A DNA stretch of 64,000 bases. Origin: Catellatospora sp. IY07-71 (GTDB lineage Bacteria > Actinomycetota > Actinomycetes > Mycobacteriales > Micromonosporaceae). This document shows positions 1-64,000 of the stretch, piece by piece; position 1 is the stretch's first letter, and the number at the start of each line of letters is the position of its first letter. The DNA lies in contig NZ_AP023360.1 of assembly GCF_018326265.1 (NCBI RefSeq), positions 3,587,501 to 3,651,500 on the forward strand, in the 5' to 3' direction. The notes under the pieces are model-generated. The model ran no database searches, was not told the origin of the DNA, and was given only the letters and a program-made list of their open reading frames with translations. A program made the translations under genes and the position numbers.

Positions 1-1
1 C

Positions 2-199
2 TGTGACGGACTGGTTCCTCGGCAGACGATCAATCATTTTCGTGACGCGGAGCCCAAGCGATATCAGCGTGAGCGGGCGCGGGACAGGTCGCTGCTGTTC
101 GTCGCCGCGACCCGGGCTCGCGATGAGCTCGCCGTGTTCTGGCACGGCACACCCAGCCCGTTCCTCACCCATCGGCTGGTGCAGCAACAGGCAGGCTGA
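2..199 (+). CDS. UvrD/Rep-like helicase, C-terminal fragment (5' end outside window)
   Basis: This open frame enters from the left edge in the second base position and ends with TGA at 197-199. It encodes the last 65 residues of a larger protein. The segment RSLLFVAATRARDEL matches the conserved late motif of superfamily 1 UvrD/Rep/PcrA DNA helicases (motif VI region, 'LLYVAxTRAR'), which couples ATP hydrolysis to strand separation. Actinomycete UvrD-like proteins often continue with a W-H-G-x-P-S-x-F-L stretch as seen here. No start codon is in the window, so length, N-terminal domains and operon context cannot be judged. The kinase gene begins 44 bases downstream on the same strand and may be cotranscribed. 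The family call is good; the exact subfamily is unknown. Confidence 0.75.
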   Translation, partial: CDGLVPRQTINHFRDAEPKRYQRERARDRSLLFVAATRARDELAVFWHGTPSPFLTHRLVQQQAG

Positions 200-243
200 C
201 ACGGCACAATGGGCTCCGGTCCACCCACGGAACGGAGCCCGTC

Positions 244-1695
244 GTGATCTCGTCCGCGCTCGTCGCCGGTCGCTACGAGCTGATCGACGACCCGCTCCGC
301 GGCAGCATGGGTGAGGTATACCGGGCCTACGACACGCATCTCGACCGCGAGGTCGCAGTCAAGGTCATCCACCGTGATCTGCTTGGCGGTGACCTGGAAA
401 CCGAGCTGGTGCGACGCTTCCGACGCGAGGCCCGCCTCACGGCGAAGGCCGCCCACCCCGGCGTGCCGGCGGTCTACGACGTCGGCGTCGACCGTGATCG
501 CCACTATGTGGTGATGGAGCTCATCCACGGTGCCACGCTGCGGGACCTGCTCGACGAACTGCAGCCGCTTCCCATCGCATGGGTGACCTTCATCGCCGCC
601 CAGATCTGCGCGGTTCTCGCGCGTACGCATGAGCTGGCGCTCATCCACCGTGATCTCAAACCGGACAATGTGATGATCTGTGCTGACGGCACTGTCAAGG
701 TTATCGACTTCGGCGTCGCCATCCTGGCCGACGCGGGTCCGTCCTCCCGCCTTACCCCCGTCGGCGCCACCGCGGGTGACACCCGCTACCAGGCACCCGA
801 GCGGCTGCTCGGCATCGCCACACCGCAGAGTGACCTGTTCTCCCTCGGCAGGGTCATCCAGGACATGCTGCGCGACCACGTCGACGCGCCGGCAGAGCAC
901 GTCATGCTGAGCGGAGAACTCACGCGGCGCCAACCTGAACTGCGGCCCGGAAACGCGACGGAGGTGTTTCACAGGCTGGAGCCGCTCCTCGGTGCGCTTC
1001 CACCGCTACCCGGCTTCGTGACCCGCAGGCAGGAACGATCACTGAGACTCTACGAGCAGACACTGCCATTTCTGTCGAACGCTGTCACGGCACGGAAAGC
1101 CCCGGCCGCGCCGTCCGGGCCGGAGACAGGGCCACGTCAGCATCGTGTCCGCGCCGAGAAGTACGCCGATGCGGGTCAGTTCGGCCGCGCCCTGCGTATT
1201 CTCGAAAGCGCGATCGAGCTGGCGGATCGTCAGCACGACCAGGCGGCGGTTGCCGACCTGCGCCGGGATCTCGCGGCCGTCCTGGTTCGGTCCGGTGACT
1301 CCAGGCAGGCAGTCGATGCATGCGGCAAGGCCGTCGATGCGATCGCGGGCAGGATCGCAGCCACTCATCCCGCCATGGCGGCGCTACGCCTGGCGAAGGC
1401 ACGCAGCCACGTCGCCATAGGCGAGATCCCTGAGGCGTGCGCCACCTACCAGGCATTGATCGATGATTTCGCCGCCGCTGGGCTCGTGCTCCCCGAGGCC
1501 GTCGAGGCTCGGATGGAATCGGCGGCGCTGCTCGCTGTCCAAGGAGAAGTTGCCCGTGCCGTGGCGCTGGTGAACCTTTTGATTAAGGAATCACATCCGG
1601 CGGTCGATCCGGCCCGGGCGAACGGACTGCTGGCGGCGATGCGGGAGCTGATGCACGACGCCGAGGTGCAAGCAAGCAGATCGGATGGATGCTGA
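244..1695 (+). CDS. Serine/threonine protein kinase with C-terminal helical/TPR-like region
   Basis: This 483-residue Hanks-type kinase phosphorylates Ser/Thr of unknown targets. The kinase domain covers about residues 8-230. It shows a glycine loop variant (LRGSMGEV), the lysine of VAVKVI, the catalytic HRDLKPDN at 135-142 with Asp137, DFG at 155-157 and an APE-like APERL. The glycine loop lacks the usual GxGxxG spacing but keeps the last glycine. No transmembrane helix follows, so it is probably cytosolic, unlike PknB-type receptors. Residues ~290-475 are alanine-rich repeated helices resembling TPR units, a likely partner-binding scaffold. The GTG start at 244 is chosen because the kinase homology begins at once (VAGRYELI). 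It follows the helicase fragment by 44 bases and precedes a convergent gene. Confidence 0.9.
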   Translation: MISSALVAGRYELIDDPLRGSMGEVYRAYDTHLDREVAVKVIHRDLLGGDLETELVRRFRREARLTAKAAHPGVPAVYDVGVDRDRHYVVMELIHGATLRDLLDELQPLPIAWVTFIAAQICAVLARTHELALIHRDLKPDNVMICADGTVKVIDFGVAILADAGPSSRLTPVGATAGDTRYQAPERLLGIATPQSDLFSLGRVIQDMLRDHVDAPAEHVMLSGELTRRQPELRPGNATEVFHRLEPLLGALPPLPGFVTRRQERSLRLYEQTLPFLSNAVTARKAPAAPSGPETGPRQHRVRAEKYADAGQFGRALRILESAIELADRQHDQAAVADLRRDLAAVLVRSGDSRQAVDACGKAVDAIAGRIAATHPAMAALRLAKARSHVAIGEIPEACATYQALIDDFAAAGLVLPEAVEARMESAALLAVQGEVARAVALVNLLIKESHPAVDPARANGLLAAMRELMHDAEVQASRSDGC

Positions 1696-1741
1696 CGCCA
1701 GGTCGGCGCGGGTCATCGGAGCCTCTGCGTACGGGTCCCTT

Positions 1742-2569
1742 TCACGCCGCACCAATCCGGCGAGGTGCGTCACGCCGGGGCGGCCAGGGGATGATCGGCG
1801 AAGTGGTGGCCTGGTAGTCGGCGTACTCCGGGTAGCGGGAGCGGGTGATGCTCTCGGTGAACATCGTCGAGCCGACGAACAGCAGCGTCAGCAGCACCGG
1901 CCCGGCGATGGTCCACTGCAGCACCGACCCGGCCGCGGCGGCGCCGAACCCGAACACCACCCACCACTGCGCCTGCTCGAAGAAGTAGTTGGGGTGCCGC
2001 GAGAAGCGGAACAGCCCCGCACGCATGAACCGCGACTCCGGCTCCCGCCCGGCCGCGAGCGCCGCGTGCTTGGCCCGGTGGAAGTCCCACTGCTGCTGGT
2101 CGGCCACGGTCTCCCCGGCCAGCAGCCCCAGGAACACCACCGCGAGCACGACCTCCACCGCGCCGAACCCGCCCGGGTGGGTCAGCGCCGTGTACGCCGG
2201 CAGGCTGATCAGCAGCAGGATGAGGTTCTGGTACACCGTGATGAACAGCAGGTTGAACAGCTCGAACGCCCACCGCGGCAGCCGCGCGCGCAGGATCGGC
2301 CACCGGTAGTCCTCGCCGCCCGGCGCGTACCCGCCCCGCCGCGCGAAGTTGAACGTCAGCCGCGCGCCCCAGAGCAGCACCAGCACCGCCAGCACGTTCA
2401 GGCGGGTGTCGGCGAAGTCCGCGGCGGCGGCGAACACGCCCACGTACACCACCGGCACGATCGACCAGATCCGGTCGACCCATGAGTGCTCCCCGCTGAC
2501 CAGCGAGGCGATCCAGGTCAGCGCGCATACACCGGCGCAGATCCACAGGCAGACGATGAGGGCGTCCAT
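1742..2569 (-). CDS. DUF1295-family membrane protein (steroid 5-alpha-reductase-like)
   Basis: This is a 275-residue polytopic membrane protein with about six to seven hydrophobic helices. The C-terminal half has the family signature FRFSRHPNYFFEQAQWW and later RYPEYADYQ, typical of DUF1295 / isoprenylcysteine methyltransferase-like reductases. Known relatives bind NADPH or SAM at the C-terminal helices and act on lipids or sterol-like substrates; the substrate here is unknown. An upstream in-frame extension to 2791 exists, but the ATG at 2569 is preferred because MDALIVCLWICAGV begins the first membrane helix and the extension overlaps the divergent YbaB-like gene. It converges with the kinase gene across a 46-base gap. 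The divergent 132-base gap to 2702 should hold both promoters. Confidence 0.85.
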   Translation of the reverse strand: MDALIVCLWICAGVCALTWIASLVSGEHSWVDRIWSIVPVVYVGVFAAAADFADTRLNVLAVLVLLWGARLTFNFARRGGYAPGGEDYRWPILRARLPRWAFELFNLLFITVYQNLILLLISLPAYTALTHPGGFGAVEVVLAVVFLGLLAGETVADQQQWDFHRAKHAALAAGREPESRFMRAGLFRFSRHPNYFFEQAQWWVVFGFGAAAAGSVLQWTIAGPVLLTLLFVGSTMFTESITRSRYPEYADYQATTSPIIPWPPRRDAPRRIGAA

Positions 2570-2701
2570 GATCGGGCACTGTAACGGCCGCGTCCCGCCC
2601 GCTCCATGGCCGTTCGGTCGGCGTTCGATCGTCGATCTACATCGGGACGCATGTGTTAGGTTGCGGAGCGAGTGGATTTGCGCCGTACTGGGGAGGCTGG
2701 C

Positions 2702-3115
2702 ATGGTCCGCGACTTCGATGATCTGTTGTCTGGTACACGCGCTGAGCTGGAGCGCCTCCGCTCGGCGCCGCCCCCGGTCGACGGCCCGCAACCCGCGACC
2801 GGCGTCGGCAAGGCGCTCGACGGCCGCATCGAGGCTGAGATGGGCGCCGACGGCAAGCTCGCCCGCCTGGTCCTCGACCCCGCCGTGATGCGCATGGACG
2901 AGAAGATGCTCGCCCGCGAGATCATCACCGCCGTCAACACCGCCTGGGCCGCCCGCACCGGCGTCGACGACGCCACCGCCGCGGTCGCGGCCATCGACCA
3001 GCAGGCCCTCGGCGAGCGCCTGACCGAGCTGCAGGACCAGGGCCTGGCCGCGATGAAGCGCTACACCGACGGCATCCAGGTCCTGCTGGACCGGCTCGAT
3101 CGGCGGGTGCCCTGA
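2702..3115 (+). CDS. YbaB/EbfC-family nucleoid-associated-like protein
   Basis: This 137-residue acidic protein has an N-terminal helix (DFDDLLSGTRAELERLRS), a central segment in which GADGKLARLVLDP is the typical YbaB/EbfC beta-strand core, and a helical tail. Family members bind DNA or act as small dimeric scaffolds; divergent actinomycete copies are common at the head of WXG100/type VII toxin loci. ATG 2702 is preferred over GTG 2672 because of the strong ribosome site GGGAGG just upstream. Its stop overlaps the start of the next coding remnant (TGATG at 3113-3117), implying translational coupling in the ancestral operon. That partner is now a pseudogene, so this gene is probably a leftover of a toxin-delivery operon. 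Confidence 0.75.
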   Translation: MVRDFDDLLSGTRAELERLRSAPPPVDGPQPATGVGKALDGRIEAEMGADGKLARLVLDPAVMRMDEKMLAREIITAVNTAWAARTGVDDATAAVAAIDQQALGERLTELQDQGLAAMKRYTDGIQVLLDRLDRRVP

Positions 3116-3320
3116 TGTGCGACACGAAAGTCGACGCTGATGGGCCGTGCTAGGAGAAGCTGAACACCGGACAGTCCGTCCAGCACACTGTCGAGGCCCT
3201 GTCGAAGCTCATCGGCGAGCTGGACCGCTTCGGCGAGCCCTGGGGCGACGACGACCTCGGCTCACCAATCGCCCTGAGTTACCAGGGCATCTACGCCGCC
3301 TTCAGAAAGACTTTCGGTGG

Positions 3321-4681
3321 ATACTCTGGCCCTCAGGCCGGAGAGGAAACAGAACCCCTGCGGAGCAGGACGAGAGAAGCTGATCCGCCGCCGAGGCGGT
3401 ACGGCGTCCACCCGCACCTCGTCGCTCGAACCGCAGTGCGTCCCTTTAGGATTCATGCTGTGTCCAGGACCGTGAAGCGGGCGTTCAAATTCCGCTTCTA
3501 CCCGACCGATGTACAGGCAGAACAGCTGTCGCGGACGTTCGGGTGCGTCCGGCTGGTCTACAACATGGCCCTGGCCGCCCGCACCGAGGCGTGGACCCAG
3601 CGCCGGGAGCGGGTCAATTACAACGCGACCTCGGCCCTGCTCACCGGGTGGAAGAAGACCGAGGACCTGGCGTTTCTCAACGAGGTGTCGTCCGTGCCGC
3701 TGCAGCAGGCGCTGCGGCACCTGCAGACCGCGTTCGGCAACTTCTGGGCAAATCGCGCCAACCATCCGAGCTTCAAGAGCAAGAAGCGCTCGCGCCGCTC
3801 GGCGGAGTACACCGCCAGCGCGTTTCGCTGGCGCGACGGCACGCTGACCCTGGCCAAGATGACCGAACCCCTCGACATCGTGTGGTCGCGGCCGCTGCCC
3901 GGCGGTGTGTTCCCCTCGACGGTGACCGTGTCGTGCGACGCGGCCGGGCGCTGGTTCGTGTCCCTGCTATGCGACGACGTGATCACCCAGACCCCCGCCA
4001 CGGGCAGTGTCGGGATCGACGCGGGACTGGACAGCTTGCTCACCCTGTCCACCGGCGAGAAGATCATCAATCCACGGCACGAACGCGCCGACCGGCACCG
4101 GCTGACTCGTGCGCAACGCGACCTCGCCCGCAAGCAGAAGGGCTCGGCCAACCGGGCCAAGGCCCGGATCAAGGTTGCCCGCATCCACGCCCGGATCGCC
4201 GACCGCAGGCGCGACCACCTGCACAAACTGACGACTCGGCTCGTTCGTGAAACCCAAACGATCGTGATCGAGGACCTGACCGTCCGTAACATGGTCAAGA
4301 ACCACCGCCTGGCCCGCGCGATCAGCGACGCGGCCTGGCGGCAGCTGCGCACCATGCTGGAGTACAAGGCCGCCTGGCACGGCCGGGACCTGGTCGTCGT
4401 GGACCGCTGGTTCCCGTCGACCAGACTGTGCTCGGCATGCGGCGCGCTCGTAGAACGGATGCCGCTGGACGTGCGGTCGTGGACCTGCTCCTGCGGGCGT
4501 ACCCACGACCGTGACGTCAACGCGGCCCGCAACATCCTGGCCGCCGGACTGGCGGTGACAGCCTGCGGAGACGGTGTAAGACCTCAACGAGAGTTCTCTC
4601 GGACGGGGCGGTCGTCGGCGAAACAGGAAAACCCAAGGGCGACCAAGGGAATCCCCGTCCTTTGGGCGGGGAGGATGTCAA
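3321..4681 (+). mobile_element. IS200/IS605-type tnpB-only element, copy 1
   Basis: The boundaries come from comparison with the second copy at 31882-33245. The left end has the hairpin CTCTGGCC-CTCA-GGCCGGAG (3324-3343, one G-T mismatch). The right end has CCCCGTCC-TTT-GGGCGGGG (4653-4671) followed by AGGATGTCAA. Both copies share GTGGATAC just before the left hairpin, so the exact left cut and target-adjacent motif are uncertain by a few bases. No target duplication is seen, as expected for this family. There is no tnpA, so movement would need a transposase in trans. The element lies inside the toxin pseudogene. Confidence 0.8.
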
Positions 4682-4710
4682 GGACTGCTTCGGCTCCAAC
4701 GTGGAGCTGA
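3460..4710 (+). CDS. tnpB: TnpB RNA-guided nuclease-like protein, copy 1
   Basis: This TnpB (OrfB, DUF559/transposase_35-like) protein has an intact RuvC-type active site: Asp187 in GIDAGL, Glu271 in IVIEDL and Asp352 in DRDVNAARN. The zinc finger is complete, with cysteines at 324, 327, 343 and 345 (CSAC...CSC). The N-terminal FKFRFYPTDVQAEQL is the family signature. TnpB proteins are RNA-guided DNA nucleases that favour element retention. GTG 3460 is chosen because copy 2 aligns from the equivalent GTG and homology starts there; the frame extends upstream only through element leader and pseudogene. The frame does not stop inside the element but runs past the right end to 4710, so the last ~10 residues come from flanking DNA. 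About 90% alike to the copy at 32021. Confidence 0.9.
   Translation: MSRTVKRAFKFRFYPTDVQAEQLSRTFGCVRLVYNMALAARTEAWTQRRERVNYNATSALLTGWKKTEDLAFLNEVSSVPLQQALRHLQTAFGNFWANRANHPSFKSKKRSRRSAEYTASAFRWRDGTLTLAKMTEPLDIVWSRPLPGGVFPSTVTVSCDAAGRWFVSLLCDDVITQTPATGSVGIDAGLDSLLTLSTGEKIINPRHERADRHRLTRAQRDLARKQKGSANRAKARIKVARIHARIADRRRDHLHKLTTRLVRETQTIVIEDLTVRNMVKNHRLARAISDAAWRQLRTMLEYKAAWHGRDLVVVDRWFPSTRLCSACGALVERMPLDVRSWTCSCGRTHDRDVNAARNILAAGLAVTACGDGVRPQREFSRTGRSSAKQENPRATKGIPVLWAGRMSRTASAPTWS
4530..4697 (+). ncRNA. Candidate omega RNA (reRNA) scaffold plus guide, tnpB copy 1
   Basis: In characterised IS200/IS605 elements the guide RNA of TnpB spans the 3' end of tnpB and the right end, and its guide is the flanking DNA just outside the element. 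Here the segment to 4681 is well conserved with copy 2, including the right-end hairpin, and ends in TGTCAA. The predicted guide would begin at 4682 (GGACTGCTTCGGCTCC). The 5' limit is a guess. The assignment is by family knowledge; no transcript evidence is visible. Confidence 0.4.
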
Positions 4711-5029
4711 TCGACGAGTGCGCCTAACGCATCGGCACCGCCGCCGACGACTACACCGCCGCCGCCCGCACCGACCGGATCGCGGCGAACGTGCCGGACC
4801 TCGCGCTGCAGGAGGCGCCGACACATGGGTATGCAGCTGCTGGTAACCAGGCGCTGTGGGCGCGCGAGCAGGCGGGCCTGCCGACCGGCCCCGACGCCCT
4901 GGCGGAGATGTCGGTCGACAACAAGCGGCTGTTCGGCGGCAGCGCGGGTTCGTCGGCCGAATGCTGCGCCAACTGCACCGGTATCCTGGGCGGCGTCGAC
5001 GCCATCCCCGGCAAGAAGACGACGTTCCC

Positions 5030-5377
5030 ATGAGTCTGCAGGAGTACGCGATGCGGGTGCCGCTCGACGAGGCGGATTTCGACGACGCCGACCGGCTCGT
5101 CTACGGCGGGCAGCTGTTCACGGGCGTCGCCGTGGAGGCCGACGAGGACGGCGTGCTGCTCGGCGAGACCAGCTACCGCGACGGCGTGCAGGACGGCCCG
5201 GAGCGCAACTTCCGCGACGACGGCTCGGTCAGCCTGGAGAACGTCTACCGGTTCGGCATCATCCGCGAGTCGCGCCGGTGGCACGCCAACGGGCGCCTGG
5301 CGTACGAGATGCACGCCGACGAGTTCGGCCGGATGGAGACCGCGCGGCACTGGGACGCCGACGGCAACCCCGAGTAG
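5030..5377 (+). CDS. YwqK-family antitoxin / immunity protein
   Basis: This 115-residue acidic protein contains MORN-like repeats typical of YwqK antitoxins: G-x-L-x-x-G-V, then SYRDGVQDGPERNFRDDG and WHANGRLAYEMHADEFG. In Bacillus-type and actinomycete loci YwqK partners YwqJ deaminase toxins delivered by type VII-like systems and neutralises them in the cytosol. The start ATG 5030 overlaps the stop of the preceding toxin remnant (ATGA), showing that the pair was once translationally coupled. The frame is complete with normal codon use although its toxin is destroyed. It therefore looks like an orphan immunity gene, possibly kept for protection against neighbours. Family confidence is good; the partner identity is inferred. 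Confidence 0.75.
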   Translation: MSLQEYAMRVPLDEADFDDADRLVYGGQLFTGVAVEADEDGVLLGETSYRDGVQDGPERNFRDDGSVSLENVYRFGIIRESRRWHANGRLAYEMHADEFGRMETARHWDADGNPE

Positions 5378-5400
5378 GGGACGCCGCCGGCGTCGTGGCG

Positions 5401-5532
5401 TCACATCGGCGGCGGTGGGACCGGCGGGATCGGCGACGGGCTGGGCGCCGGTGACGGCGGCGCCGGAGGCACCGGCGGCTGCGGCGGCTCCGGGACCGGC
5501 ATGGGCTGCACGGGATCGTTCGGGTCGGTCAT
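5401..5532 (-). CDS. Short proline-rich protein (43 aa), unknown function
   Basis: Read on the minus strand from ATG 5532, this short frame starts MTDPNDPVQP and continues almost entirely as P, V, A, S and M, ending PPVPPPPM. About half of the residues are proline, so it should form an extended polyproline segment rather than a fold. A strong ribosome site (AGGAGG, reverse complement of 5539-5544) lies just upstream of the start, which is the main reason to call it. It is divergent from the DUF3040-like gene at 5699 across 166 bases. I do not recognise a family. It could be a spurious frame in a GC-rich stretch, but the ribosome site and clean start argue for translation. Confidence 0.5.
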   Translation of the reverse strand: MTDPNDPVQPMPVPEPPQPPVPPAPPSPAPSPSPIPPVPPPPM

Positions 5533-5698
5533 CTCTTCGCCTCCTGTTTCCGGTGTCTGTGACGTACCCGGAGGAAGGCCGCCGCCAAACAGCGCGCATC
5601 CGATCCGTGCCCAAATGGCGCAGCGGGCCCCACCGAGGCATAGAAGGGCGTGGGGGCGGGTAGGACGTCGGCACGGACACACGAATGAGGTGGGGACG

Positions 5699-6025
5699 AT
5701 GCCGCTGGAGCCGGAGGAGCTTGCCCGTCTGGAGGTCCTGGCCGCGCAGACGCGGACCGCCGACCCTAGTTTCGTGTTCGGCCTGAGCACCGGTAACGCC
5801 TGCGCGCCGGTCGAGTACCGCAGGCGGGCCGCGGCCCGGCTCGGCTTCGCGCTGGCGGCCGCGTCCCTGCTGCTGGCCGTCGTGCTGCTGCTGGTGGGCT
5901 GGCTCGGCGGGGGCCTGGTCGCCCTGTTCGCCGCGGCCGGTGCGGCGACCGCGGCCCGGCGGTGCGCGCTGCAGCCCGGGATCGTCCCGGCCGGCCGCCG
6001 CGGCGCACACGACATCCCGGCCTGA
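5699..6025 (+). CDS. DUF3040-like small membrane protein
   Basis: This is a 108-residue protein. The N-terminus MPLEPEELARLEVLAAQTRTADPSF matches the pattern of actinobacterial DUF3040 proteins, which begin with a short acidic amphipathic helix before the membrane. It is followed by RRRAAARLGFALAAASLLL and a second hydrophobic stretch LVALFAAAGAATAA, giving two membrane helices, then a short basic tail. Function is unknown for the family; members are often growth or cell-envelope associated. ATG 5699 is chosen because the family motif begins there; the in-frame extension to 5501 overlaps the promoter of the divergent short gene. It is transcribed alone, ahead of the protease gene at 6193. Confidence 0.7.
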   Translation: MPLEPEELARLEVLAAQTRTADPSFVFGLSTGNACAPVEYRRRAAARLGFALAAASLLLAVVLLLVGWLGGGLVALFAAAGAATAARRCALQPGIVPAGRRGAHDIPA

Positions 6026-6192
6026 GCAGGCGCGCCTGTCGGCAGCGGCCGACACGGACGTGCGTCGTCCGTGACAGCCGTGTCACGGAAGCCCGGCCCG
6101 GTGGTGGAGAGATCATCTAGCCGTCCTGTGTGAGGCTCCGCGGGGTGGAGCGATGCTGCTCTACTTCTTGCGCCCCGGGGAGGGACCAACAA

Positions 6193-8505
6193 ATGAGGAA
6201 GCTCACCGTCACCGCTGTCGCCGGTGCGGCAGGTGTGGCGATGGTCGTCGCCGCCCTGCAGTGGCCGGCCGGCGCGACGCCCGCCGGTGACACCGGCGCG
6301 GGCCGCGCCGCGGTGGACACCGCCGCGCACCGGCCCCACAACCGGCCCGGCCCGCGCACCGAGCAGTGGATCGGCAAGCGCAAGGCGGCGCTGGACCTGC
6401 TCGCCCGCGGCAAGGCGCGGATGGACGCCAACGGCAACGTCACCGTCGACGCCGAGAGCAACAACGTCGTCGAGGTCGCGTTCGAGAAGACCGACAAGAT
6501 CTTCACCATCCTGTCCGAGTTCGGCACGCAGAGCGTGGGCCGCTACGGCACCACCGCCGGGCCGCTGCACAACGAGATCCCGCAGCCGGACCGGGCCACG
6601 GACAACTCGACGGTCTGGGCCGCCGACTTCAACACGGCGCACTACGAGCAGCTGTTCAACGGCTCGGGCGAGTCGATGAAGAGCTACTACGAGGCGCTGT
6701 CGTCGGGTAAGTACTCGGTCACCAACACCGTCAGCGACTGGGTGCAGGTGCCCTACAACGCCTCCTACTACGGCGACAACGCCATCGAGGACAACGGCGG
6801 CTCGTGGGCGTTCATCCAGGACACCGGCAACGCCTGGTTCCAGCACGCCCGCGCGACCATGAGCACCGAGCAGATCAACGCCTACCTGGCGCAGTTCGAC
6901 GTGTGGGACCGCTACGACTTCGACGGCGACGGCAACTTCGACGAGTCGGACGGCTACATCGACCACTTCCAGGCCGTGCACGCCGGTGAGGGCGAGGACG
7001 CCGGCGGCGGCGCCCAGGGCGAGGACGCCATCTGGTCGCACCGCTGGTACGTCAACCCCACCGACTTCGGCCTGACCGGCCCGAGCGTCGGCGGCCAGGC
7101 GAACCTGTCCGGCGGTGCCCGCATCGGCGACTCGAACTACTGGCTGGGCGACTACACCACCGAGCCGGAGAACGGCGGCCTGGGCGTGTTCGCCCACGAG
7201 TTCGGCCACGACCTGGGTCTGCCGGACTACTACGACACCAACGGCGGCGAGAACACCACCGCGTTCTGGACCCTGATGAGCTCCGGCTCGTGGCTGGGCC
7301 ACGGGGCCGCGGCGGGCGAGGGCATCGGCACGACCCCCGGCCTGATGGGCCCGGAGGAGAAGCTGTTCCTCGGCTGGCTCGACTACCGCGAGGTCGAACT
7401 GGGCCAGAGCGGCACGTTCCAGCTGGACCCGGCGCAGGACGGCACCGCCGCCAACGCGCAGGCGATCAAGGTGAACCTGCCGCCGGCGAGCACGTCGACC
7501 ACGTACACGACGCCCGCGTCGGGCCAGTACGCCTGGTGGACCGGCAGCGCCGACCAGCTCAACGAGACGCTGTCGCACCCCGTGCCGGCCGCGGCGAAGA
7601 TCACCGTGACCGCCAAGGCCTGGTACGACATCGAGGCCGGGTACGACTACCTGTACGCCGAGTACTCGACCAACGGCGGCGCCACCTGGTCGCAGCTGGG
7701 CCAGCCGGTCACCGGCTCGTCGAGCGGCAAGTGGGCCACGCTGCGCTACTCCTACACCGCGGGCGGCGCGGCGACGCAGTTCCGGTTCCGCTACCAGACC
7801 GACGGCGGCGTGCACTTCGCCGGCGCGTTCATCGACGACGTCATCGTCAAGGCGGGCAACACGACCGTGCTCACCGACGACGTCGAGCAGCCCGGCCAGT
7901 GGACCGCGACGGGCCGCTGGCAGCGTTCCACCGGCACCGTGACCACCACGGCCGACCGGTACTACCTGCTGGAGAACCGCCAGTACACCGGGTACGACAG
8001 CACCCTGCAGACCGGCCCGTACCAGTTCAGCTACGCCTACAGCGCGCCGAACAAGGTCGAGTTCTTCGCGTTCCAGCCCGGCATGCTGGTGTGGTACGTC
8101 AACCACGCGATGGAGGACAACAACACCTCCGCGCACCCGGGCAGCGGCCTGTCGCTGCCGGTGGACGCCCGGCCCGTGCCGTTCGCGTACGCCGACGGGA
8201 CCCGGCCCAGCAACCGCCGCCAGCCGTTCGACGCGACCTTCGGCATCCAGCCGGTGGGGCAGCTGTGCCTGCACAAGGAGGCGCTGGTCGGCAGCGGCAA
8301 GTCGCAGACCGTGCAGACGCTGGCGGCGTGCGCGCCGGGTGACGACGGCATCGCGGCGTTCGCCGACGCCAACCCGGACGCGTACTACAGCACCGCCAAC
8401 CCGCAGGGCAGCGTCAAGGTCGCCGGCCACGGCGTGACCGCGACCGTCACGGCCCAGTCGGGCAACGTGCTGACCGTCAGCGTGGTCAACCCGTCCGTGG
8501 GCTGA
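6193..8505 (+). CDS. Secreted immune-inhibitor-A-type metalloprotease (peptidase M6)
   Basis: This 770-residue secreted zinc protease has an N-terminal signal peptide (KLTVTAVAGAAGVAMVVAAL) followed by a propeptide-like region. The catalytic motif HEFGHDLGLPDYYD begins at His335, matching HExxHxxGxxD of M6 proteases such as InhA. A D-G-D-G-N-F-D-E-S-D segment near residue 244 may bind calcium. Residues ~440-560 (QYAWWTGSADQLNETLSHPV onward) form the non-catalytic beta-rich domain usual for the family. It would degrade extracellular proteins. ATG 6193 is preferred over the upstream 6130 because the signal peptide starts there and AGGGA precedes it. A long perfect stem-loop follows the stop at 8534. 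It appears monocistronic. Confidence 0.9.
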   Translation: MRKLTVTAVAGAAGVAMVVAALQWPAGATPAGDTGAGRAAVDTAAHRPHNRPGPRTEQWIGKRKAALDLLARGKARMDANGNVTVDAESNNVVEVAFEKTDKIFTILSEFGTQSVGRYGTTAGPLHNEIPQPDRATDNSTVWAADFNTAHYEQLFNGSGESMKSYYEALSSGKYSVTNTVSDWVQVPYNASYYGDNAIEDNGGSWAFIQDTGNAWFQHARATMSTEQINAYLAQFDVWDRYDFDGDGNFDESDGYIDHFQAVHAGEGEDAGGGAQGEDAIWSHRWYVNPTDFGLTGPSVGGQANLSGGARIGDSNYWLGDYTTEPENGGLGVFAHEFGHDLGLPDYYDTNGGENTTAFWTLMSSGSWLGHGAAAGEGIGTTPGLMGPEEKLFLGWLDYREVELGQSGTFQLDPAQDGTAANAQAIKVNLPPASTSTTYTTPASGQYAWWTGSADQLNETLSHPVPAAAKITVTAKAWYDIEAGYDYLYAEYSTNGGATWSQLGQPVTGSSSGKWATLRYSYTAGGAATQFRFRYQTDGGVHFAGAFIDDVIVKAGNTTVLTDDVEQPGQWTATGRWQRSTGTVTTTADRYYLLENRQYTGYDSTLQTGPYQFSYAYSAPNKVEFFAFQPGMLVWYVNHAMEDNNTSAHPGSGLSLPVDARPVPFAYADGTRPSNRRQPFDATFGIQPVGQLCLHKEALVGSGKSQTVQTLAACAPGDDGIAAFADANPDAYYSTANPQGSVKVAGHGVTATVTAQSGNVLTVSVVNPSVG

Positions 8506-8533
8506 TCCGGCAGGCAGAACGAAGCGCTCAGCC

Positions 8534-8571
8534 AGCGGCGGGCCGGGAGTGGACACTCCCGGCCCGCCGCT
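8534..8571 (+). terminator. Stem-loop terminator after the M6 protease gene
   Basis: An 18-base perfect inverted repeat (arms 8534-8551 and 8554-8571, core GGCGGGCCGGGAGTG) lies 29 bases after the stop. Allowing a four-base loop leaves about 17 pairs. No long T-run follows, common for actinomycete terminators. Confidence 0.8.
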
Positions 8572-8602
8572 CGTTCTGCGGCGCCGCGTCGAAGTCTGTG
8601 AC

Positions 8603-8620
8603 CGACATCACTCGATGTCG
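8603..8620. promoter_or_regulatory. Inverted repeat upstream of first LamG gene
   Basis: CGACATC-ACTC-GATGTCG is a perfect 7-base inverted repeat about 125 bases upstream of the promoter-like element at 8745. It sits in an otherwise gene-free gap and could be an operator for a dimeric regulator. No equivalent exact sequence was found upstream of the other LamG genes. Confidence 0.3.
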
Positions 8621-8744
8621 ACCGCTGTTGCGATCGATCACGAACGCCGTAGCGCTGAGTAGTGGTAGCAGCTATGGCTCATGCAATGATCGGCTCCGCC
8701 CTATGTGCGCGGTCACGCGCCCGGAGCACCGGCACGGCCGCAGG

Positions 8745-8774
8745 GCAGCGCGGCTCGCGCCGGTGACTTAGCGT
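8745..8774 (+). promoter_or_regulatory. Promoter-like element, LamG gene 1 (GCAGCG-N18-TAGCGT)
   Basis: GCAGCG at 8745-8750 is separated by exactly 18 bases from TAGCGT at 8769-8774, followed by TCCGCTCCA. The same pair with identical spacing occurs before three other genes (12650, 16609, 20603). TAGCGT fits a TAnnnT -10 box; the -35 is non-standard. The translation start is 36 bases after the -10. Evidence is conservation across four copies; no mapped start site. Confidence 0.65.
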
Positions 8775-8804
8775 TCCGCTCCAAACATCGTTCTAGGAGT
8801 GGTC

Positions 8805-11800
8805 ATGTCACGGGGAGTTCCCAACGCGGCTCTGCGCAGAACCGCGCAGAGCCGCTGGGTATCGCTGTTCGCAGCATGTTTGATGGTGGCCGGCGCGGTG
8901 AGCGTGCCAGCGGCCGCCGCCGCAGCCGCGCCCGCACCGCAGCTGTCGCCGGAGCTGCGGGCCTCGCAGCTGGCGAAGGAGACCGGCAAGCCGGTCACGG
9001 TCGCCGAGGAGCTGACCGAGAACCGGCACGTGAGCGCGAATCCGGACGGCACGTTCACCGTCAAGATGCACGGCGGCCCGGCCCGCTTCCGCAACAGCCA
9101 GGGCGACTGGGTCGACGTCGACCTCAACCTGTACAAGCGCCCCGACGGCGCGATCGCCCCGAAGGCGCACCCGCGCGGCCTGGTGCTGGCCGGCGCGTCC
9201 GAGGAAGGTTCGCACGACCTCGCCCGGTTCGTCAGCGGCGGGCACGAGATCGCGGTCGGCTGGACGGGCGCGCTGCCCGAGCCGACCCTGTCGGGCACCA
9301 AGGCGACCTACGTCGACGTCCTGCCGGGCGTGGACCTGGTGGTCGAGGTGACGCGAGTCGGGTTCGAATACTTCGTCGTGGTCAACTCGCGCGCGGCCGC
9401 CGCCCGGGTGGCCAAGCTGGAGCTGCCGTGGCGCGCGGACGGCCTGACCCCCGTGCACGCCAAGGACGGCTCCGTCGACCTGCGTGACAGCGCGGGCAAG
9501 CGGATCGCGTGGATCCCGGTGCCCCGTATGTGGGACGCCCGCCGCTCGCCGGCCTCCGGTGACCCGTCCGTGGACGCGCCCGTGGCGGTGACCCTCGACC
9601 GCAGCGCGGCGGCCAAGGCGGCGTCCGCCACCGGCCAGCTGATGCGCGTCGTGCCCGATGCGAAGTTCCTCAGCGACCCGAAGACGGTCTACCCGGTGAC
9701 CATCGACCCGATGGTCACGGACTACACCGAGTTCGACACGTTCACGCAGAACTCCTACACCTCCGACACGTCGGGGATGACGGAGTTGAAGCTCGGGTAC
9801 GTCGTCGACCAGGGCAAGAGCTACTACGCGCGCTCGCACATGTCGTTCTACGGCATGGCGTCCTACCGCGGCGTCAACGTCCTGTCCGCGACCCTGTACC
9901 TGTACAACTTCCACTCCTACTCGTGCCGACCGAGCACCTGGCAGGCGTGGCGCACGGACTACGTCGGCAGCTCCGTCCGCTGGACCAACCCGCCCACCCG
10001 GCGGAACCTGAACGACTACACGGATCTGACGAAGGGCTACAGCTCGTCCTGCGGCGACGGCTGGGTCACCCAGAACGTCACCGAGACCTTCCAGACGACG
10101 GCCAACAGCACCAGCAACACGGCGAACATCGAGATCGCGGCGAAGAGCCTGTCGAGCCAGGACAGCTGGAAGAAGTTCCACTCCGCCGAGGGCACGAACG
10201 CGCCGTATGTCTCCCTGAACTACAACCGGCCGCCGACCGCGCCCACGAACCTGTTCGTCGGCAACAAGGCCTGCGCGACGGGCGCGTCCCGTCCGACCAT
10301 CGCCAGCACGGTCACCCCGATCCAGCTGAAGGCGAACGTCTCCGACCCCGACTACGTCAACGAGGCGGTCAACCTCAACGCCCGCTTCTACGTCGCCGAG
10401 CTCGGCACGCCGCTGCCGACCACCCCGACGGTGACCAGCCCCACGGTGACCCAGCCCAAGAACGGAGCCGCGCAGACCGCGACCGCGAACCTGCCGACCA
10501 CATTCGTGCTGCAGGAATTCCGCGTCTACTACTTCCAGGTCAGGGGCTGGGACCAGGAGCATGAGGGCGCCTGGTCGGCGATCTGCGAGTTCTACGTCGA
10601 CAACGGCAGCCCGGCCAAGGAACCCGTGGTCGAGGCCCTCGACACGGTCGGCGGGGTCAAGGTCTACCCCGAGAACGGCGTCGGCGGCGGGCCCGGTGTG
10701 TCCAGCCGGTTCCGTTTCTCGGCCAACGGCCAGGGCAACATCACCAAGTACCGCTACAAGTACTCGTTCAAGAACGTCGCCACCAACTGGGTCGAGGTCC
10801 CCGCGCCGACGCTGAGCGCCCCGGTCGAGGTCGTCCTCGCGCCCCCGTTCAACGAGGGTGAGGGCGGCACCACGCTGGCCGACCTGAACACCGGCGGGCA
10901 GTGGGCGATCACCGTCGAGATGGCCGACAACTCCGTCCCGCCGCGCTGGTCGACCAAGCAGAAGCTCTACCTGACCCAGGTCGGCTCGGCCCCCGCGGCC
11001 GTGGCCAACTGGAAGTTCAACGAGGCCGCCGGCGCGACCACGCTGACCGACCAGACCGGCGCGTTCAACGCCGCCGCGTTCAACCTGACCAAGTCGACCG
11101 ACAACCACGGCGACATGAACTCCTCCTGGGAGTTCAACGGCACCAGCTCGTACGCCGAGCCGGACTCCACCGTGCTCGACTCCTCGCGCAGCCACTCGAT
11201 CTCGGTGTGGGTGCGCCTCGGGGCCAAGGACGACAACCGCGGCATCGTCGCGAAGACCAGCGCCGTGTACGCGCCGCTGAACCTGCGCTACGAGTGCGGC
11301 CCGCTGGTGAACAGCGCCTGCTCCATCGACAAGTGGGCGCTGCGGCTCGCCTCCGACGAGTCCGGCTCGACGGTGTGGGTGGCCAAGTCCACCACCGCGC
11401 CGCAGATCGGCGTGTGGACGCACCTGGCCGGCGTCTTCGACGCCACGCTGGGCACCGCGTCGCTGTACGTCAACGGTGTGCTGCAGGAGACGCTCACCGG
11501 GGTCAAGCCGTTCAACGCCGTGAACAGCCCCCGCCTGCTGCTCGGCCGGGCCGGATCGAGCTGGTGGAAGGGCGGCCTCGACGACGTCGCGCTGTGGCAG
11601 CGGGCGCTGGACGCCCGTGAGGTCGGCGCGCTCGCCGTCGCCGAGCGGGCCAACTGGGATCTCGACATGTCCCTGATGGACGCGGGTGCCAAGCCGATCA
11701 CGAACCCGCCGTTCGACCTGCAGGGTTACGTCTGGGACGGCAGCAGCGACAGCCCGCTGGGTATCGGCACGCCGACGTCGGACGACGCACTGTGGTGGAC

Positions 11801-12395
11801 CGGCGTGGGCCACGCGACGACCTCCGGTGGCACCACCTACGAGGACCCGGGTGTCGCCCAGATCAACGTCGACGCGGGCATCGGGCAGATCCAGTCGTTC
11901 GGCACGGACCGGCCGGTGCTGCGCACCGACCAGTCGTACAGCGTCTCGCTCTGGGCACGCCTGGACGACCTGACCGCAGACCGGATCGTGTTCGCCCAGC
12001 GGGGTGTGCACGAGAGCGGCATCCAGATCGGGTTCCAGCAGAGCACCGGCAAGTGGCGGGCCACCGTGACCGACGAGGACCTGACCACCTCGCCGCAGAC
12101 CTCGGTGACCTCGAGCGCCTCGGCCGTGGCCGGCGCCTGGACGCACCTGGTCGCCGTGTTCGACGGGCACAGCAAGCAGCTGCGGCTCTACGTGGACAAC
12201 GGCACGCCGAACACCGCGGCCGTGTCCTACGTGCCGATGGCCGCGACCGGCGTGGTGAAGCTCGGCAACACCTACCAGCACGACGCCGTCGGCTCGTTCT
12301 GGGTCGGCGGCATCGACGAGGTTCGCGTCTTCCAGGGGGTCCTCACCGCCGACATGATCGGCCGCCTCAACCGGACCCCGGACGGCGTGCTGTGA
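8805..12395 (+). CDS. Large secreted DNRLRE/LamG-domain protein, copy 1
   Basis: This 1,196-residue exported protein opens with a signal peptide ending near AAAAAAAPAP. Next comes an N-terminal beta-rich module (NPDGTFTVKMHGGPARFRN) shared by all three copies. A DNRLRE-type domain lies at about 300-450 (DTFTQNSYTSD, LSATLYLYNFHSYSC, SVRWTNPP), followed by Ig/FN3-like segments at 480-720. Two LamG (concanavalin-like) domains start near 731 (AVANWKFNEAAGATTL, SWEFNGTSSYAEP) and 1,020. LamG domains usually bind glycans or proteins. ATG 8805 with TAGGAG just upstream is favoured over GTG 8799. It stands first of three paralogues before an RHS toxin and shares a promoter motif with them, so a role in surface presentation or delivery of that toxin is plausible but unproven. 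Confidence 0.85.
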   Translation: MSRGVPNAALRRTAQSRWVSLFAACLMVAGAVSVPAAAAAAAPAPQLSPELRASQLAKETGKPVTVAEELTENRHVSANPDGTFTVKMHGGPARFRNSQGDWVDVDLNLYKRPDGAIAPKAHPRGLVLAGASEEGSHDLARFVSGGHEIAVGWTGALPEPTLSGTKATYVDVLPGVDLVVEVTRVGFEYFVVVNSRAAAARVAKLELPWRADGLTPVHAKDGSVDLRDSAGKRIAWIPVPRMWDARRSPASGDPSVDAPVAVTLDRSAAAKAASATGQLMRVVPDAKFLSDPKTVYPVTIDPMVTDYTEFDTFTQNSYTSDTSGMTELKLGYVVDQGKSYYARSHMSFYGMASYRGVNVLSATLYLYNFHSYSCRPSTWQAWRTDYVGSSVRWTNPPTRRNLNDYTDLTKGYSSSCGDGWVTQNVTETFQTTANSTSNTANIEIAAKSLSSQDSWKKFHSAEGTNAPYVSLNYNRPPTAPTNLFVGNKACATGASRPTIASTVTPIQLKANVSDPDYVNEAVNLNARFYVAELGTPLPTTPTVTSPTVTQPKNGAAQTATANLPTTFVLQEFRVYYFQVRGWDQEHEGAWSAICEFYVDNGSPAKEPVVEALDTVGGVKVYPENGVGGGPGVSSRFRFSANGQGNITKYRYKYSFKNVATNWVEVPAPTLSAPVEVVLAPPFNEGEGGTTLADLNTGGQWAITVEMADNSVPPRWSTKQKLYLTQVGSAPAAVANWKFNEAAGATTLTDQTGAFNAAAFNLTKSTDNHGDMNSSWEFNGTSSYAEPDSTVLDSSRSHSISVWVRLGAKDDNRGIVAKTSAVYAPLNLRYECGPLVNSACSIDKWALRLASDESGSTVWVAKSTTAPQIGVWTHLAGVFDATLGTASLYVNGVLQETLTGVKPFNAVNSPRLLLGRAGSSWWKGGLDDVALWQRALDAREVGALAVAERANWDLDMSLMDAGAKPITNPPFDLQGYVWDGSSDSPLGIGTPTSDDALWWTGVGHATTSGGTTYEDPGVAQINVDAGIGQIQSFGTDRPVLRTDQSYSVSLWARLDDLTADRIVFAQRGVHESGIQIGFQQSTGKWRATVTDEDLTTSPQTSVTSSASAVAGAWTHLVAVFDGHSKQLRLYVDNGTPNTAAVSYVPMAATGVVKLGNTYQHDAVGSFWVGGIDEVRVFQGVLTADMIGRLNRTPDGVL

Positions 12396-12439
12396 CAGTG
12401 GGCTGACCGCTGACAAGCTGAGTCAGTAGTCCAAGTGAG

Positions 12440-12473
12440 AGGTGCCGGCGGTTTCGTGCTGCCGGCACCTTTC
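12440..12473 (+). terminator. Stem-loop terminator after LamG gene 1
   Basis: The arms AGGTGCCGGC (12440-12449) and GCCGGCACCT (12461-12470) pair perfectly around an 11-base loop and are followed by TTC. The rest of the 12396-12713 gap holds the next promoter-like element. Confidence 0.7.
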
Positions 12474-12649
12474 GCATGCCCGAGGTCGTGCTGAACGTAT
12501 GTGATCCAGCTCATATCAGAGAGGGTTTCGCTCGGCGAGCCCGCCGCCCCTCATCACGGAAAGTAATTGTTCCTAACCGCGCTGCTGAAGTAATCGGCAA
12601 ACTCCGATGGAAGGGGGTTCATTCTGCGTCGTCAGGCTACTGCGTGGGG

Positions 12650-12679
12650 ACAGCGCGATGCGTGCTTCTGATTTAGCGT
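12650..12679 (+). promoter_or_regulatory. Promoter-like element, LamG gene 2 (ACAGCG-N18-TAGCGT)
   Basis: ACAGCG at 12650-12655, 18-base spacer, TAGCGT at 12674-12679, then GCCGCTCCAGA. The start codon is 40 bases beyond the -10. About 60 bases further upstream a stretch around GTTCCTAACCGCG (from ~12568) is also shared with the third copy. Confidence 0.65.
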
Positions 12680-12713
12680 GCCGCTCCAGACTCTTCGTGG
12701 AGAGGTGGATTTC

Positions 12714-15700
12714 ATGTCGCGAAGCCGATCGGGCTTTGTGTTTTCTCGTGGCCGAAAGCGGCTGGTCGGTGCGGTGTCGGCCGGTCTGCTGTTGTCGGGT
12801 GTGCTGGGGGTGCCGGTGTCGGCGGCCGCGGCGGAGGTGGTGTTGTCGCCGGAGTCGCGGGCGTCGGAGCTGGCGAAGGCGCGTGGGGTGCCGGTGACGG
12901 TGCCGGAGTCGGTGACCGAGTCGCAGTCGGTGGTGGCGAATCCGGATGGTTCGTTCACGGCGGAGATCCACGGCGGTCCGACGCGGTTCCGCAACGCCAA
13001 GGGTGACTGGGTCGATGTCGATCTGAACCTGTACCGGCGGCCGGACGGTTCGATCGCGCCGAAGGCGCACCCGCGTGGGCTGGTGCTGGCCGGCAAGGGT
13101 ACTGGTTCGCGGGATCTGGCGCGGTTCGTGTCGAAGGGGCATGAGATCGCGGTGGGCTGGGAGGGTGTGCTGCCGGAGCCGTCGCTGTCGGGGACGAAGG
13201 CGACCTATGCCGACGCGATGCCGGGTGTGGACCTGGTGGTGGAGTCGACGCGGCTGGGCTTCGAGTACTTCCTCGTGGTGAAGAACCGGGGTGCCGCGTC
13301 GCGGGTGGCGCAGGTGCGGATGCCGTGGCGTGCGGAGGGGCTCACGGCTGAGCACACCGGCGAGGGTTCGGTGAAGCTGCGCGACAACGCGGGTTCCGTG
13401 GTGGCGTGGGCTCCGGCGGCGCAGATGTGGGACGCGCGGGTGTCGCCCGGATCCGGTGACCCGCTCGTGCAGGCCAAGGTCGGGGTGACGGTCGAGAAGC
13501 CGTCGGCCCGCCGTAGCGCGGTCGAGGGAGGCTCTGCCGGGGAGTCGATGCGGGTCGTGCCGGACGCGGCGTTCCTCAACGATCCGAAGACGGTGTATCC
13601 GGTGACGATCGACCCGATCGTCACCGAGAAGTCGGACTTCGACACCTTCACGCAGAACTCGTACAGCTCGGACCAGTCGGCGGCGACGCTGCTCAAGCTC
13701 GGTTACGTAGTCGATGGCGGTAGCTACTACGCGCGTTCGCACCTGCGGTTCGACAGCCTGAGCGGCTACGCGGGCGCGAAGGTCCTGTCCGCGACGCTGT
13801 ACCTGTACAACTGGCACTCGTTCTCGTGCCGGGCCAACAACTGGCAGGTGTGGCGGACCGCCAATGTGACCAGCTCGGTGCGGTGGACCAACCCGCCGAA
13901 GCGATACGTCCTCAACGGCACCTCCGATCTGACCAAGGGGTACAGCTCCGACTGCGGCGACGGCTGGGTGACCAACACGGTCACGGAGTCGTTCCAGACG
14001 GCGTTCAACGGCGGTTGGGCCTCCAACAGCCTGGAGATCGCGGCGAAGAGCACGGCGAGCCAGGACAGCTGGAAGAAGTTCGACTCGATGGAGGCGTCCA
14101 ACGACCCGTACGTGTCGCTGAACTACAACCGTCCTCCGGCTGCCCCGACGTCGCTGCTGATCGGTGGGAAGACGTGCGGCACGGGCGCGTCCCGTCCGAC
14201 CATCGCCAGCACCGTGACGCCGATCGAGCTGAAGGCCAACGTCTCCGACCCGGACTCCGCCGCCGAGGCGGTGAACCTCAACGCCCGGTTCTTCGTCGCC
14301 GAGCTCGGCAGCGCGCTGCCGGCCACGCCGACGGTGACCAGCCCGACGGTGACGCAACCCAAGAGCGGTGGCGCGCAGACCGCCACCGCCTCGCTACCTG
14401 CCGGGTTCGTGCTGCAGGAGTTCCACACCTACTACTTCCAGGTCAAGGGGTGGGATCAGGAGCATGAGGGGGCCTGGTCGGCGGTCTGCGAGTTCTACGT
14501 CGACAACGGCAGTCCCGCCGTCGCACCGGCGGTGACGGCGCTGGACACCCTGCCGGGCACCTCGACGAAGGTGTACCCGGAGAACGGCACGGGTGGCGGG
14601 CCGGGCGTGTCGAGCACGTTCCGGTTCGCGGCCAACGGCGAGACCGACATCAGCAAGTACCGGTACAAGTACTCCTACCGCGGCGTGAGCACCAACTGGG
14701 TCGAGGTCGTGCCCGCGTCCACGGGCGGCTCGGTGGACGTCGAACTGGCGCCGCCGTTCGACGAGGGCGACGGCTCGGGCACCCTGTCCTCGATCAACAT
14801 GGGCGGTCAGTGGGCGATCACCGTCGAGATGGCGGACTCGGCCAATCCGCCCCGCTGGTCGCAGAAGCAGAAGGTGTACACGACCATGGTGACCCCCGCC
14901 CCGGCGGCGGTGGCGCACTGGAAGATGAACGAGCCGTCGACCGCGACCCAGCTCGCCGACCAGACCGGAAACTACCCCGCCAACCTGAACACGATGACGA
15001 AATCGGCTGACGGGTTCGGCGACTTCGGCACCTCGTGGACCTTCAACGGCACGAACTCGTTCGCCGCACCGGCGACGTCGCCGCTCGACACGTCGCGCAG
15101 CTTCACGGTCTCGGTCTGGGCGAAGATGACCACCAAGAGCGGCGGCGGCGACCGCGTGCTGCTCTCCGAGACCGGTGGCGCCGACTACGCCTCGTTGTAC
15201 CTGAAGTACGAGTCGTCGGTAGACAGGTGGCAGTTCGAGATCCCGACGACGAGCGACTCGACCGCGCCCGGATTCGGGTTCGTGCGGGCGACCTCCACCA
15301 CGGCACCGAAGCTCGGCGCCTGGACCCACCTCGCGGCGTCCCTCGACGCACCCGCCGGGACGATGCGCCTGTACGTCAACGGCACCCTGGAGGCGACCAC
15401 GACCGGCCTCGCACCTTGGAACTACAACGGCCAGTTCCGGATCGGCAAGTCGGGCTCCACGTTCTGGCCCGGTGATCTGGACGAGGTCGCCGTCTGGCAG
15501 CGAGTCCTCGATCCGCGGGAGGTCGGTGCGCTGGCAGTGGCCGAGCGGGCGTCATGGGACCTCGACCAGTCGCTGACGGACGCGGTCGCCAAGCCGGTCA
15601 GCGCCGCGCCGTTCGACGTCCAGCTGTACGTCGAGCATGCTGCCCAGGGTCCCGGAACTCCCATGCCGGAAGACCTGACGTGGTGGGAGGCCGGGCACCC

Positions 15701-16319
15701 GTTCATGATCGGGCCGGACGAGGCCGAGGACGCCGGCGCGGCGCACCTCAACTGGAGCCCTGACCTGCCTCAGACGCTGTCGCTCGGCACGACCGGGCCG
15801 GTGCTGCGGACCGACCAGTCCTTCAGCGTGTCCGCCTGGGTCAAGCCGCACCGAGTCGACGGCCAGAACATGACGGCCGTGGGTCAGGACGGCACGGACG
15901 TGTCCGGGCTGTTCCTGGGCACGCGTCAAGCCACCGATGGGAACTGGTACTGGTCGCTGGCGATGAAGGACACGCCCCTCTACACCTCGACCACCCGCTA
16001 CCCCAGGTCCGCCGCGCCGTTGACGCCGGCCGACGTGGACAAGTGGGCTCACCTGGTCGGCACCTACGACGCCGGCTCGGGAATGATGAAGCTGTATCTC
16101 AACGGGGTGCTCCAGGGCTCCGTCAAGCGGGAGTCCGCCCCCGGCGTGCTGGTCGAGCCGTGGCAGGCGGATGGTGCGCTGTCGCTGGGCCGCGGCTTCT
16201 ACCAGGGTGCCGCGGCGGACTACTTCTCCGGCAGCATCGACGAGGTCCGCGTCTTCCAGGGCGTACTGACGCCGGACATGGTGCAGCGCCTGCACCGGGC
16301 CACGGACACGGAGCTCTGA
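12714..16319 (+). CDS. Large secreted DNRLRE/LamG-domain protein, copy 2
   Basis: This 1,201-residue paralogue has the same plan as the gene at 8805: signal peptide (RLVGAVSAGLLLSGVLGV), N-terminal module (NPDGSFTAEIHGGPTRFRN), DNRLRE-like domain (DTFTQNSYSSD, ATLYLYNWHSFSC), Ig/FN3-like middle, then two LamG domains near 735 (AVAHWKMNEPSTATQL) and 1,030. ATG 12714 is preceded by the strong site GGAGAGGTGG. From just before the -10 box through the signal peptide it is identical to copy 3, and the N-terminal ~250 residues differ little, whereas the C-terminal LamG domains differ freely. Length and domain order are conserved, so the repeats are functional duplicates rather than decaying copies. 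It lies in tandem between copies 1 and 3, each with its own promoter and terminator. Confidence 0.85.
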   Translation: MSRSRSGFVFSRGRKRLVGAVSAGLLLSGVLGVPVSAAAAEVVLSPESRASELAKARGVPVTVPESVTESQSVVANPDGSFTAEIHGGPTRFRNAKGDWVDVDLNLYRRPDGSIAPKAHPRGLVLAGKGTGSRDLARFVSKGHEIAVGWEGVLPEPSLSGTKATYADAMPGVDLVVESTRLGFEYFLVVKNRGAASRVAQVRMPWRAEGLTAEHTGEGSVKLRDNAGSVVAWAPAAQMWDARVSPGSGDPLVQAKVGVTVEKPSARRSAVEGGSAGESMRVVPDAAFLNDPKTVYPVTIDPIVTEKSDFDTFTQNSYSSDQSAATLLKLGYVVDGGSYYARSHLRFDSLSGYAGAKVLSATLYLYNWHSFSCRANNWQVWRTANVTSSVRWTNPPKRYVLNGTSDLTKGYSSDCGDGWVTNTVTESFQTAFNGGWASNSLEIAAKSTASQDSWKKFDSMEASNDPYVSLNYNRPPAAPTSLLIGGKTCGTGASRPTIASTVTPIELKANVSDPDSAAEAVNLNARFFVAELGSALPATPTVTSPTVTQPKSGGAQTATASLPAGFVLQEFHTYYFQVKGWDQEHEGAWSAVCEFYVDNGSPAVAPAVTALDTLPGTSTKVYPENGTGGGPGVSSTFRFAANGETDISKYRYKYSYRGVSTNWVEVVPASTGGSVDVELAPPFDEGDGSGTLSSINMGGQWAITVEMADSANPPRWSQKQKVYTTMVTPAPAAVAHWKMNEPSTATQLADQTGNYPANLNTMTKSADGFGDFGTSWTFNGTNSFAAPATSPLDTSRSFTVSVWAKMTTKSGGGDRVLLSETGGADYASLYLKYESSVDRWQFEIPTTSDSTAPGFGFVRATSTTAPKLGAWTHLAASLDAPAGTMRLYVNGTLEATTTGLAPWNYNGQFRIGKSGSTFWPGDLDEVAVWQRVLDPREVGALAVAERASWDLDQSLTDAVAKPVSAAPFDVQLYVEHAAQGPGTPMPEDLTWWEAGHPFMIGPDEAEDAGAAHLNWSPDLPQTLSLGTTGPVLRTDQSFSVSAWVKPHRVDGQNMTAVGQDGTDVSGLFLGTRQATDGNWYWSLAMKDTPLYTSTTRYPRSAAPLTPADVDKWAHLVGTYDAGSGMMKLYLNGVLQGSVKRESAPGVLVEPWQADGALSLGRGFYQGAAADYFSGSIDEVRVFQGVLTPDMVQRLHRATDTEL

Positions 16320-16364
16320 CAGGCTGATCCGGCGACCCGCTACAGCGGGGCGGCACCATGAAGA

Positions 16365-16409
16365 GACGACAGAGGGCTGGGCCGTGTTGCGGACCAGCCC
16401 TCTGTCGTC
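16365..16409 (+). terminator. Stem-loop terminator after LamG gene 2
   Basis: The 16-base arms 16365-16380 and 16394-16409 pair perfectly (core AGAGGGCTGG / CCAGCCCTCT) with a 13-base loop. The core is related to the terminator after copy 3, another sign of tandem duplication. The remaining 16410-16608 holds nothing coding that I can support. Confidence 0.8.
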
Positions 16410-16608
16410 GGATGCCCTCAGCCAGCAGCCGCATTCCCGTTGGCCGACGAGTACGAGTTCGCAGTGGTACATGTCACAGCGTCGCTTCGCCAGCACCTTG
16501 GCCTTCCGCCTCTGTCACGCAATGTAGTCGTTCCTAATCGCGCCGATGATGGAATTGGGACTGCTCGATGTAATATACCCTGGCGCTGGCAGTCCGTGCA
16601 GCTGAGGG

Positions 16609-16638
16609 ACAGCGGGATGGGCTCAACTGGTTTAGCGT
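16609..16638 (+). promoter_or_regulatory. Promoter-like element, LamG gene 3 (ACAGCG-N18-TAGCGT)
   Basis: ACAGCG at 16609-16614, 18-base spacer, TAGCGT at 16633-16638, then GCCGCTCCAGA; start codon 40 bases beyond. The spacer differs from copy 2 whereas everything from just before the -10 box downstream is identical to it, so the -35 and spacing look selected rather than merely inherited. Confidence 0.65.
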
Positions 16639-16672
16639 GCCGCTCCAGACTCTTCGTGGAGAGGTGGATTTC

Positions 16673-19600
16673 ATGTCGCGAAGCCGATCGGGCTTTGTGT
16701 TTTCTCGTGGCCGTGGCCGTGGCCGTGGCCGTGGGCGGCTGGTCGGTGCGGTGTCGGCCGGTCTGCTGTTGTTGGGTGTGCTGGGGGTGCCGGTGTCGGC
16801 GGCTGCGGCGGAGGTGGCTCTGTCGCCGGAGTCGCGGGCGTCGGAGCTGGCGAAGGCGCGTGGGGTGCCGGTGACGGTGCCGGAGTCGGTGACCGAGTCG
16901 CAGTCGGTGGTGGCGAACCCGGATGGTTCGTTCACGGCGGAGATCCATGGTGGTCCGACGCGGTTCCGCAACGGCCAAGGTGATTGGGTCGATGTCGATC
17001 TGAATCTGTACCGGCGTCCGGACGGTTCGATCGCGCCGAAGGCGCACCCGCGTGGGCTGGTGCTGGCCGGTAAAGGTACTGGTTCGCGGGATCTGGCGCG
17101 GTTCGTGTCGAAGGGGCATGAGATCGCGGTGGGCTGGGAGGGTGTGCTTCCTGAGCCGTCGCTGTCGGGCACGAAGGCGACCTATGCCGACGCGATGCCG
17201 GGTGTGGACCTGGTGGTGGAGTCGACGCGGCTGGGCTTCGAGTACTTCCTCGTGGTGAAGAACCGTGGTGCCGCGTCGCGGGTGGCGCAGGTGCGGATGC
17301 CGTGGCGTGCGGAGGGGCTCGCGGCAGAGCACACCGGCGAGGGCGCGGTGAAGCTGCGTGACAAGTCGAATGCGGTGGTCGCCTGGGCCCCGGCGGCGCA
17401 GATGTGGGACGCCCGGGTGTCGCCCCGATCGGGTGATCCGCTGGTGCAGGCGAAGGTCGGGGTGACGGTGGAGAAGCCGTCCGCACGTCGCAGTGCCGTC
17501 GAAGGAGCCACCGCCGGTGCGTCGATGCGGGTGGTGCCCGACGCGAAGTTCCTCGCCGATCCGAAGACGGTGTACCCGGTGACGATCGACCCGACGGTGA
17601 CGGAGTACGCGGACTTCGACACGTTCACGCAGAACTCGTACACCAGCGACCAGTCGGGCGCGAACCTGCTCAAGCTCGGTTACGTAGTTGAGGGGGGCAA
17701 GGCCTACTACGCCCGTTCGCACCTGCGGTTCAACAGCCTGAGCGGCTACGCGGGCGCCAACGTGCTGTCGGCGACGCTGTACCTGTACAACATCCACTCC
17801 TTCTCGTGCCGTCCCAACTACTGGCAGGTGTGGCGAACCGACCCGGTGACCAGTGCCGTCCGCTGGACGAGCCCTCCGAAACGGCAGAAGTTCAACGGCG
17901 AGTCCGACCTGACCAAGGGATATTCCGGCTGCGGTGCCGGGTGGGTGACCAACACGGTCACGGAGTCGTTCCAGACGGCGTTCAACAGCGGGTCGAGCTC
18001 CAACAGCCTGGAGATCGCGGCGAAGAGCACGGCGAGCCAGGACAGCTGGAAGAAGTTCGACTCCATGGAGACGGCCAACGACCCCTACGTGTCGCTGAAC
18101 TACAACCGCCCCCCGGCGGCGCCCACCGGCCTGACCATCGGCGGCAAGGCCTGCGCGACGGGCGCTTCCCGGCCGACGATCGCCAGCACCGTCACCCCGA
18201 TCCAGCTGACGGCCAACGTCTCCGACCCGGACTCCGCCGCCGAGGCGGTGAGCCTCAACGCCCGGTTCTTCGTCGCCGAGCTCGGCAGCGCGCTGCCGGC
18301 CACGCCGACGGTGACCAGCCCGACAGTCACCCAGCCCAAGAGCGGCGGCGCCCAGACCGCGACCGCCTCACTGCCGGCCGGGTTCGTGCTGCAGGAGTTC
18401 CACACCTACTACTTCCAGGTCAAGGGCTGGGACCAGGAAAACGAGGGCGCCTGGTCGGCGATCTGCGAGTTCTACGTCGACAACGGCAGCCCTGCCAAGG
18501 CTCCCCTGGTGACCGCGCTGGACACTCTGCCCGGCACCAGCACCAAGATCTACCCCGAGGACGGCACGGGCGGCGGACCGGGTGTGTCGAGCACGTTCCG
18601 CTTCACGGCCAACGGCGAGACCGACATCAGCAAGTACCGGTACAAGTACTCCTACCGCGGCGTGACCACCAACTGGGTGGAGGTCCCCACCCCGACGCCC
18701 GGCGCCTCGGTTGAGGTGGAGCTGGCCCCGCCGTTCGACGACGGCGACGGCTCGGACACCCTGGCCTCGCTCAACATGGGCGGTCAATGGGCCATCACCG
18801 TCGAGATGGCCGACTCGGCCAACCCGCCACGCTGGTCGACGAAGAGCAAGCTCTACCTCACGAACGTCGCGTCCGCGCCGGCCGCTCTCGCCCACTGGAA
18901 GATGAACGAGCCGGCCAACTACACCCAGCTCGCTGACCAGACCACCGACTTCAACGCCATCATGAACACGATGACGAAGTCGGCGGACGGCTTCGGCGAC
19001 TTCGGCACCTCGTGGACGTTCAACGGCACCACCTCGTACGCCGCCCCTGTCAACACGCCCATCGACACGACCCGGAGCTTCTCCGTCGCGGCGTGGGTGA
19101 AGCTGACCGACAAGAGCACCGACCGTGTGGTGGCGGCGAAGCTGAGCAGCGGCGCGAGCCCGTCGATGTTGATCAAATACCACATCGGCAACGACCGCTG
19201 GCAGCTCCTCATGCCGAACGGGAGCGACCCGAACGCATCCGGCTTCAGCTGGCAAGGGCTGTCGTCGGTCGCCGTGCCTTCGCTGGGCGCCTGGACCCAC
19301 CTGGTAGGCACCTTCGACGGGGCCACCGCTACGTCGCGGCTGTATGTCAATGGTCAGCTGGAGGCATCCCGGAGTGACGTCGTGGCGTTCAACCAGATCG
19401 GCGGGGAGTTCCGTATCGGTCGATCAAACGGCAACTCGTGGGCCGGTGACATCGACGAGGTCGCGGTGTGGCAGCGGACGCTCGACCCGCGCGAGATCGG
19501 GGCGCTGGCAGTCGCCGAGCGCGCTTCGTGGGACCTCGACCATTCCCTGATGGACACGGTCGGCAAGCCCGTCAGCACCATGCCGTTCGACCTGCGGGGT

Positions 19601-20287
19601 TTCGCCGGCGAAGCTCTGGACATCGGGGTCCCCCAGTCGGACGACCCTCTGTGGTGGGGGACGGGGCACCCGATCATGGTCGGTCAGGCCGAAGCCGAGG
19701 ACGGCGGTGCGGCGCTTCTCAACTGGGACCCTGCGGTGGAGGTGCCGCTGTCGCTTTTCGCGGACAGGCCGGTGCTGCGGACGGACCAGTCATTCAGCGT
19801 GTCGGTCTGGGTGAACCCGCACCGCATCGGCGGCGACAACATGTACGCCGTGGGCCAGGACGGCACGGACGTGTCCGGGCTGTACCTGGGCACCCGTGAC
19901 GTCGGTGGCAGCACCTACTGGGCATTCGCACTGAAGGACACGGACCTGGCCACATCGACCACCCGTTTCACGAAATCGGTGAACCCGTTGTCGTCGGGGG
20001 ACATCGGCACCTGGGACCACCTCGTGGGTACGTACGACGCCGGCTCCGGCCGGATCAAGCTGTACGTGAACGGAGTGCTGCAAGGCGCCACCATGCGGGA
20101 GTCCGCGCCGGGCGTGCGGGTCCAGCCCTGGCAGGCGGGCGGCGTGTTCTCGGTGGGCCGAGGCCTGTACGGAGGTGCCCAGACCAACCACTTCTCCGGC
20201 GGCATCGACGAGATCCGCGTGTTCCAGGGCGTGCTGACCCAGGACATGGTGGGGCGCCTGTACCGGACTTCGAACGGTGAGCTCTGA
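16673..20287 (+). CDS. Large secreted DNRLRE/LamG-domain protein, copy 3
   Basis: This 1,204-residue third paralogue has the same domain order: signal peptide, N-terminal module, DNRLRE-like domain (DTFTQNSYTSD, ATLYLYNIHSFSC), Ig/FN3-like middle and two LamG domains (ALAHWKMNEPANYTQL; RPVLRTDQSFSVSVWVNPHR). The n-region of the signal peptide carries an RG repeat (RGRGRGRGRGR) encoded by four to five CGTGGC units at 16706-16735, where copy 2 has only one. ATG 16673 follows GGAGAGGTGG. It is the last of the three and lies 534 bases ahead of the RHS toxin. Predicted role is as for copy 1: exported adhesive or glycan-binding protein, possibly part of the toxin apparatus. Function is inferred only from domains and context. 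Confidence 0.85.
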   Translation: MSRSRSGFVFSRGRGRGRGRGRLVGAVSAGLLLLGVLGVPVSAAAAEVALSPESRASELAKARGVPVTVPESVTESQSVVANPDGSFTAEIHGGPTRFRNGQGDWVDVDLNLYRRPDGSIAPKAHPRGLVLAGKGTGSRDLARFVSKGHEIAVGWEGVLPEPSLSGTKATYADAMPGVDLVVESTRLGFEYFLVVKNRGAASRVAQVRMPWRAEGLAAEHTGEGAVKLRDKSNAVVAWAPAAQMWDARVSPRSGDPLVQAKVGVTVEKPSARRSAVEGATAGASMRVVPDAKFLADPKTVYPVTIDPTVTEYADFDTFTQNSYTSDQSGANLLKLGYVVEGGKAYYARSHLRFNSLSGYAGANVLSATLYLYNIHSFSCRPNYWQVWRTDPVTSAVRWTSPPKRQKFNGESDLTKGYSGCGAGWVTNTVTESFQTAFNSGSSSNSLEIAAKSTASQDSWKKFDSMETANDPYVSLNYNRPPAAPTGLTIGGKACATGASRPTIASTVTPIQLTANVSDPDSAAEAVSLNARFFVAELGSALPATPTVTSPTVTQPKSGGAQTATASLPAGFVLQEFHTYYFQVKGWDQENEGAWSAICEFYVDNGSPAKAPLVTALDTLPGTSTKIYPEDGTGGGPGVSSTFRFTANGETDISKYRYKYSYRGVTTNWVEVPTPTPGASVEVELAPPFDDGDGSDTLASLNMGGQWAITVEMADSANPPRWSTKSKLYLTNVASAPAALAHWKMNEPANYTQLADQTTDFNAIMNTMTKSADGFGDFGTSWTFNGTTSYAAPVNTPIDTTRSFSVAAWVKLTDKSTDRVVAAKLSSGASPSMLIKYHIGNDRWQLLMPNGSDPNASGFSWQGLSSVAVPSLGAWTHLVGTFDGATATSRLYVNGQLEASRSDVVAFNQIGGEFRIGRSNGNSWAGDIDEVAVWQRTLDPREIGALAVAERASWDLDHSLMDTVGKPVSTMPFDLRGFAGEALDIGVPQSDDPLWWGTGHPIMVGQAEAEDGGAALLNWDPAVEVPLSLFADRPVLRTDQSFSVSVWVNPHRIGGDNMYAVGQDGTDVSGLYLGTRDVGGSTYWAFALKDTDLATSTTRFTKSVNPLSSGDIGTWDHLVGTYDAGSGRIKLYVNGVLQGATMRESAPGVRVQPWQAGGVFSVGRGLYGGAQTNHFSGGIDEIRVFQGVLTQDMVGRLYRTSNGEL

Positions 20288-20331
20288 CAAGCGGGCCTCG
20301 TGAGCTGCCACCTCCACGGGTGGCCGACTGA

Positions 20332-20370
20332 GACCGAGGGCTGGGCTGCGACGCGGCCCAGCCCTCGGTC
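20332..20370 (+). terminator. Stem-loop terminator after LamG gene 3
   Basis: GACCGAGGGCTGGGC (20332-20346) pairs perfectly with GCCCAGCCCTCGGTC (20356-20370) across a nine-base loop. It ends the LamG transcript before the RHS gene. Confidence 0.8.
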
Positions 20371-20534
20371 GGCAGGGACAGCGTTTCGTGCACAAAACAC
20401 CTCAATGAACTGATTGTCACTAGGTGTTCCACCTCGCTCGCTTCGTTGCCGACAGTGGCTCAGATCACATCCCCGATGCGGCGTCGGTGGCGGGCACGGC
20501 GTTCCATCACTGTGCGTCAGAGCGCCTGATGTAG

Positions 20535-20551
20535 GTCGATCAATGATCGAC
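20535..20551. promoter_or_regulatory. Perfect dyad upstream of the RHS promoter
   Basis: GTCGATCA-A-TGATCGAC is a perfect 8-base inverted repeat, 52 bases before the GCAGCG box of the RHS promoter. A further CGATCAATG follows at 20557-20566. It is a candidate operator; the binding protein is unknown. Confidence 0.4.
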
Positions 20552-20602
20552 AGGCGACGATCAATGGCGCATCGTGACGGCGATGGCACCCGAAGCGGCG
20601 GG

Positions 20603-20632
20603 GCAGCGAACGGCGGGCCGATGACTTAGCGT
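20603..20632 (+). promoter_or_regulatory. Promoter-like element, RHS toxin gene (GCAGCG-N18-TAGCGT)
   Basis: GCAGCG at 20603-20608, 18-base spacer, TAGCGT at 20627-20632, then GCCGCACCA. Unlike the LamG copies, the start codon is 195 bases away, giving a structured leader of about 180 bases. Confidence 0.65.
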
Positions 20633-20687
20633 GCCGCACCAAGCGTCCTTTGCCGAGCGAAGGTCCGCGTCTCACGGGGGTAAGACA

Positions 20688-20736
20688 CATGCCGGACGGC
20701 ATGGCGGCTGCGATGCCGCCTGCCGCCGTCGGCGGC
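20688..20736 (+). promoter_or_regulatory. Leader hairpins with alternative pairing before the RHS gene
   Basis: Three adjacent stems occur: CATGCC/GGCATG (20688-20703), GGCGGC/GCCGCC (20703-20720) and GCCGCC/GGCGGC (20722-20736). The GGCGGC and GCCGCC blocks can pair in more than one way, so mutually exclusive folds are possible, as in attenuators. This is a structural reading by eye; GC-rich DNA makes chance stems common. Confidence 0.35.
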
Positions 20737-20799
20737 GCTCGCCCTTTTACAGACCACCGGACCCGCCAGGTCACATCGGCGCGGAGCACCACGTCGTAA
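20689..20799 (+). other. Possible 36-codon leader ORF before the RHS gene
   Basis: ATG 20689 to TAA 20797 encodes MPDGMAAAMPPAAVGGARPF and a short polar tail. GGGGG lies ten bases upstream as a possible ribosome site. It overlaps the alternative hairpins and stops 22 bases before the RHS start, a layout suited to translation-coupled control. No homology is recognised, and it may be fortuitous. Confidence 0.3.
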
Positions 20800-20821
20800 T
20801 CGGGTCACGAGGAGTGTCTGA

Positions 20822-23800
20822 GTGAGTCACCATCAGTCGTTGACGAGGGTCATAGGCGGCCGGAGGCGATGGCGGCTATGCGCTGTCATGGGTCTGGCCG
20901 CGCTGACCGCGGTATCGGGATTGACCATCCCGGAACAGGCTTCCGCCGCACCATCCGGACAGCAGATCGCGCCGATGGCGAACGTGGCCGTCGGCCGTAG
21001 TCCCGCGTCGGCCCGGCAGAAGCCGGAGGTGCGCCAGCACCAGCCGAAGGCCGCGCGCTGGCCGAGTGCCCGCTCCGCGGTCGTGGAGCTGCCTCAGGGA
21101 CAGGGTCGGCTGACCGGCGTGCTCGCCCGGGTCGACGGGCCCTTGCCCAAGCCCGCGCAGCGGGTGCGCGCCGCAGGCACCCCCGTCTCGTTGACCGCGA
21201 CGACCGGCTCTCCGGACGCGGTACGCGCCGAGGTGCTGGATCGGGCGGCCGCCAAGGCGGCCGGCCGTGACGTGCTGGTGCGCGTGTCGCCGACCCGCGG
21301 TGCGACGGCCGGCTCGGTCGTGGTGTCGCTGGACATCTCGCAGTTCAAGTCGGCGTACGGCGCGGACTGGTCCGACCGCCTGCGGCTGACCGCGCTGTCG
21401 AATGATTGCGGCCCTGAGTCGTGCGACGCGCAGCCGCTGGCGACGTCGCGCAGCGGCGACACGCTGACCGCGACCGTGCCGATGTCCGCGGCGGGCACGA
21501 TGGTGGCGCTCTCGGCGGGATCGGAAGCGTCGTCGGGCTCGGGCGACTTCGGGGCGACCCCGCTGGCGGCTTCGGCCACCTGGTCGGCCGGCGGCAGTTC
21601 GGGCGGTTTCTCCTGGAACTACGGGCTGCGGGTGCCCCCGTCGCTGGGCGGACCATCGCCGAACGTGAGCCTGGCGTACTCCTCCCAGGCTGTCGATGGC
21701 CAGATGGCCGCGACCAACAACCAGCCGTCCTGGGCCGGCATCGGCTTCGATTGGGCACCCGGTTTCATCGAGCGCCGTTACATCGGCTGCAGCGAGGACA
21801 TGGAGGGCACGCCCGCCCCGAACAACACCCAGAAGACCAGCGACCTGTGCTGGCGCGGCAGCAACGCGACGCTGTCGCTGAACGGCCGGGCCACCGAGCT
21901 GTTCTACAACTCGACGGACAAGCTGTGGCACGGGCGTTCCGAGGACGGCTCGAAGGTCGAGCTGAAGTACGGCGCCTCGAACGGCGACGCCGGTCCCGCG
22001 CCCGGCACGTCGCCTTCGCCGGGTGACTCCGGTGAGCACTGGGTGGTCACCACCACCAACGGCACGAAGTACTACTTCGGCCTGAACCGCCTGCAGGGCT
22101 GGACCGCGGGCAAGCCGGAGACGAACTCGGTGCAGACCGTGCCCGTGTTCGGCAACCACCCCGCCGACCCCTGCTACTCCAGTTCCGGCTACACGTCCTC
22201 GGACTGCCTGCAGGCCTACCGCTGGAACCTGGACTACGTCGTGGACACCCACGGCAACACCATGTCGCTGTGGTGGGGCAAGGACGCCAACGAGTACGGC
22301 ATGAACCTGTCCACCACGGACCTGCACAGCTACACCCGCGACGCGTACCTCAAGCGCATCGACTACGGCACGCACCAGCGCACGCTGGTCAACAACGTCA
22401 AGACCGACACCGTCTTCACCGCCAAGCCGGTGCCGGCGCAGGTCAAGTTCGAGACCGGCGACCGGTGCCTGAGCAACTGCGCCACCCACGACGACAACTG
22501 GCCGGACACCCCGTGGGACCTGGAGTGCACGGCGTCCCCGTGTGACAACCACAGTCCGTCGTTCTGGTCCACCCGCCGGCTGCGTGAGGTCACGACCTGG
22601 GTCTGGGATGCGGCGAACAGCGCGCACAAGCTCGTCGACAAGTGGGGGCTGACGCACTCGTTCCCCGACCCGGGCGACGGCACCAAGGCCGGCATGTGGC
22701 TGGAGCACATCTCGCACAGCGGTCACGTGGGCGGCACTCCCAGCACGCCGGTCAGCGTGGCGCTGCCCGACATCGACTTCGACCCGGTGATGCTGCCCAA
22801 CCGCGTCGACACCGCGTTGAAGAACGGCCTGCGCCCGATGAACTGGGCACGCATGGCCGCGATCAACTCCGAGACCGGCGGCGTCATCGGCATCACGTAC
22901 GCGCCGAACGAGTGCGTGGCCGGGGCGCTGCCCACCGCGCACACCAACACCAAGCGGTGCTATCCGGTGCGCTGGACGCCGGAGGACCTGGGCGGCACGC
23001 CCGGCCAGGAGATCACGGACTGGTTCCACAAGTACGTCGTGGCGCAGGTGACCGAGTCCGACACCGTGGTCACCGGTGCCGCGGCCTCGCCGCCGAAGAT
23101 CACCCGCTACGAGTACGTCGGCGGGGCGGCCTGGCGCTACGCCGAGGACAGCGCCTTCACCAAGGACAAGTACCGGACCTGGAACCAGTTCCGCGGGTAC
23201 GGCACGGTGCGGACGCTGATCGGTGACGGCGCGGACCAGACCAGGACCGACGCGAAGTACTTCCGAGGGCTGCACGGCGACAAGACGTCCCCGTCGGGCG
23301 GCACGGACACCGTCACACTGACCGACAGTAAGGGGCTCATCGCCGCGGCGTACCCCACCGAGACCGTCTACGACTACGACGAGTTCGCCGGCCAGAAGCT
23401 GGAGAACATCGTCTACGACTCGCCCACCGGCAGCCCGATCTCCGGCACGGTCACCAAGCCGTGGCGCTCGGCCTCGACGGCGTCGCGCACGATCGACGGG
23501 CAGACCATCCACGCCCGGTTCGTCAACACCTCCGACACCTGGACGTGGGCCCAGCTCGACACCCAGCCGTCGTCGGACCGGGTGACGCGCAAGCTCACCA
23601 CGTACGACTCGCTGGGCATGGTGGTCTCCGACAGCAGCTTCGGTGATCTGGCCAAGACCGGCGACGAGCGCTGCACCGCGACGGACTACAAGCGCAACAC
23701 CGGCGCGCACCTGATGGTGCTGCCGTCGCGGGTCCGCATGTGGGCGCTGACGTGCGCGGACGCGCTCACGCCCAACCGCACGTTCACAAAGGACGAGATC

Positions 23801-26800
23801 GTCAGCGAGGTCCGGTCGTTCTACGACGACCACGCCTGGGACGAGATGCCGACCGTCGGCGAGGTGACCCGCGTCGACTCGCTGAAGGACTGGGTGAGCG
23901 GGGCGTTCGTGCCGCTGACCACCTCCCGGTCGTCCTACGACGACTACGGCCGCAAGACCGACACCTGGGACGTCGACAACCAGCACGTGACGGTGGCGTA
24001 CACGCCGGCCGCCGACGGCCCGGTGACGTCCATGTCCGAGACGGACGCGCTGGGCACGGCGACCAGCACGCTCGAGCCGGCGTGGGGTGCTCCCACCCTC
24101 GAGGTCGACGTCAACGGCCGCCGCACCGAGGTGACCTACGACCCGCTGGGCCGGACCGAGAAGGTCTGGCGACCGGGCCGGTCCAAGGCCCTGTATGGCT
24201 CGACCCCGAGCGCCTGGTACCTCTACAGCATCTCCAAGACCGCACCGTCGGTGGTGGAGACCAGGACGCTCAGCCCCAACGGCACCATGATCAGCGCGTT
24301 CATCCACTACGACGGCCTGATGCGGGAACGGCAGACGCAGGCCGTCAAGGCCAACGGGACGGCCGGTGCCATGGTCACCGACGTCTTCTTCGACACCGCT
24401 GGCCGGACCTGGCGCACCTTCGGTCCGTACCCGGTGGCGTCGGCGCCGTCCGGCACGTTCTCGCCGCACCCGGAGTCGGACTTCGAGAACCTGGAGATCT
24501 GGTCCAAGACCCAGTACGACAGCGCGGGCCGCAAGACGGAGGAGATCCGCTACTCCAAGCTCGCCGAGCAGTGGCGCACCTCCACGCGCTACCCGTCCGC
24601 TGACCGGATCGAGGTCACTCCGCCCACGGGCGGCACGGCCGTCACCACCGTCCGGGACGTGCAGGACCGGGTGACGAAGATCCGCCAGCACCACGGCCCC
24701 ACCCCGGCGTCGACCTACGACGAGACGGCCTACGACTACGACCTCAAGGGCAACCTCAAGCGGGTCACCAACTCGCTGGGCACCAAGTGGGAGTACGAGT
24801 ACGACATCCTCGCCCGCCAGATCGAGGCGCGTGACCCGGACAAGGGCACCACGACCACGACCTACGACGATGCGGGACGGGTCACCAGCGTCACCGACAG
24901 CCGCGTACCTGCGGTGACCGTGCGCACCACCTACGACACGCTGGGCCGTAAGACGGGCCTGTACCAGGGCACCGTGACGGCCGCCAACCGGCTGGCGAAG
25001 TGGGAGTACGACGGGCTGGCCACCGCCAAGGGCATGCTCACCTCGTCCACCCGTTACGTCGGCGGCGAGTCCGGTGCGGCGTACACCAACACCATCACCG
25101 CCCTGTCCTCGTTCGGCACCCCCTCGCAGCGGAAGATCTCGATCCCCGCGACCGAGGTCGGGCTTGCCGGTGATTACCTCTACGACTACGGATACAAGGC
25201 CAACGGCGCGCCGGCGAGCGTCCGCCTGCCCGCGATCGGCTCGGCGAGCGGCTACAACCTCGGTTGGGAGACGCAGACCACGACCTACACCGCCAACGGC
25301 GCTCCGCAGAAGCTCAGCGTCGGGGCGACGGACTGGCTGGTCACCGACACGACCTACACCGAGCACGGCGAGCTCGGCGTGATCACGTTGCGTGACCTGA
25401 CGACCAATCCACAGGTGCAGATCGGCCACTACTTCGACGCCGAGACCAGGCGCTTGGACCGGGTGTGGACCACCCGGGACACGGCACCGACGTCGGTGTC
25501 CGACGTCAGCCTCGACTACGACGACGCGGGCACCGTCACCCAGGTGGCGGAGGCCTCGGCGGTGGCGGGCGTGGAGACGCAGTGCTTCTCGCACGACTAC
25601 CTGCGCCGGCTGAAGGAGGCCTGGACGCTGGCGTCCGGGAACTGCGGGGCCGTCCCGCAGGCCTTCTCCGCCGTCGGCGGCGTGGAGAAGTACTGGCTGA
25701 GCTGGGAGATCGACGGCGGCGGCAACCGCACCAAGCAGGTCAAGCACACTGCGGGCGGCGACGTCACCACGAAGTACGTCTACCCGGCGCCGACCGCCGC
25801 GCAGCCGCACACCCTGCTGCGTACCACCGATGCGGCAAATGTCACCACCGCCAACTACAGCTACGACGGCACGGGCAACACCCGATGCCGACCGGCTGGC
25901 ACGGCGCTGAACACCTGCCCGAGCGGCAGCGGCAGCCAGGTCGTGACCTGGGACGCCGAGGGACGGGCCGCGTCGTCAGCCGACACCACCGGTACCACGA
26001 GCTACATCTACGACGCCGACGGTGCCCGGCTGATCCGCAAGGACCCGCAGGGCAAGACGCTCTACCTGCCCGGTCAGGAGCTCCGGGTCGACACCGCCGG
26101 CAGCCTGGTGATCTCGTGTACCCGGTACTACTCCTGGGCCGGCATGAACATCGCCAGCCGCGCCAGCAGCCTGTCGGGCAACGCGGTGCTGACCTGGATG
26201 GTGGCCGACCGGCAGAACAGCGCCAACATCACGATCCAGGCGGCCGGCACCCAGGCGGTGGCGGTCAAGCGGCAGGACCCGTACGGCAACCAGCGCGGCT
26301 CGACGGTCGGCAGCTGGCTGCCCACCATCGACAAGGGCTTCGTCGGCGGGACCAACGACAACACCGGCCTGGTGCACATCGGCGCACGCGAGTACGACGC
26401 CAAGCTCGGGCGGTTCGTCAGCGTCGACCCGGTGATGGACCTGCTCGACCCGCAGCAGTGGAACGCCTACTCCTACAGCAACAACAGCCCTGTCACGTTC
26501 AGCGACCCGACCGGCCTGATCATGGAGGAGTACGCCAACGCGTCTCACCCGCCGCCGGGTCCGTGGGGCGACAAGATCGACGACCGCAAGTGGAGCCCGT
26601 GCCCGTGGGGCATGAGCCCGCGCGAGTGCGAGCGCCGCTACGAGAACAACACCGCGACCTGGGAGGAGAAGAAGCCCACCTTCAACCCGGACGCGATCGA
26701 GATGCTCAAGTTCGGGTTCAGCCTGTTCCCCGGCGTCGGCGACGCGATGGACGTCATCGAATGCGCGCAGGACCCAAGCCTGTTGTGTGTCGGGACCACC

Positions 26801-27676
26801 ATCATCGGGTTCGTCCCGGTCGCCGGTGACGGCATCAAACTCTGCATCCGCCACTGCGACGAGGCGCTCGACGCGGCGGGGGACCTCGCGAAGAAGACCG
26901 ACGGCGCTCCGAATCTTCCCAGCTGTAAGGACAGCTTCGATCCGAAGACGCTGGTGCTGCTGGCCGACGGGACGACAAAGGAGATCGAAGACGTTCGCGA
27001 GGGCGACGTCGTCGCCGCCACCGATCCCGAGAGCGATGTCACCGCGGGCAAGGTGGTGCAGCAGGTCCATGTCAACGAGGACCGCGAGCTGACCCTGCTC
27101 ACCGTGTTGACGAAGCGTGGCGAACGCGTCGTCATCGACACGACGTGGGGCCACCCGTTCTGGTCGGAGACCCGGCAGGAGTGGGTCCGGGCCAAGGACC
27201 TCGTGGCCGGCGAGCAGCTGCTCGCGCGGGACGGCACCATGCCCAGCGTGCAGCGGGTCGACAACCTCGTCGGCGCGAAGACCATGTACAACCTGTCGGT
27301 CGCGGAACTGCACACCTACTACGTGCTGGCCGGCGATACGCCGGTGCTGGTCCACAACACCGGACCGGCGTGCGTGGTGCCGGGCGGAGTGAGTAATCTG
27401 CGCGATGGCGCCCATATGACCACCAACGATGCGATGGACACCGCGGTGGAGTTCCTGGGCGCCGGCTATCGCGATGAGGGAGGGGGCCGATTCGTGAGTA
27501 AGGACGGTCTTCGGCAGGTGCGGCTCACCGACGCCGACCTCGCGCACCGGAGGCAGAACCCGCACATCAACTTCGAAACCTACAGCCAGCCCATTAAAAA
27601 GGGTGTCAGAAGCCCTGGTCCGATCAGTAACATTCACATCTTTCTACCTGAGGAGCCGGGATGGCACCTGCCGTGA
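20822..27676 (+). CDS. RHS-repeat polymorphic toxin with Hint domain and unassigned C-terminal toxin tail
   Basis: This 2,284-residue exported protein begins with a signal peptide (LCAVMGLAALTAVSGL). A SpvB/TcaC-like beginning (SGGFSWNYGLRVPPSLGG) is followed by many YD repeats (YDDYGRK, YDPLGRTEK, YDDAGRVTS). The RHS core lies at about 1,839-1,900 (GLVHIGAREYDAKLGRFVSV, then DP). After it come a hydrophobic pre-toxin segment (FSLFPGVGDAMDVIECA; TTIIGFVPVAGDGI) and a Hint/intein-like domain from about 2,040 (SFDPKTLVLLADGTTKEIED) to VHN at 2,177-2,179. Autocleavage there would free a ~105-residue tail containing HINFETY and NIHIFLPEE, whose activity I cannot assign. RHS shells encapsulate such toxins. 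GTG 20822 follows GAGGAG. The immunity gene overlaps the 3' end, and three LamG genes upstream share the promoter motif. Confidence 0.9.
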   Translation: MSHHQSLTRVIGGRRRWRLCAVMGLAALTAVSGLTIPEQASAAPSGQQIAPMANVAVGRSPASARQKPEVRQHQPKAARWPSARSAVVELPQGQGRLTGVLARVDGPLPKPAQRVRAAGTPVSLTATTGSPDAVRAEVLDRAAAKAAGRDVLVRVSPTRGATAGSVVVSLDISQFKSAYGADWSDRLRLTALSNDCGPESCDAQPLATSRSGDTLTATVPMSAAGTMVALSAGSEASSGSGDFGATPLAASATWSAGGSSGGFSWNYGLRVPPSLGGPSPNVSLAYSSQAVDGQMAATNNQPSWAGIGFDWAPGFIERRYIGCSEDMEGTPAPNNTQKTSDLCWRGSNATLSLNGRATELFYNSTDKLWHGRSEDGSKVELKYGASNGDAGPAPGTSPSPGDSGEHWVVTTTNGTKYYFGLNRLQGWTAGKPETNSVQTVPVFGNHPADPCYSSSGYTSSDCLQAYRWNLDYVVDTHGNTMSLWWGKDANEYGMNLSTTDLHSYTRDAYLKRIDYGTHQRTLVNNVKTDTVFTAKPVPAQVKFETGDRCLSNCATHDDNWPDTPWDLECTASPCDNHSPSFWSTRRLREVTTWVWDAANSAHKLVDKWGLTHSFPDPGDGTKAGMWLEHISHSGHVGGTPSTPVSVALPDIDFDPVMLPNRVDTALKNGLRPMNWARMAAINSETGGVIGITYAPNECVAGALPTAHTNTKRCYPVRWTPEDLGGTPGQEITDWFHKYVVAQVTESDTVVTGAAASPPKITRYEYVGGAAWRYAEDSAFTKDKYRTWNQFRGYGTVRTLIGDGADQTRTDAKYFRGLHGDKTSPSGGTDTVTLTDSKGLIAAAYPTETVYDYDEFAGQKLENIVYDSPTGSPISGTVTKPWRSASTASRTIDGQTIHARFVNTSDTWTWAQLDTQPSSDRVTRKLTTYDSLGMVVSDSSFGDLAKTGDERCTATDYKRNTGAHLMVLPSRVRMWALTCADALTPNRTFTKDEIVSEVRSFYDDHAWDEMPTVGEVTRVDSLKDWVSGAFVPLTTSRSSYDDYGRKTDTWDVDNQHVTVAYTPAADGPVTSMSETDALGTATSTLEPAWGAPTLEVDVNGRRTEVTYDPLGRTEKVWRPGRSKALYGSTPSAWYLYSISKTAPSVVETRTLSPNGTMISAFIHYDGLMRERQTQAVKANGTAGAMVTDVFFDTAGRTWRTFGPYPVASAPSGTFSPHPESDFENLEIWSKTQYDSAGRKTEEIRYSKLAEQWRTSTRYPSADRIEVTPPTGGTAVTTVRDVQDRVTKIRQHHGPTPASTYDETAYDYDLKGNLKRVTNSLGTKWEYEYDILARQIEARDPDKGTTTTTYDDAGRVTSVTDSRVPAVTVRTTYDTLGRKTGLYQGTVTAANRLAKWEYDGLATAKGMLTSSTRYVGGESGAAYTNTITALSSFGTPSQRKISIPATEVGLAGDYLYDYGYKANGAPASVRLPAIGSASGYNLGWETQTTTYTANGAPQKLSVGATDWLVTDTTYTEHGELGVITLRDLTTNPQVQIGHYFDAETRRLDRVWTTRDTAPTSVSDVSLDYDDAGTVTQVAEASAVAGVETQCFSHDYLRRLKEAWTLASGNCGAVPQAFSAVGGVEKYWLSWEIDGGGNRTKQVKHTAGGDVTTKYVYPAPTAAQPHTLLRTTDAANVTTANYSYDGTGNTRCRPAGTALNTCPSGSGSQVVTWDAEGRAASSADTTGTTSYIYDADGARLIRKDPQGKTLYLPGQELRVDTAGSLVISCTRYYSWAGMNIASRASSLSGNAVLTWMVADRQNSANITIQAAGTQAVAVKRQDPYGNQRGSTVGSWLPTIDKGFVGGTNDNTGLVHIGAREYDAKLGRFVSVDPVMDLLDPQQWNAYSYSNNSPVTFSDPTGLIMEEYANASHPPPGPWGDKIDDRKWSPCPWGMSPRECERRYENNTATWEEKKPTFNPDAIEMLKFGFSLFPGVGDAMDVIECAQDPSLLCVGTTIIGFVPVAGDGIKLCIRHCDEALDAAGDLAKKTDGAPNLPSCKDSFDPKTLVLLADGTTKEIEDVREGDVVAATDPESDVTAGKVVQQVHVNEDRELTLLTVLTKRGERVVIDTTWGHPFWSETRQEWVRAKDLVAGEQLLARDGTMPSVQRVDNLVGAKTMYNLSVAELHTYYVLAGDTPVLVHNTGPACVVPGGVSNLRDGAHMTTNDAMDTAVEFLGAGYRDEGGGRFVSKDGLRQVRLTDADLAHRRQNPHINFETYSQPIKKGVRSPGPISNIHIFLPEEPGWHLP

Positions 27677-27981
27677 CCGCTGGCGAGGCCGCGGATCGAC
27701 CTAGGTCGACGGTTACCGTCGAAATCCAGACCTACGATCCAGCGCTCGGCGTGGGGACCTGGTGGGACGACGATACGGTGCTGCGCGCGGAGGTATGGGA
27801 ATCACCTGAGCAGACCGTGGTCATCTCGGGAAACCCGGCGGGACTGGTCTCCCTCGCCAGGCATCTCTTGAGCCTGGCGCAGGAGGCTGTTCCTGACGGC
27901 CGTCATTTCGACTTCGACACCTATTGCGGCTGGCTCGAAGAAGGTTCAGCGGCTATTCGCATCGAGGTCGAAAAGCGATAG
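27661..27981 (+). CDS. Imm32-like immunity protein for the RHS toxin
   Basis: This 106-residue acidic cytosolic protein has the segment VVISGNPAGLVSLARHLLSL, followed by AQEAVPDGRHFDFD and a final S-A-A-I-R-I-E-V. This matches the Imm32 pattern (a G-N-x-x-G-L-x-x-L-A helix, then P-x-G-x-H-x-x-x-D). Imm32 proteins protect cells against their own polymorphic toxins by direct binding. The gene starts inside the last 16 bases of the RHS gene (ATG 27661, with GAGGAG ten bases before), the classic toxin/immunity overlap that links their translation. A strong bidirectional stem-loop follows at 28009. Immunity to the tail of this RHS protein is inferred from position; the fold assignment is from motif recall. 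Confidence 0.75.
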   Translation: MAPAVTAGEAADRPRSTVTVEIQTYDPALGVGTWWDDDTVLRAEVWESPEQTVVISGNPAGLVSLARHLLSLAQEAVPDGRHFDFDTYCGWLEEGSAAIRIEVEKR

Positions 27982-28008
27982 CCGGTATCTGAGGAGACGG
28001 GCGAGTCA

Positions 28009-28045
28009 GACGGAGCGGTACCAATATCTCTGGTACCGCTCCGTC
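28009..28045. terminator. Bidirectional stem-loop between convergent genes
   Basis: GACGGAGCGGTACCA (28009-28023) pairs perfectly with TGGTACCGCTCCGTC (28031-28045) around a seven-base loop. It lies between the immunity gene (plus) and the xylanase gene (minus) and could end both transcripts. Confidence 0.85.
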
Positions 28046-28093
28046 GGTGTTGGTCGCAGAACTCTTCTCTCGGGCGCTCCGGCCTCGATTTGC

Positions 28094-30208
<2,115 letters not shown>

Positions 30209-30221
30209 TCAACGACTTCCG

Positions 30222-30333
30222 GAAACTATCGGCGACCGCTGATGGCACACAGCCGCAGGTTCAGGGGATATGCTCGCGCCGTCCTGACGAGACAGGCAAC
30301 CGTTCGAGGCGAGCGGTGCTCCGAAAGTTTCGG
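30222..30333. promoter_or_regulatory. GAAAnTTTC-type palindromes upstream of the xylanase gene
   Basis: CCGAAA-G-TTTCGG at 30321-30333 is a perfect palindrome, and GAAACTATC at 30222-30230 differs from the same GAAAnTTTC core by one base. From memory, similar elements upstream of actinomycete xylanase genes mediate xylan-dependent control. They lie in the 345-base gap between the xylanase start and the HD-protein gene, in which I see nothing else coding. Confidence 0.4.
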
Positions 30334-30364
30334 GATACTTCCAATGTGCTCGGCGGGCTGAACC

Positions 30365-30961
30365 TCACACCAGCGCGTGCCCGAAGCGGCGGGACAGCAC
30401 CGCCAGATCCGGCTCGCCGTACTGCGCCACCATGTCCGCGAACACGGCCGCCTTGTCCTCGCCGAACCGGCGGACCTTGCCGGTGTACGCCGCCGCCGAG
30501 ACGAACGTCGGCGGGTCGCTCTTGCTGTGGAACTTGTCGGCGTACATCACCAGGCGCTCCTCGGCGGTGTCGGCCAGGTAGTCGCCCGGCGGCAGCGGCA
30601 GCCCCTGCCGCAGCACGTCGTCACCGGTGAGCCCGACACCCGTGTGGTGCGTGCAGAACCGGCACAGCACCTCCGGCAGCCCGGCCTCGCGCAGCAGGTC
30701 GTACCCGAGCACGCCGTGCCGGATGTAGAAGCGGTGGTCGAGCTGGCCCGCCGCGTCGTACAGGCGGTACACCCCGATGTCGTGCAGCAGGCAGCCCGCC
30801 CGCACCAGGTCGGCGTTCACCCCTGCGCCGTGCGCGTCGAGCAGCTGCTCGGCCACCGCACAGACGATCACGCAGTGCGTGTGCACGAGGTCGAACGCCT
30901 CCTGGCTCGGCGCGTAGCGCTCGTGCAGCGCCCGGACCTGCTCGTCGGTGGGAATCGCCAT
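30365..30961 (-). CDS. HD-domain phosphohydrolase-like protein
   Basis: This 198-residue cytosolic protein has an HD superfamily core: His in DLVHTHCVIV, the His-Asp doublet in GCLLHDIGVY, and later histidines in RHGVLGYDLL and FCTHHTG. This is the metal-binding set of HD phosphohydrolases, which hydrolyse phosphate esters, often nucleotides. The substrate is unknown. ATG 30961 is used because MAIPTDEQVRALHERYAPSQ starts the conserved region; the longer frame to 31090 would overlap the end of the SDR gene. The SDR lies 22 bases upstream on the same strand, so the two may be cotranscribed. Confidence 0.85.
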   Translation of the reverse strand: MAIPTDEQVRALHERYAPSQEAFDLVHTHCVIVCAVAEQLLDAHGAGVNADLVRAGCLLHDIGVYRLYDAAGQLDHRFYIRHGVLGYDLLREAGLPEVLCRFCTHHTGVGLTGDDVLRQGLPLPPGDYLADTAEERLVMYADKFHSKSDPPTFVSAAAYTGKVRRFGEDKAAVFADMVAQYGEPDLAVLSRRFGHALV

Positions 30962-30983
30962 CGGCACCCGATGATTGTGCCGG

Positions 30984-31865
30984 TCAGGTGCCCGGCTCGG
31001 CCTGCGCGGTCTGCTCCAGCGGCCGGGCGCGGCGGGCCGCGACCCTGGCCAGCGCGGCGAACAGCGCCACCACGAGGCGGTCGAAGACACGGTCCGGCAG
31101 CAGCCAGCGGGCGAACACCGCCGCCTTCGCGCCCCGCCCGACCGCGTAGCGGATGCGCGGCCGCCGCACCGTCGCCGCCCGCGCGATCGCCGCGGCCACC
31201 ACCAGCGGCGACGAGATGTGGTCCGCCTCGCCCGTCAGCGCCAGCGCGTATCGGCGCGACTGCTCGGCATAGGCGCCGCCGCCGGACACGGCCAGCAGCC
31301 GATCTCCCGCCACCTGCGGAAACTCGGTCTCTATGCCACCCGGCTGGATCAGGACCACGTCGATACCGAGCGGCTTCACCTCCACCCGCAGGCAGTCGCT
31401 CAGCCCTTCCAGGGCGTACTTGGTCGCGTGGTACCAGCTGCCCAGCGGCTCGTACAGCCGCGCTCCGACCGAGGAGACGTTGATGATGCGGCCCCCACCC
31501 TGCGCCCGCATGTGCGGCAGCACCAGCTGGCACAGCCGGGCCGCGCCGAACACGTTCACCTCGAACTGCCGCCGCGCCTCGTCCAACGGCACGTCCTCCA
31601 GCGCCCCGAACGAGCCGTAGCCGGCGTTGTTCACCAGGACGTCGATGCGGCCGGTCTCGGTCACGACCCGCTCGACCAGGGCGGTCATGACGGCGTCGTC
31701 GGTGACGTCGACGCTGGCGGTGCGGATGCCCAGCTCGGCCAGCGGCGCCATCCGGTCCAGCCGGCGCGCCACCGCGTACACGGTGAAACCCAGCTCGTGC
31801 AGGCGGCGCGCGGTGGCCGCGCCGATCCCCGCGGACGCACCGGTCACGATCGCGACCCTGCTCAT
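30984..31865 (-). CDS. Short-chain dehydrogenase/reductase
   Basis: This 293-residue classical SDR shows the Rossmann motif TGASAGIG at the N-terminus, DVTDDA, NNAGYG, the catalytic Ser in NVSSVGARLYEP and the YHATK active-site Tyr/Lys, then QPGGIETEF. It should oxidise or reduce an alcohol/carbonyl with NAD(P)(H); the substrate is unknown. The C-terminal tail (RWLLPDRVFDRLVVALFAAL) is amphipathic and may contact the membrane. ATG 31865 is preceded by AGAAGGAG. Only about 16 bases separate the start from the left end of the second tnpB element, so the original promoter has probably been cut off or replaced. The HD-protein gene follows 22 bases downstream. Confidence 0.9.
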   Translation of the reverse strand: MSRVAIVTGASAGIGAATARRLHELGFTVYAVARRLDRMAPLAELGIRTASVDVTDDAVMTALVERVVTETGRIDVLVNNAGYGSFGALEDVPLDEARRQFEVNVFGAARLCQLVLPHMRAQGGGRIINVSSVGARLYEPLGSWYHATKYALEGLSDCLRVEVKPLGIDVVLIQPGGIETEFPQVAGDRLLAVSGGGAYAEQSRRYALALTGEADHISSPLVVAAAIARAATVRRPRIRYAVGRGAKAAVFARWLLPDRVFDRLVVALFAALARVAARRARPLEQTAQAEPGT

Positions 31866-31881
31866 CAGACTCCTTCTGTGG

Positions 31882-33245
31882 ATACTCCGGCCTTCAGGCC
31901 GGAGAGGAAACAGAACCCCTGCGGAGCAGGACAGGAAAGGCCGATCCGCCGTCGAGGCGGACCGGCGTCGTCCCATACCTCACGGCGAGGCCGTCGGTGT
32001 GTCCGGTTAGGATCGAGGGCGTGTCGAGGATGGTGAAGCGGGCGTTCAAGTTCCGCTTCTACCCGACTGACGTGCAGGCCGAGCAGCTGTCGCGGACGTT
32101 CGGGTGCGTACGGCTGGTCTACAACATGGCCCTGCAGGCCCGGACCGAGGCGTGGACCCAGCGCCGGGAGCGGGTCGGCTACAACGTTACCTCGGCCCTG
32201 CTCACCGGGTGGAAGAAGACCGAGGACCTGGCGTTTCTCAACGAGGTCTCGTCCGTGCCGTTGCAGCAGGCGCTGCGGCACCTGCAGACCGCGTTCGGCA
32301 ACTTCTGGGCCAAGCGCGCCAACCATCCGACGTTTAAGTCCAGGAAGCGCTCGCGCCGCTCGGCGGAGTACACCGCCAGCGCGTTCCGGTGGCGCGACGG
32401 GGCGCTGACCCTGGCCAAGATGGCCGAACCCCTGCATATCGTGTGGTCGCGGCCGCTGCCACCCGGCTGTGCACCGTCGACGGTGACCGTGTCGTGCGAT
32501 GCGGCCGGGCGCTGGTTCGTGTCCGTGCTCTGCGACGACGTGATCGAACAGACCCCCGCCACCGTGGGCGGTGTCGGGATCGACGCAGGGATCGACAGTC
32601 TGCTCACCCTGTCCACCGGCGAGAAGATTACCAACCCCCGGCACGAGCGCGCCGACCGCGACCGGCTGGCCCGCGCATATCGCGACCTGGCCCGCAAGCA
32701 GAAGGGCTCGGCCAACCGGGCCAAGGCCCGCCTCGCCGTCGCCCGCATCCACGGCCGGATCGCCGACCGCCGGCGTGACCACCTGCACAAGCTGACCACT
32801 CGGCTCGTTCGTGAAACCCAAGCGATCGTGATCGAGGACCTGGCCGTAAGTAACATGGTCAAGAACCATCGCCTGGCCCGCGCGATCAGCGACGCGGCCT
32901 GGCGGCAGCTGCGCACCATGCTGGAGTACAAGGCTGCCTGGCACGGCCGGGACCTGATCGTCGTGGACCGCTGGTTCCCCTCGACCAGACTGTGCTCGGC
33001 CTGCGGCGTGCTCGCCGAAAAGATGCCGCTGGACGTGCGGTCGTGGACCTGCCCCTGCGGGCAGACCCATGACCGTGACGTCAACGCGGCACGCAACATC
33101 CTGGCCGCCGGACTGGCGGTGACAGCCTGCGGAGACGATGTAAGACCCCAACGAGGAACCTCTCGGACGGGCAGTCGTCGGCGAAACAGGAACACCCGAG
33201 GGCGACCAAGGGAATCCCCGTCCTTTAGGGCGGGGAGGATGTCAA
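31882..33245 (+). mobile_element. IS200/IS605-type tnpB-only element, copy 2
   Basis: The left end carries the perfect hairpin CTCCGGCCTTCAGGCCGGAG (31885-31904). The right end carries CCCCGTCC-TTTA-GGGCGGGG (33216-33235) followed by AGGATGTCAA. The ends match copy 1 at 3321-4681, including GTGGATAC before the left hairpin. No tnpA and no target duplication. It has landed 16 bases before the SDR start and abuts a gene remnant on its right. Confidence 0.8.
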
Positions 33246-33316
33246 GTGCTTCACCTTCGACGGCGGGACGGGGCGATCATTCGACCGCGACGGCCGCACG
33301 CCATCAATGGACCTGA
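32021..33316 (+). CDS. tnpB: TnpB RNA-guided nuclease-like protein, copy 2
   Basis: This protein is about 90% alike to the copy at 3460, with all key residues intact: GIDAGIDSL (first Asp), IVIEDL (Glu), CSACG...CPCGQTHDRD (zinc finger and last Asp in DRDVNAARN). GTG 32021 or ATG 32030 can serve as start; homology with copy 1 begins at VSR, so GTG is listed. The C-terminal ends of the two copies differ because a small length change shifts the frame after DVRPQR. This frame, like copy 1, leaves the element before it stops, at 33316. The divergence between copies suggests two old insertions rather than a recent jump. It is transcribed away from the SDR gene. Confidence 0.9.
   Translation: MSRMVKRAFKFRFYPTDVQAEQLSRTFGCVRLVYNMALQARTEAWTQRRERVGYNVTSALLTGWKKTEDLAFLNEVSSVPLQQALRHLQTAFGNFWAKRANHPTFKSRKRSRRSAEYTASAFRWRDGALTLAKMAEPLHIVWSRPLPPGCAPSTVTVSCDAAGRWFVSVLCDDVIEQTPATVGGVGIDAGIDSLLTLSTGEKITNPRHERADRDRLARAYRDLARKQKGSANRAKARLAVARIHGRIADRRRDHLHKLTTRLVRETQAIVIEDLAVSNMVKNHRLARAISDAAWRQLRTMLEYKAAWHGRDLIVVDRWFPSTRLCSACGVLAEKMPLDVRSWTCPCGQTHDRDVNAARNILAAGLAVTACGDDVRPQRGTSRTGSRRRNRNTRGRPRESPSFRAGRMSSASPSTAGRGDHSTATAARHQWT
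33100..33261 (+). ncRNA. Candidate omega RNA scaffold plus guide, tnpB copy 2
   Basis: Equivalent to the candidate at 4530-4697: conserved tnpB 3' end, right-end hairpin and TGTCAA, followed by flanking DNA as a guide (from 33246, GTGCTTCACCTTCGAC). The guides of the two copies differ, as expected. The 5' limit is unknown. Confidence 0.4.
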
Positions 33317-33544
33317 CGGCTACCCGCCTCCTGACGACGATCCCCGCGTACGGTCAGGGGTTCGGCCCGGTGGTCGGCGACCTGCTCGCGGGTGCGATGT
33401 TCCCGCTGAGCACCTACAGCCTGCTCGTCGGGGGAGTGTTCGCGGTGCCGCTGCCGCCGGACCCGATCCCGCTGCTCGGGGCCCGACGGGATCCCGCCGG
33501 GCGTCGAGCTGCTCACCGGTGAGGAGGCGGCGGACGCGAGCTGA
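33246..33544 (+). pseudogene. 3' remnant of an unrecognised gene beside tnpB copy 2
   Basis: Directly after the element a frame reads CFTFDGGTGRSFDRDGRTP, then TATRLLTTIPAYGQGFGPVV and a hydrophobic stretch. Around 33475 good coding character moves to another frame, reading PDGIPPGVELLTGEEAADAS to a stop at 33542. The upstream part of the gene is absent on the other side of the element, where only the SDR start is found. It therefore looks like a frameshifted tail of a gene truncated by the insertion or a linked deletion. I do not recognise the family. Confidence 0.45.
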
Positions 33545-33577
33545 CCCGGCGCGACGGCCGGGTCGGCTCGGGGCGGG

Positions 33578-34012
33578 TCAGCCGGCGCGGCGCGCGCGGG
33601 CCAGCGCCCGCCCGCCGAGCGCGACGCTGATCAGGCCCACAATCAGGGCCACGTACGCGCCGCCGCGCCCGTTGCCGGTGCCGATCCCGCTGTCGGAGGT
33701 CGCCACGACCAGCGCGCCGAGCGCGAGCGCGACCACCCCCGCCGCCAGGGACACGATCGCCCCGAGCGGCCCGTTGCCGACACCGAGGCGGCCGTTGGGC
33801 CGGGCGACGGCGAGCCAGCCGATGATCACACCGGCCAGCCCGAGCAGGCCGCCGATGCTGGCGCCGAGGCGTCCGGCGCTCAGGTAGAAGACCCCGGGCG
33901 CGGCCGAGGCGTACGCGGCCGCCGGTGCGGCGAACCCGAATACACCGGTCAGCACGGCACCGCCCAGGGCGAGCACGAGCCGGACCGGCCGCCGGGCTCC
34001 TGACAAGTTCAT
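33578..34012 (-). CDS. DUF6223-like small membrane protein
   Basis: This 144-residue protein has a signal-like first helix (LVLALGGAVLTGVFGFAAPA) and three further hydrophobic helices (IGGLLGLAGVIIGWLAVA; LGAIVSLAAGVVALALGAL; AYVALIVGLISVALGG) separated by glycine-rich loops. The pattern A-G-R-L-G-A-S near the start and the G-x-G-x-G-N-G-R-G-G loop fit DUF6223, an actinomycete membrane family of unknown function. ATG 34012 is preferred over 34117, which would add a proline/alanine-rich tail and run into the divergent promoter region. It is divergent from the histidine kinase gene, so the adjacent two-component system may control it. Confidence 0.7.
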   Translation of the reverse strand: MNLSGARRPVRLVLALGGAVLTGVFGFAAPAAAYASAAPGVFYLSAGRLGASIGGLLGLAGVIIGWLAVARPNGRLGVGNGPLGAIVSLAAGVVALALGALVVATSDSGIGTGNGRGGAYVALIVGLISVALGGRALARARRAG

Positions 34013-34151
34013 GTGCGTCTCCTTCGCAACGTGTTGTGGTGCAACCGATCCTGCCGCCGGACCGGCCGCCGGTCGTCGTCCAGCCGCAGGCATTCCGCAC
34101 TGCCGCGGGGGGCGCACCCGCCTGCGGCGTACGCGGTAGCAGCAGGGCGGG

Positions 34152-34169
34152 ATACCGCGGATGCGGTAT
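34152..34169. promoter_or_regulatory. Inverted repeat in the DUF6223 / histidine kinase gap
   Basis: ATACCGC-GGAT-GCGGTAT is a perfect 7-base inverted repeat, 58 bases before the kinase start and 139 bases before the divergent DUF6223 start. Its form suits binding by the dimeric LuxR-type response regulator at 35355; this is inferred. Confidence 0.45.
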
Positions 34170-34227
34170 GCGCCACCTCGTTCGCGGGCAGGAGCCCTCG
34201 CGCGTCGGACCCGGTTAGGGTGCGCTC

Positions 34228-35358
34228 ATGAGCACACGACGGCCCCGTCTCCCCCACGGCCTCATGGACGCGGCGGTCGCCGTCGGCGTCGCGGCGTCGC
34301 TGCTGGCCGCCGGGCTCTCCGCGGCCCGTCCCGCGGTCGGCGCCGACCCGCTCGGCTTCGTGCTGCTGACGGCCGCCGGCCTGGCGCTGTTCGCGCGCCG
34401 CCGCGCTCCGGTGGCGGTGCTGGCCGCCACCGGGCTGTGCACCGTCGGCTACCAGGCGCTCGGGTTCGATGTGCCCGCCGTCGCGTTTCTGTTCGCCGTG
34501 TACGCCGCCATGCGCGCCGGGCATCGTCTGGCCACCGTCGTGGCGGCGGTGCTGATGCTGGCCGCGCTGCCGCTCGCGGCGCTGACCCTGCCGCAGGGCC
34601 TGTCGGTCGCCGAGGCGCTGGCGCAGTCCCGGGGCGCGCTGGAGATCGCGTGGCTGGTCGCCGCCGCGGCCGCGGGTGAGGCGCTGCGGCAGGCCGAGCG
34701 CCGCGCCGACGAGGCCGAACGCACCCGGGAGGAGACGGCGCTGCGCCGCGCCCAGGAGGAGCGCCTGCACATCGCGCGCGAGCTGCACGACACGCTCACC
34801 CACCAGATCTCGGTCATCAAGGTGCAGGCCGGGGTCGCCGTACACCTGGCCCGCAAGCGCGGCGAGCAGGTGCCCCCGGCGCTGCTGGCCATCGAGGAGG
34901 CCGGGCGGGAGGCGGCCCGGGAGCTGCGGGCGACCCTGGCGGCGCTGCGCGACGACGGCCGGACCCCGCCGCACGGGCTCGCCCACGTGCCCGACCTGGT
35001 GGCGCGTGCCCGGTCGGCGGGCCTCGACGCGACCCTGACCATCGAGGGGCAGCGCCACGACGTGCCTGCCGCGGTGGACCGCACCGCCTACCGGATCGTG
35101 CAGGAGTCGCTGACCAACGTCGCCCGGCACGCCGCGGCGGCCACCGCCGCGGTCCGCATCGACTACGGGCCCGACGTGCTCGCCATCCGGGTCGACGACG
35201 ACGGGCGGGCCGTGCCCGGCGGCACCGCGACCCCGGGCGTCGGGCTGCTCGGCATGCGCGAGCGGGTCACCGCGCTGGGCGGGCGGCTGCGGGCCGAGCC
35301 GCGCGACGAGGGCGGGTTCAGCGTGCGGGCCGAGCTGCCCGTGGAGCGTACGCCGTGA
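34228..35358 (+). CDS. NarL-type sensor histidine kinase
   Basis: This 376-residue kinase has about four to five N-terminal membrane helices (residues ~10-145) with little extracellular sequence, so it probably senses a membrane or intramembrane signal. A coiled segment rich in E, R and A follows. The dimerisation/phosphoacceptor helix RELHDTLTHQISVIK places His187 as the phosphorylated residue (HisKA_3 type). The ATPase domain has NVARHA (N box) and the G boxes DDDGRAVPGG and GVGLLGMRERV. It should phosphorylate the response regulator encoded next, whose GTG start overlaps its stop by four bases (GTGA). ATG 34228. Confidence 0.92.
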   Translation: MSTRRPRLPHGLMDAAVAVGVAASLLAAGLSAARPAVGADPLGFVLLTAAGLALFARRRAPVAVLAATGLCTVGYQALGFDVPAVAFLFAVYAAMRAGHRLATVVAAVLMLAALPLAALTLPQGLSVAEALAQSRGALEIAWLVAAAAAGEALRQAERRADEAERTREETALRRAQEERLHIARELHDTLTHQISVIKVQAGVAVHLARKRGEQVPPALLAIEEAGREAARELRATLAALRDDGRTPPHGLAHVPDLVARARSAGLDATLTIEGQRHDVPAAVDRTAYRIVQESLTNVARHAAAATAAVRIDYGPDVLAIRVDDDGRAVPGGTATPGVGLLGMRERVTALGGRLRAEPRDEGGFSVRAELPVERTP

Positions 35359-36017
35359 TCCGGGTCCTGCTCGTAGACGACCAGCCGCTGATCCGCAGCG
35401 GGTTCCGGGCGCTGCTCGACGTGGAGGACGGCATCGAGGTGGTGGCCGAGGCCGCCGACGGCGCCGAGGGCGTGGCGCTGGCCCGGCGGCACCTGCCCGA
35501 CATCGCGCTGGTCGACATCCAGATGCCGGTCATGGACGGCATCGAGGCGACCCGCCGCATCGCCGCCGACCCGGCCCTGGCCGGGGTGCACGTGGTGATC
35601 CTGACCAACTACGGCCTCGACGAGCACGTGTTCCACGCGCTGCGCGCCGGGGCCGCCGGGTTCCTGGTCAAGGACATCGAGCCGGAGGACCTGCTGCACG
35701 CGATCCGGGTCGCCGCGCGCGGCGACGCGCTGCTCGCGCCCTCGATCACCCGCCGGCTGATCGACCGGTACGTCGCCGAGCCGCCGCGGCCGGACGCCAC
35801 GGCCGGGCTGGACGGCCTGACCAACCGGGAACGGGAGGCGGTGGTGCTGGTCGCGCAGGGGCTGTCCAACGACGAGATCGCCGAGCGGCTGGTGATCAGC
35901 GCGCTGACCGCGAAGACCCACGTCAACCGGGCCATGGCGAAGCTGCACGCCCGCGACCGCGCGCAGCTGGTCGTGCTCGCGTACGAGTCGGGCCTGGTCG
36001 CGCCGCGCGGCCGGTGA
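35355..36017 (+). CDS. NarL/LuxR-family response regulator
   Basis: This 220-residue regulator has a receiver domain with DDQP at 8-11, the phosphorylated Asp54 in LVDIQMPVMDG, Thr in ILTNYG and Lys in FLVKDIEPEDL. The C-terminal LuxR-type HTH contains LTNREREAVVLVAQGLSNDE, then IAERLVISALTAKTHV. GTG 35355 overlaps the kinase stop, so the pair is one translational unit. It probably controls its own operon or the divergent DUF6223 gene through the repeat at 34152. A terminator follows at 36028. Confidence 0.93.
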   Translation: MIRVLLVDDQPLIRSGFRALLDVEDGIEVVAEAADGAEGVALARRHLPDIALVDIQMPVMDGIEATRRIAADPALAGVHVVILTNYGLDEHVFHALRAGAAGFLVKDIEPEDLLHAIRVAARGDALLAPSITRRLIDRYVAEPPRPDATAGLDGLTNREREAVVLVAQGLSNDEIAERLVISALTAKTHVNRAMAKLHARDRAQLVVLAYESGLVAPRGR

Positions 36018-36027
36018 GCACGGACGA

Positions 36028-36062
36028 GCCGGGCCGGGACGCGTACGGCGTCCCGGCCCGGC
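36028..36062. terminator. Bidirectional stem-loop after the response regulator
   Basis: GCCGGGCCGGGACGC (36028-36042) pairs perfectly with GCGTCCCGGCCCGGC (36048-36062) over a five-base loop, between convergent genes. Confidence 0.8.
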
Positions 36063-36084
36063 GGCGTGCTGAGCGGCGGTCCGC

Positions 36085-36558
36085 TCAGCTCACCGCCTTC
36101 TTCACCAGCTCGGCGAGCATCGCCTCGTCGGCGGGGGTCAGTTCGGTGATCGCGAACGCGGTCGGCCACACCGTGCCGTCGTCGAGCCCGGCCACGTCGT
36201 TGAACCCGAACGTGGCGTAGCGCGCGCCGAACTTCTCCGCGGCCTGGTAGAAGCAGAGCACCTTGCCGTCGCGGGCGTAGGCGGGCATGCCGTACCACAG
36301 CTTCGGCGCCAGCTGCGGCGCGTTGGCCCGGACGATGGCGTGGATGCGCTCGGCACGGGCCCGGTCGGGCTCCTGCATCTCGGCGATCTTCGCCAGCACG
36401 GTGGGCTCCTCGTCCTTGGCGCCGCGGCGCGCCGACTTCAGCTCCTTGGCGCGCTCCTTCATCGCGTCGCGCTCCTCGGCGGTGAAGCCGTCGTACTTCT
36501 CGGCGGCCTTGGTGCTCTTGGCGGCGGTGGTGCTCTTGGCGGTCTTCGTGGTGGCCAT
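36085..36558 (-). CDS. DUF1801-family protein
   Basis: This is a 157-residue protein. The N-terminal third is lysine/alanine/threonine-rich and low complexity (TTKTAKSTTAAKSTKAAEKY), probably disordered and able to contact nucleic acid. The rest has the DUF1801 core: R-I-H-A-I-V-R-A-N-A-P, then KLWYGMPAYARDGKVLCF and FGFND. Proteins of this fold include YdhG/iron-chaperone-like proteins; function is unproven. ATG 36558 with AGGAGACC upstream is chosen over the longer frame to 36603. It is convergent with the response regulator and 170 bases from the ABC exporter genes on the same strand. Confidence 0.8.
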   Translation of the reverse strand: MATTKTAKSTTAAKSTKAAEKYDGFTAEERDAMKERAKELKSARRGAKDEEPTVLAKIAEMQEPDRARAERIHAIVRANAPQLAPKLWYGMPAYARDGKVLCFYQAAEKFGARYATFGFNDVAGLDDGTVWPTAFAITELTPADEAMLAELVKKAVS

Positions 36559-36728
36559 GTCAGGTCTCCTGTGTGTGCGATGCCGGATGAGGTCCTGGAT
36601 CACTCACCGGGCCGGTGTCCCGGGGTGTTCCGTGCTTCCCAGTCTTCGCCACGGAGCCCGGCCGGACATCCGTGCTCGCCACGGAACACGCCACGGAACG
36701 GCGTCACGCACCGGCCCGGGACCGGGCG

Positions 36729-38489
36729 TCAGGCCTTGTCGCCGTGCCACGAGTGCCACAGCGCCGCGTACGCCCCACCCGCCCGGACCAGCTCGTCATG
36801 GCTGCCCAGCTCGCTGATCCGCCCGTGCTCCAGCACCGCGACCCGGTCGGCGTCGTGCGCGGTGTAGAGCCGGTGCGCGATCGCGATCACCGTCCGCCCC
36901 TCCAGGACGGCCCCGAGCGAGCGCTCCGTACGCCGCGCGGTCGTCGGGTCCAGCGCCGCGGTCGCCTCGTCGAGGATCAGCGTGTGCGGGTCGGCCAGCA
37001 CCAGCCGGGCCAGCGCCAGCTGCTGCGCGTCGGCGGGGTTGAGCTGCCGCGCCCCGTCGCCGAGTTCGGTGTCGAGACCGTCGGGCAGGTCGCCGTACCA
37101 GCCCGCGCCCACGGCGGCGAGCGCGGCCAGCATCTCGTCCTCGGTCGCGCCCGGCGCGGCGAAGGCGAGGTTGTCGCGCAGCGTGCCGATGAACACGTGG
37201 TGCTCCTGGGTGACCAGCGCGATGCGGCGGCGCCGCTCGGCCGGGTCCAGTTCGGTCACCGGCACGCCGCCGAGGCTTACCACGCCCTCGCGCGGCGCGT
37301 CGATCCCGGCCAGCAGCCGGGCCAGCGTCGACTTGCCCGCCCCCGACGGGCCCACCACGGCCAGCCGCTCGCCGGGACGCACCTCCAGGTCGATGCCGTG
37401 CAGCACGTCGTGGCCGCCCGCGTAGGAGAACCGCGCACCGCGTACGACCAGGGCCTGGCCGGGTGGCGCCGTGGCGACGCCGCGCGGCTCCGGCGGCACC
37501 AGCCCGATGCCGAGCACCCGGGACAGCGACGCGCCGCCCCGCTGCGCCTGCTCCAGGAAGATGATGATCCGGTCGAGCGGCTCGATGGACTGCTGCGCGT
37601 AGAGCGTCGCCGACACCACCGCACCGAGGCTCAGCCAGCCGTTGCCCAGGAAGAAGCCGCCCGCCAGCAGCATCGCCGCGGCGGGCAGCGCGTAGCTGAA
37701 CTCCACGACCGGGAAGAACACGCTGCGCAGCGCCAGGGTCGCCCGGCGGGTCGTCCACTGGTCGGTGATCCGCGCGGTGCCCTCCCGCTCGCGCCCGGCG
37801 GCCAGCCGCAGCGCCTCCACCGTCCGCGCGCCCTCGGCGGTGGCGGTCAGCGTCTCGGTCAGCCGCGACGTCGCATCGCCCTCGGCCAGGTACGCCTGGG
37901 GCGCGCGGCGCAGGTACCACCGGGCGACGGCGATCGTGGTGGGCGCACCGGCCAGCACCACGAACCCGAGCAGCGGATGCAGCAGGAACACCGCCGCGAG
38001 GATCGCCACCAGCTGGATCGCCGAGATCAGCACCGTCGGCACCACCTGGCGCAGCGCGTTGCCGACGGTCGCCACGTCGACCGAGCTGCGGGTGGCGAGG
38101 TCACCGGTGCCGGCGCGCTCCACGACGGAGACCGGCAGGCGCAGCGTACGTGCGACGAAGTCCTCGCGCAGCCGCGCGTTGGCGCGTTCGGCGACGCGGT
38201 TGCCGAGGTTCTGCGCGGTGCGCGACAGCAGGATCTGCGCGACCACGCAGCCGCCGATGGCCAGCGCGAGCACATCGACCTCGCCCGCTCCGGCACCGCC
38301 GGTGACCCGGTCGATGATCCGCCCGATCAGCCACGGCGCGGCCAGCCCGACGACCGCGGCGGCCAGGTGCAGGACCAGCGTGAGCCCCAGCGGGCCCTTC
38401 TCGTCGCGGGCCAGCTCGGCGACCGAACCGCGGATGGTCGCCCGGTCGGCGACGGGCAGCATCTTCATCGGTCCTCCGGCAGCGGTCAT
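36729..38489 (-). CDS. ABC exporter half-transporter with degenerate signature motif
   Basis: This 586-residue fused membrane-plus-ATPase half exporter has six helices in the first ~320 residues. The nucleotide-binding domain has a good Walker A (GPSGAGKST), Q-loop (VTQEHHVF), Walker B (LILDEATAAL) and switch His (IAIAHRL), but the signature LSGGQ is replaced by LNPADAQQ. Its start overlaps the stop of the companion gene at 38486 (ATGA), so the two are made together. It should pair with that subunit as a heterodimer with one competent and one degenerate ATP site. It probably exports a drug, lipid or peptide. The substrate cannot be deduced. Confidence 0.92.
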   Translation of the reverse strand: MTAAGGPMKMLPVADRATIRGSVAELARDEKGPLGLTLVLHLAAAVVGLAAPWLIGRIIDRVTGGAGAGEVDVLALAIGGCVVAQILLSRTAQNLGNRVAERANARLREDFVARTLRLPVSVVERAGTGDLATRSSVDVATVGNALRQVVPTVLISAIQLVAILAAVFLLHPLLGFVVLAGAPTTIAVARWYLRRAPQAYLAEGDATSRLTETLTATAEGARTVEALRLAAGREREGTARITDQWTTRRATLALRSVFFPVVEFSYALPAAAMLLAGGFFLGNGWLSLGAVVSATLYAQQSIEPLDRIIIFLEQAQRGGASLSRVLGIGLVPPEPRGVATAPPGQALVVRGARFSYAGGHDVLHGIDLEVRPGERLAVVGPSGAGKSTLARLLAGIDAPREGVVSLGGVPVTELDPAERRRRIALVTQEHHVFIGTLRDNLAFAAPGATEDEMLAALAAVGAGWYGDLPDGLDTELGDGARQLNPADAQQLALARLVLADPHTLILDEATAALDPTTARRTERSLGAVLEGRTVIAIAHRLYTAHDADRVAVLEHGRISELGSHDELVRAGGAYAALWHSWHGDKA

Positions 38490-40234
38490 CGCAGCGCACC
38501 GACTTCCGCGGCGGCATCGGTCTGCGGCTCCTCGGCGTCGCGGGCGACCAGCGCCCGGTAGCCGGGCTCGGTGTGCAGCAGCTCCTCGTGCGTGCCGACG
38601 GCGGCGACCCGGCCCTCGCGCAGGTACGCCACCAGGTCGGTCCGGTCCAGCAGCAGCGGGGACGTGGCGAACACGACGCTGGTGCGTCCCGCCCGGTGCG
38701 CGTGCAGCCGGTCGGCGATCCGGGCCTCGGTGTGCGAGTCCACGGCCGACGTCGGGTCGAGCAGGATCAGCACCTCGGGCTCAGCGAGCAGGTGCTGCGC
38801 CAGGCGCACCCGCTGGCGCTGGCCGCCGGACAGGTTGCGGCCCTGCTCCTCGACCGGCGCGTCCAGCCCGCCCGGCAGCGACTCGACCACGTCGTCGGCC
38901 GATGCGGCGCGGATCGCCGCGCCGAGCTGCGCCTCGGTCACCCCGTCGTGGACCCGCAGCACCTCGCGCAGGGTGCCCGCGAACAGGTGCGACTCGTGCT
39001 CCGCGACCAGGATCCGCCCCCGGACCTCGGCCAGGTCCAGCCCGGACAGCGGCTGCCCGCCCCAGGTCACGTCGCCGGGCACGTACCGGCCGAGCCGGTC
39101 GGCCAGCGCGATCGCGTCGGCGGGGTCGTCGGCGGCCACCCCGAGCAGCAGGCCCGCCGGGACCGTCAGCCCCGAGGCCGGATCGTGCAGGTCGGCGCGC
39201 CCCTCCGGCGCCGGGCCGGTGCCGGTCGCGCCCGCGTCGTCGGGCCGCAGCCGCAGCACCGCGATGATCCGGCGAGCCGAAACCAAGCCGCGTACCGTCA
39301 TGAACCCGCCCTCGAGCAGGAACCAGACCGGCATCGCCAGCACCGCGACGTACCCGTACACGGCCACCAGCTCGCCGACGGTGATCTGCCCCTCGGCCGC
39401 CATCCGCGCCGACAGCCACACGACCGCGGCCAGGAACAGCGCCGGGATGCCGACCGTCAGCGCCTGCACCCAGCTCATGATGTCGCCGACCCGGTAACCC
39501 TGCCGCAGCAGCAGCTGCGAGCGCTCGGCGTAGCGGCGCGCGAACAGGTCCCGGCCGCCGACCCCGGCCAGCACCCGCAGCCCGGAGACGATGTCACCGG
39601 CCCGGGTGGTCAACACGCCCAGCTCGGACCGGTAGCGGGTGTCGACGCCCTGCAGCTTGTTGAGCAGCGGCCCCACCACCAGCGCCACCACCGGCACGCC
39701 CAGCAGCACGACCACGGCCAGCACCGGATCGACCGAGTGCAGCACGAACCCCGCGGTGACGTACGCGAGCACCGCGCCCACCCCCGGCCCGACCATGGTC
39801 AGCGCCCAGGAGGTCTGCGAGATGTCCGTGCCGCACACCGTCGCGATCTCGCCCGCGGGCACCTTGCGCGGCAGCACCGCGCCGAGTGTCGCGACGTGCC
39901 GCAGCAGCACCTGCGACGAGCGCGCGGTCGCGTCCTCGCGCAGGAACGTCATCGTCCGGTGCCGCATGATCCCCAGGTACGCCAGCACGACGCCAGCGCC
40001 GAGGATCGCGGCGACCCAGGTCAGCAGCGCCGGCCAGTCACCGGTGCGCAGGCCGTCGTCGATCGCCCGCGCGATCAGGTACGGCCGCAGCGCGAGCCCG
40101 ATCATCCATGCGGTGGCGATGACGCTGCCCCGCAGCGCGCGCGGCCACTGGCAGCGCACCAGCCACCACAGATACCGTGCGGGGCCTCGGGTGTCGGGAA
40201 TGCCGGGGTCAGGGTGGGGCAGACGTGGCGGCAT
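38486..40234 (-). CDS. ABC exporter half-transporter with degenerate Walker A
   Basis: This 582-residue companion of the gene at 36729 has six membrane helices and then a nucleotide-binding domain in which Walker A is lost (GLLLGVAADDPADA replaces GxxGxGK[ST]). Walker B ends in Pro (LILLDPTSAVD) instead of the catalytic Glu. The signature LSGGQRQRVRLAQHL is intact. Put together with its partner, the canonical ATP site combines the partner's Walker motifs with this LSGGQ, and the second site is dead. This asymmetry is known for heterodimeric exporters such as TmrAB and BmrCD. ATG 40234. The first gene of the two-gene operon; the upstream gap carries a repeat pair. Confidence 0.92.
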   Translation of the reverse strand: MPPRLPHPDPGIPDTRGPARYLWWLVRCQWPRALRGSVIATAWMIGLALRPYLIARAIDDGLRTGDWPALLTWVAAILGAGVVLAYLGIMRHRTMTFLREDATARSSQVLLRHVATLGAVLPRKVPAGEIATVCGTDISQTSWALTMVGPGVGAVLAYVTAGFVLHSVDPVLAVVVLLGVPVVALVVGPLLNKLQGVDTRYRSELGVLTTRAGDIVSGLRVLAGVGGRDLFARRYAERSQLLLRQGYRVGDIMSWVQALTVGIPALFLAAVVWLSARMAAEGQITVGELVAVYGYVAVLAMPVWFLLEGGFMTVRGLVSARRIIAVLRLRPDDAGATGTGPAPEGRADLHDPASGLTVPAGLLLGVAADDPADAIALADRLGRYVPGDVTWGGQPLSGLDLAEVRGRILVAEHESHLFAGTLREVLRVHDGVTEAQLGAAIRAASADDVVESLPGGLDAPVEEQGRNLSGGQRQRVRLAQHLLAEPEVLILLDPTSAVDSHTEARIADRLHAHRAGRTSVVFATSPLLLDRTDLVAYLREGRVAAVGTHEELLHTEPGYRALVARDAEEPQTDAAAEVGALR

Positions 40235-40372
40235 GGGCTCAGGCTACCCATGATCATCTTTTCTGGCATGCCCGTTTTGCGTCCGCCCAGCGTCCTCACC
40301 AGCACGTGTGAACAATCGCACCGTAGGGAGGTACGGCCTGGCCCTCCAGGGCGCGCCACGCGCGCTCCCGCC

Positions 40373-40535
40373 AAGATCGGCGTCTCGTGTCAGAAGGTGC
40401 GGCCAGACCTCACTTTTGGACACGAACGCGCGATCTACGCCAGCCCAACCGCACCCGGCCTCACCGAAGATCGGTGTCTCGTGTCCAAACCTATGGTCAG
40501 ACCTCACTTTCCGACACGAACCCACGATCACCGCC
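40373..40535. repeat. Two 69-base imperfect palindromic repeats
   Basis: The units at 40373-40441 and 40467-40535 are about 80% identical and 25 bases apart. Each has TCGTGTC near its left and GACACGA near its right, plus outer GATCG/CGATC, so each can fold back on itself. Conserved blocks are AAGATCGG, GTCTCGTGTC, CAGACCTCACTTT and GACACGAAC. They look like dispersed REP/MITE-type elements. The 40235-40734 gap otherwise holds only the weak short frame at 40633. Confidence 0.7.
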
Positions 40536-40632
40536 ATTTGACCCGGCCGGTTCGCGACCGCCGGGGCGATCCTCGGTATCGTCGCCTGGTTCACGGAACT
40601 CTTCCTGCGCAGGCTGCCGCGCCCGGAAGCCG

Positions 40633-40719
40633 ATGGTGTGGGGCGGCCGGCTGCTCGCAGGCGGCATCCCGCTCTTTCTCGCGTTGCGCCTGGTCGTGGG
40701 CCTGATAACCGCCGGTTGA
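40633..40719 (+). other. Short hydrophobic frame (28 aa) or gene remnant
   Basis: ATG 40633 encodes VWGGRLLAGGIPLFLALRLVVG and a short end, one likely membrane helix. Just upstream another frame reads GAILGIVAWFTELFLRRL with similar character, so this may be the frameshifted end of a lost small membrane protein. It lies 15 bases before the tautomerase start. Confidence 0.3.
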
Positions 40720-40734
40720 AAGTGAGGCGCTGCT

Positions 40735-41124
40735 TTGGCGCAGGTGAAGGTCTACGGGCACAGAGCACATCTCGACGCTGCTCGCGGCGCGATCTCGGAC
40801 GTGATCCACGGTTGCGCCGTCGACGTGCTCGGCCTGCCCGAGGAGAAGCGGTTCCACCGCTTCCTCGCCCTCGACCCCGCCGACTTCATCCATCCGCCGG
40901 ACCGCACGGACCGCTACACCGTCATCGAGATCTCGATGTTCGAAGGGCGCACGATCGAGACCAGGAAACGCCTGGTCCGGGAGCTGTTCAACCGGCTGGA
41001 GGCGGTGTGCGGAATCGCACCGCAGGACGTCGAGATCACCATCTTCGAGACCCCGCGCCACAACTGGGGGATCCGGGGCCACAGCGGTGACGAGCTGACA
41101 CTGGGTTACCAGGTGGAGACCTGA
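40735..41124 (+). CDS. Tautomerase-superfamily protein
   Basis: This 129-residue protein of the 4-oxalocrotonate tautomerase superfamily (Tautomerase_2 type) has MAQVKVYG, the central TVIEISMFEGRTIETRKRLV and C-terminal VEITIFETPRHNWGIRG. These enzymes isomerise enol/keto compounds using an N-terminal Pro. Here the codon after the TTG start encodes Ala, so the catalytic Pro1 is missing unless the start is elsewhere; activity is therefore uncertain. TTG 40735 is favoured because GTGAGG precedes it and the homology begins at once. It is followed by a convergent monooxygenase-like gene. Confidence 0.8.
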   Translation: MAQVKVYGHRAHLDAARGAISDVIHGCAVDVLGLPEEKRFHRFLALDPADFIHPPDRTDRYTVIEISMFEGRTIETRKRLVRELFNRLEAVCGIAPQDVEITIFETPRHNWGIRGHSGDELTLGYQVET

Positions 41125-41182
41125 CGCCGCAGTAGGAACGCGATCCGCCCTCCAGCCGCCCACGCGCCCGGATCGTCACCGC

Positions 41183-41491
41183 TCACGTCGGCAGACCCTT
41201 CGCCGTCGCCGGGGACAGGAACTCCACCCGATGCGATACCAGCAACGGGTCCTTCGCCGCGTGGAAAGCGATCACATGCTCGGCCGCCTCGTGCGCCTGA
41301 AACGCCTGGTCGTCGGCGTAGACCTCGTAGAACACACGCGCCAGGGGCTCACCATCGACCCTGTGTGCCGCGTACACCAGCGTGCCCGGCTCCTTCGCCC
41401 GGATGTGCTCCACCGCCTGTTCCGTCAGCTCGTCGAACCTGACCGCCGACTGCGCGTCACGGATGTCAAACCGTACTACCAGGGCGAACAT
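41183..41491 (-). CDS. Antibiotic biosynthesis monooxygenase-like (YgiN-type) protein
   Basis: This 102-residue single-domain ferredoxin-like alpha/beta barrel protein has FALVVRFDI, then EPGTLVYAAHRV and a YEVYADDQAFQAHEAAEHV helix ending with FLSPA. These are the hallmarks of ABM proteins, which as dimers oxidise quinols, or degrade haem or polyketides, without metal. The substrate is not deducible. The start ATG 41491 lies 15 bases after the stop of the XRE/TPR regulator gene at 41507 on the same strand, so they may be cotranscribed. Confidence 0.8.
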   Translation of the reverse strand: MFALVVRFDIRDAQSAVRFDELTEQAVEHIRAKEPGTLVYAAHRVDGEPLARVFYEVYADDQAFQAHEAAEHVIAFHAAKDPLLVSHRVEFLSPATAKGLPT

Positions 41492-41506
41492 CGCCGCCTC
41501 CGAGAC

Positions 41507-42790
41507 TCATCGGTGACCGGCAGCACGGGCGTCGAGGCGCTGGGCCGCGGCCAGTCCGCGTCGACGGTAGGCGGCGAGGTGGGCGCGCATAGAGGCGACC
41601 GCGTCGCGGGTGCGGGCGGAACGGATGCCGGTCATGCCGTCGAGGGCGGTGTTCCAGGTCTGACAGGCGGCTTCAACGTTGCCTCGGGCGCACTGGATCT
41701 CGGCTAGGTCGGCAAGGGTGAGTGCGTATATGCGGGGGTGGGTGTCGGGGTTCCAGCAGCGTGCTGAGCGCCTGAGCTGGTCCTCGGCGGCCTTGAGGTC
41801 GCCCATCGCTTGTAGGGCCTTGCCGGACTGGTTGGCCAGCCGGGCTTCGGCGGGTCCGCCCAGCGACGCCCACTCCGGAGCAGCGTCGCCGCGACTACGG
41901 TCGAGCAACTGTTCTGCCGTGGTCAGCGCGGAGCGCGCCTGGTGGTTGTTGCCGTCGGTGGCGTAGGCACGGGCGGCAGTGAGCCAGAAGAGGCTTTCCG
42001 TGTCGGGGTCGGTCCGGCCTTTGACCCGGTCGAGCGCGGCGTGGGCAAGGTCGACGCAGTGTTCCCGCCGTCCGAGGTCCATCGCCTGGTGGGCGAGGAT
42101 GCGCAGCCCGTACGCAGCGTGTGCGTGAGGATCGGCCTCGGCTGCGAGCTGGTAGGAGTGGAGGTAGTAGCGCTGCGCCAGACCGGGCAGGCCGAGGTCG
42201 TGGGCCTTCCACCCGGCCAGGTACGACAGCTGGGCGGCTGCGGCGAACATCGAGCGGCGCAGCGTGTCCGTGGCGAAGGAACCGCGCAGGTACGCCGTGA
42301 CGTCGGTGGTCAGGTACTCGACGACGGCGGTGCGGGCGTGGCCTCCGCCGAGGCGCTCGTCGGCGGCGTTGAACGCTGTGGTCATCTGCCGGACGGCGTC
42401 GATCTCGCCTTGGCCGACGGTACTCATGGGTCGGCTGCGGGCGGCGTGAGCGCGCGCGGCGATCTCCGCCTGCTGCAGGGGCAGCAGGAGCGCGGCGACC
42501 GAGTACGCGGCTCCGGAGATCAGGGTGCGGCGGTCCACGTCGGCTCGTCCCAGATGCGCGACGGCCGCCACGGGGTCCGGCGGCAGGGTCGCCGGGTCGT
42601 AGACGGATTCATCACCTGAGCCTAGCCCGAGTTCGGCAGGCGTGAGTGGACGCGCGAGCCGTCGGGACAGGGCCTCGGCGAGGTAGCCGGCCGTGCGCGG
42701 TTGAGGGCGGGTTCCGGCGATCCAATGCGCCACTGAAGACTTGTTCGCGCGCAGGGAGGTGTCGCCGTTCTCGGCGGCGATGTGGCACAC
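41507..42790 (-). CDS. XRE-type regulator with TPR-like sensor, 5'-truncated
   Basis: This protein has 427 residues from GTG 42790. The first residues (CHIAAENGDTSLRANKSSVA, HWIAGTRPQP) are the second half of a helix-turn-helix usual for Streptomyces-type XRE regulators. The rest is a long all-helical TPR-like domain (QAEIAARAHA, HARTAVVEYL, YLAGWKAHDLGLPGLAQRYY) that typically binds a peptide or small signal. Homologues start about 20-25 residues earlier. Here the coding sense continues upstream as QSGISYEALARSV but without a start codon before the heparinase stop at 42834. The first HTH helix thus seems lost through a junction with the heparinase gene. It may be a functional short form or a decaying gene. 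Confidence 0.75.
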   Translation of the reverse strand: MCHIAAENGDTSLRANKSSVAHWIAGTRPQPRTAGYLAEALSRRLARPLTPAELGLGSGDESVYDPATLPPDPVAAVAHLGRADVDRRTLISGAAYSVAALLLPLQQAEIAARAHAARSRPMSTVGQGEIDAVRQMTTAFNAADERLGGGHARTAVVEYLTTDVTAYLRGSFATDTLRRSMFAAAAQLSYLAGWKAHDLGLPGLAQRYYLHSYQLAAEADPHAHAAYGLRILAHQAMDLGRREHCVDLAHAALDRVKGRTDPDTESLFWLTAARAYATDGNNHQARSALTTAEQLLDRSRGDAAPEWASLGGPAEARLANQSGKALQAMGDLKAAEDQLRRSARCWNPDTHPRIYALTLADLAEIQCARGNVEAACQTWNTALDGMTGIRSARTRDAVASMRAHLAAYRRRGLAAAQRLDARAAGHR

Positions 42791-42833
42791 CGACCGTGCC
42801 AGCGCCTCGTAAGAGATTCCAGATTGAGCGGGG

Positions 42834-44489
42834 TCAACGCAGCTCGAACACGAAACGGTGGGTGGACCGCCCGGCCGGTGCCAGCACGGGGCAGCGCAGC
42901 CGGTAGACGTGGTCGGGCTGCCCGTGGTGGTCGGTGGTGAGCAGCTCCTCCACCACGGCCTGCGGCATGCCGCGCATCAGCCGGACGAGGCCGCCCCAGT
43001 CCGCCGCAGTCGCCGACAGCGCCGGTCTGCGGCGGCTGATGAAGATCTCGTCGATCGGCAGCGCCCGCTCGGCGTCGATCTCGTCGGTGAGCTCCAGCCG
43101 TCCCTCCGGGAACCAGCGGAAGCGCCGCACCAGCGACCGCAGCCCCGCGACCCGGTACGCCGAGGTCAGGTCCAGATCGAAGCAGAGCGTGCCGCCGTCG
43201 AACCCGTGGCGCAGGACCTTCGCGGCCCGGTCCCGCCCCGGCAGCTGGGCCTGCCCGTCGACGACCGGGACGGAGTGCCCCAGCGCCGAGGGCTGGAGCG
43301 CGTCGTAGCGCCCGGCCCGGAAGTACTCGGCGGTGTACTCGCCCGCGCCGAGGTCGTCGAGCACGCTCTCGCCCTGCGTGTGCAGGACGAAGTGACCGAG
43401 GTCGTTGTGGTTGTGCGGTTCGTCGTTGTGCCCGCCCTTGGCCGCGAACGCGTGCCGCCCGCGATGCACGGCCCAGCCGAGGTCCGGCAGGTAGCTGGAC
43501 GTCTCCGCCTCCTCCGGAGCCGACAGCGGCCGGTGCCAGGACAGGGTGCGCGACAGGTGCCCCCACCGGTAGCAGTGGTCGTCGTGCAGCGACGGGACCA
43601 CCGACGGCGGCGGCGTCCCGAACCGCTCGGCCAGCCGCGTGAGCAGCCCCGCGGGCAGCCACGGCCGCTCCGAGCCGTCCGAGAACGGCACGTACGCCCC
43701 GCCGCCCAGCGCGACCCGGTGCGGGAAGGCCGCGATCTCGCGCACCTTCGGCGCGGCGAGCAGATCCTCTCCGGTGTACGCCCGCAGCGCCTCGGCGAAG
43801 TACACGAAGTACCCGAAGCCGTAGACCCAGTAGTCGACGCCTTCGGCGCATCCGCCGTCGTCGCCGAACCCGGCCAGGTAGGACGCCATGGCCCGGCGGC
43901 TGCGGTCCAGCATCGCGCCGAGCCGGTCCCGGTCGCCGGGGGAGTCGCCGAGCAGCGCGAGCGCGGCCATGCCGACCGCCCCGCCGCACACCGCCTCCCA
44001 GTTGTTGCCGAACCCCTCCCAGGCCAGTGGCCGCTCGTCCGCGTACGGCGCGAACACCCGCCGCTCGACCTCGTCGCGGACCCGTTCGGCGACGCGCGGG
44101 TCGAGACGGTCGCCCAGCCCGGCGACGGTCTCGGCGAGGGTGTGCGCCGTCTCCGCGGCGAACAGGTCGACGCACCGCTCAGGCCGGGTGCCGTGGCGCT
44201 CGTGCGCGGGCAGCGCCCAGGTGTACTCGTCGCACACCGACCACAGGGTGTCCGCCAGCGGCCCGAGGTCGGCGCCCGGGTCGAGCAGCGCCTGGGCGGC
44301 GCGGGCGGCCAGCCGCGCGCGGCGGCGGAAGTAGCGGTCCTCGTAGCGCAGCCGGTTGCCGGTGTCGGCGAAGTCGCGGTACGCGGCGAAGGTCAGCTCG
44401 GGCATGGTGTCCTCGGCGGCCGCGGCGCGGATGTCGCGCACCAGCGAGGTGAGCGCGGCGGCGGGCCGGGGCAGGCCGGGTTCAGCCAC
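42834..44489 (-). CDS. Heparinase II/III-like polysaccharide lyase
   Basis: This 551-residue protein lacks a signal peptide, so it is probably cytosolic. The N-terminal half is an alpha-helical toroid (WEGFGNNWEAVCGGAVGMAA; GCAEGVDYWVYGFGYF). The C-terminal half is the beta-sandwich of heparinase II/III enzymes (AAKGGHNDEPHNHNDLGHFV with the conserved histidines, then VLDDLGAGEYTAEYF). Such lyases split uronate-containing oligosaccharides by beta-elimination. Here it would act on an oligosaccharide brought in by the transporter at 49099-52259. The GTG start at 44489 overlaps the end of the regulator gene by eight bases, so both form one operon. The exact glycan is unknown. Confidence 0.85.
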   Translation of the reverse strand: MAEPGLPRPAAALTSLVRDIRAAAAEDTMPELTFAAYRDFADTGNRLRYEDRYFRRRARLAARAAQALLDPGADLGPLADTLWSVCDEYTWALPAHERHGTRPERCVDLFAAETAHTLAETVAGLGDRLDPRVAERVRDEVERRVFAPYADERPLAWEGFGNNWEAVCGGAVGMAALALLGDSPGDRDRLGAMLDRSRRAMASYLAGFGDDGGCAEGVDYWVYGFGYFVYFAEALRAYTGEDLLAAPKVREIAAFPHRVALGGGAYVPFSDGSERPWLPAGLLTRLAERFGTPPPSVVPSLHDDHCYRWGHLSRTLSWHRPLSAPEEAETSSYLPDLGWAVHRGRHAFAAKGGHNDEPHNHNDLGHFVLHTQGESVLDDLGAGEYTAEYFRAGRYDALQPSALGHSVPVVDGQAQLPGRDRAAKVLRHGFDGGTLCFDLDLTSAYRVAGLRSLVRRFRWFPEGRLELTDEIDAERALPIDEIFISRRRPALSATAADWGGLVRLMRGMPQAVVEELLTTDHHGQPDHVYRLRCPVLAPAGRSTHRFVFELR

Positions 44490-45609
44490 GGGCGCCGCTG
44501 GAGTCGCGCACGATCAGCTGCGGGCTGACCAGCACCCGGTGCACCGGCCGGTCCGGGTCGAGCAGCCGCTGGGACAGCAGCTGCATCGCGGTCTGTCCGA
44601 TGGGGTACTTGGCCGGCCGGATCGCGCTGAGCGCCGGGTTGGCCAGGCCCGCGACCTCGTCGTCGAACGCGACCACGGCCAGGTCCCCGGGGACCCGGAC
44701 GCCGCGCTCCTCGCACCGCGCGACCAGCGAGATCGCCTCCCGGTCGGAGTGGGCCAGCAGCGCGGTGGTGCCGGTGGCGGTCCAGGCGTCGATGCCGCGG
44801 TCGATCTCGTCGCCCCAGCGCGGGTCGCGGTGGTCGGGGCTGATCAGCTCCGGCGTGCCCGCGAGGTCGAGCCCGATGTCCTCGGCGGTCTGCCGCCAGC
44901 CGCGGCGTACGGCGGGGGTGTGCGGGCTGCTGGCCGAGGCGAGGAAGCCGACCCGGCGGTGGCCCTGCGCGGCGAGGTGGCGCACGGCCAGGCTGGCGCC
45001 GAAGGCGTGGTCGGTGGAGACGGACTCGACGTGCTCCAGGTACGGCCCGACGGTGGCGGTGCGCTCGACGAACACGACGGGGATGTCCAGCCCGGCCAGC
45101 CAGGCGACCAGCGCCGCCGCCTCGTCGCCGACCGTGGGCGGGGCGATGAGCAGGCCCTGCACGCCCGCGTTCTCCATCAGCCAGGTCGTCTGGCGGCGTA
45201 CGTCGGCGATGTCGTCGTAGGACGAGCCGCGCAGCACGATGCGCACCCCGGCGTCGGGGGCGGCGTCGCGGGCCCCGCGCACGATCTCGGGCCAGTAGTA
45301 GTCCAGCGACGGCACGACCATGCCCACGGCGGGCCGGTCGGCCTCGTCGGCGGCGGCGGGCCTGCCCTGGTCCTCGACCGCCACGGCGGCGGGCGGGGCG
45401 TCGGCGCCGCGGGGCAGCCGGATGCCGCCGTGCACGCGCTCGATGACGCCCTCGTCGGCGAGCTGGGCGATGTCGCGGCGCACGGTGACGGTGGTGACGC
45501 CGAGGGCGCGGGCGATCTCGCTGACCCGCAGCGTGCCGTGCGCGCGCAGGTCGGCCAGCAGCCGTTCGCGGCGCTGGTCGGGCAGCAGCGGGGACTCGGA
45601 CAGGGTCAC
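44482..45609 (-). CDS. DeoR-HTH / LacI-sensor hybrid transcriptional regulator
   Basis: This 375-residue regulator has a DeoR-type winged helix at the N-terminus (RRERLLADLRAHGTLRVSEI, ARALGVTTVTVRRDIAQL, then VIERVHGGI) joined to a LacI/periplasmic-binding-protein sensor domain (AVGMVVPSLDYYWPEIVRGA; GLLIAPP; VVAFDDEVAGLANPALSAI). The hybrid is typical of actinomycete sugar-operon repressors that release DNA when a sugar binds. GTG 45609 is chosen because GGAGG precedes it; longer frames reach 45762 into the operator region. It is divergent from the catabolic operon at 45924, and two inverted repeats in the gap are likely operators. Confidence 0.9.
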   Translation of the reverse strand: MTLSESPLLPDQRRERLLADLRAHGTLRVSEIARALGVTTVTVRRDIAQLADEGVIERVHGGIRLPRGADAPPAAVAVEDQGRPAAADEADRPAVGMVVPSLDYYWPEIVRGARDAAPDAGVRIVLRGSSYDDIADVRRQTTWLMENAGVQGLLIAPPTVGDEAAALVAWLAGLDIPVVFVERTATVGPYLEHVESVSTDHAFGASLAVRHLAAQGHRRVGFLASASSPHTPAVRRGWRQTAEDIGLDLAGTPELISPDHRDPRWGDEIDRGIDAWTATGTTALLAHSDREAISLVARCEERGVRVPGDLAVVAFDDEVAGLANPALSAIRPAKYPIGQTAMQLLSQRLLDPDRPVHRVLVSPQLIVRDSSGARG

Positions 45610-45756
45610 GCGTGGGCCTCCACGGTCGGGTAACGCGCGTAGGCGTCGATTGTGCACGGACGCCCGCGGCGGCAGCGCACGCGGCGGGTGGCCGTTCGGC
45701 CGGATGTGACCGGCCCGGACCGGCATGGTTGCACCGCACCCTCCCTCCGCTGAAAC

Positions 45757-45770
45757 GAACAAATTCGTTC
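45757..45770. promoter_or_regulatory. Candidate operator 1 in the divergent sugar locus
   Basis: GAAC-AAATTC-GTTC is an inverted repeat 148 bases from the regulator start and 154 bases before the dehydrogenase start. It shares the GAAC/GTTC half site with the second repeat at 45862. Confidence 0.45.
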
Positions 45771-45861
45771 ACAAAGAAAAGTCCAGGTCAACGGGTTTCG
45801 TGTTACAGCTCGGTAACGGGCCCTTGTCGTGCAGTTCTCGCGCTGGTCTACTCATCGCACC

Positions 45862-45875
45862 TGTTCGAACGAACA
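45862..45875. promoter_or_regulatory. Candidate operator 2 in the divergent sugar locus
   Basis: TGTTCG-AA-CGAACA is a 6-base inverted repeat, followed by another GAAC half site at 45881. It lies about 50 bases before the dehydrogenase start, suited to repression by the DeoR-LacI hybrid regulator. Confidence 0.5.
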
Positions 45876-45923
45876 GAAATGAACATATCAGCAAAGCCGT
45901 ACCGTGACCGGAGGGGCCACCGC

Positions 45924-46934
45924 ATGTACCGTCCGCAGGCACTGCTCGTGATGCGGCCCGAGACGTTCCGGCTCCAGTTCGGGCCGCAGGAGCTGTCCCG
46001 GCTGCGGTCACTGGCCGACCTCGGCGATCCGATCTGGTCCGACGACATCGACGACCCGCACACCCGGGCCCGGCTGGCCCAGACCGAGGTGCTGATCACG
46101 TCCTGGGGCGCGCCCACCCTCACCGCCGAGCGGCTGGACGCCGCGCCCCGGCTGCGGGCCGTGCTGCACTGCGCCGGCAGCGTGCGCCACCTGGTCTCCG
46201 ACGGCGTATGGCAGCGCGGCATCCTGGTCACCAGCGCCGCCGAGGCCAACGCCACCCCCGTCGCGGAGTACACGCTCGCCGCGATCATCTTCGCGGGCAA
46301 GAAGGCACACCTGCTCGCCGCGCAGTCGCGGCTGCACCCGGCCGACTGGGACGCCGTGCACCACCGCGAGGACCTGTCCAACTACGGCCGCACCGTCGGC
46401 ATCGTCGGCTTCTCCCGCATCGGCCGCCGCGTCGTGGAGCGCCTGCGTACCATCGAGACCGGGCAGATCCTGGTCACCGACCCGTACGCGGACCCGGCCG
46501 CCGTCGCCGCCGCGGGCGGCCGCCTGGTCGAGCTGGACGAGCTGATGACCGCCTCCGAGATCGTCTCCCTGCACCTGCCGGAGCTGCCGCAGACCCGCCA
46601 CGCCATCGGCGCCCGCGAGCTGGCCCTGCTGCCCGACGGCGCGACCGTCATCAACACCGCCCGCGGCGCCGTGCTCGACACCGCCGCGCTGGAGCGCGAG
46701 TGCACCACCGGGCGGCTCAACGCCATCCTCGACGTCACCGACCCCGAGCCGCTGCCCGCCGGGTCGCTGCTGGCCCAGCTGCCCAACGTCATGATCACCC
46801 CGCACATCGCCGGGTCGCTCGGCTCCGAGACCCGCCGGCTCAGCACGCAGGCGCTGGACGAGCTGGCCCGCTTCGTCCGCGGCGAGCCCGCGCTGCACGC
46901 CGTCACCAGCGAGGCCCTGGAGGTGAGCGCGTGA
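45924..46934 (+). CDS. D-isomer-specific 2-hydroxyacid dehydrogenase
   Basis: This 336-residue NAD(P)-dependent oxidoreductase has the Rossmann segment GRTVGIVGFSRIGRRVVERL, the catalytic Arg in NTARGAVLD, Glu in DVTDPEPLP and His in ITPHIAGS. It reduces a 2-keto acid or oxidises a 2-hydroxy acid, a common step in uronate breakdown. It heads the operon divergent from the regulator. ATG 45924 follows GGAGGGGCC; the longer frame from 45612 overlaps the divergent promoters. The next gene begins near its stop (GTGA overlap or ATG at 46946). Confidence 0.9.
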   Translation: MYRPQALLVMRPETFRLQFGPQELSRLRSLADLGDPIWSDDIDDPHTRARLAQTEVLITSWGAPTLTAERLDAAPRLRAVLHCAGSVRHLVSDGVWQRGILVTSAAEANATPVAEYTLAAIIFAGKKAHLLAAQSRLHPADWDAVHHREDLSNYGRTVGIVGFSRIGRRVVERLRTIETGQILVTDPYADPAAVAAAGGRLVELDELMTASEIVSLHLPELPQTRHAIGARELALLPDGATVINTARGAVLDTAALERECTTGRLNAILDVTDPEPLPAGSLLAQLPNVMITPHIAGSLGSETRRLSTQALDELARFVRGEPALHAVTSEALEVSA

Positions 46935-46945
46935 AGGAGAAGACC

Positions 46946-49069
46946 ATGCGGCCCGAGGTGGACATCTCGCCGTACACCGGCTGGACCCGCACCGAGTGGG
47001 CCGCGCTGGCCGACCGGATGCTCGACGCCGCCTGGCGCCACGCCTCGCCGACCGGGGCCCGGATCACCCCGCCCGGCGCGCCCGGCGGCTACGGCACCGC
47101 GGTCGACGGGCTGGAGGGCTTCGCCCGCACCTTCCTGCTCGCCGGGTTCCGCATCGCCGGCGAGCACGGCGCCGACCCCGGCAACCTGCTCGAACGGTAC
47201 GCCGCGGGCATCGCGGCGGGCAGCGACCCGCACTCGCCGGAGCGCTGGGTCATGCCCCGCGAGCACGGCCAGGCCAAGGTCGAGGCGGCCTCGATCGCGC
47301 TGATCCTGGACCTGACCCGGCCGTGGCTGTGGGACCGGCTCGACCCGGCCGTGCAGGAGCGGGTCGTGGACTACCTCGCGCAGGTCGTCGGCGACCACAC
47401 CTACCCGCAGAACAACTGGGTGTGGTTCCGCATCGTGGTCGAGCAGTTCCTCGCCTCCGTCGGCGGCCCGTGGTCGCTTGCGGACATGGAGTCCGACCTG
47501 GCCCGGCACGAGTCGTTCGTCCGCGCGGGCGGCTGGTACAGCGACGGCGACGAGCGCAGTTACGACCACTACGTCGGCTGGGCGCTGCACCTCTACCCGA
47601 TCCTGTGGAGCCGCATGGCCGGCGCGCAGGAGATGTCCGCGCCGCGCCTGCCCGCCTACCGGCAGCGGCTGGACCGGTTCCTGCTCGACGCCGTGCAGCT
47701 GGTCGGCGCGGACGGCTCGCCGCTGCTGCAGGGCCGCAGCCTGGTCTACCGGTTCGCGGCCGCCGCCCCGTACTGGGCCGGCGCCGTCGCGGGCAGCGAG
47801 GCGGTCAGCCCCGGGCTGCTGCGCCGGGCCGCATCCGGCGTGGTCAAGCACTTCGCCGACCGAGGCGCCCCCGACGAGGACGGACTGCTCACCCTCGGCT
47901 GGTTCCACCCGTGGCGGCGCATGGCCCAGCGCTACTCCGGCACCGCCTCGCCGTACTGGGCGGCCAAGGGCATGCTCGGCCTCGCGCTGCCCGCCGACCA
48001 TCCCGTGTGGACCGCCGTCGAGCAGCCGCTGCCCGTTGAGCAGGGCGACCAGCTCGCCGTCATCGCCGCGCCCGGCTGGGCGGTGGCCGCGACCAGGGCC
48101 GACGGCGTCGTCCGGGTCTACAACCACGGCACCGACCACGCCCGCCCCGGCGACCGCACCGGCGACTCGCCGGTCTACGCGCGGCTGGGCTACTCGACCG
48201 CGACCGCGCCGGTGATGGACGACGACGGCTGGGACAGCCCGCTGGACCAGTCGGCGGTGCTGCTCGACGCGCTCGGCCGGGCCACCCACCGCAGCGGCTT
48301 CACCACGCTCGACGTCCGGCTGGACGACGGCGGGCAGGCCGCGGTGCTGGCCTCGCGCGCCCGCTGCCACTGGGTCGAGCCCGACCCCACCGCCCCCGAC
48401 CACGGCTCCGGCCGCCCCGGCGCGGCCCTCGACGCGGGCACCCTCACCACGGTCTCGGTGGTGCGCGGCGCGTGGGAGGTCCGACTGGTCCACGTCGACC
48501 CGGCCGGTGCGCCCGGCTGGGAGCGGGTCACCGGGCTGCGGCTCGGCGGCTGGCCCGTCCCGGCCGCGGACCTGCCGGCCGCCGAACCTCACGGCCCCTT
48601 GACCGGCTCGGGCACCGCCTTTGCCGAGGCCCCGTCGGCACAGGAAGGCAGAACGGCTTCGGTCCAGCCTGGATCACCGCAGCCAGGCGGCACCGCTTCG
48701 GTCCAGGCCGGATCGCCGCAGGCAGCCGCCTGGCCCGTCGCGCACGCCGACGGGATCAGCCTCGCCTCGACCGCGATCGGCCTGTCCGGCCTGACCGTGG
48801 CCGGGGTGGACCGGCTGCCCGACGCCACCCCGCTGGGGGAGTGGACCGCCGTCCCGTGGCTGAAGGCGGTGCCGCGCGCGGGTGCCTGGCACGTCGCGGC
48901 GCTGGCGCTCAACGGTGGCACCGTGCCGCCGTATGCAGAGATCACCGGACCCGAGGACGCGCCGGTCGTCCGGGTCACCTGGCCGGACCAGGCCACCACC
49001 ACGGCGGCGCTGCCCCTGCCGCCGACCGGCCCGCACCACCCCGCACAGAACCGATCCTCCGCCGCGTGA
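46946..49069 (+). CDS. DUF2264-domain protein, probable intracellular glycan-degrading enzyme
   Basis: This 707-residue cytosolic protein (no signal peptide) matches DUF2264: GYGTAVDGLEGFARTFLLAG, HSPERWVMPREHGQAKVEAA, YPQNNWVWFRIVVEQFLASV and GGWYSDGDERSYDHYVGWAL. The family is an (alpha/alpha) barrel with a C-terminal beta domain, often found with lyases and ABC transporters for uronate-rich glycans; exact activity is unknown. The C-terminal part carries a doubled TASVQxGSPQ insert near residues 572-592, probably a loop. ATG 46946 with AGGAG six bases upstream is preferred to GTG 46931, which overlaps the dehydrogenase stop. The binding-protein gene follows after 30 bases. Confidence 0.85.
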   Translation: MRPEVDISPYTGWTRTEWAALADRMLDAAWRHASPTGARITPPGAPGGYGTAVDGLEGFARTFLLAGFRIAGEHGADPGNLLERYAAGIAAGSDPHSPERWVMPREHGQAKVEAASIALILDLTRPWLWDRLDPAVQERVVDYLAQVVGDHTYPQNNWVWFRIVVEQFLASVGGPWSLADMESDLARHESFVRAGGWYSDGDERSYDHYVGWALHLYPILWSRMAGAQEMSAPRLPAYRQRLDRFLLDAVQLVGADGSPLLQGRSLVYRFAAAAPYWAGAVAGSEAVSPGLLRRAASGVVKHFADRGAPDEDGLLTLGWFHPWRRMAQRYSGTASPYWAAKGMLGLALPADHPVWTAVEQPLPVEQGDQLAVIAAPGWAVAATRADGVVRVYNHGTDHARPGDRTGDSPVYARLGYSTATAPVMDDDGWDSPLDQSAVLLDALGRATHRSGFTTLDVRLDDGGQAAVLASRARCHWVEPDPTAPDHGSGRPGAALDAGTLTTVSVVRGAWEVRLVHVDPAGAPGWERVTGLRLGGWPVPAADLPAAEPHGPLTGSGTAFAEAPSAQEGRTASVQPGSPQPGGTASVQAGSPQAAAWPVAHADGISLASTAIGLSGLTVAGVDRLPDATPLGEWTAVPWLKAVPRAGAWHVAALALNGGTVPPYAEITGPEDAPVVRVTWPDQATTTAALPLPPTGPHHPAQNRSSAA

Positions 49070-49098
49070 GCGGCTTTCCTGGCAGGAAGGAACGTTTC

Positions 49099-50367
49099 GT
49101 GATCAGAAGAAGGATGCTGGCAGCCGTTGGCCTGGCGATGGCCACGCTGCTGCCGCTCACCGCGTGCGGCGCCGGTGAGGACGAGGCCGAGGGCGGCCCC
49201 GTCGAGCTCACCGTCGCGGTGTGGAGCCTGGCCTCCACGCCCGAGTTCCAGACCCTGTTCGACGCCTTCCACAAGGCGAACCCGGACATCACCATCAAGC
49301 CCGTCGACATCCTGGCCGCCGACTACCCGACCAAGGTGACGACGATGCTCGCCGGTGGCGACACCACCGACGTCATCACCATGAAGACCCTCGCCGACTA
49401 CGTGCGCTTCGCCGGCCGCGGCCAGCTCGCCGACGTCACGGACCTGGCGACCAAGCCCGAGTCCGCCAAGCTCGCCGGGCTCGACCAGTACAAGCAGGAC
49501 GGCGACAAGTACTACGCGCTGCCGTACCGGCAGGACCACTGGGTCCTCTACTACAACAAGAAGATGTTCGACACGGCCAAGCTGCCCTACCCGGAGAACC
49601 TGACCTGGGACCAGTACGTCGAGGCCGCCAAGAAGCTGACCAGCGGCACCGGCGACAAGAAGGTCTACGGCGCCTACCAGCACGTGTGGCGCTCGGTGGT
49701 GCAGGCGATCTCGGCCGCGCAGACCGGCGGCGACCAGCTCGCCGGCGACTACAAGTTCTTCGCCGAGCAGTACCGCACCGCCCTGGCGCTGCAGGAGGCC
49801 GGGGCCACGCTCGACTACGGCACCGCGGTCACCCAGAAGACCGGCTACGCCTCGATGTTCGAGTCGCAGAAGACCGCGATGCTGCCGATGGGCACCTGGT
49901 TCATCGCGAAGCTGCTGTCGGAGAAGAAGAAGGGCACCACCGACGTCGACTGGGGCATCGCGCCCATGCCGCAGCGCACCGGCGCCAGCGGGGTCACCAC
50001 GTTCGGGGCGCCGACCGCGTTCGCGGTGAACAAGAAGGCCAAGCACGCCGCGGCGGCCAAGAAGTTCGTCGAGTTCGCCGCCTCGGTGGAGGGCGCCAAG
50101 GCGATCGCGGGCATCGGCGTGGTGCCGGCGCTGAAGACCGACGAGGTCCTCCAGCAGTACTTCGCGCTGCAGGGCATGCCCACCGACGAGCTGTCCAAGA
50201 AGGCGTTCACCCCGGACAAGATCAACCCGGAGATGCCGGTCAGCGACAAGACGGCGAAGGTCGACACGATCCTCAACGAGGAACACCAGCTGATCATGTC
50301 GAAGCAGAAGTCGATCGACGACGCGATCAAGGAGATGGAGTCCCGCGTCAAGTCCGAGGTCGGCTGA
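49099..50367 (+). CDS. Sugar ABC transporter substrate-binding lipoprotein
   Basis: This 422-residue extracellular solute-binding protein has a lipoprotein signal peptide with lipobox LTAC (LAMATLLPLTAC) that anchors it outside the membrane. The mature part shows the family 1 fold (VELTVAVWSLASTPEFQTLF; AGGDTTDVITMKTLADYVRF; YALPYRQDHWVLYYNKKMF). It captures the oligosaccharide or sugar acid and hands it to the permeases at 50461 and 51399. GTG 49099 is chosen for GGAAGG upstream and because the signal peptide begins there. No ATPase gene is in the operon, as usual for actinomycete CUT1 importers that share an MsiK-like ATPase. Confidence 0.92.
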   Translation: MIRRRMLAAVGLAMATLLPLTACGAGEDEAEGGPVELTVAVWSLASTPEFQTLFDAFHKANPDITIKPVDILAADYPTKVTTMLAGGDTTDVITMKTLADYVRFAGRGQLADVTDLATKPESAKLAGLDQYKQDGDKYYALPYRQDHWVLYYNKKMFDTAKLPYPENLTWDQYVEAAKKLTSGTGDKKVYGAYQHVWRSVVQAISAAQTGGDQLAGDYKFFAEQYRTALALQEAGATLDYGTAVTQKTGYASMFESQKTAMLPMGTWFIAKLLSEKKKGTTDVDWGIAPMPQRTGASGVTTFGAPTAFAVNKKAKHAAAAKKFVEFAASVEGAKAIAGIGVVPALKTDEVLQQYFALQGMPTDELSKKAFTPDKINPEMPVSDKTAKVDTILNEEHQLIMSKQKSIDDAIKEMESRVKSEVG

Positions 50368-50460
50368 CCCTCGGCGCGGTGCGCCACCTGATTCACCACA
50401 TTCCGGTACAGGCGCGGGGGCGGCATACTGGCCGTCCCCGCGGCCCCACGGGAGGACGAG

Positions 50461-51402
50461 ATGGCAGACCTGCTCACCGCACCGCCGGCGACCGCGAGCG
50501 CCCCGCCTCCGCCACCGCGGGCGCGCGGCGCCAGGCGTGCCCGCACCACGCTCATCGGCTGGAGCTTCATCCTGCCGAACTTCCTCGGCTTCGCCCTGCT
50601 CACGCTCGTGCCGGTGCTCGGCGCGCTGGCACTGTCGTTCATGGAGTGGGACTCCTACAACCCGCCCGAGTGGGTGGGCCTGGACAACTTCGAGCGCTTC
50701 CTGAACGACGAGTCCACCCTGATCGCGCTGCGCAACACCGCCTACTACGCGCTCGGGCACGTGCCGCTGACGATGCTCGCCGCGCTCGGCCTGGCGCTGC
50801 TGCTCAACCGCCGGCTGCGCGGGGTCGGGTTCTTCCGCGCCGCGGCGTTCTTCCCGTACGTCACCTCGATGGTGGCCGTCGCCATCGTCTGGAACATGCT
50901 GTTCGACCCCGAGTTCGGCCCGGTCAACCAGTTCCTGCAGTTCATCGGCGTCGACTCCCCGCCCGGCTGGACCACCAGCGTCGACTGGGCCATGCCCGCG
51001 GTCATCCTCACCAGTGTGTGGCGCGACATGGGCTACTACATGGTGCTCTTCCTCGCCGGCCTGCAGGCCATCCCCACCGAGTACTACGAGGCCGCCAAGG
51101 TCGACGGCGCCACCGCCTGGCAGCGCTTCCGTGCCGTCACCCTGCCCGGCCTGCGGCCGGTGACCTTCCTGGTGCTGATCCTGCTGACCGTGCAGAGCTT
51201 CAAGATCTTCGACCTGATCGTCGTCATGACCGACGGTGGGCCGGGCCGGGCGACGCTCGTGCTGTCCCAGCAGATCTACCGCAAGGGCATCTGGGAGGGC
51301 GAGTTCGGCTACGCCTCGGCCATCTCCGTCGTGCTGTTCCTGATCGTGCTGGTCTTCACCCTGATCCAGTTCTGGTTCAACAACCGCCGGGAGCGCTCAT
51401 GA
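50461..51402 (+). CDS. Sugar ABC transporter permease, MalF-like
   Basis: This 313-residue inner-membrane permease has six helices (LIGWSFILPNFLGFALLTLV; HVPLTMLAALGLALLLN; AAFFPYVTSMVAVAIVWNM; FLVLILLTVQSFKIFDLIV). The EAA loop is EAAKVDGATAWQRFRAVTLP, the site that contacts the ATPase. It pairs with the permease encoded next, whose ATG overlaps its stop (ATGA). It follows the binding-protein gene after a 93-base gap and has a strong GGGAGG ribosome site. Confidence 0.93.
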   Translation: MADLLTAPPATASAPPPPPRARGARRARTTLIGWSFILPNFLGFALLTLVPVLGALALSFMEWDSYNPPEWVGLDNFERFLNDESTLIALRNTAYYALGHVPLTMLAALGLALLLNRRLRGVGFFRAAAFFPYVTSMVAVAIVWNMLFDPEFGPVNQFLQFIGVDSPPGWTTSVDWAMPAVILTSVWRDMGYYMVLFLAGLQAIPTEYYEAAKVDGATAWQRFRAVTLPGLRPVTFLVLILLTVQSFKIFDLIVVMTDGGPGRATLVLSQQIYRKGIWEGEFGYASAISVVLFLIVLVFTLIQFWFNNRRERS

Positions 51403-52259
51403 GCACCGTCGACCCCGCCGCGCCCCCGGCAGGCCGCCGGCCCCGCGCGCTGGTCCAGACCATCCTGTACGCGGTGCTGGCCGTCTGCGCCCTGGCCATC
51501 CTGCTGCCCTTCGGGTGGATGATCAGTGCCTCGCTCAAACGCAACAACGAAGTCCTGACCAGCCCGATCCAGTGGATCCCGGCCGACTTCCAGTGGCACA
51601 ACTTCACCGGCATCTGGTCGCAGATCCCGCTGGGCACCTACCTCGGCAACACCGTGTTCCTCAGCCTGGTGATCACACTGCTGCAGGTGCTGACGGGCAG
51701 CTTCGCCGCGTACGGGTTCGCCAAGGTCCGTTTCCGGGGCCGCGACGCGCTGTTCGTGGCGTACATCGCCACCATCGCCGTGCCGTGGCAGGCGTACATG
51801 ATCCCGCAGTACATCATGATGCAGAAGCTCGGCCTTACCGACACGTTCCTGTCGCTCATCCTGCTGCAGGCGTTCGGCGCGTTCGGCGTCTTCCTGATGC
51901 GGCAGTACTACCTGACCATCCCCGACGAGCTGTGCGAGGCGGCCCGCGTCGACGGGCTGACCGAGTACGGCATCTGGGCACGGGTCGTGCTGCCGCTGTC
52001 GAAACCGGCCCTGGCCAGCCTGGCGCTGCTCACCTTCGTCAACACCTGGAACGACTACATGGGGCCGTTCATCTACCTGACCAGCAACGACCTGTGGACG
52101 ATCCAGCTCGGCCTGCGCTCGTTCGTCGGCCAGTACGACGCCGACTACGCCATGATGATGACCGGCTCGGTGCTGTCGGTGCTGCCCATCCTGGTCATCT
52201 TCCTGCTCGGCCAGCGCTACTTCATCCAGGGCGTGGCCACGTCCGGAATGAAGGGGTGA
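51399..52259 (+). CDS. Sugar ABC transporter permease, MalG-like
   Basis: This 286-residue permease has six helices (ALVQTILYAVLAVCALAILL; FLSLVITLLQVLTGSFAAYG; VLPILVIFLLGQRYF) and the EAA loop EAARVDGLTEYGIWARVVLP. The C-terminal FIQGVATSGMKG is the usual end of MalG-type partners. It completes the transport pore with the product of the previous gene. ATG 51399 overlaps that gene's stop by four bases. It is followed by the YesL-like gene seven bases later. Confidence 0.93.
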   Translation: MSTVDPAAPPAGRRPRALVQTILYAVLAVCALAILLPFGWMISASLKRNNEVLTSPIQWIPADFQWHNFTGIWSQIPLGTYLGNTVFLSLVITLLQVLTGSFAAYGFAKVRFRGRDALFVAYIATIAVPWQAYMIPQYIMMQKLGLTDTFLSLILLQAFGAFGVFLMRQYYLTIPDELCEAARVDGLTEYGIWARVVLPLSKPALASLALLTFVNTWNDYMGPFIYLTSNDLWTIQLGLRSFVGQYDADYAMMMTGSVLSVLPILVIFLLGQRYFIQGVATSGMKG

Positions 52260-52265
52260 GCTGAC

Positions 52266-52919
52266 ATGCGCCTGCTCGCCCGGCTGCCGTACGAGACCGT
52301 CTTCAACACGGTGTACGCGGGACTAAAAGTCAACCTGTGCCTGGTCGCGGCGACGCTGCCGCTGCTGGTCGCGCTGGCCGCCAGCCCCCGGCCGCTGGCG
52401 GCGTGGCCGTTCTTCACCGCGCTCGCCGTGCTCTGCGGACCGGCCGCGGCGGGCGCGTTCGGCGCGTTCGCCGCGTTCACCGACGGGGAGCACCGGATCG
52501 GCCGGGCGTTCTGGGCGGCGTACCGGGCGTCGTTCGGGCGCGCGCTGGCCGCCGCCGCGGTCGCGGCCGCGCTGGTGATCGTGCTCGCGGTGGATTTCCA
52601 GCTCGCTCTCGGCGGCCCGCTCGGCGCGGTGACCCCGGTGCTCGCGCTGCTGATCGCCCTGGTCGTCGCCGCCACCACGGGTCTGCTGACGACCGGCGCC
52701 AGGTGGCGGCCGAAGGCGCTGCTGACCTGTGCCTACCTGTCGGTGCGCTACTGGCACCTCAGCCTGATCAACGTTGCCGTCCTCGGCACCCTCGCCGCCG
52801 CCGTCACGGTCAAGCCGTCCGTAGGCCTGTTCCTGCTGCCCGCCCCGGCTCTGTACGTCGTCTGGGCGAACACCCGTCACCTGTGCGCCGCCCTGAAGGC
52901 CGCCGGGTACGGGCTCTGA
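52266..52919 (+). CDS. YesL-family (DUF624-like) membrane protein
   Basis: This 217-residue protein has about five hydrophobic segments (VNLCLVAATLPLLVALAA; PFFTALAVLCGPAAAGAFGA; AAAVAAALVIVLAVDFQLAL; TPVLALLIALVVAATTGLL; PSVGLFLLPAPALYVVW). YesL/DUF624 proteins are repeatedly encoded beside glycan ABC importers, especially for pectic and uronate oligosaccharides. Their role is unknown, perhaps assisting or regulating the permease. ATG 52266 with GGGGTGAGC upstream. It is the last gene of the operon and converges with the sortase gene after 13 bases. Confidence 0.8.
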   Translation: MRLLARLPYETVFNTVYAGLKVNLCLVAATLPLLVALAASPRPLAAWPFFTALAVLCGPAAAGAFGAFAAFTDGEHRIGRAFWAAYRASFGRALAAAAVAAALVIVLAVDFQLALGGPLGAVTPVLALLIALVVAATTGLLTTGARWRPKALLTCAYLSVRYWHLSLINVAVLGTLAAAVTVKPSVGLFLLPAPALYVVWANTRHLCAALKAAGYGL

Positions 52920-52932
52920 CGCTCCACGTGTC

Positions 52933-53661
52933 TCACCGGGGCAGCGCGGTCACGACGATGTTGTCGCGGTAGCTTCCGGTGCGCTCGTCGTAGGTGCCGC
53001 CGCAGGTGATGAGGGTGAGCCGGGCACCGCCTTCGCGGGTGAAGTAGGGATCGATGCGGCTGCCGCCCTTCGGCACCTGCTCGACGCCTGCGACGACGAA
53101 CAAGCGCCGGGCCGTGCCGGTCGCGACGAGTTCCACGGCGTCCCCGGGTGCCAGTTCACGCAACCGGAACAGGGCGCCTCGGCCTTGCTCTCGGGTGTTG
53201 ACGTGTCCGGCCAGCACGATCGAGCCGGTCGCGGTGTGCCAGCCGGGCCCGTGGCGATACCAGCCGACCCGGGACGGGTCGTCCGGCACCGCCAGCTGCC
53301 CGGTGGCCGCGTCGACGCCGACCGCGTCCACCGGAGCGTCCACGCCGAGGGACGCGATCCGCACTCGCGCCGGACCCGCTGCCGGTGCCGTCGCGGACGG
53401 CGTGGCCGCTGCCGCGGGCACCTGCACGGCAAGCACGCCGAAGCCCGGGAAACGGGGGCTCGGCGTGCGAAGCGGGTCGCCGGTGTCCGGCGCCGGGCGG
53501 GCCGCGGGAACGGCCGGGCGGCTGCTGGTGGCGGCCGGTGCGGCGGCGATGGCAGCAGTCAGCAGCAGACCGCCGGTCAGCACGATCGCCGCCGCGCGGG
53601 CGCGGGGGGACGTGCGGCGTGCCCGGCCGATGACGCCGGGCACGCCGAAGCGAAGTGTCAT
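52933..53661 (-). CDS. Class F sortase
   Basis: This is a 242-residue membrane-anchored transpeptidase: one N-terminal helix (AIVLTGGLLLTAAIAAAPA), a proline/alanine linker, then the sortase barrel. The catalytic triad is visible as His in IVLAGHVNT, Cys in LTLITCGGTY and Arg in SYRDNIVVTAL. Class F sortases in actinobacteria attach or process surface proteins, often next to DUF4397 proteins as here. The ATG overlaps the stop of the DUF4397 gene (ATGA at 53658-53661), so the pair is translationally coupled and the neighbour is the likely substrate. ATG 53661 is used rather than the longer frame to 53733, which would enter the neighbour. Confidence 0.9.
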   Translation of the reverse strand: MTLRFGVPGVIGRARRTSPRARAAAIVLTGGLLLTAAIAAAPAATSSRPAVPAARPAPDTGDPLRTPSPRFPGFGVLAVQVPAAAATPSATAPAAGPARVRIASLGVDAPVDAVGVDAATGQLAVPDDPSRVGWYRHGPGWHTATGSIVLAGHVNTREQGRGALFRLRELAPGDAVELVATGTARRLFVVAGVEQVPKGGSRIDPYFTREGGARLTLITCGGTYDERTGSYRDNIVVTALPR

Positions 53662-54473
53662 TTGTTCAGTCGGGTGAGCTTGCGGCCGCCGACGATCAGC
53701 AGGAGCAGTCCGGCAGCGGCCACGACCGCCCATCCGCCGGCCGCGCTCGGCGCCGGGAGGGGTGCTTCGCCGGCTTCCACGCCGGAGGGGGCCGAGTAGG
53801 CGCCTTCGATGACCTGCGTCACCAGGGCCAGGGACTTGGCCTCGGCCGAGCCGATGGCGTAGACGACGGTCACGCTGCCTTCGGCCAGGGTCAGGTCGGT
53901 GGCCGGGATGGCCACCGTGGAGGTGCCCGCGAGCACGACGTCGGCGCTGATCGTGCCGGCGTCGACCTCGATCTCCGCCTCATCGGGGTTGGCCAGCCCG
54001 GAGATGACCGCCGTGCCGCCGGCGCGGATGTCGACCGCGGGCGCGGCGGCGGTGTGCCGGACGATCAGCCGGGCCTTGCCGGCGGGCACCGCACTGACGT
54101 CGTTGACGAAAGCAGTGATCTTAGGCGCGCCGGCGTCGTCGAGATGGGCGACGACGCTGAGGTTCGCGCCGCCGGGCACCGCGGCGTCCTGAACGGAGAC
54201 GATGGCGCTGGTCACGGGGTCGCCCGGCTTGGTGAGGTCGATGTCGTAGGAGCCCGCGGGCAGGTCCAGCGGTCCGGCGACGGTCCCGGGCTGGAAGTCA
54301 CGCAGGGTGGCCTTCCCGTTGACGTAGACGTCCACGGGCGTGGCGGGGATGCCGTGCACGACGTACACCGCCGAGGTGGCGGCGTCGGCCGCCGCGGCGG
54401 GTAGGCCGGGCGATGCGGCCAGCAGAGTGAGAGCGGTGAGGGCGAGCGTGCGCCGCACGACTTTGTTGAGCAT
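53658..54473 (-). CDS. DUF4397 surface protein, likely sortase partner
   Basis: This 271-residue exported protein has a signal peptide (LALTALTLLAASPGLPAAAA), one or two DUF4397 beta domains (VYVVHGIPATPVDVYVNGKA; ARLIVRHTAAAPAVDIRAGG) and a C-terminal hydrophobic helix with a short basic tail (GLLLLIVGGRKLTRLNK). The C-terminus looks like a sorting signal. The motif before the helix is APLPAPSAAGG rather than LPxTG, so it may be a variant motif or a simple membrane anchor. ATG 54473 follows AAGGAA. The sortase gene is coupled to its 3' end. DUF4397 function is unknown. Confidence 0.85.
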   Translation of the reverse strand: MLNKVVRRTLALTALTLLAASPGLPAAAADAATSAVYVVHGIPATPVDVYVNGKATLRDFQPGTVAGPLDLPAGSYDIDLTKPGDPVTSAIVSVQDAAVPGGANLSVVAHLDDAGAPKITAFVNDVSAVPAGKARLIVRHTAAAPAVDIRAGGTAVISGLANPDEAEIEVDAGTISADVVLAGTSTVAIPATDLTLAEGSVTVVYAIGSAEAKSLALVTQVIEGAYSAPSGVEAGEAPLPAPSAAGGWAVVAAAGLLLLIVGGRKLTRLNK

Positions 54474-54662
54474 GAGATTCCTTTGAAGCCGTCCTGGCCG
54501 CCGTCGGCAGGTGACGTGCGGCAGCTGCGGGATCCGCCGCCGCTCATCATCCTGTCCGGAACGAAACACTCCTCGCAGGACAATAGGCAATTAGCCGCAT
54601 AAAGTGACCGTCTGCCGAAGGGAGCGCGGAGTTCGCTGCCACGGCGTCGGGCGCTTGTTCGC

Positions 54663-55265
54663 TCACGCACCGGCCGAGGCGAGGCCACCGTCCACGATCG
54701 CCACGGCCAGCGGGCGGATCGCCTCCGGCGTGACCTGCTCGGCCGAGCCGGTGACCAGTGCGAACAGGGCGCCGCCGTACAGCACGAGCAGGGCGGGGAT
54801 CGCGGCAGGGGGGATCGCCAACCCGGCTTCGGCGTGATGGCCGCCGGTGAAGGCGGCCATCGCCGCCATCAGCTCGTCGATGGCCACCGCGAGGGCGGGA
54901 CGGCGCAGACTCTCCAGGCGCAGCTCGAAGATCGCGAGGTACCTGTTGCGGTGCGGCCCGGCGGCCAGCAGCAGCGAGCCCGCGATCAGCTCGATCGCCC
55001 GCTCCCGGTCGTCCCCGGCGGGCCGCCGGTGCGGGCCGTGCTCGATCGCCGCCGCCATGTCGGCCTGGTGCTGCTCCACCACCCGCCGCGCGGTCGCCAC
55101 CAGCAGCGCCTCCCGGCTGCGGAAGTAGTTGGACGCGGTGCCGGCCGGCAGCCCGGCCCGCTGGTCGACCGCCCGGTGCGTGACGCCGTGCACCCCCGAC
55201 TCCACGAGCAGCTCGATGGCGGCGTCGGCGAGCAGGTCCCGCCGCTGCTGGTTGGGTGGTGGCAT
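54663..55265 (-). CDS. TetR-family transcriptional regulator
   Basis: This 200-residue regulator has an N-terminal TetR HTH (RRDLLADAAIELLVESGVHG, VTHRAVDQRAGLPAGTASNY, FRSREALL), followed by an all-helical ligand-binding domain. It is divergent from the FAD monooxygenase gene at 55392 and probably represses it until a small hydrophobic compound binds, an arrangement common for drug-modifying monooxygenases. The ATG is at 55265. The 126-base intergenic region holds a long inverted repeat at 55322-55371 and an ACGATCGT palindrome near 55302, both possible operators. Confidence 0.9.
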   Translation of the reverse strand: MPPPNQQRRDLLADAAIELLVESGVHGVTHRAVDQRAGLPAGTASNYFRSREALLVATARRVVEQHQADMAAAIEHGPHRRPAGDDRERAIELIAGSLLLAAGPHRNRYLAIFELRLESLRRPALAVAIDELMAAMAAFTGGHHAEAGLAIPPAAIPALLVLYGGALFALVTGSAEQVTPEAIRPLAVAIVDGGLASAGA

Positions 55266-55321
55266 CTGACCATCGTATGGCACCATCCGTAGTACAACGA
55301 TCGTAGTGGACCGGTCCGGCG

Positions 55322-55371
55322 AGATCTTGTGCACTTCATGTCGTGTCAGCAGCACAAACCGCACAAGATCT
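55322..55371. promoter_or_regulatory. 11-base inverted repeat between TetR and monooxygenase genes
   Basis: AGATCTTGTGC (55322-55332) and GCACAAGATCT (55361-55371) are perfect complements 28 bases apart, with a further GCACAA at 55352. The right arm ends 20 bases before the monooxygenase start. It may be an operator pair for the TetR protein or a hairpin in the leader RNA. Confidence 0.5.
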
Positions 55372-55391
55372 GGAGTAGTGGAGGCAGGGCA

Positions 55392-56513
55392 GTGGAGATT
55401 CTGATCGCCGGAGGCGGGGTAGGCGGGCTCGCCCTGGCCCGCGGACTGATGGGCTCCGGCCACCGGGTGCGCGTGCTGGAGGCGGCACCGGCGCTGCGCA
55501 CCGGCGGTGCGGCCTTCACCGTCTTCAGCAACGGCGCCGCCGCGCTCGCCGGGCTCGGCGCGCCGCTCGGCGGCTTCGGCGGGCGGCTCGACCGCCTGCG
55601 CTTCGACACCGCCGACGGCCGCACGATGGTCGACGCGGACCTCGCCGAGGTCGCCCGGCGCACCGGATTCCCCGTGGTCAGCACACCCCGCGCGCGATTG
55701 ATCGAGCACCTCGCGGAGGGCGTCGACGTCGTGTTCTCCCACGAGATCGCCGACGTCGAGGTCCACCCGGACCGGGTGACCGCGATCGACGCCACCGGCG
55801 CCCGCCACGACGCCGATGTGCTGGTCGGCGCGGACGGGCACCGCTCCGCCGTACGCCGCGCCGTCCTCGACCCGGCGCCCGCCGCAGAGAACGAGTGGAC
55901 CACCTGGCAGGGCCTGACCCCGGTGCTGCCGGAGCTGGCCGCGGGCAGCACCGGCGTGTGCGTGGTCGGCCCGGCCGGGCTCGTCGGCATGCTGCCCTCC
56001 GGCGACGGCCTGCTCCAGTGGTGGTTCGACGTGCACGAGCCGGTGACCGGGTCGCCCGCCGCCGCGCTCGCCCAGCGGTTCACCGGCTACGGCCCGCTGG
56101 TGGACGAGTTGCTGTCCCAGATCCGCGACCCGGACCTGGAGTCGTTCGCGCACGTGCTCCACCGCATCCCCGACCAGTGGGGACGCGGCGGCACGACGCT
56201 GCTGGGCGACGCCGCGCACGCCTTCCCGCCCACCCAGGCCCAGGGCGCCAACCAGGCCCTCGAAGACGCCTGGGTGCTCAGCCGCATCCTGCGGCCGGGC
56301 CCGGCCGACGTGCCCGCCGCGTTGCGGCGATACGAGAAGCTGCGTGCGCCCCGGGTGCGCAAGGTGTCGCGCCGGGCGGTCAGCGAACGGACGAACAAGC
56401 CCATGCCCGCGCCGGTGCGCCTGCTCACCGGCCTCATGCCGCCTTCGCTCATCGCCCGCGCCTACGCGCAGCAGCTGCGCGGCGTCAGCAGCGTTCTCAA
56501 CGGCGAGAGCTGA
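55392..56513 (+). CDS. FAD-dependent monooxygenase
   Basis: This 373-residue flavoprotein of the p-hydroxybenzoate hydroxylase type has the FAD-binding start EILIAGGGVGGLALARGLMG (GxGxxG), the DG motif LVGADGHRSAVRRAVL, and the ribityl-binding GD motif TTLLGDAAHAFPPTQAQGAN. It hydroxylates an aromatic or polycyclic compound using NAD(P)H and oxygen; similar enzymes inactivate tetracyclines or rifamycins, but the substrate is not known here. GTG 55392 is preferred over 55329 because GGAGG precedes it and the dinucleotide fold starts at once. It is under likely control of the divergent TetR gene. Its 3' end overlaps the convergent oxidoreductase by 17 bases. Confidence 0.88.
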   Translation: MEILIAGGGVGGLALARGLMGSGHRVRVLEAAPALRTGGAAFTVFSNGAAALAGLGAPLGGFGGRLDRLRFDTADGRTMVDADLAEVARRTGFPVVSTPRARLIEHLAEGVDVVFSHEIADVEVHPDRVTAIDATGARHDADVLVGADGHRSAVRRAVLDPAPAAENEWTTWQGLTPVLPELAAGSTGVCVVGPAGLVGMLPSGDGLLQWWFDVHEPVTGSPAAALAQRFTGYGPLVDELLSQIRDPDLESFAHVLHRIPDQWGRGGTTLLGDAAHAFPPTQAQGANQALEDAWVLSRILRPGPADVPAALRRYEKLRAPRVRKVSRRAVSERTNKPMPAPVRLLTGLMPPSLIARAYAQQLRGVSSVLNGES

Positions 56514-57549
56514 CTCCCGTCACCGCCTCGGCCAGCGCCCGGCCCGCCGCGGGCGCGATCTGCACCCCGTATCCGCCGAGCCCGGCCAGCCAGAAGAAGC
56601 CCGGCGCATCCGGGGCCTGCTTGATGACCGGCACGTCACCCGGTGCGCTGGTCCGCAGGCCCGCCCAGGCGCGATGGACCCGCCGGACCGGCAGCGTGGT
56701 CGCCTCCTGGACGCGCTGCGCGCCGACGGCGATGTCCAGGTCGTCCGGCCGGGCGTCGCCGGGCGGGACCGGGGTGGCGTCCACGGGCGACACGAGCAGC
56801 CGCCCCGACTCCGGCTTCAGGTAGAAGGTCTCGGAGACGTCGGCCACCATCGGCCAGTGCGCCGTGCTGACTCCCGCCGGGCCGTCGACGAGGAACGCGG
56901 TGCGCCGCCTGGGCACCAGGCCGCAGCCGCGCACCCCGGCGCTCGCGGCCACCTCGTCGGCCCAGGCTCCCGCCGCGTTGACCAGGCACGGCGCGGCGAA
57001 ACCGGCGGCGTGCCAGCGGCCGCCGCGCCGCTCGACCGCGGTCGCCCTGGTGCGGGTGACCACCTGGCCGCCCGCGGCGGTGATCCCGCGCAGGAACCCG
57101 CGATGCAGCGCCTCGACGTCGATGTCGGCCGCGGCGGGCTTGTACATCGCGCGGGCGAAGAGCTCGGTGCGCACGACGGGGCAGCGCGCCCTCACCTCCG
57201 CCATGTCGATCTCGTGTACGGGCACCGGCGCGTCCTGGCCCTCGCCCAGCGCACGCCGGAAGCGCTCCTCCTCGCCCGGGACGCACAACGCGACCACGCC
57301 GCGCGGGCTCAGCAGCGGGTGCTCGGCGAAGCCCGGCGGCGGCACCTCGAAGAACGGGCGGCTGGCGGCGGTCAGCGCCCGGACGGCGGCGTTGCCGTAG
57401 TACTCGGAGAACAGCGCCGCCGAGCGCCCGGTCGCGTGGTAGCCGGGGCTGGACTCCATCTCCAGCAGCGTCACCGTGCCGTACGCCGACAGGAAGTAGC
57501 CCGCGCTCGCGCCGGCGATGCCGCCGCCCACCACGAGAAAGTCAGCCAT
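56497..57549 (-). CDS. FAD-dependent amine/amino-acid oxidoreductase (DAO family)
   Basis: This 350-residue flavoprotein has ADFLVVGGGIAGASAGYFLS at the N-terminus (Rossmann FAD motif), SRPFF, the middle DIDVEALHRGFLRGITAAGG, the second dinucleotide-linked NAAGAWADEVA and the C-terminal FFWLAGLGGYGVQIAPAAGR. It should oxidise an amino acid, amine or 2-hydroxy acid; exact substrate unknown. The ATG is at 57549. The following hypothetical gene pair on the same strand lies upstream with a 14-base gap, so the three may be one transcript. It converges with the monooxygenase gene. Confidence 0.88.
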   Translation of the reverse strand: MADFLVVGGGIAGASAGYFLSAYGTVTLLEMESSPGYHATGRSAALFSEYYGNAAVRALTAASRPFFEVPPPGFAEHPLLSPRGVVALCVPGEEERFRRALGEGQDAPVPVHEIDMAEVRARCPVVRTELFARAMYKPAAADIDVEALHRGFLRGITAAGGQVVTRTRATAVERRGGRWHAAGFAAPCLVNAAGAWADEVAASAGVRGCGLVPRRRTAFLVDGPAGVSTAHWPMVADVSETFYLKPESGRLLVSPVDATPVPPGDARPDDLDIAVGAQRVQEATTLPVRRVHRAWAGLRTSAPGDVPVIKQAPDAPGFFWLAGLGGYGVQIAPAAGRALAEAVTGVSSRR

Positions 57550-57563
57550 GCCCCCGGCCCCGG

Positions 57564-58517
57564 TCAGGACAGTTCGGTGATCAGGGCGAGGGCCCGCTGC
57601 CGGCCCGCGGCCCGGATGGCGTCGTAGGCGGCCCGGTCACCGGCGCGCTGCTCGGCCAGCCGGGCCCGGTAGGCGGCGTCGAGGCCCTCCGCGGTCTTCA
57701 CGAAACCGGTCCGGCCCGCGCACGTCGCCTCCTGCACGGCCCAGGCCCGTTCCTGGGCGAGCGCCGCCTCGCGGGACGGGGCGGTGCGGTAGGCCTGCGA
57801 CGCCTCGTCGCGCAGGGCGCCCGGGTCGGCCGCCGGGTGTCCCGCGGCCCGCATGCAGTCGCGCCATCGCGCGAGCGCGTCCTGATACGCGGGCATGGCC
57901 GTCACCGCGGGGACGACCTCGGCGTCCATGTTGCGCCAGCCGGTGTCGAGCCGCAGCCATTCGGCGAGGTCGCCGTACAGCTCGGTGCGCGCCGCGGCGA
58001 GGCACCCGTCACGGCTGGTCCGGACCACGGCACCGCTCGCCAGCGATGCGGACACGGTCTGTTTCGGATCACCGTGGTAGGCGGCGTCGTAGGCGGCCCG
58101 GCGATCGTCGGGGAGCTTGGCCAGGTAGGCGCGGTTCGGTTCGGGTGCCTGCGTCGCCGAGGTGTGCCGCTGCGCGCCGATGCCGAAGCCGTGCGCCGCG
58201 GCCCACGCGTCGTCGTCGTTGCCGTACCGGTGGCGCGGCTGCTCCTCGGCTGCCGGCGCCGACCACCGGACCCACACCCGGAAGCCCCGGTCGGCCATGC
58301 AGCGCGCGGCCAGCGTCTGCTCGGCCCAGCCCAGCAGGTCCTCGTCCGGGGTCGCGGCGCCGGGCACCCCGTCGAGCTGCACGACCTCGCCCGCGGCGGC
58401 CGGCTGCCAGTAGTCGCGCAGCAGCACGCCCCCCACCCCGACGGCGAGCCCGACCGCCAGCGACGACAGGAGCCACCGGCGCGAGCGCCCGGTGCCGCGA
58501 TCACTCGTCACGGACAT
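57564..58517 (-). CDS. Membrane-anchored hypothetical protein
   Basis: This 317-residue protein has a single N-terminal helix (WLLSSLAVGLAVGVGGVLL) and an extracytoplasmic, mostly helical, charged domain. Recurrent features are ARCMADRGFRVWV, GFGIGAQ, WRDCMRAAGHPAADP and a final helix rich in Ala, Arg and Leu. The Cys residues near C-M-x-x-x-G-F and D-C-M-x-x-x-G could form disulphides. The gene before it (58521) encodes a related protein, so they are likely paralogues made together, four bases apart. I do not recognise a named family; similar pairs occur in actinomycete genomes. ATG 58517. Confidence 0.75.
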   Translation of the reverse strand: MSVTSDRGTGRSRRWLLSSLAVGLAVGVGGVLLRDYWQPAAAGEVVQLDGVPGAATPDEDLLGWAEQTLAARCMADRGFRVWVRWSAPAAEEQPRHRYGNDDDAWAAAHGFGIGAQRHTSATQAPEPNRAYLAKLPDDRRAAYDAAYHGDPKQTVSASLASGAVVRTSRDGCLAAARTELYGDLAEWLRLDTGWRNMDAEVVPAVTAMPAYQDALARWRDCMRAAGHPAADPGALRDEASQAYRTAPSREAALAQERAWAVQEATCAGRTGFVKTAEGLDAAYRARLAEQRAGDRAAYDAIRAAGRQRALALITELS

Positions 58518-58520
58518 CTC

Positions 58521-59483
58521 TCACGCCTCCACCAGGGCCGTGCGCGCGTTCTCGAGCGCGCGGGTAAGGGCGTCGCGGTAGGCGACGAACTGCGGTTCGA
58601 GCCGGCCGAACGCCGAGGCGACGGCCTCGCGCCAGGCCTGCGGCTGAAGCTGCCGCAGGCCGCTGCGGTCGGCGCACTCGGCGTCGGCCGTGGCCAGGGC
58701 GATCTCCTTGGGCCGGGCCTGCGCGAACGGCCAGGGGCCGCCGGCCGGCACCGGCTCGTCGCCGGAGTCGCCGGCCGGGTAGTGGAAGTGCTCGGCGTAG
58801 CGGTACGCCTGTGCGGGATCGGCGAACCGGGGCTGGCCGTGCTGCTCCACGCAGGACGACCAGCCGGTCAGCGCCGCCTTGAGCCGCGGGTGCTCGTGGT
58901 AGGCGTCCTGCGCCGCCGGTGCCAGCTCGGTGACGGGGTTGCGCGGCCCGTGGCGGCCGGCGCCGTGCAGGACCGCGTAGGCCTCGCCCAGGCAGCCGGC
59001 GGGCAGTGGGCGCCCGTCGGGGCCGTCCCGCCAGGGCGCGCCGTCCGCCGTACGCGACCAGGCCTGCTCGTAACGTTCCTGCTCGGCCCTGGCCAGCCGG
59101 CTGAACCTGTCGGCCGGTGGGCTTGGCTCGGCGGACGCGGCCGTCTCGCCGATGCCGTACCCGCGGGTCCTGGCGTCGGCCAGGCCGGGGGACGGCAGCG
59201 GGGGCGGGACCGCGTCGGTGCGCGCGGTGACCGGCGGCCTGGTGGGGTGCACGGTGAAGCCCTGGCGGGTCATGCACCGCACGGCCAGCTGGACCTGGGC
59301 GGTGCGGACCTGAGCCTCGAGCTGGTTGGCCTCGGCGAGGGCCGCTTCGACGGCGGCGGAGGCGTCGGTGGCGGTGCCGGTGGCAGGGGGTGCCGGAGGT
59401 GGCCCGGCGGGCGGCGTGGCGCCGCACGCCGAGACCAGGACCAGCACCAACCCGATGCCGACCGCCCCGTTTCGGGTTGGCAT
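58521..59483 (-). CDS. Putative lipoprotein, paralogue of the following gene
   Basis: This 320-residue protein has a lipoprotein signal peptide (GIGLVLVLVSAC, lipobox VSAC), a proline-rich linker and a helical domain that shares features with the product of 57564: AVRCMTRQGFTVHP, TRGYGIGETA, ALTGWSSCVEQHGQPRFADP and a closing run of helices. The shared C-M-x-x-x-G-F and C-x-x-x-x-G-x-P motifs indicate a common ancestor. It should be anchored outside the membrane. ATG 59483 is chosen over the longer frame to 59513 because the signal peptide starts there. Function unknown. Confidence 0.75.
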   Translation of the reverse strand: MPTRNGAVGIGLVLVLVSACGATPPAGPPPAPPATGTATDASAAVEAALAEANQLEAQVRTAQVQLAVRCMTRQGFTVHPTRPPVTARTDAVPPPLPSPGLADARTRGYGIGETAASAEPSPPADRFSRLARAEQERYEQAWSRTADGAPWRDGPDGRPLPAGCLGEAYAVLHGAGRHGPRNPVTELAPAAQDAYHEHPRLKAALTGWSSCVEQHGQPRFADPAQAYRYAEHFHYPAGDSGDEPVPAGGPWPFAQARPKEIALATADAECADRSGLRQLQPQAWREAVASAFGRLEPQFVAYRDALTRALENARTALVEA

Positions 59484-59494
59484 CACGGCCGCGT

Positions 59495-59962
59495 TCAGCA
59501 GGAACTGCGCCACACGTGCGCGGACGTCCGGTTGCGCATGTCACCGGGGTTGCCGTTCCAGCTGTCGAGCGTCACGCCGTTCTGGATGCACAGCGACAGC
59601 CCGGAGCCTCCGGCGTACTGGTAGATCTGCACGTCGTTGTTGTAGCTCGGGGTGCCGTGGTTCCACCAGGACTCGGAGTTGTCGTTGATGCTCTGGCCGT
59701 TGGCCAGTTTCGGCACGTCGGACGCGGCCCAGTCCCACTTGGTGTTGTAGAAGCCGATGCCGTAGTCGTCGTAGCCGTACTTGTCCCAGGCGCAGAAGTA
59801 ACCGACGTGGCAGCCGCCGACGCCTTCGTCGTCGACGTCCCACGCGCCTTCGAGCCTGATGAAGTTGCCGATGTAGTGCGCCGAGGCGGGCGTGGCCCCG
59901 AGGATCACCCCGAGAGCCGTCATTGCCGCGACCACGGGTGCGAGGATTTTTGTCCTGTTCAC
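59495..59962 (-). CDS. Secreted peptidase-inhibitor I36-like protein
   Basis: This 155-residue exported protein has a signal peptide (ILAPVVAAMTALGVILGATP, cut near ASA-H) and a small beta/gamma-crystallin-like domain: GGCHVGYFCAWDKYGYDDYG, NDNSESWWNH, VQIYQYAGGSGLSLCIQNGV, then SWNGNPGDMRNRTSAHVW. The two Cys and the YFC-W motif resemble the I36 streptomyces metalloprotease-inhibitor family. It could bind a protease or simply be a stable secreted beta protein. GTG 59962 is preferred because GGAGGGAAG lies just upstream; earlier starts to 60106 have no good site. It is divergent from the adenylation-reductase gene. Confidence 0.8.
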   Translation of the reverse strand: MNRTKILAPVVAAMTALGVILGATPASAHYIGNFIRLEGAWDVDDEGVGGCHVGYFCAWDKYGYDDYGIGFYNTKWDWAASDVPKLANGQSINDNSESWWNHGTPSYNNDVQIYQYAGGSGLSLCIQNGVTLDSWNGNPGDMRNRTSAHVWRSSC

Positions 59963-60086
59963 GCTGGCGCTTCCCTCCGTGAGTAGGACGGTCGGCATCG
60001 GTGGTCGCCGATCGCCCATGGCCCGACAGACTACGTCACCCGTCGATGTATTCGAGTGCCGAGAAAGGTAACGCTCCAATAACGTC

Positions 60087-60106
60087 TTGCAGATACAGCG
60101 CTGCAA
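60087..60106. promoter_or_regulatory. Inverted repeat in an AT-richer divergent gap
   Basis: TTGCAG-ATACAGCG-CTGCAA has perfect 6-base arms. The 59963-60231 gap is AT-richer than the rest of the window and holds promoters for two divergent genes. It is a candidate operator or promoter element with no assigned protein. Confidence 0.3.
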
Positions 60107-60231
60107 CCAGTATTAACACGCGAGATACATCGATCAGTTTTTAGTCGAACCTCTAGATATTTCGATGGGTTCCACATTATGGTCTACCTCCACACGCCAC
60201 TGTCGACGGGGCATCGGGATGGTTGGGGCAG

Positions 60232-63200
60232 ATGGACGCGCAAACCCGGGAGCTGGTGCTGGGCGCATACGCTGGGAAGGCGTACGACGACGGGCCCTTC
60301 CGGGCGATCCCGTCGATGATCGAGGAGCAGGCCGACCTGCGTCCTGATCGGCCCGCGCTGACCTACCAGGGCCGCACGCTCAGCTACCGCGATGTCGACG
60401 AGCTGGCCGACGGCCTCGGCGGGCAGTTGCGCGACCTGGGTGTGACCAGGGGCGACGTCGTGCCGGTGCTGCTGGCCAACGGGCTGGAGATGCCGATCGC
60501 GTACCTCGCGCTGATGAAACTCGCCGCCGCGTTCGTGCCGCTGGACCCCGCCTGGCCGGCCGACCGCCTGCGGGCCACCATCGGCGCGCTCAGGCCGCGC
60601 CTGGTGCTCTGCGCCGAACCCGCCGCCGTGCCCGAGGAGCTGCGCGGGCTGGCCCTGCCGCTCGACGTCGACCTGATCAGCCGCGCGCCGGAGCGGCTCG
60701 GCACGCCGGTCATGGCGGACGACCTCTGCTACGGCATCTTCACCTCGGGCACCACCGGCGAGCCCAAGTGCGCACTCAACCTGCACGCCGGGCTGACCAA
60801 CCGGTTCCGCTTCATGACGCGGTACTTCGCCGCGACCGGCGAGGAGGTGGTGCTGCAGAACAGCAAGCACACCTTCGACTCCTCCGTGTGGCAGCTGTTC
60901 TGGCCGCTGACCACGGGCGCCCGCTGCGTCATCCCGGCCCAGGGCGAGTTCCTCGACCTGGAGCACACGATCGCGACCATCGCCCAGCACCGCATCACCA
61001 TGACCGACTTCGTGCCGAGCATCTTCAACCTGCTCGTCACGATCGTCGACCGGGACCGGCGGTCCCTGGCGAAGATCTCCTCGCTGCGGCAGCTGATCGT
61101 CGGCGGCGAGGAGATCAGCCCCAGGATGGCCCACCGGCTGTGCGAGCTGCTGCCGGACCTGCGCATCACCAACGGGTACGGCCCCACCGAGGCCTCCATC
61201 GGGATGATCTTCCATCCGGTCTCCCCGGCCGACGGCGACGTGATCCCGCTGGGGCGGCCCATCGACAACTGCTACGCGGTCATCGTCGACGACGACCTGC
61301 GGCCGCTGCCCCCGGGCACGCCGGGCGAGATCGTCATCGGCGGGGTCTGCCTCGGCCGGGGCTACCTGGACGACCCGGTCCGCACCGGCGAGGTGTTCGT
61401 CCGCAACCCGTTCCCCGAGCTGCCCGGCCCGCTGCTGTACCGCACCGGCGACCTCGGCCACGTGGACGACCGGGGCCGGTTCGTCTTCCACGGCCGCAAG
61501 GACTCCCAGGTCAAGATCGCGGGCGTGCGCATCGAGCTGGGCGAGATCGAGGCGGCCGCGGCGGGCTGCCCCGAGGTGCGCGAATGCCGCGTGCTCGTGC
61601 ACGCGGCCGACGGCGGGCGGTCACTGGCGATCTTCGCGGCCGGCGACGAGCGGCTGACCGAGGCGTCGCTGCGCGCCCACCTCCGCGGCGTCCTGCCGCG
61701 CACCATGCTGCCCCGGCACTACGTCGTGCTGCCCGAGCTGCCGCTGACCGGCAACGGCAAGGTCGACCGCCGGGCGCTGGCGGGCATGCTCACGCGGCGG
61801 CTGGAGCGCGAACTGCCCACCCCGACGTCGCTGGCCGACCGGGTGCTGCACGTGCTGCGCACCGTGCTCGGCCAGCCGGGGCTCGGCGGCGCCGACGACT
61901 TCTTCCGCAGCGGCGGCGACTCCCTGCAGGCGCTGGCGGCCGTGACCGAGCTGGCCCGCGAGACGGGAGTCGGCCTCGGCGTCCAGGACCTGATCGACGC
62001 GCCGACCGCCGCCGCCATGACCGAGCTGGTGTGGCGGCGCTCCGGTGACGGCGACACCGGAATGCACGACGGCACGCTGCTGCTCGCCGACGCGGTCGTG
62101 CCCGACGACCTCGTGATACGCCGGGCCGGCCGGCCCGGCGAGCCGCGCGTGGTGCTGCTCACCGGCGCCACCGGCTTCGTCGGCGCCCGCCTGGCCTACG
62201 AGCTGCTCAGCGGCACGGACCTGGAGGTCGTCTGCCTGTGCCGCGCGGTCGACGACGCCGACGCGCTCGCGCGGGTCACGGCGGCGCTGAGCGGGCAGGG
62301 GCTGTGGGAGCCGGGATTCGCGCAGCGGCTGTCGGCGTACGCCGGAGACCTGGCCCGTCCCCGGCTCGGCCTGCCGGACCAGGTGTGGGATCACCTGGCC
62401 GAGACCTGCGACACCGTGCTCCACAACGGAGCCATGGTCAACTTCCTCTACGACTACCGCGCGCACCGGGCCGCCAACGTGCTGGGCACGGGGGAGCTGC
62501 TGCGACTGGCGATGACCGGCCGGACGAAGCCGATCCACCACATCTCGACGCTGGGCGCGCTGGAGGCCGAGGCCGCCCTGCACACCAGTCCGCTGCCGGA
62601 GGACGTCGACGTGCTGGCCGTGCAGCCGCCGATCGGCGGCTACAGCCGGTCCAAGCTGGTCGCCGAGCAGCTGCTGGCGCAGGCGCGCCGCCGCGGCGCG
62701 GCGGTGACCGTCTACCGGCTCGGCGAGATCATGCCGGCCGCCGACAACGGCTGGCCGAACCGGCGGGCGCTGACGCACCTGCTGCTGTCGGCGTTCCACC
62801 GGCTGAAGATGAGCCCGGCGGTGCCGATGAGCTCGGACTACACGCCGGTGGACTACGCGGCGCGGCGCGTCGTCGCGGGGCTGCGGGATCCGCGGGCGGC
62901 CGGCGGCACGCTGCACGTCTTCCATCCCGAGAGCGTCAGCTACACCGAGCTGCCCGCCCGTGGCGTGGCGACGTGGTCGACGGTCGACTGCCGGACCTTC
63001 GTGGCTGGCCTGCGCGAGGCGGCCGGTGACACGTCCGACTGGGAACTGAGCACGCTGCTGGCGCTGCTGCGGCTGCCCGACGGCGCCGACGAGGCGACCC
63101 TGGCCCGCCGCCTCGGTGGCCTGCTCACGGACAACCCGGTGCTGTTCGGCAAGGACGCCTGCCAGGCGCTGGCGCGGCGCTGGGCACTGTCCGACGAGTC

Positions 63201-63318
63201 GCTGCACGGCTCGATGGCCGCGTACCACCGGTGGCTGGGCGGGCCGGGGGCGCTGCCCGCACCGCGGGATCCGGTGCCGCCGGGTGACGCCGTGCGGCTG
63301 CGCCCGGCAGCTTATTGA
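60232..63318 (+). CDS. Adenylation - carrier - thioester-reductase enzyme (A-T-R), NRPS-like
   Basis: This is a 1,028-residue stand-alone NRPS-like reductase. The adenylation domain covers about 20-510: FTSGTTGEPK near 169, NGYGPTEASIG near 314, YRTGDLG, KIAGVRIELGEIE and NGKVDRRAL. The phosphopantetheine serine is Ser564 in FFRSGGDSLQ. The reductase domain begins near 643 (LTGATGFVGARLAYELL) with the SDR-type YSRSKLVAEQLL near 804. It should activate a carboxylic or amino acid, load it on its carrier and release it as an aldehyde with NADPH. It resembles Lys2/carboxylic acid reductase enzymes and orphan A-T-R synthetases. ATG 60232 is preferred over TTG 60223, with GGTTGGGG upstream. The aldo/keto reductase 35 bases downstream may reduce the product further. 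Confidence 0.9.
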   Translation: MDAQTRELVLGAYAGKAYDDGPFRAIPSMIEEQADLRPDRPALTYQGRTLSYRDVDELADGLGGQLRDLGVTRGDVVPVLLANGLEMPIAYLALMKLAAAFVPLDPAWPADRLRATIGALRPRLVLCAEPAAVPEELRGLALPLDVDLISRAPERLGTPVMADDLCYGIFTSGTTGEPKCALNLHAGLTNRFRFMTRYFAATGEEVVLQNSKHTFDSSVWQLFWPLTTGARCVIPAQGEFLDLEHTIATIAQHRITMTDFVPSIFNLLVTIVDRDRRSLAKISSLRQLIVGGEEISPRMAHRLCELLPDLRITNGYGPTEASIGMIFHPVSPADGDVIPLGRPIDNCYAVIVDDDLRPLPPGTPGEIVIGGVCLGRGYLDDPVRTGEVFVRNPFPELPGPLLYRTGDLGHVDDRGRFVFHGRKDSQVKIAGVRIELGEIEAAAAGCPEVRECRVLVHAADGGRSLAIFAAGDERLTEASLRAHLRGVLPRTMLPRHYVVLPELPLTGNGKVDRRALAGMLTRRLERELPTPTSLADRVLHVLRTVLGQPGLGGADDFFRSGGDSLQALAAVTELARETGVGLGVQDLIDAPTAAAMTELVWRRSGDGDTGMHDGTLLLADAVVPDDLVIRRAGRPGEPRVVLLTGATGFVGARLAYELLSGTDLEVVCLCRAVDDADALARVTAALSGQGLWEPGFAQRLSAYAGDLARPRLGLPDQVWDHLAETCDTVLHNGAMVNFLYDYRAHRAANVLGTGELLRLAMTGRTKPIHHISTLGALEAEAALHTSPLPEDVDVLAVQPPIGGYSRSKLVAEQLLAQARRRGAAVTVYRLGEIMPAADNGWPNRRALTHLLLSAFHRLKMSPAVPMSSDYTPVDYAARRVVAGLRDPRAAGGTLHVFHPESVSYTELPARGVATWSTVDCRTFVAGLREAAGDTSDWELSTLLALLRLPDGADEATLARRLGGLLTDNPVLFGKDACQALARRWALSDESLHGSMAAYHRWLGGPGALPAPRDPVPPGDAVRLRPAAY

Positions 63319-63352
63319 TCGTCTTGATCGAGGTCGCAGGAGAGGGAGACGA

Positions 63353-64000
63353 GTGGAATACCGCACGATGGGCCGACTCGGCTGGCAGGTCAGCGAGGTC
63401 GGCTACGGCATGTGGGGCATCGGCGGCGGGCCCGGCGGCTTCACCGGCTGGGACTACGACGCCGCGCCGGGCTGCCTCGACGAGGCGGTCGAGCTGGGCT
63501 GCAACTTCTTCGACACGGCCTGGGTGTACGGGCGGGGGGTCAGCGAGCAGCTGCTCGGCGCGCTGCTGCGCCGCCACCCGGACCGGCGGCTGTACGTCGC
63601 CACCAAGATCCCGCCGCGCAACCGGGAGTGGCCGCCCGGCCCGCACGACACCCTCGACGATGTCTTCCCCGCCGCGCACATCCGCGAGTACACCGAGCAC
63701 AGCCTCAAGAACCTGGGCGTGGACCGGATCGACCTGATGCAGTTCCACGTCTGGGAGGACCGCTGGGCCGCCGACGAGCGCTGGCAGGAGGCGATCGCCG
63801 AGCTCAAGAGCGACGGGCTGATCGACGGCGTGGGCATCAGCGTCAACCGGTGGGAGCCGGCCAACTGCCTGCGGGCGCTGGATACCGGGCTGATCGACGT
63901 CATCCAGGTCATCTACAACATCTTCGACCAGGCGCCCGAGGACGAGCTGTTCGCCCGCGCGCAGGCCGACGGCATCGGCATCATCGCGCGGGTCCCGTTC
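63353..64000 (+). CDS. Aldo/keto reductase, 3' end outside window
   Basis: The first 216 residues of an aldo/keto reductase: the N-terminal strand YRTMGRLGWQVSEVGYGMW, catalytic Asp and Tyr in NFFDTAWVYG, Lys in YVATKIP and His in LMQFHVWED, plus GVGISVNRWEP and IQVIYNIFDQ. It reduces aldehydes or ketones with NADPH. GTG 63353 follows AGGAGAGGGAGA; the gene lies 35 bases after the A-T-R gene and probably shares its transcript, which suggests it acts on the aldehyde released there. The frame is open to the window end. Confidence 0.88.
   Translation, partial: MEYRTMGRLGWQVSEVGYGMWGIGGGPGGFTGWDYDAAPGCLDEAVELGCNFFDTAWVYGRGVSEQLLGALLRRHPDRRLYVATKIPPRNREWPPGPHDTLDDVFPAAHIREYTEHSLKNLGVDRIDLMQFHVWEDRWAADERWQEAIAELKSDGLIDGVGISVNRWEPANCLRALDTGLIDVIQVIYNIFDQAPEDELFARAQADGIGIIARVPF

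Follow-up and report, generated by a model that had tools for sequence, protein, structure and literature searches.

A putative composite promoter element heads a set of 12 genes whose loci are scattered round the chromosome of the soil bacterium Catellatospora sp. IY07-71, and its sequence pattern suggests that these genes are probably switched on together. As a cis-regulon the set is well supported at the level of sequence. On balance, we favor an activator acting over a -10 of the principal sigma factor; the polymorphic-toxin arsenal that a single Catellatospora-like strain carries (large, presumably secreted RHS toxins, LamG surface proteins and an orphan immunity-like gene) would thereby form one regulon. 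Little seems to have been written on how actinomycetes regulate RHS polymorphic toxins: none of the titles or abstract openings surveyed in the open-licence literature names a promoter motif for them. A 12-gene set that is defined by sequence offers a handle for finding the regulator; it may reveal at what times these bacteria use their contact weapons, and it could connect the toxins with surface partners and immunity genes that lie at distant places on the chromosome.

Putative Promoter Element in the Window

The whole stretch of DNA that was analyzed (the window) comprises 64,000 nt of Catellatospora sp. IY07-71 (NZ_AP023360.1, positions 3,587,501-3,651,500; assembly GCF_018326265.1). Its forward strand carries LamG gene 1 (8805..12395; 1196 aa), LamG gene 2 (12714..16319; 1201 aa) and LamG gene 3 (16673..20287; 1204 aa), each with two Laminin_G_3 stretches. 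Genes 1 and 3 also have a DNRLRE domain; the DNRLRE scan covered these two, the LamG-family proteins L026 and L152 and the window RHS protein, and matched two of the four LamG-family proteins, with none in L026 or L152. A polymorphic-toxin-type RHS gene lies at 20822..27676 on the same strand (2284 aa; RHS/YD repeats, Rhs-associated core and pretoxin HINT). Its product matches PF05593, PF07591 (pretoxin HINT) and TIGR03696, and thus combines RHS repeats, an Rhs-associated core and a C-terminal releasing/toxin region, as RHS/WapA-type toxins do; it has no DNRLRE match and so is not a WapA in the narrow sense, with DNRLRE and RHS in one protein. The leader of this gene (20633..20821, forward strand, 189 nt) contains a 36-codon ORF at 20689-20799. 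An ORF of 106 aa (27661..27981, forward strand) overlaps the gene end and may, from its position, be the immunity gene. A sensor kinase/response regulator pair (34228-36017) is merely a neighbor in the window, and scans of the window with Rfam (gathering threshold) and for tRNAs came back empty.

Upstream of these four genes stand RCAGCG (at 8745, 12650, 16609 and 20603) and TAGCGT (at 8769, 12674, 16633 and 20627), in all four cases with 18 bases between them. These are the only copies of TAGCGT on either strand of the 64-kb window, and RCAGCG-N18-TAGCGT, observed four times, appeared on average 0.01 times (maximum 1) in 200 dinucleotide-preserving shuffles. The blocks 3' of TAGCGT read, in order of the sites, TCCGCTCCA, GCCGCTCCA, GCCGCTCCA and GCCGCACCA. 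Re-reading the sequence confirms the four sites, the exact spacers and the downstream blocks as the first-pass annotation had written them. Its boxes and spacing were right, but the conserved site is wider than it had described, and in the aligned sites reads GGRCAGCG-N13-T-N4-TAGCGT-KCCGCTCC. All four sites are on the forward strand. Site 1 (8743..8782), 5' of LamG gene 1, consists of the box GGGCAGCG at 8743-8750, T at 8764, TAGCGT at 8769-8774 and TCCGCTCC at 8775-8782. Site 2 (12648..12687), 5' of LamG gene 2, has GGACAGCG at 12648-12655, T at 12669, TAGCGT at 12674-12679 and then GCCGCTCC; site 3 (16607..16646), 5' of LamG gene 3, repeats this layout with GGACAGCG at 16607-16614, T at 16628, TAGCGT at 16633-16638 and GCCGCTCC. 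In site 4 (20601..20640), 5' of the RHS gene, GGGCAGCG occupies 20601-20608, T 20622 and TAGCGT 20627-20632, followed by GCCGCACC.

The T at spacer position 14 (-17) is present in 10 of 10 aligned sites, and the next base is G in eight of them. Over the 45 pairs of aligned sites, identity is 0.89 and 0.97 in the two boxes and 0.85 in the discriminator, against 0.37 in the spacer, 0.29 upstream and 0.38 in the leader; the boxes served as search terms, so that their figures are high partly by selection, and the T at -17 was not a search term. The 25 pairs that set a LamG site against an RHS site give almost equal identities. Selection rather than plain duplication, as first proposed from the four window sites, is supported by these differences between spacers and boxes.

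Distribution in the Genome

The exact pattern CAGCG-N18-TAGCGT occurs nine times in the 8.6 Mb genome, all nine upstream of LamG-type or RHS genes; the genome-wide scan suggested in the first-pass annotation thus finds the matches confined to these genes. When the gap is varied from 8 to 30 bases there are 30 matches, nine of them at gap 18 and 21 distributed among the 22 remaining values. A reversed control pattern, which lacks the stop-like TAG, gives 81 matches over all gaps and, at gap 18 alone, three against the nine. A 22-base pattern with up to three mismatches matches 15 times (reversed control: 0), and 11 of the 15 belong to the LamG/RHS set. Both searches return what defines a regulon in cis, an element that marks one functional gene class genome-wide. 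Among the remaining four matches, that at 8011557 lies ahead of an ORF unrelated to the set, a situation also seen in G002, and those at 5397634, 6650959 and 7752478 were left out of the analysis.

Counted from the side of the genes, the site is found at all five double-LamG genes and at five of the six RHS genes, the sixth having a degenerate copy. It also heads L027, where just the tail of an RHS gene remains; a reading of this locus as a decayed toxin gene was dropped, and we regard it as an orphan immunity-like gene. The set is wider than the regulon of four genes originally proposed, with scattered loci and an orphan immunity-like gene among its members.

Occurrence in Related Genomes

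The strong pattern is almost confined to one species. Exact GGRCAGCG-N18-TAGCGT is found eight times in this genome and 91 times in the other 353 genomes of the family that were searched (0.26 per genome, by hand count), where the reversed control gives about 40. We inspected 49 of these 91 outside sites. L190 and L208 alone were recognized as weapon-type, and L233 resembles a LamG gene on inspection by eye; the other sites precede various ORFs not recognized as weapon genes or fall in possible coding sequence. In 18 of the 49, L190 included, a start codon follows 6-8 nt past TAGCGT; at L103/L190 the distance is 8 nt. We therefore rejected the pattern as a family-wide mark of weapon genes: GGRCAGCG at 18-base spacing is not, on these counts, by itself a weapon marker, because exact matches elsewhere lie mostly before genes that were not recognized as weapon genes. 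The apparent orthologues L209/L214 and L261 (by eye) retain TAGCGT and have lost the upstream box.

Sites are found before homologous LamG-family/RHS clusters in relatives: before two in G006 (a 19-base spacer in one of them) and one in G008, both relatives within the genus, and before one in G069, which belongs to another genus. In the G069 cluster the first gene encodes a protein homologous over its full length to the LamG proteins of the window (37-39% identity), and the gene starts 8 nt past TAGCGT, as a -10 would predict. With two mismatches allowed, a search of the 10 other genomes of the genus matched only in G006, at a weapon-type gene, and in G002, at an unrelated gene. We read 78 regions upstream of RHS/LamG genes in relatives (nine other genus genomes; some regions overlap), and in most of them there is no such site. 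TAGCGT occurs in these regions 10 times on the forward strand and once on the reverse, a modest excess given that mononucleotide shuffles average 4.6 and, over 300 of them, reach 11. No persuasive promoter motif emerged from a de novo search (home-made EM program) upstream of RHS/LamG genes of other members of the genus; its top motifs resembled coding sequence of upstream genes. A protein-guided scan of genome contigs yielded no relative. In some of the relatives LamG genes lie next to RHS genes.

Candidate Regulator

As judged from its occurrences, TAGCGT is an ordinary -10 in the genus, serving many unrelated leaderless genes. In 11 genomes of the genus TAGCGT-N6/7-ATG occurs 517 times, its reversed control 214 times. 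Of 30 such loci one was truncated by a contig end, and 25 of the 29 that could be read lie at the starts of coding ORFs. There is no common -35 box among 58 non-redundant loci, with CAGCG at spacer 18 in none of them and at spacer 19 in one. TAGCGT itself was thus rejected as specific to LamG/RHS genes. What sets the site apart is the box at the -35 position, together with the T at -17 and the block near the start.

All 12 sites have the TANNNT of a principal-sigma (HrdB-type) -10, and nine have TAGCGT, which belonged to the search pattern. At the -35 they depart from the principal-sigma form, with the AGCG of GGRCAGCG sitting where TGAC/NTGACC would be. We propose that the principal sigma reads TAGCGT as its -10 and that, with GGRCAGCG in place of a TGAC-type box, RNA polymerase would need an activator bound there. 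The putative activator would also make use of the CCGCTCC block near the start and of the T at -17, and all members would be transcribed together under the activating condition. A simple class II activator would not usually go with a conserved block between the -10 and the start. The first-pass annotation had named a non-housekeeping sigma factor or an activator; the activator is favored and the sigma option weakened, because TAGCGT is generic and the 58 loci share no -35 box.

It is rather unlikely that an alternative sigma factor dedicated to these genes recognizes both boxes, with a -10 that just resembles the principal one. A fixed 18-base spacing between two boxes would be expected under a sigma factor, the internal -10 bases are largely kept, and several scattered genes with a common two-box promoter recall the regulons of ECF sigma factors. 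However, the same TAGCGT serves unrelated leaderless genes, and the start-proximal block lies outside the usual sigma contacts. ECF promoters usually have an AAC-type -35, a 16-17 base spacer and a CGTC-type -10, and neither the boxes and spacing of our sites nor the generic use of their -10 fits this layout.

Improbable, in our judgment, is an origin in which each gene was copied along with its promoter and nothing beyond core promoter strength was retained, with no special regulator. Part of the site similarity is indeed recent duplication, as far as leaders reveal it, because LamG genes 2 and 3 have identical leaders; one RHS locus has a LamG-type leader. Both families are also closer within the species (identity to the query N-terminus: RHS 61-73%, LamG 65-91%) than to relatives (RHS at most 48% over the full query and 62% over part; LamG at most 46%). 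But spacer and flanks are near random beside boxes 89-97% identical, LamG and RHS proteins show no similarity among the four compared, and generic TAGCGT promoters retain no -35 box. We give very little credit to a repressor that shuts a promoter on by default, with AGCG-N3-CGCT over the -10 and start as its operator and an extra CAGCG half-site at -35: the repeat is intact in eight of 10 aligned sites of this genome and YAGCG recurs in both boxes 23 bases apart, but window site 4 (CGCA) and L030 (TAGCCT) carry broken copies, the G069 site and L141 in G008 have no such repeat, and the T at -17 is left unexplained.

The favored activator allows a broader, more tentative picture. It is possible, if doubtful, that the putative activator governs toxins, separate surface partners and a toxin-less immunity gene with a toxin promoter, a LamG-RHS unit that is scattered but held by the three-part element, and that regulator specificity behaves as if swapped between species. 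In this picture, other species of the genus have TAGCGT or TAGCT-type -10s with different -35 boxes, e.g., AGGCCTT.

Comparison with Known Systems

As far as the cited accounts go, Streptomyces promoters have a TANNNT -10 and a TGAC-type -35, with a spacer mostly of 18-19 bases in S. lividans (PMC4895711, PMC6742748). Our sites resemble such HrdB-type promoters in the -10, the spacing of 18 and the distance to the start codon or leader, which is as expected; they differ in having GGRCAGCG for TGAC/NTGACC, in the extra T at -17 and KCCGCTCC, and in being limited, within this genome, to a single class of genes.

An arrangement in which a single regulator governs many polymorphic-toxin genes is, by analogy, of a kind already known. 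In Bacillus subtilis, DegS-DegU is described as controlling several polymorphic toxin-antitoxin operons, with the RHS toxin operon wapAI responding in the opposite sense (PMC8321402). The likeness to this description is a single transcriptional system, here putative, over several such operons; the phylum and the DNA element are different, and here RHS-type toxins are joined by separate LamG-family genes.

WapA of Streptococcus suis, in the part of the source that concerns its domains, brings together a DNRLRE surface domain, RHS repeats, an Rhs-associated core and a C-terminal toxin region (PMC12704120). The window-type proteins share with these wall-associated toxins DNRLRE, RHS with an Rhs-associated core, the C-terminal toxin region and Sec-type N-termini (here judged by eye). 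Unlike in WapA, the DNRLRE/LamG proteins and the RHS toxins are encoded by separate genes, which have a common promoter element and whose products may be partners.

The Site in the Genome

The first-pass annotation had described four copies of one promoter architecture ahead of three LamG genes and an RHS gene, and RCAGCG, 18 bases and TAGCGT are indeed found exactly at 8745, 12650, 16609 and 20603. Beyond the four in these sites, neither strand of the window has any TAGCGT, and the mean expected count of the pattern is 0.01 in 200 dinucleotide-preserving shuffles of the window. It had also proposed a genome scan for clustering at RHS and LamG genes. In the single 8.6 Mb contig (NZ_AP023360.1, here C1), CAGCG-N18-TAGCGT has nine exact matches, compared with three for the reversed pattern. 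When the gap is allowed to run from 8 to 30, there are 30 matches, nine at gap 18 and 21 spread over the other 22 values; the reversed pattern gives 81 over all these gaps. Behind each of the nine exact matches a long ORF starts within approximately 240 nt on the same strand, and all nine genes are LamG-type or RHS-type by family searches and coordinates. By eye, their products have signal-peptide-like N-termini. A wider pattern, GGRCAGCG-N18-TAGCGTKCCGCTCC with at most three mismatches, has 15 matches versus none for its reversed control; of the 12 analysed, 11 belong to the set described below and one lies upstream of an unrelated ORF.

This set comprises double-LamG genes, RHS genes and one orphan locus. 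Laminin_G_3 has 21 matches in the whole genome, 10 of them in five ORFs of about 1200–1500 amino acids; the other 11 fall in other ORFs, away from site matches. All five double-LamG genes carry the site. RHS repeats occur in six long ORFs, five with the site at three mismatches or fewer; the copy at the sixth (C1:4538 kb) is degenerate, with mismatches at 5 of 22 positions, and keeps the T at spacer position 14.

Conserved Blocks and Diverged Spacers

We aligned ten sites of this genome, leaving out the orphan locus (L027) and the degenerate copy (L041). The consensus consists of GGRCAGCG, a T at spacer position 14, TAGCGT and KCCGCTCC. Over the 45 pairs, mean identity is 0.89, 0.97 and 0.85 for the three blocks, values owed partly to selection of the sites, as the boxes were search terms, versus 0.37 in the spacer, 0.29 in the 60 bases upstream and 0.38 in the leader. 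The T is invariant (10/10) and lies outside the search terms; it would be at −17 if TAGCGT spans −12 to −7. The 25 LamG-versus-RHS pairs give nearly equal identities, and a comparison of four proteins found no similarity between LamG and RHS proteins. We therefore read the short blocks as probably under selection rather than as products of plain duplication, which agrees with the first-pass annotation. The leaders of LamG genes 2 and 3 are recent duplicates.

Specificity of the Boxes and Possible Mechanisms

TAGCGT is present in nine of the 12 sites and the others have TAGCCT, TATCGT and TACCGT, so TANNNT is kept in all 12. Across 11 genus genomes, TAGCGT-N6/7-ATG occurs 517 times versus 214 for the reversed control, and 25 of 29 loci read are at coding-ORF starts, some being mutual orthologues. 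No −35 box is visible in 58 non-redundant loci of this kind, where CAGCG occurs at spacer 18 in none and at spacer 19 in one. Because of these counts, TAGCGT appears to be an ordinary, frequent −10 element of leaderless genes in the genus. Specificity would then be carried by the box at the −35 position, the T and the start-proximal block. Passages of two articles on Streptomyces (PMC4895711, PMC6742748) describe TANNNT −10 elements paired with TGAC-type −35 elements, mostly 18–19 bases apart in S. lividans; relative to these, the register of the site agrees while its −35 sequence differs.

We favour, on these sequence grounds, a putative activator that would sit over the −35 position and recruit principal-sigma RNA polymerase to TAGCGT. 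Of the earlier suggestion of a non-housekeeping sigma factor or an activator, the second half is thus preferred; an alternative sigma factor reading the site is possible, but is weakened by the ordinary character of TAGCGT. It is also possible that a repressor acts through the repeat AGCG-N3-CGCT, which is intact in eight of the ten aligned sites. Finally, the site might simply be an inherited strong promoter.

In 354 genomes of the family, hand counts give 99 exact matches to GGRCAGCG-N18-TAGCGT, of which eight are in this genome and 91 (0.26 per genome) fall in the remaining 353; for the reversed control the count is about 40, with none in this genome. Among 49 of the 91 outside matches inspected by script and eye, two precede recognised weapon-type genes and a third gene is LamG-like in appearance; the others lie upstream of diverse ORFs or inside possible coding sequence. 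A start codon follows TAGCGT by 6–8 nt in 18 of the 49. The pattern also recurs across species before apparent orthologues of unrelated genes, by eye phosphoesterase-like (loci L198/L201), a membrane protein (L209/L214) and kinase-like (L219/L220).

The Site in Relatives

The LamG N-terminus has matches at E 0.001 or better in all 11 genus genomes (only short and weak in G007), and RHS relatives occur in nine. Among 78 upstream regions inspected in relatives, the majority lack the site. The genus genome G006 has two sites, whose spacers are 18 and 19 bases long. They precede an FG-GAP gene and a paralogue of it with 76% identity, and behind each of these two genes come a LamG-family gene and an RHS gene. 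In a named genome collection, possibly lacking the window's own record, the sole exact match lies on a contig of Catellatospora coxensis and has the same sequence as a G006 site, spacer included. In G008, also of the genus, the site precedes a LamG-family gene with an RHS gene next, and a weaker 19-spacer copy precedes another RHS gene. In G069, from another genus of the family, it precedes a gene whose product is homologous along its full length to the window LamG proteins (37–39% identity over about 1200 residues), and an RHS gene comes next; the GTG start lies 8 nt past TAGCGT. Of 46 RHS genes in other genomes, 13 lie downstream of a same-strand LamG-family gene at a distance of no more than 7.5 kb. 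These and the site-headed clusters indicate a LamG–RHS partnership in part of the cases, and so the scattered members in this genome would seem to be linked through their promoters and not through an operon.

Some upstream regions of RHS/LamG genes in other species have a different box, AGGCCTT, 21–22 bases before TAGCGT (G005: L131, L133, L134) or TAGCTA/TAGCTG (G010: L057, L069). These five regions, read by eye, suggest that regulator specificity is changing between species.

Toxin-Like Genes and Their Neighbours

The product of the window RHS gene combines RHS repeats with a pretoxin HINT domain and an Rhs-associated core, and a 106-amino-acid ORF overlaps the end of the gene. At four other loci (L025, L028, L030, L031) an ORF of 114–140 amino acids lies downstream of each RHS gene, as expected of immunity genes. 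At L027 (C1:6580000–6596000, from about 12068, minus strand) the site, at 6592 kb, has TATCGT. Behind it come a stretch that matches the final 26 residues of an RHS protein (E 1e-4) and a 116-amino-acid ORF with 44.8% identity (E 1.6e-25) to the ORF that follows the RHS gene at 6712 kb. We read L027 as an orphan immunity gene retaining a toxin promoter, its immunity function being judged from position.

The RHS gene at L031 (minus strand, downstream of 12843) has a promoter and leader resembling those of LamG gene 1, with a 43-codon ORF where the LamG start would stand, probably a promoter swap between the families. Short ORFs precede the RHS start in several leaders (36 codons at window 20689–20799, 26 at L028, 43 at L031). 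The short-ORF stop at L028 overlaps the RHS ATG, which could provide translational coupling.

Among the open-licence papers searched, titles and abstract openings name no promoter motif for RHS genes of actinobacteria. Excerpts of published work report that in Bacillus subtilis four LXG toxin operons are activated by DegS-DegU, whose effect on wapAI is negative (PMC8321402), and that polymorphic toxins usually carry laminin-G domains N-terminally, likely as wall anchors (PMC3482391). Streptococcus suis WapA is described as joining DNRLRE, LysM, RHS and toxin parts in a single protein (PMC12704120), whereas here DNRLRE matches two of four LamG-family proteins scanned and not the one RHS protein scanned.

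A sensor histidine kinase and LuxR-type response regulator pair (34228–36017, plus strand), 6.5 kb downstream of the RHS gene, neighbours the sites by position only. Two TnpB/IS605 OrfB genes in the same orientation (3436–4710 and 31997–33316, both plus strand; 86% protein identity, 89% DNA identity over 1391 bases) bracket a peptidase M6 gene, the three LamG genes, the RHS gene and a xylanase/deacetylase gene.
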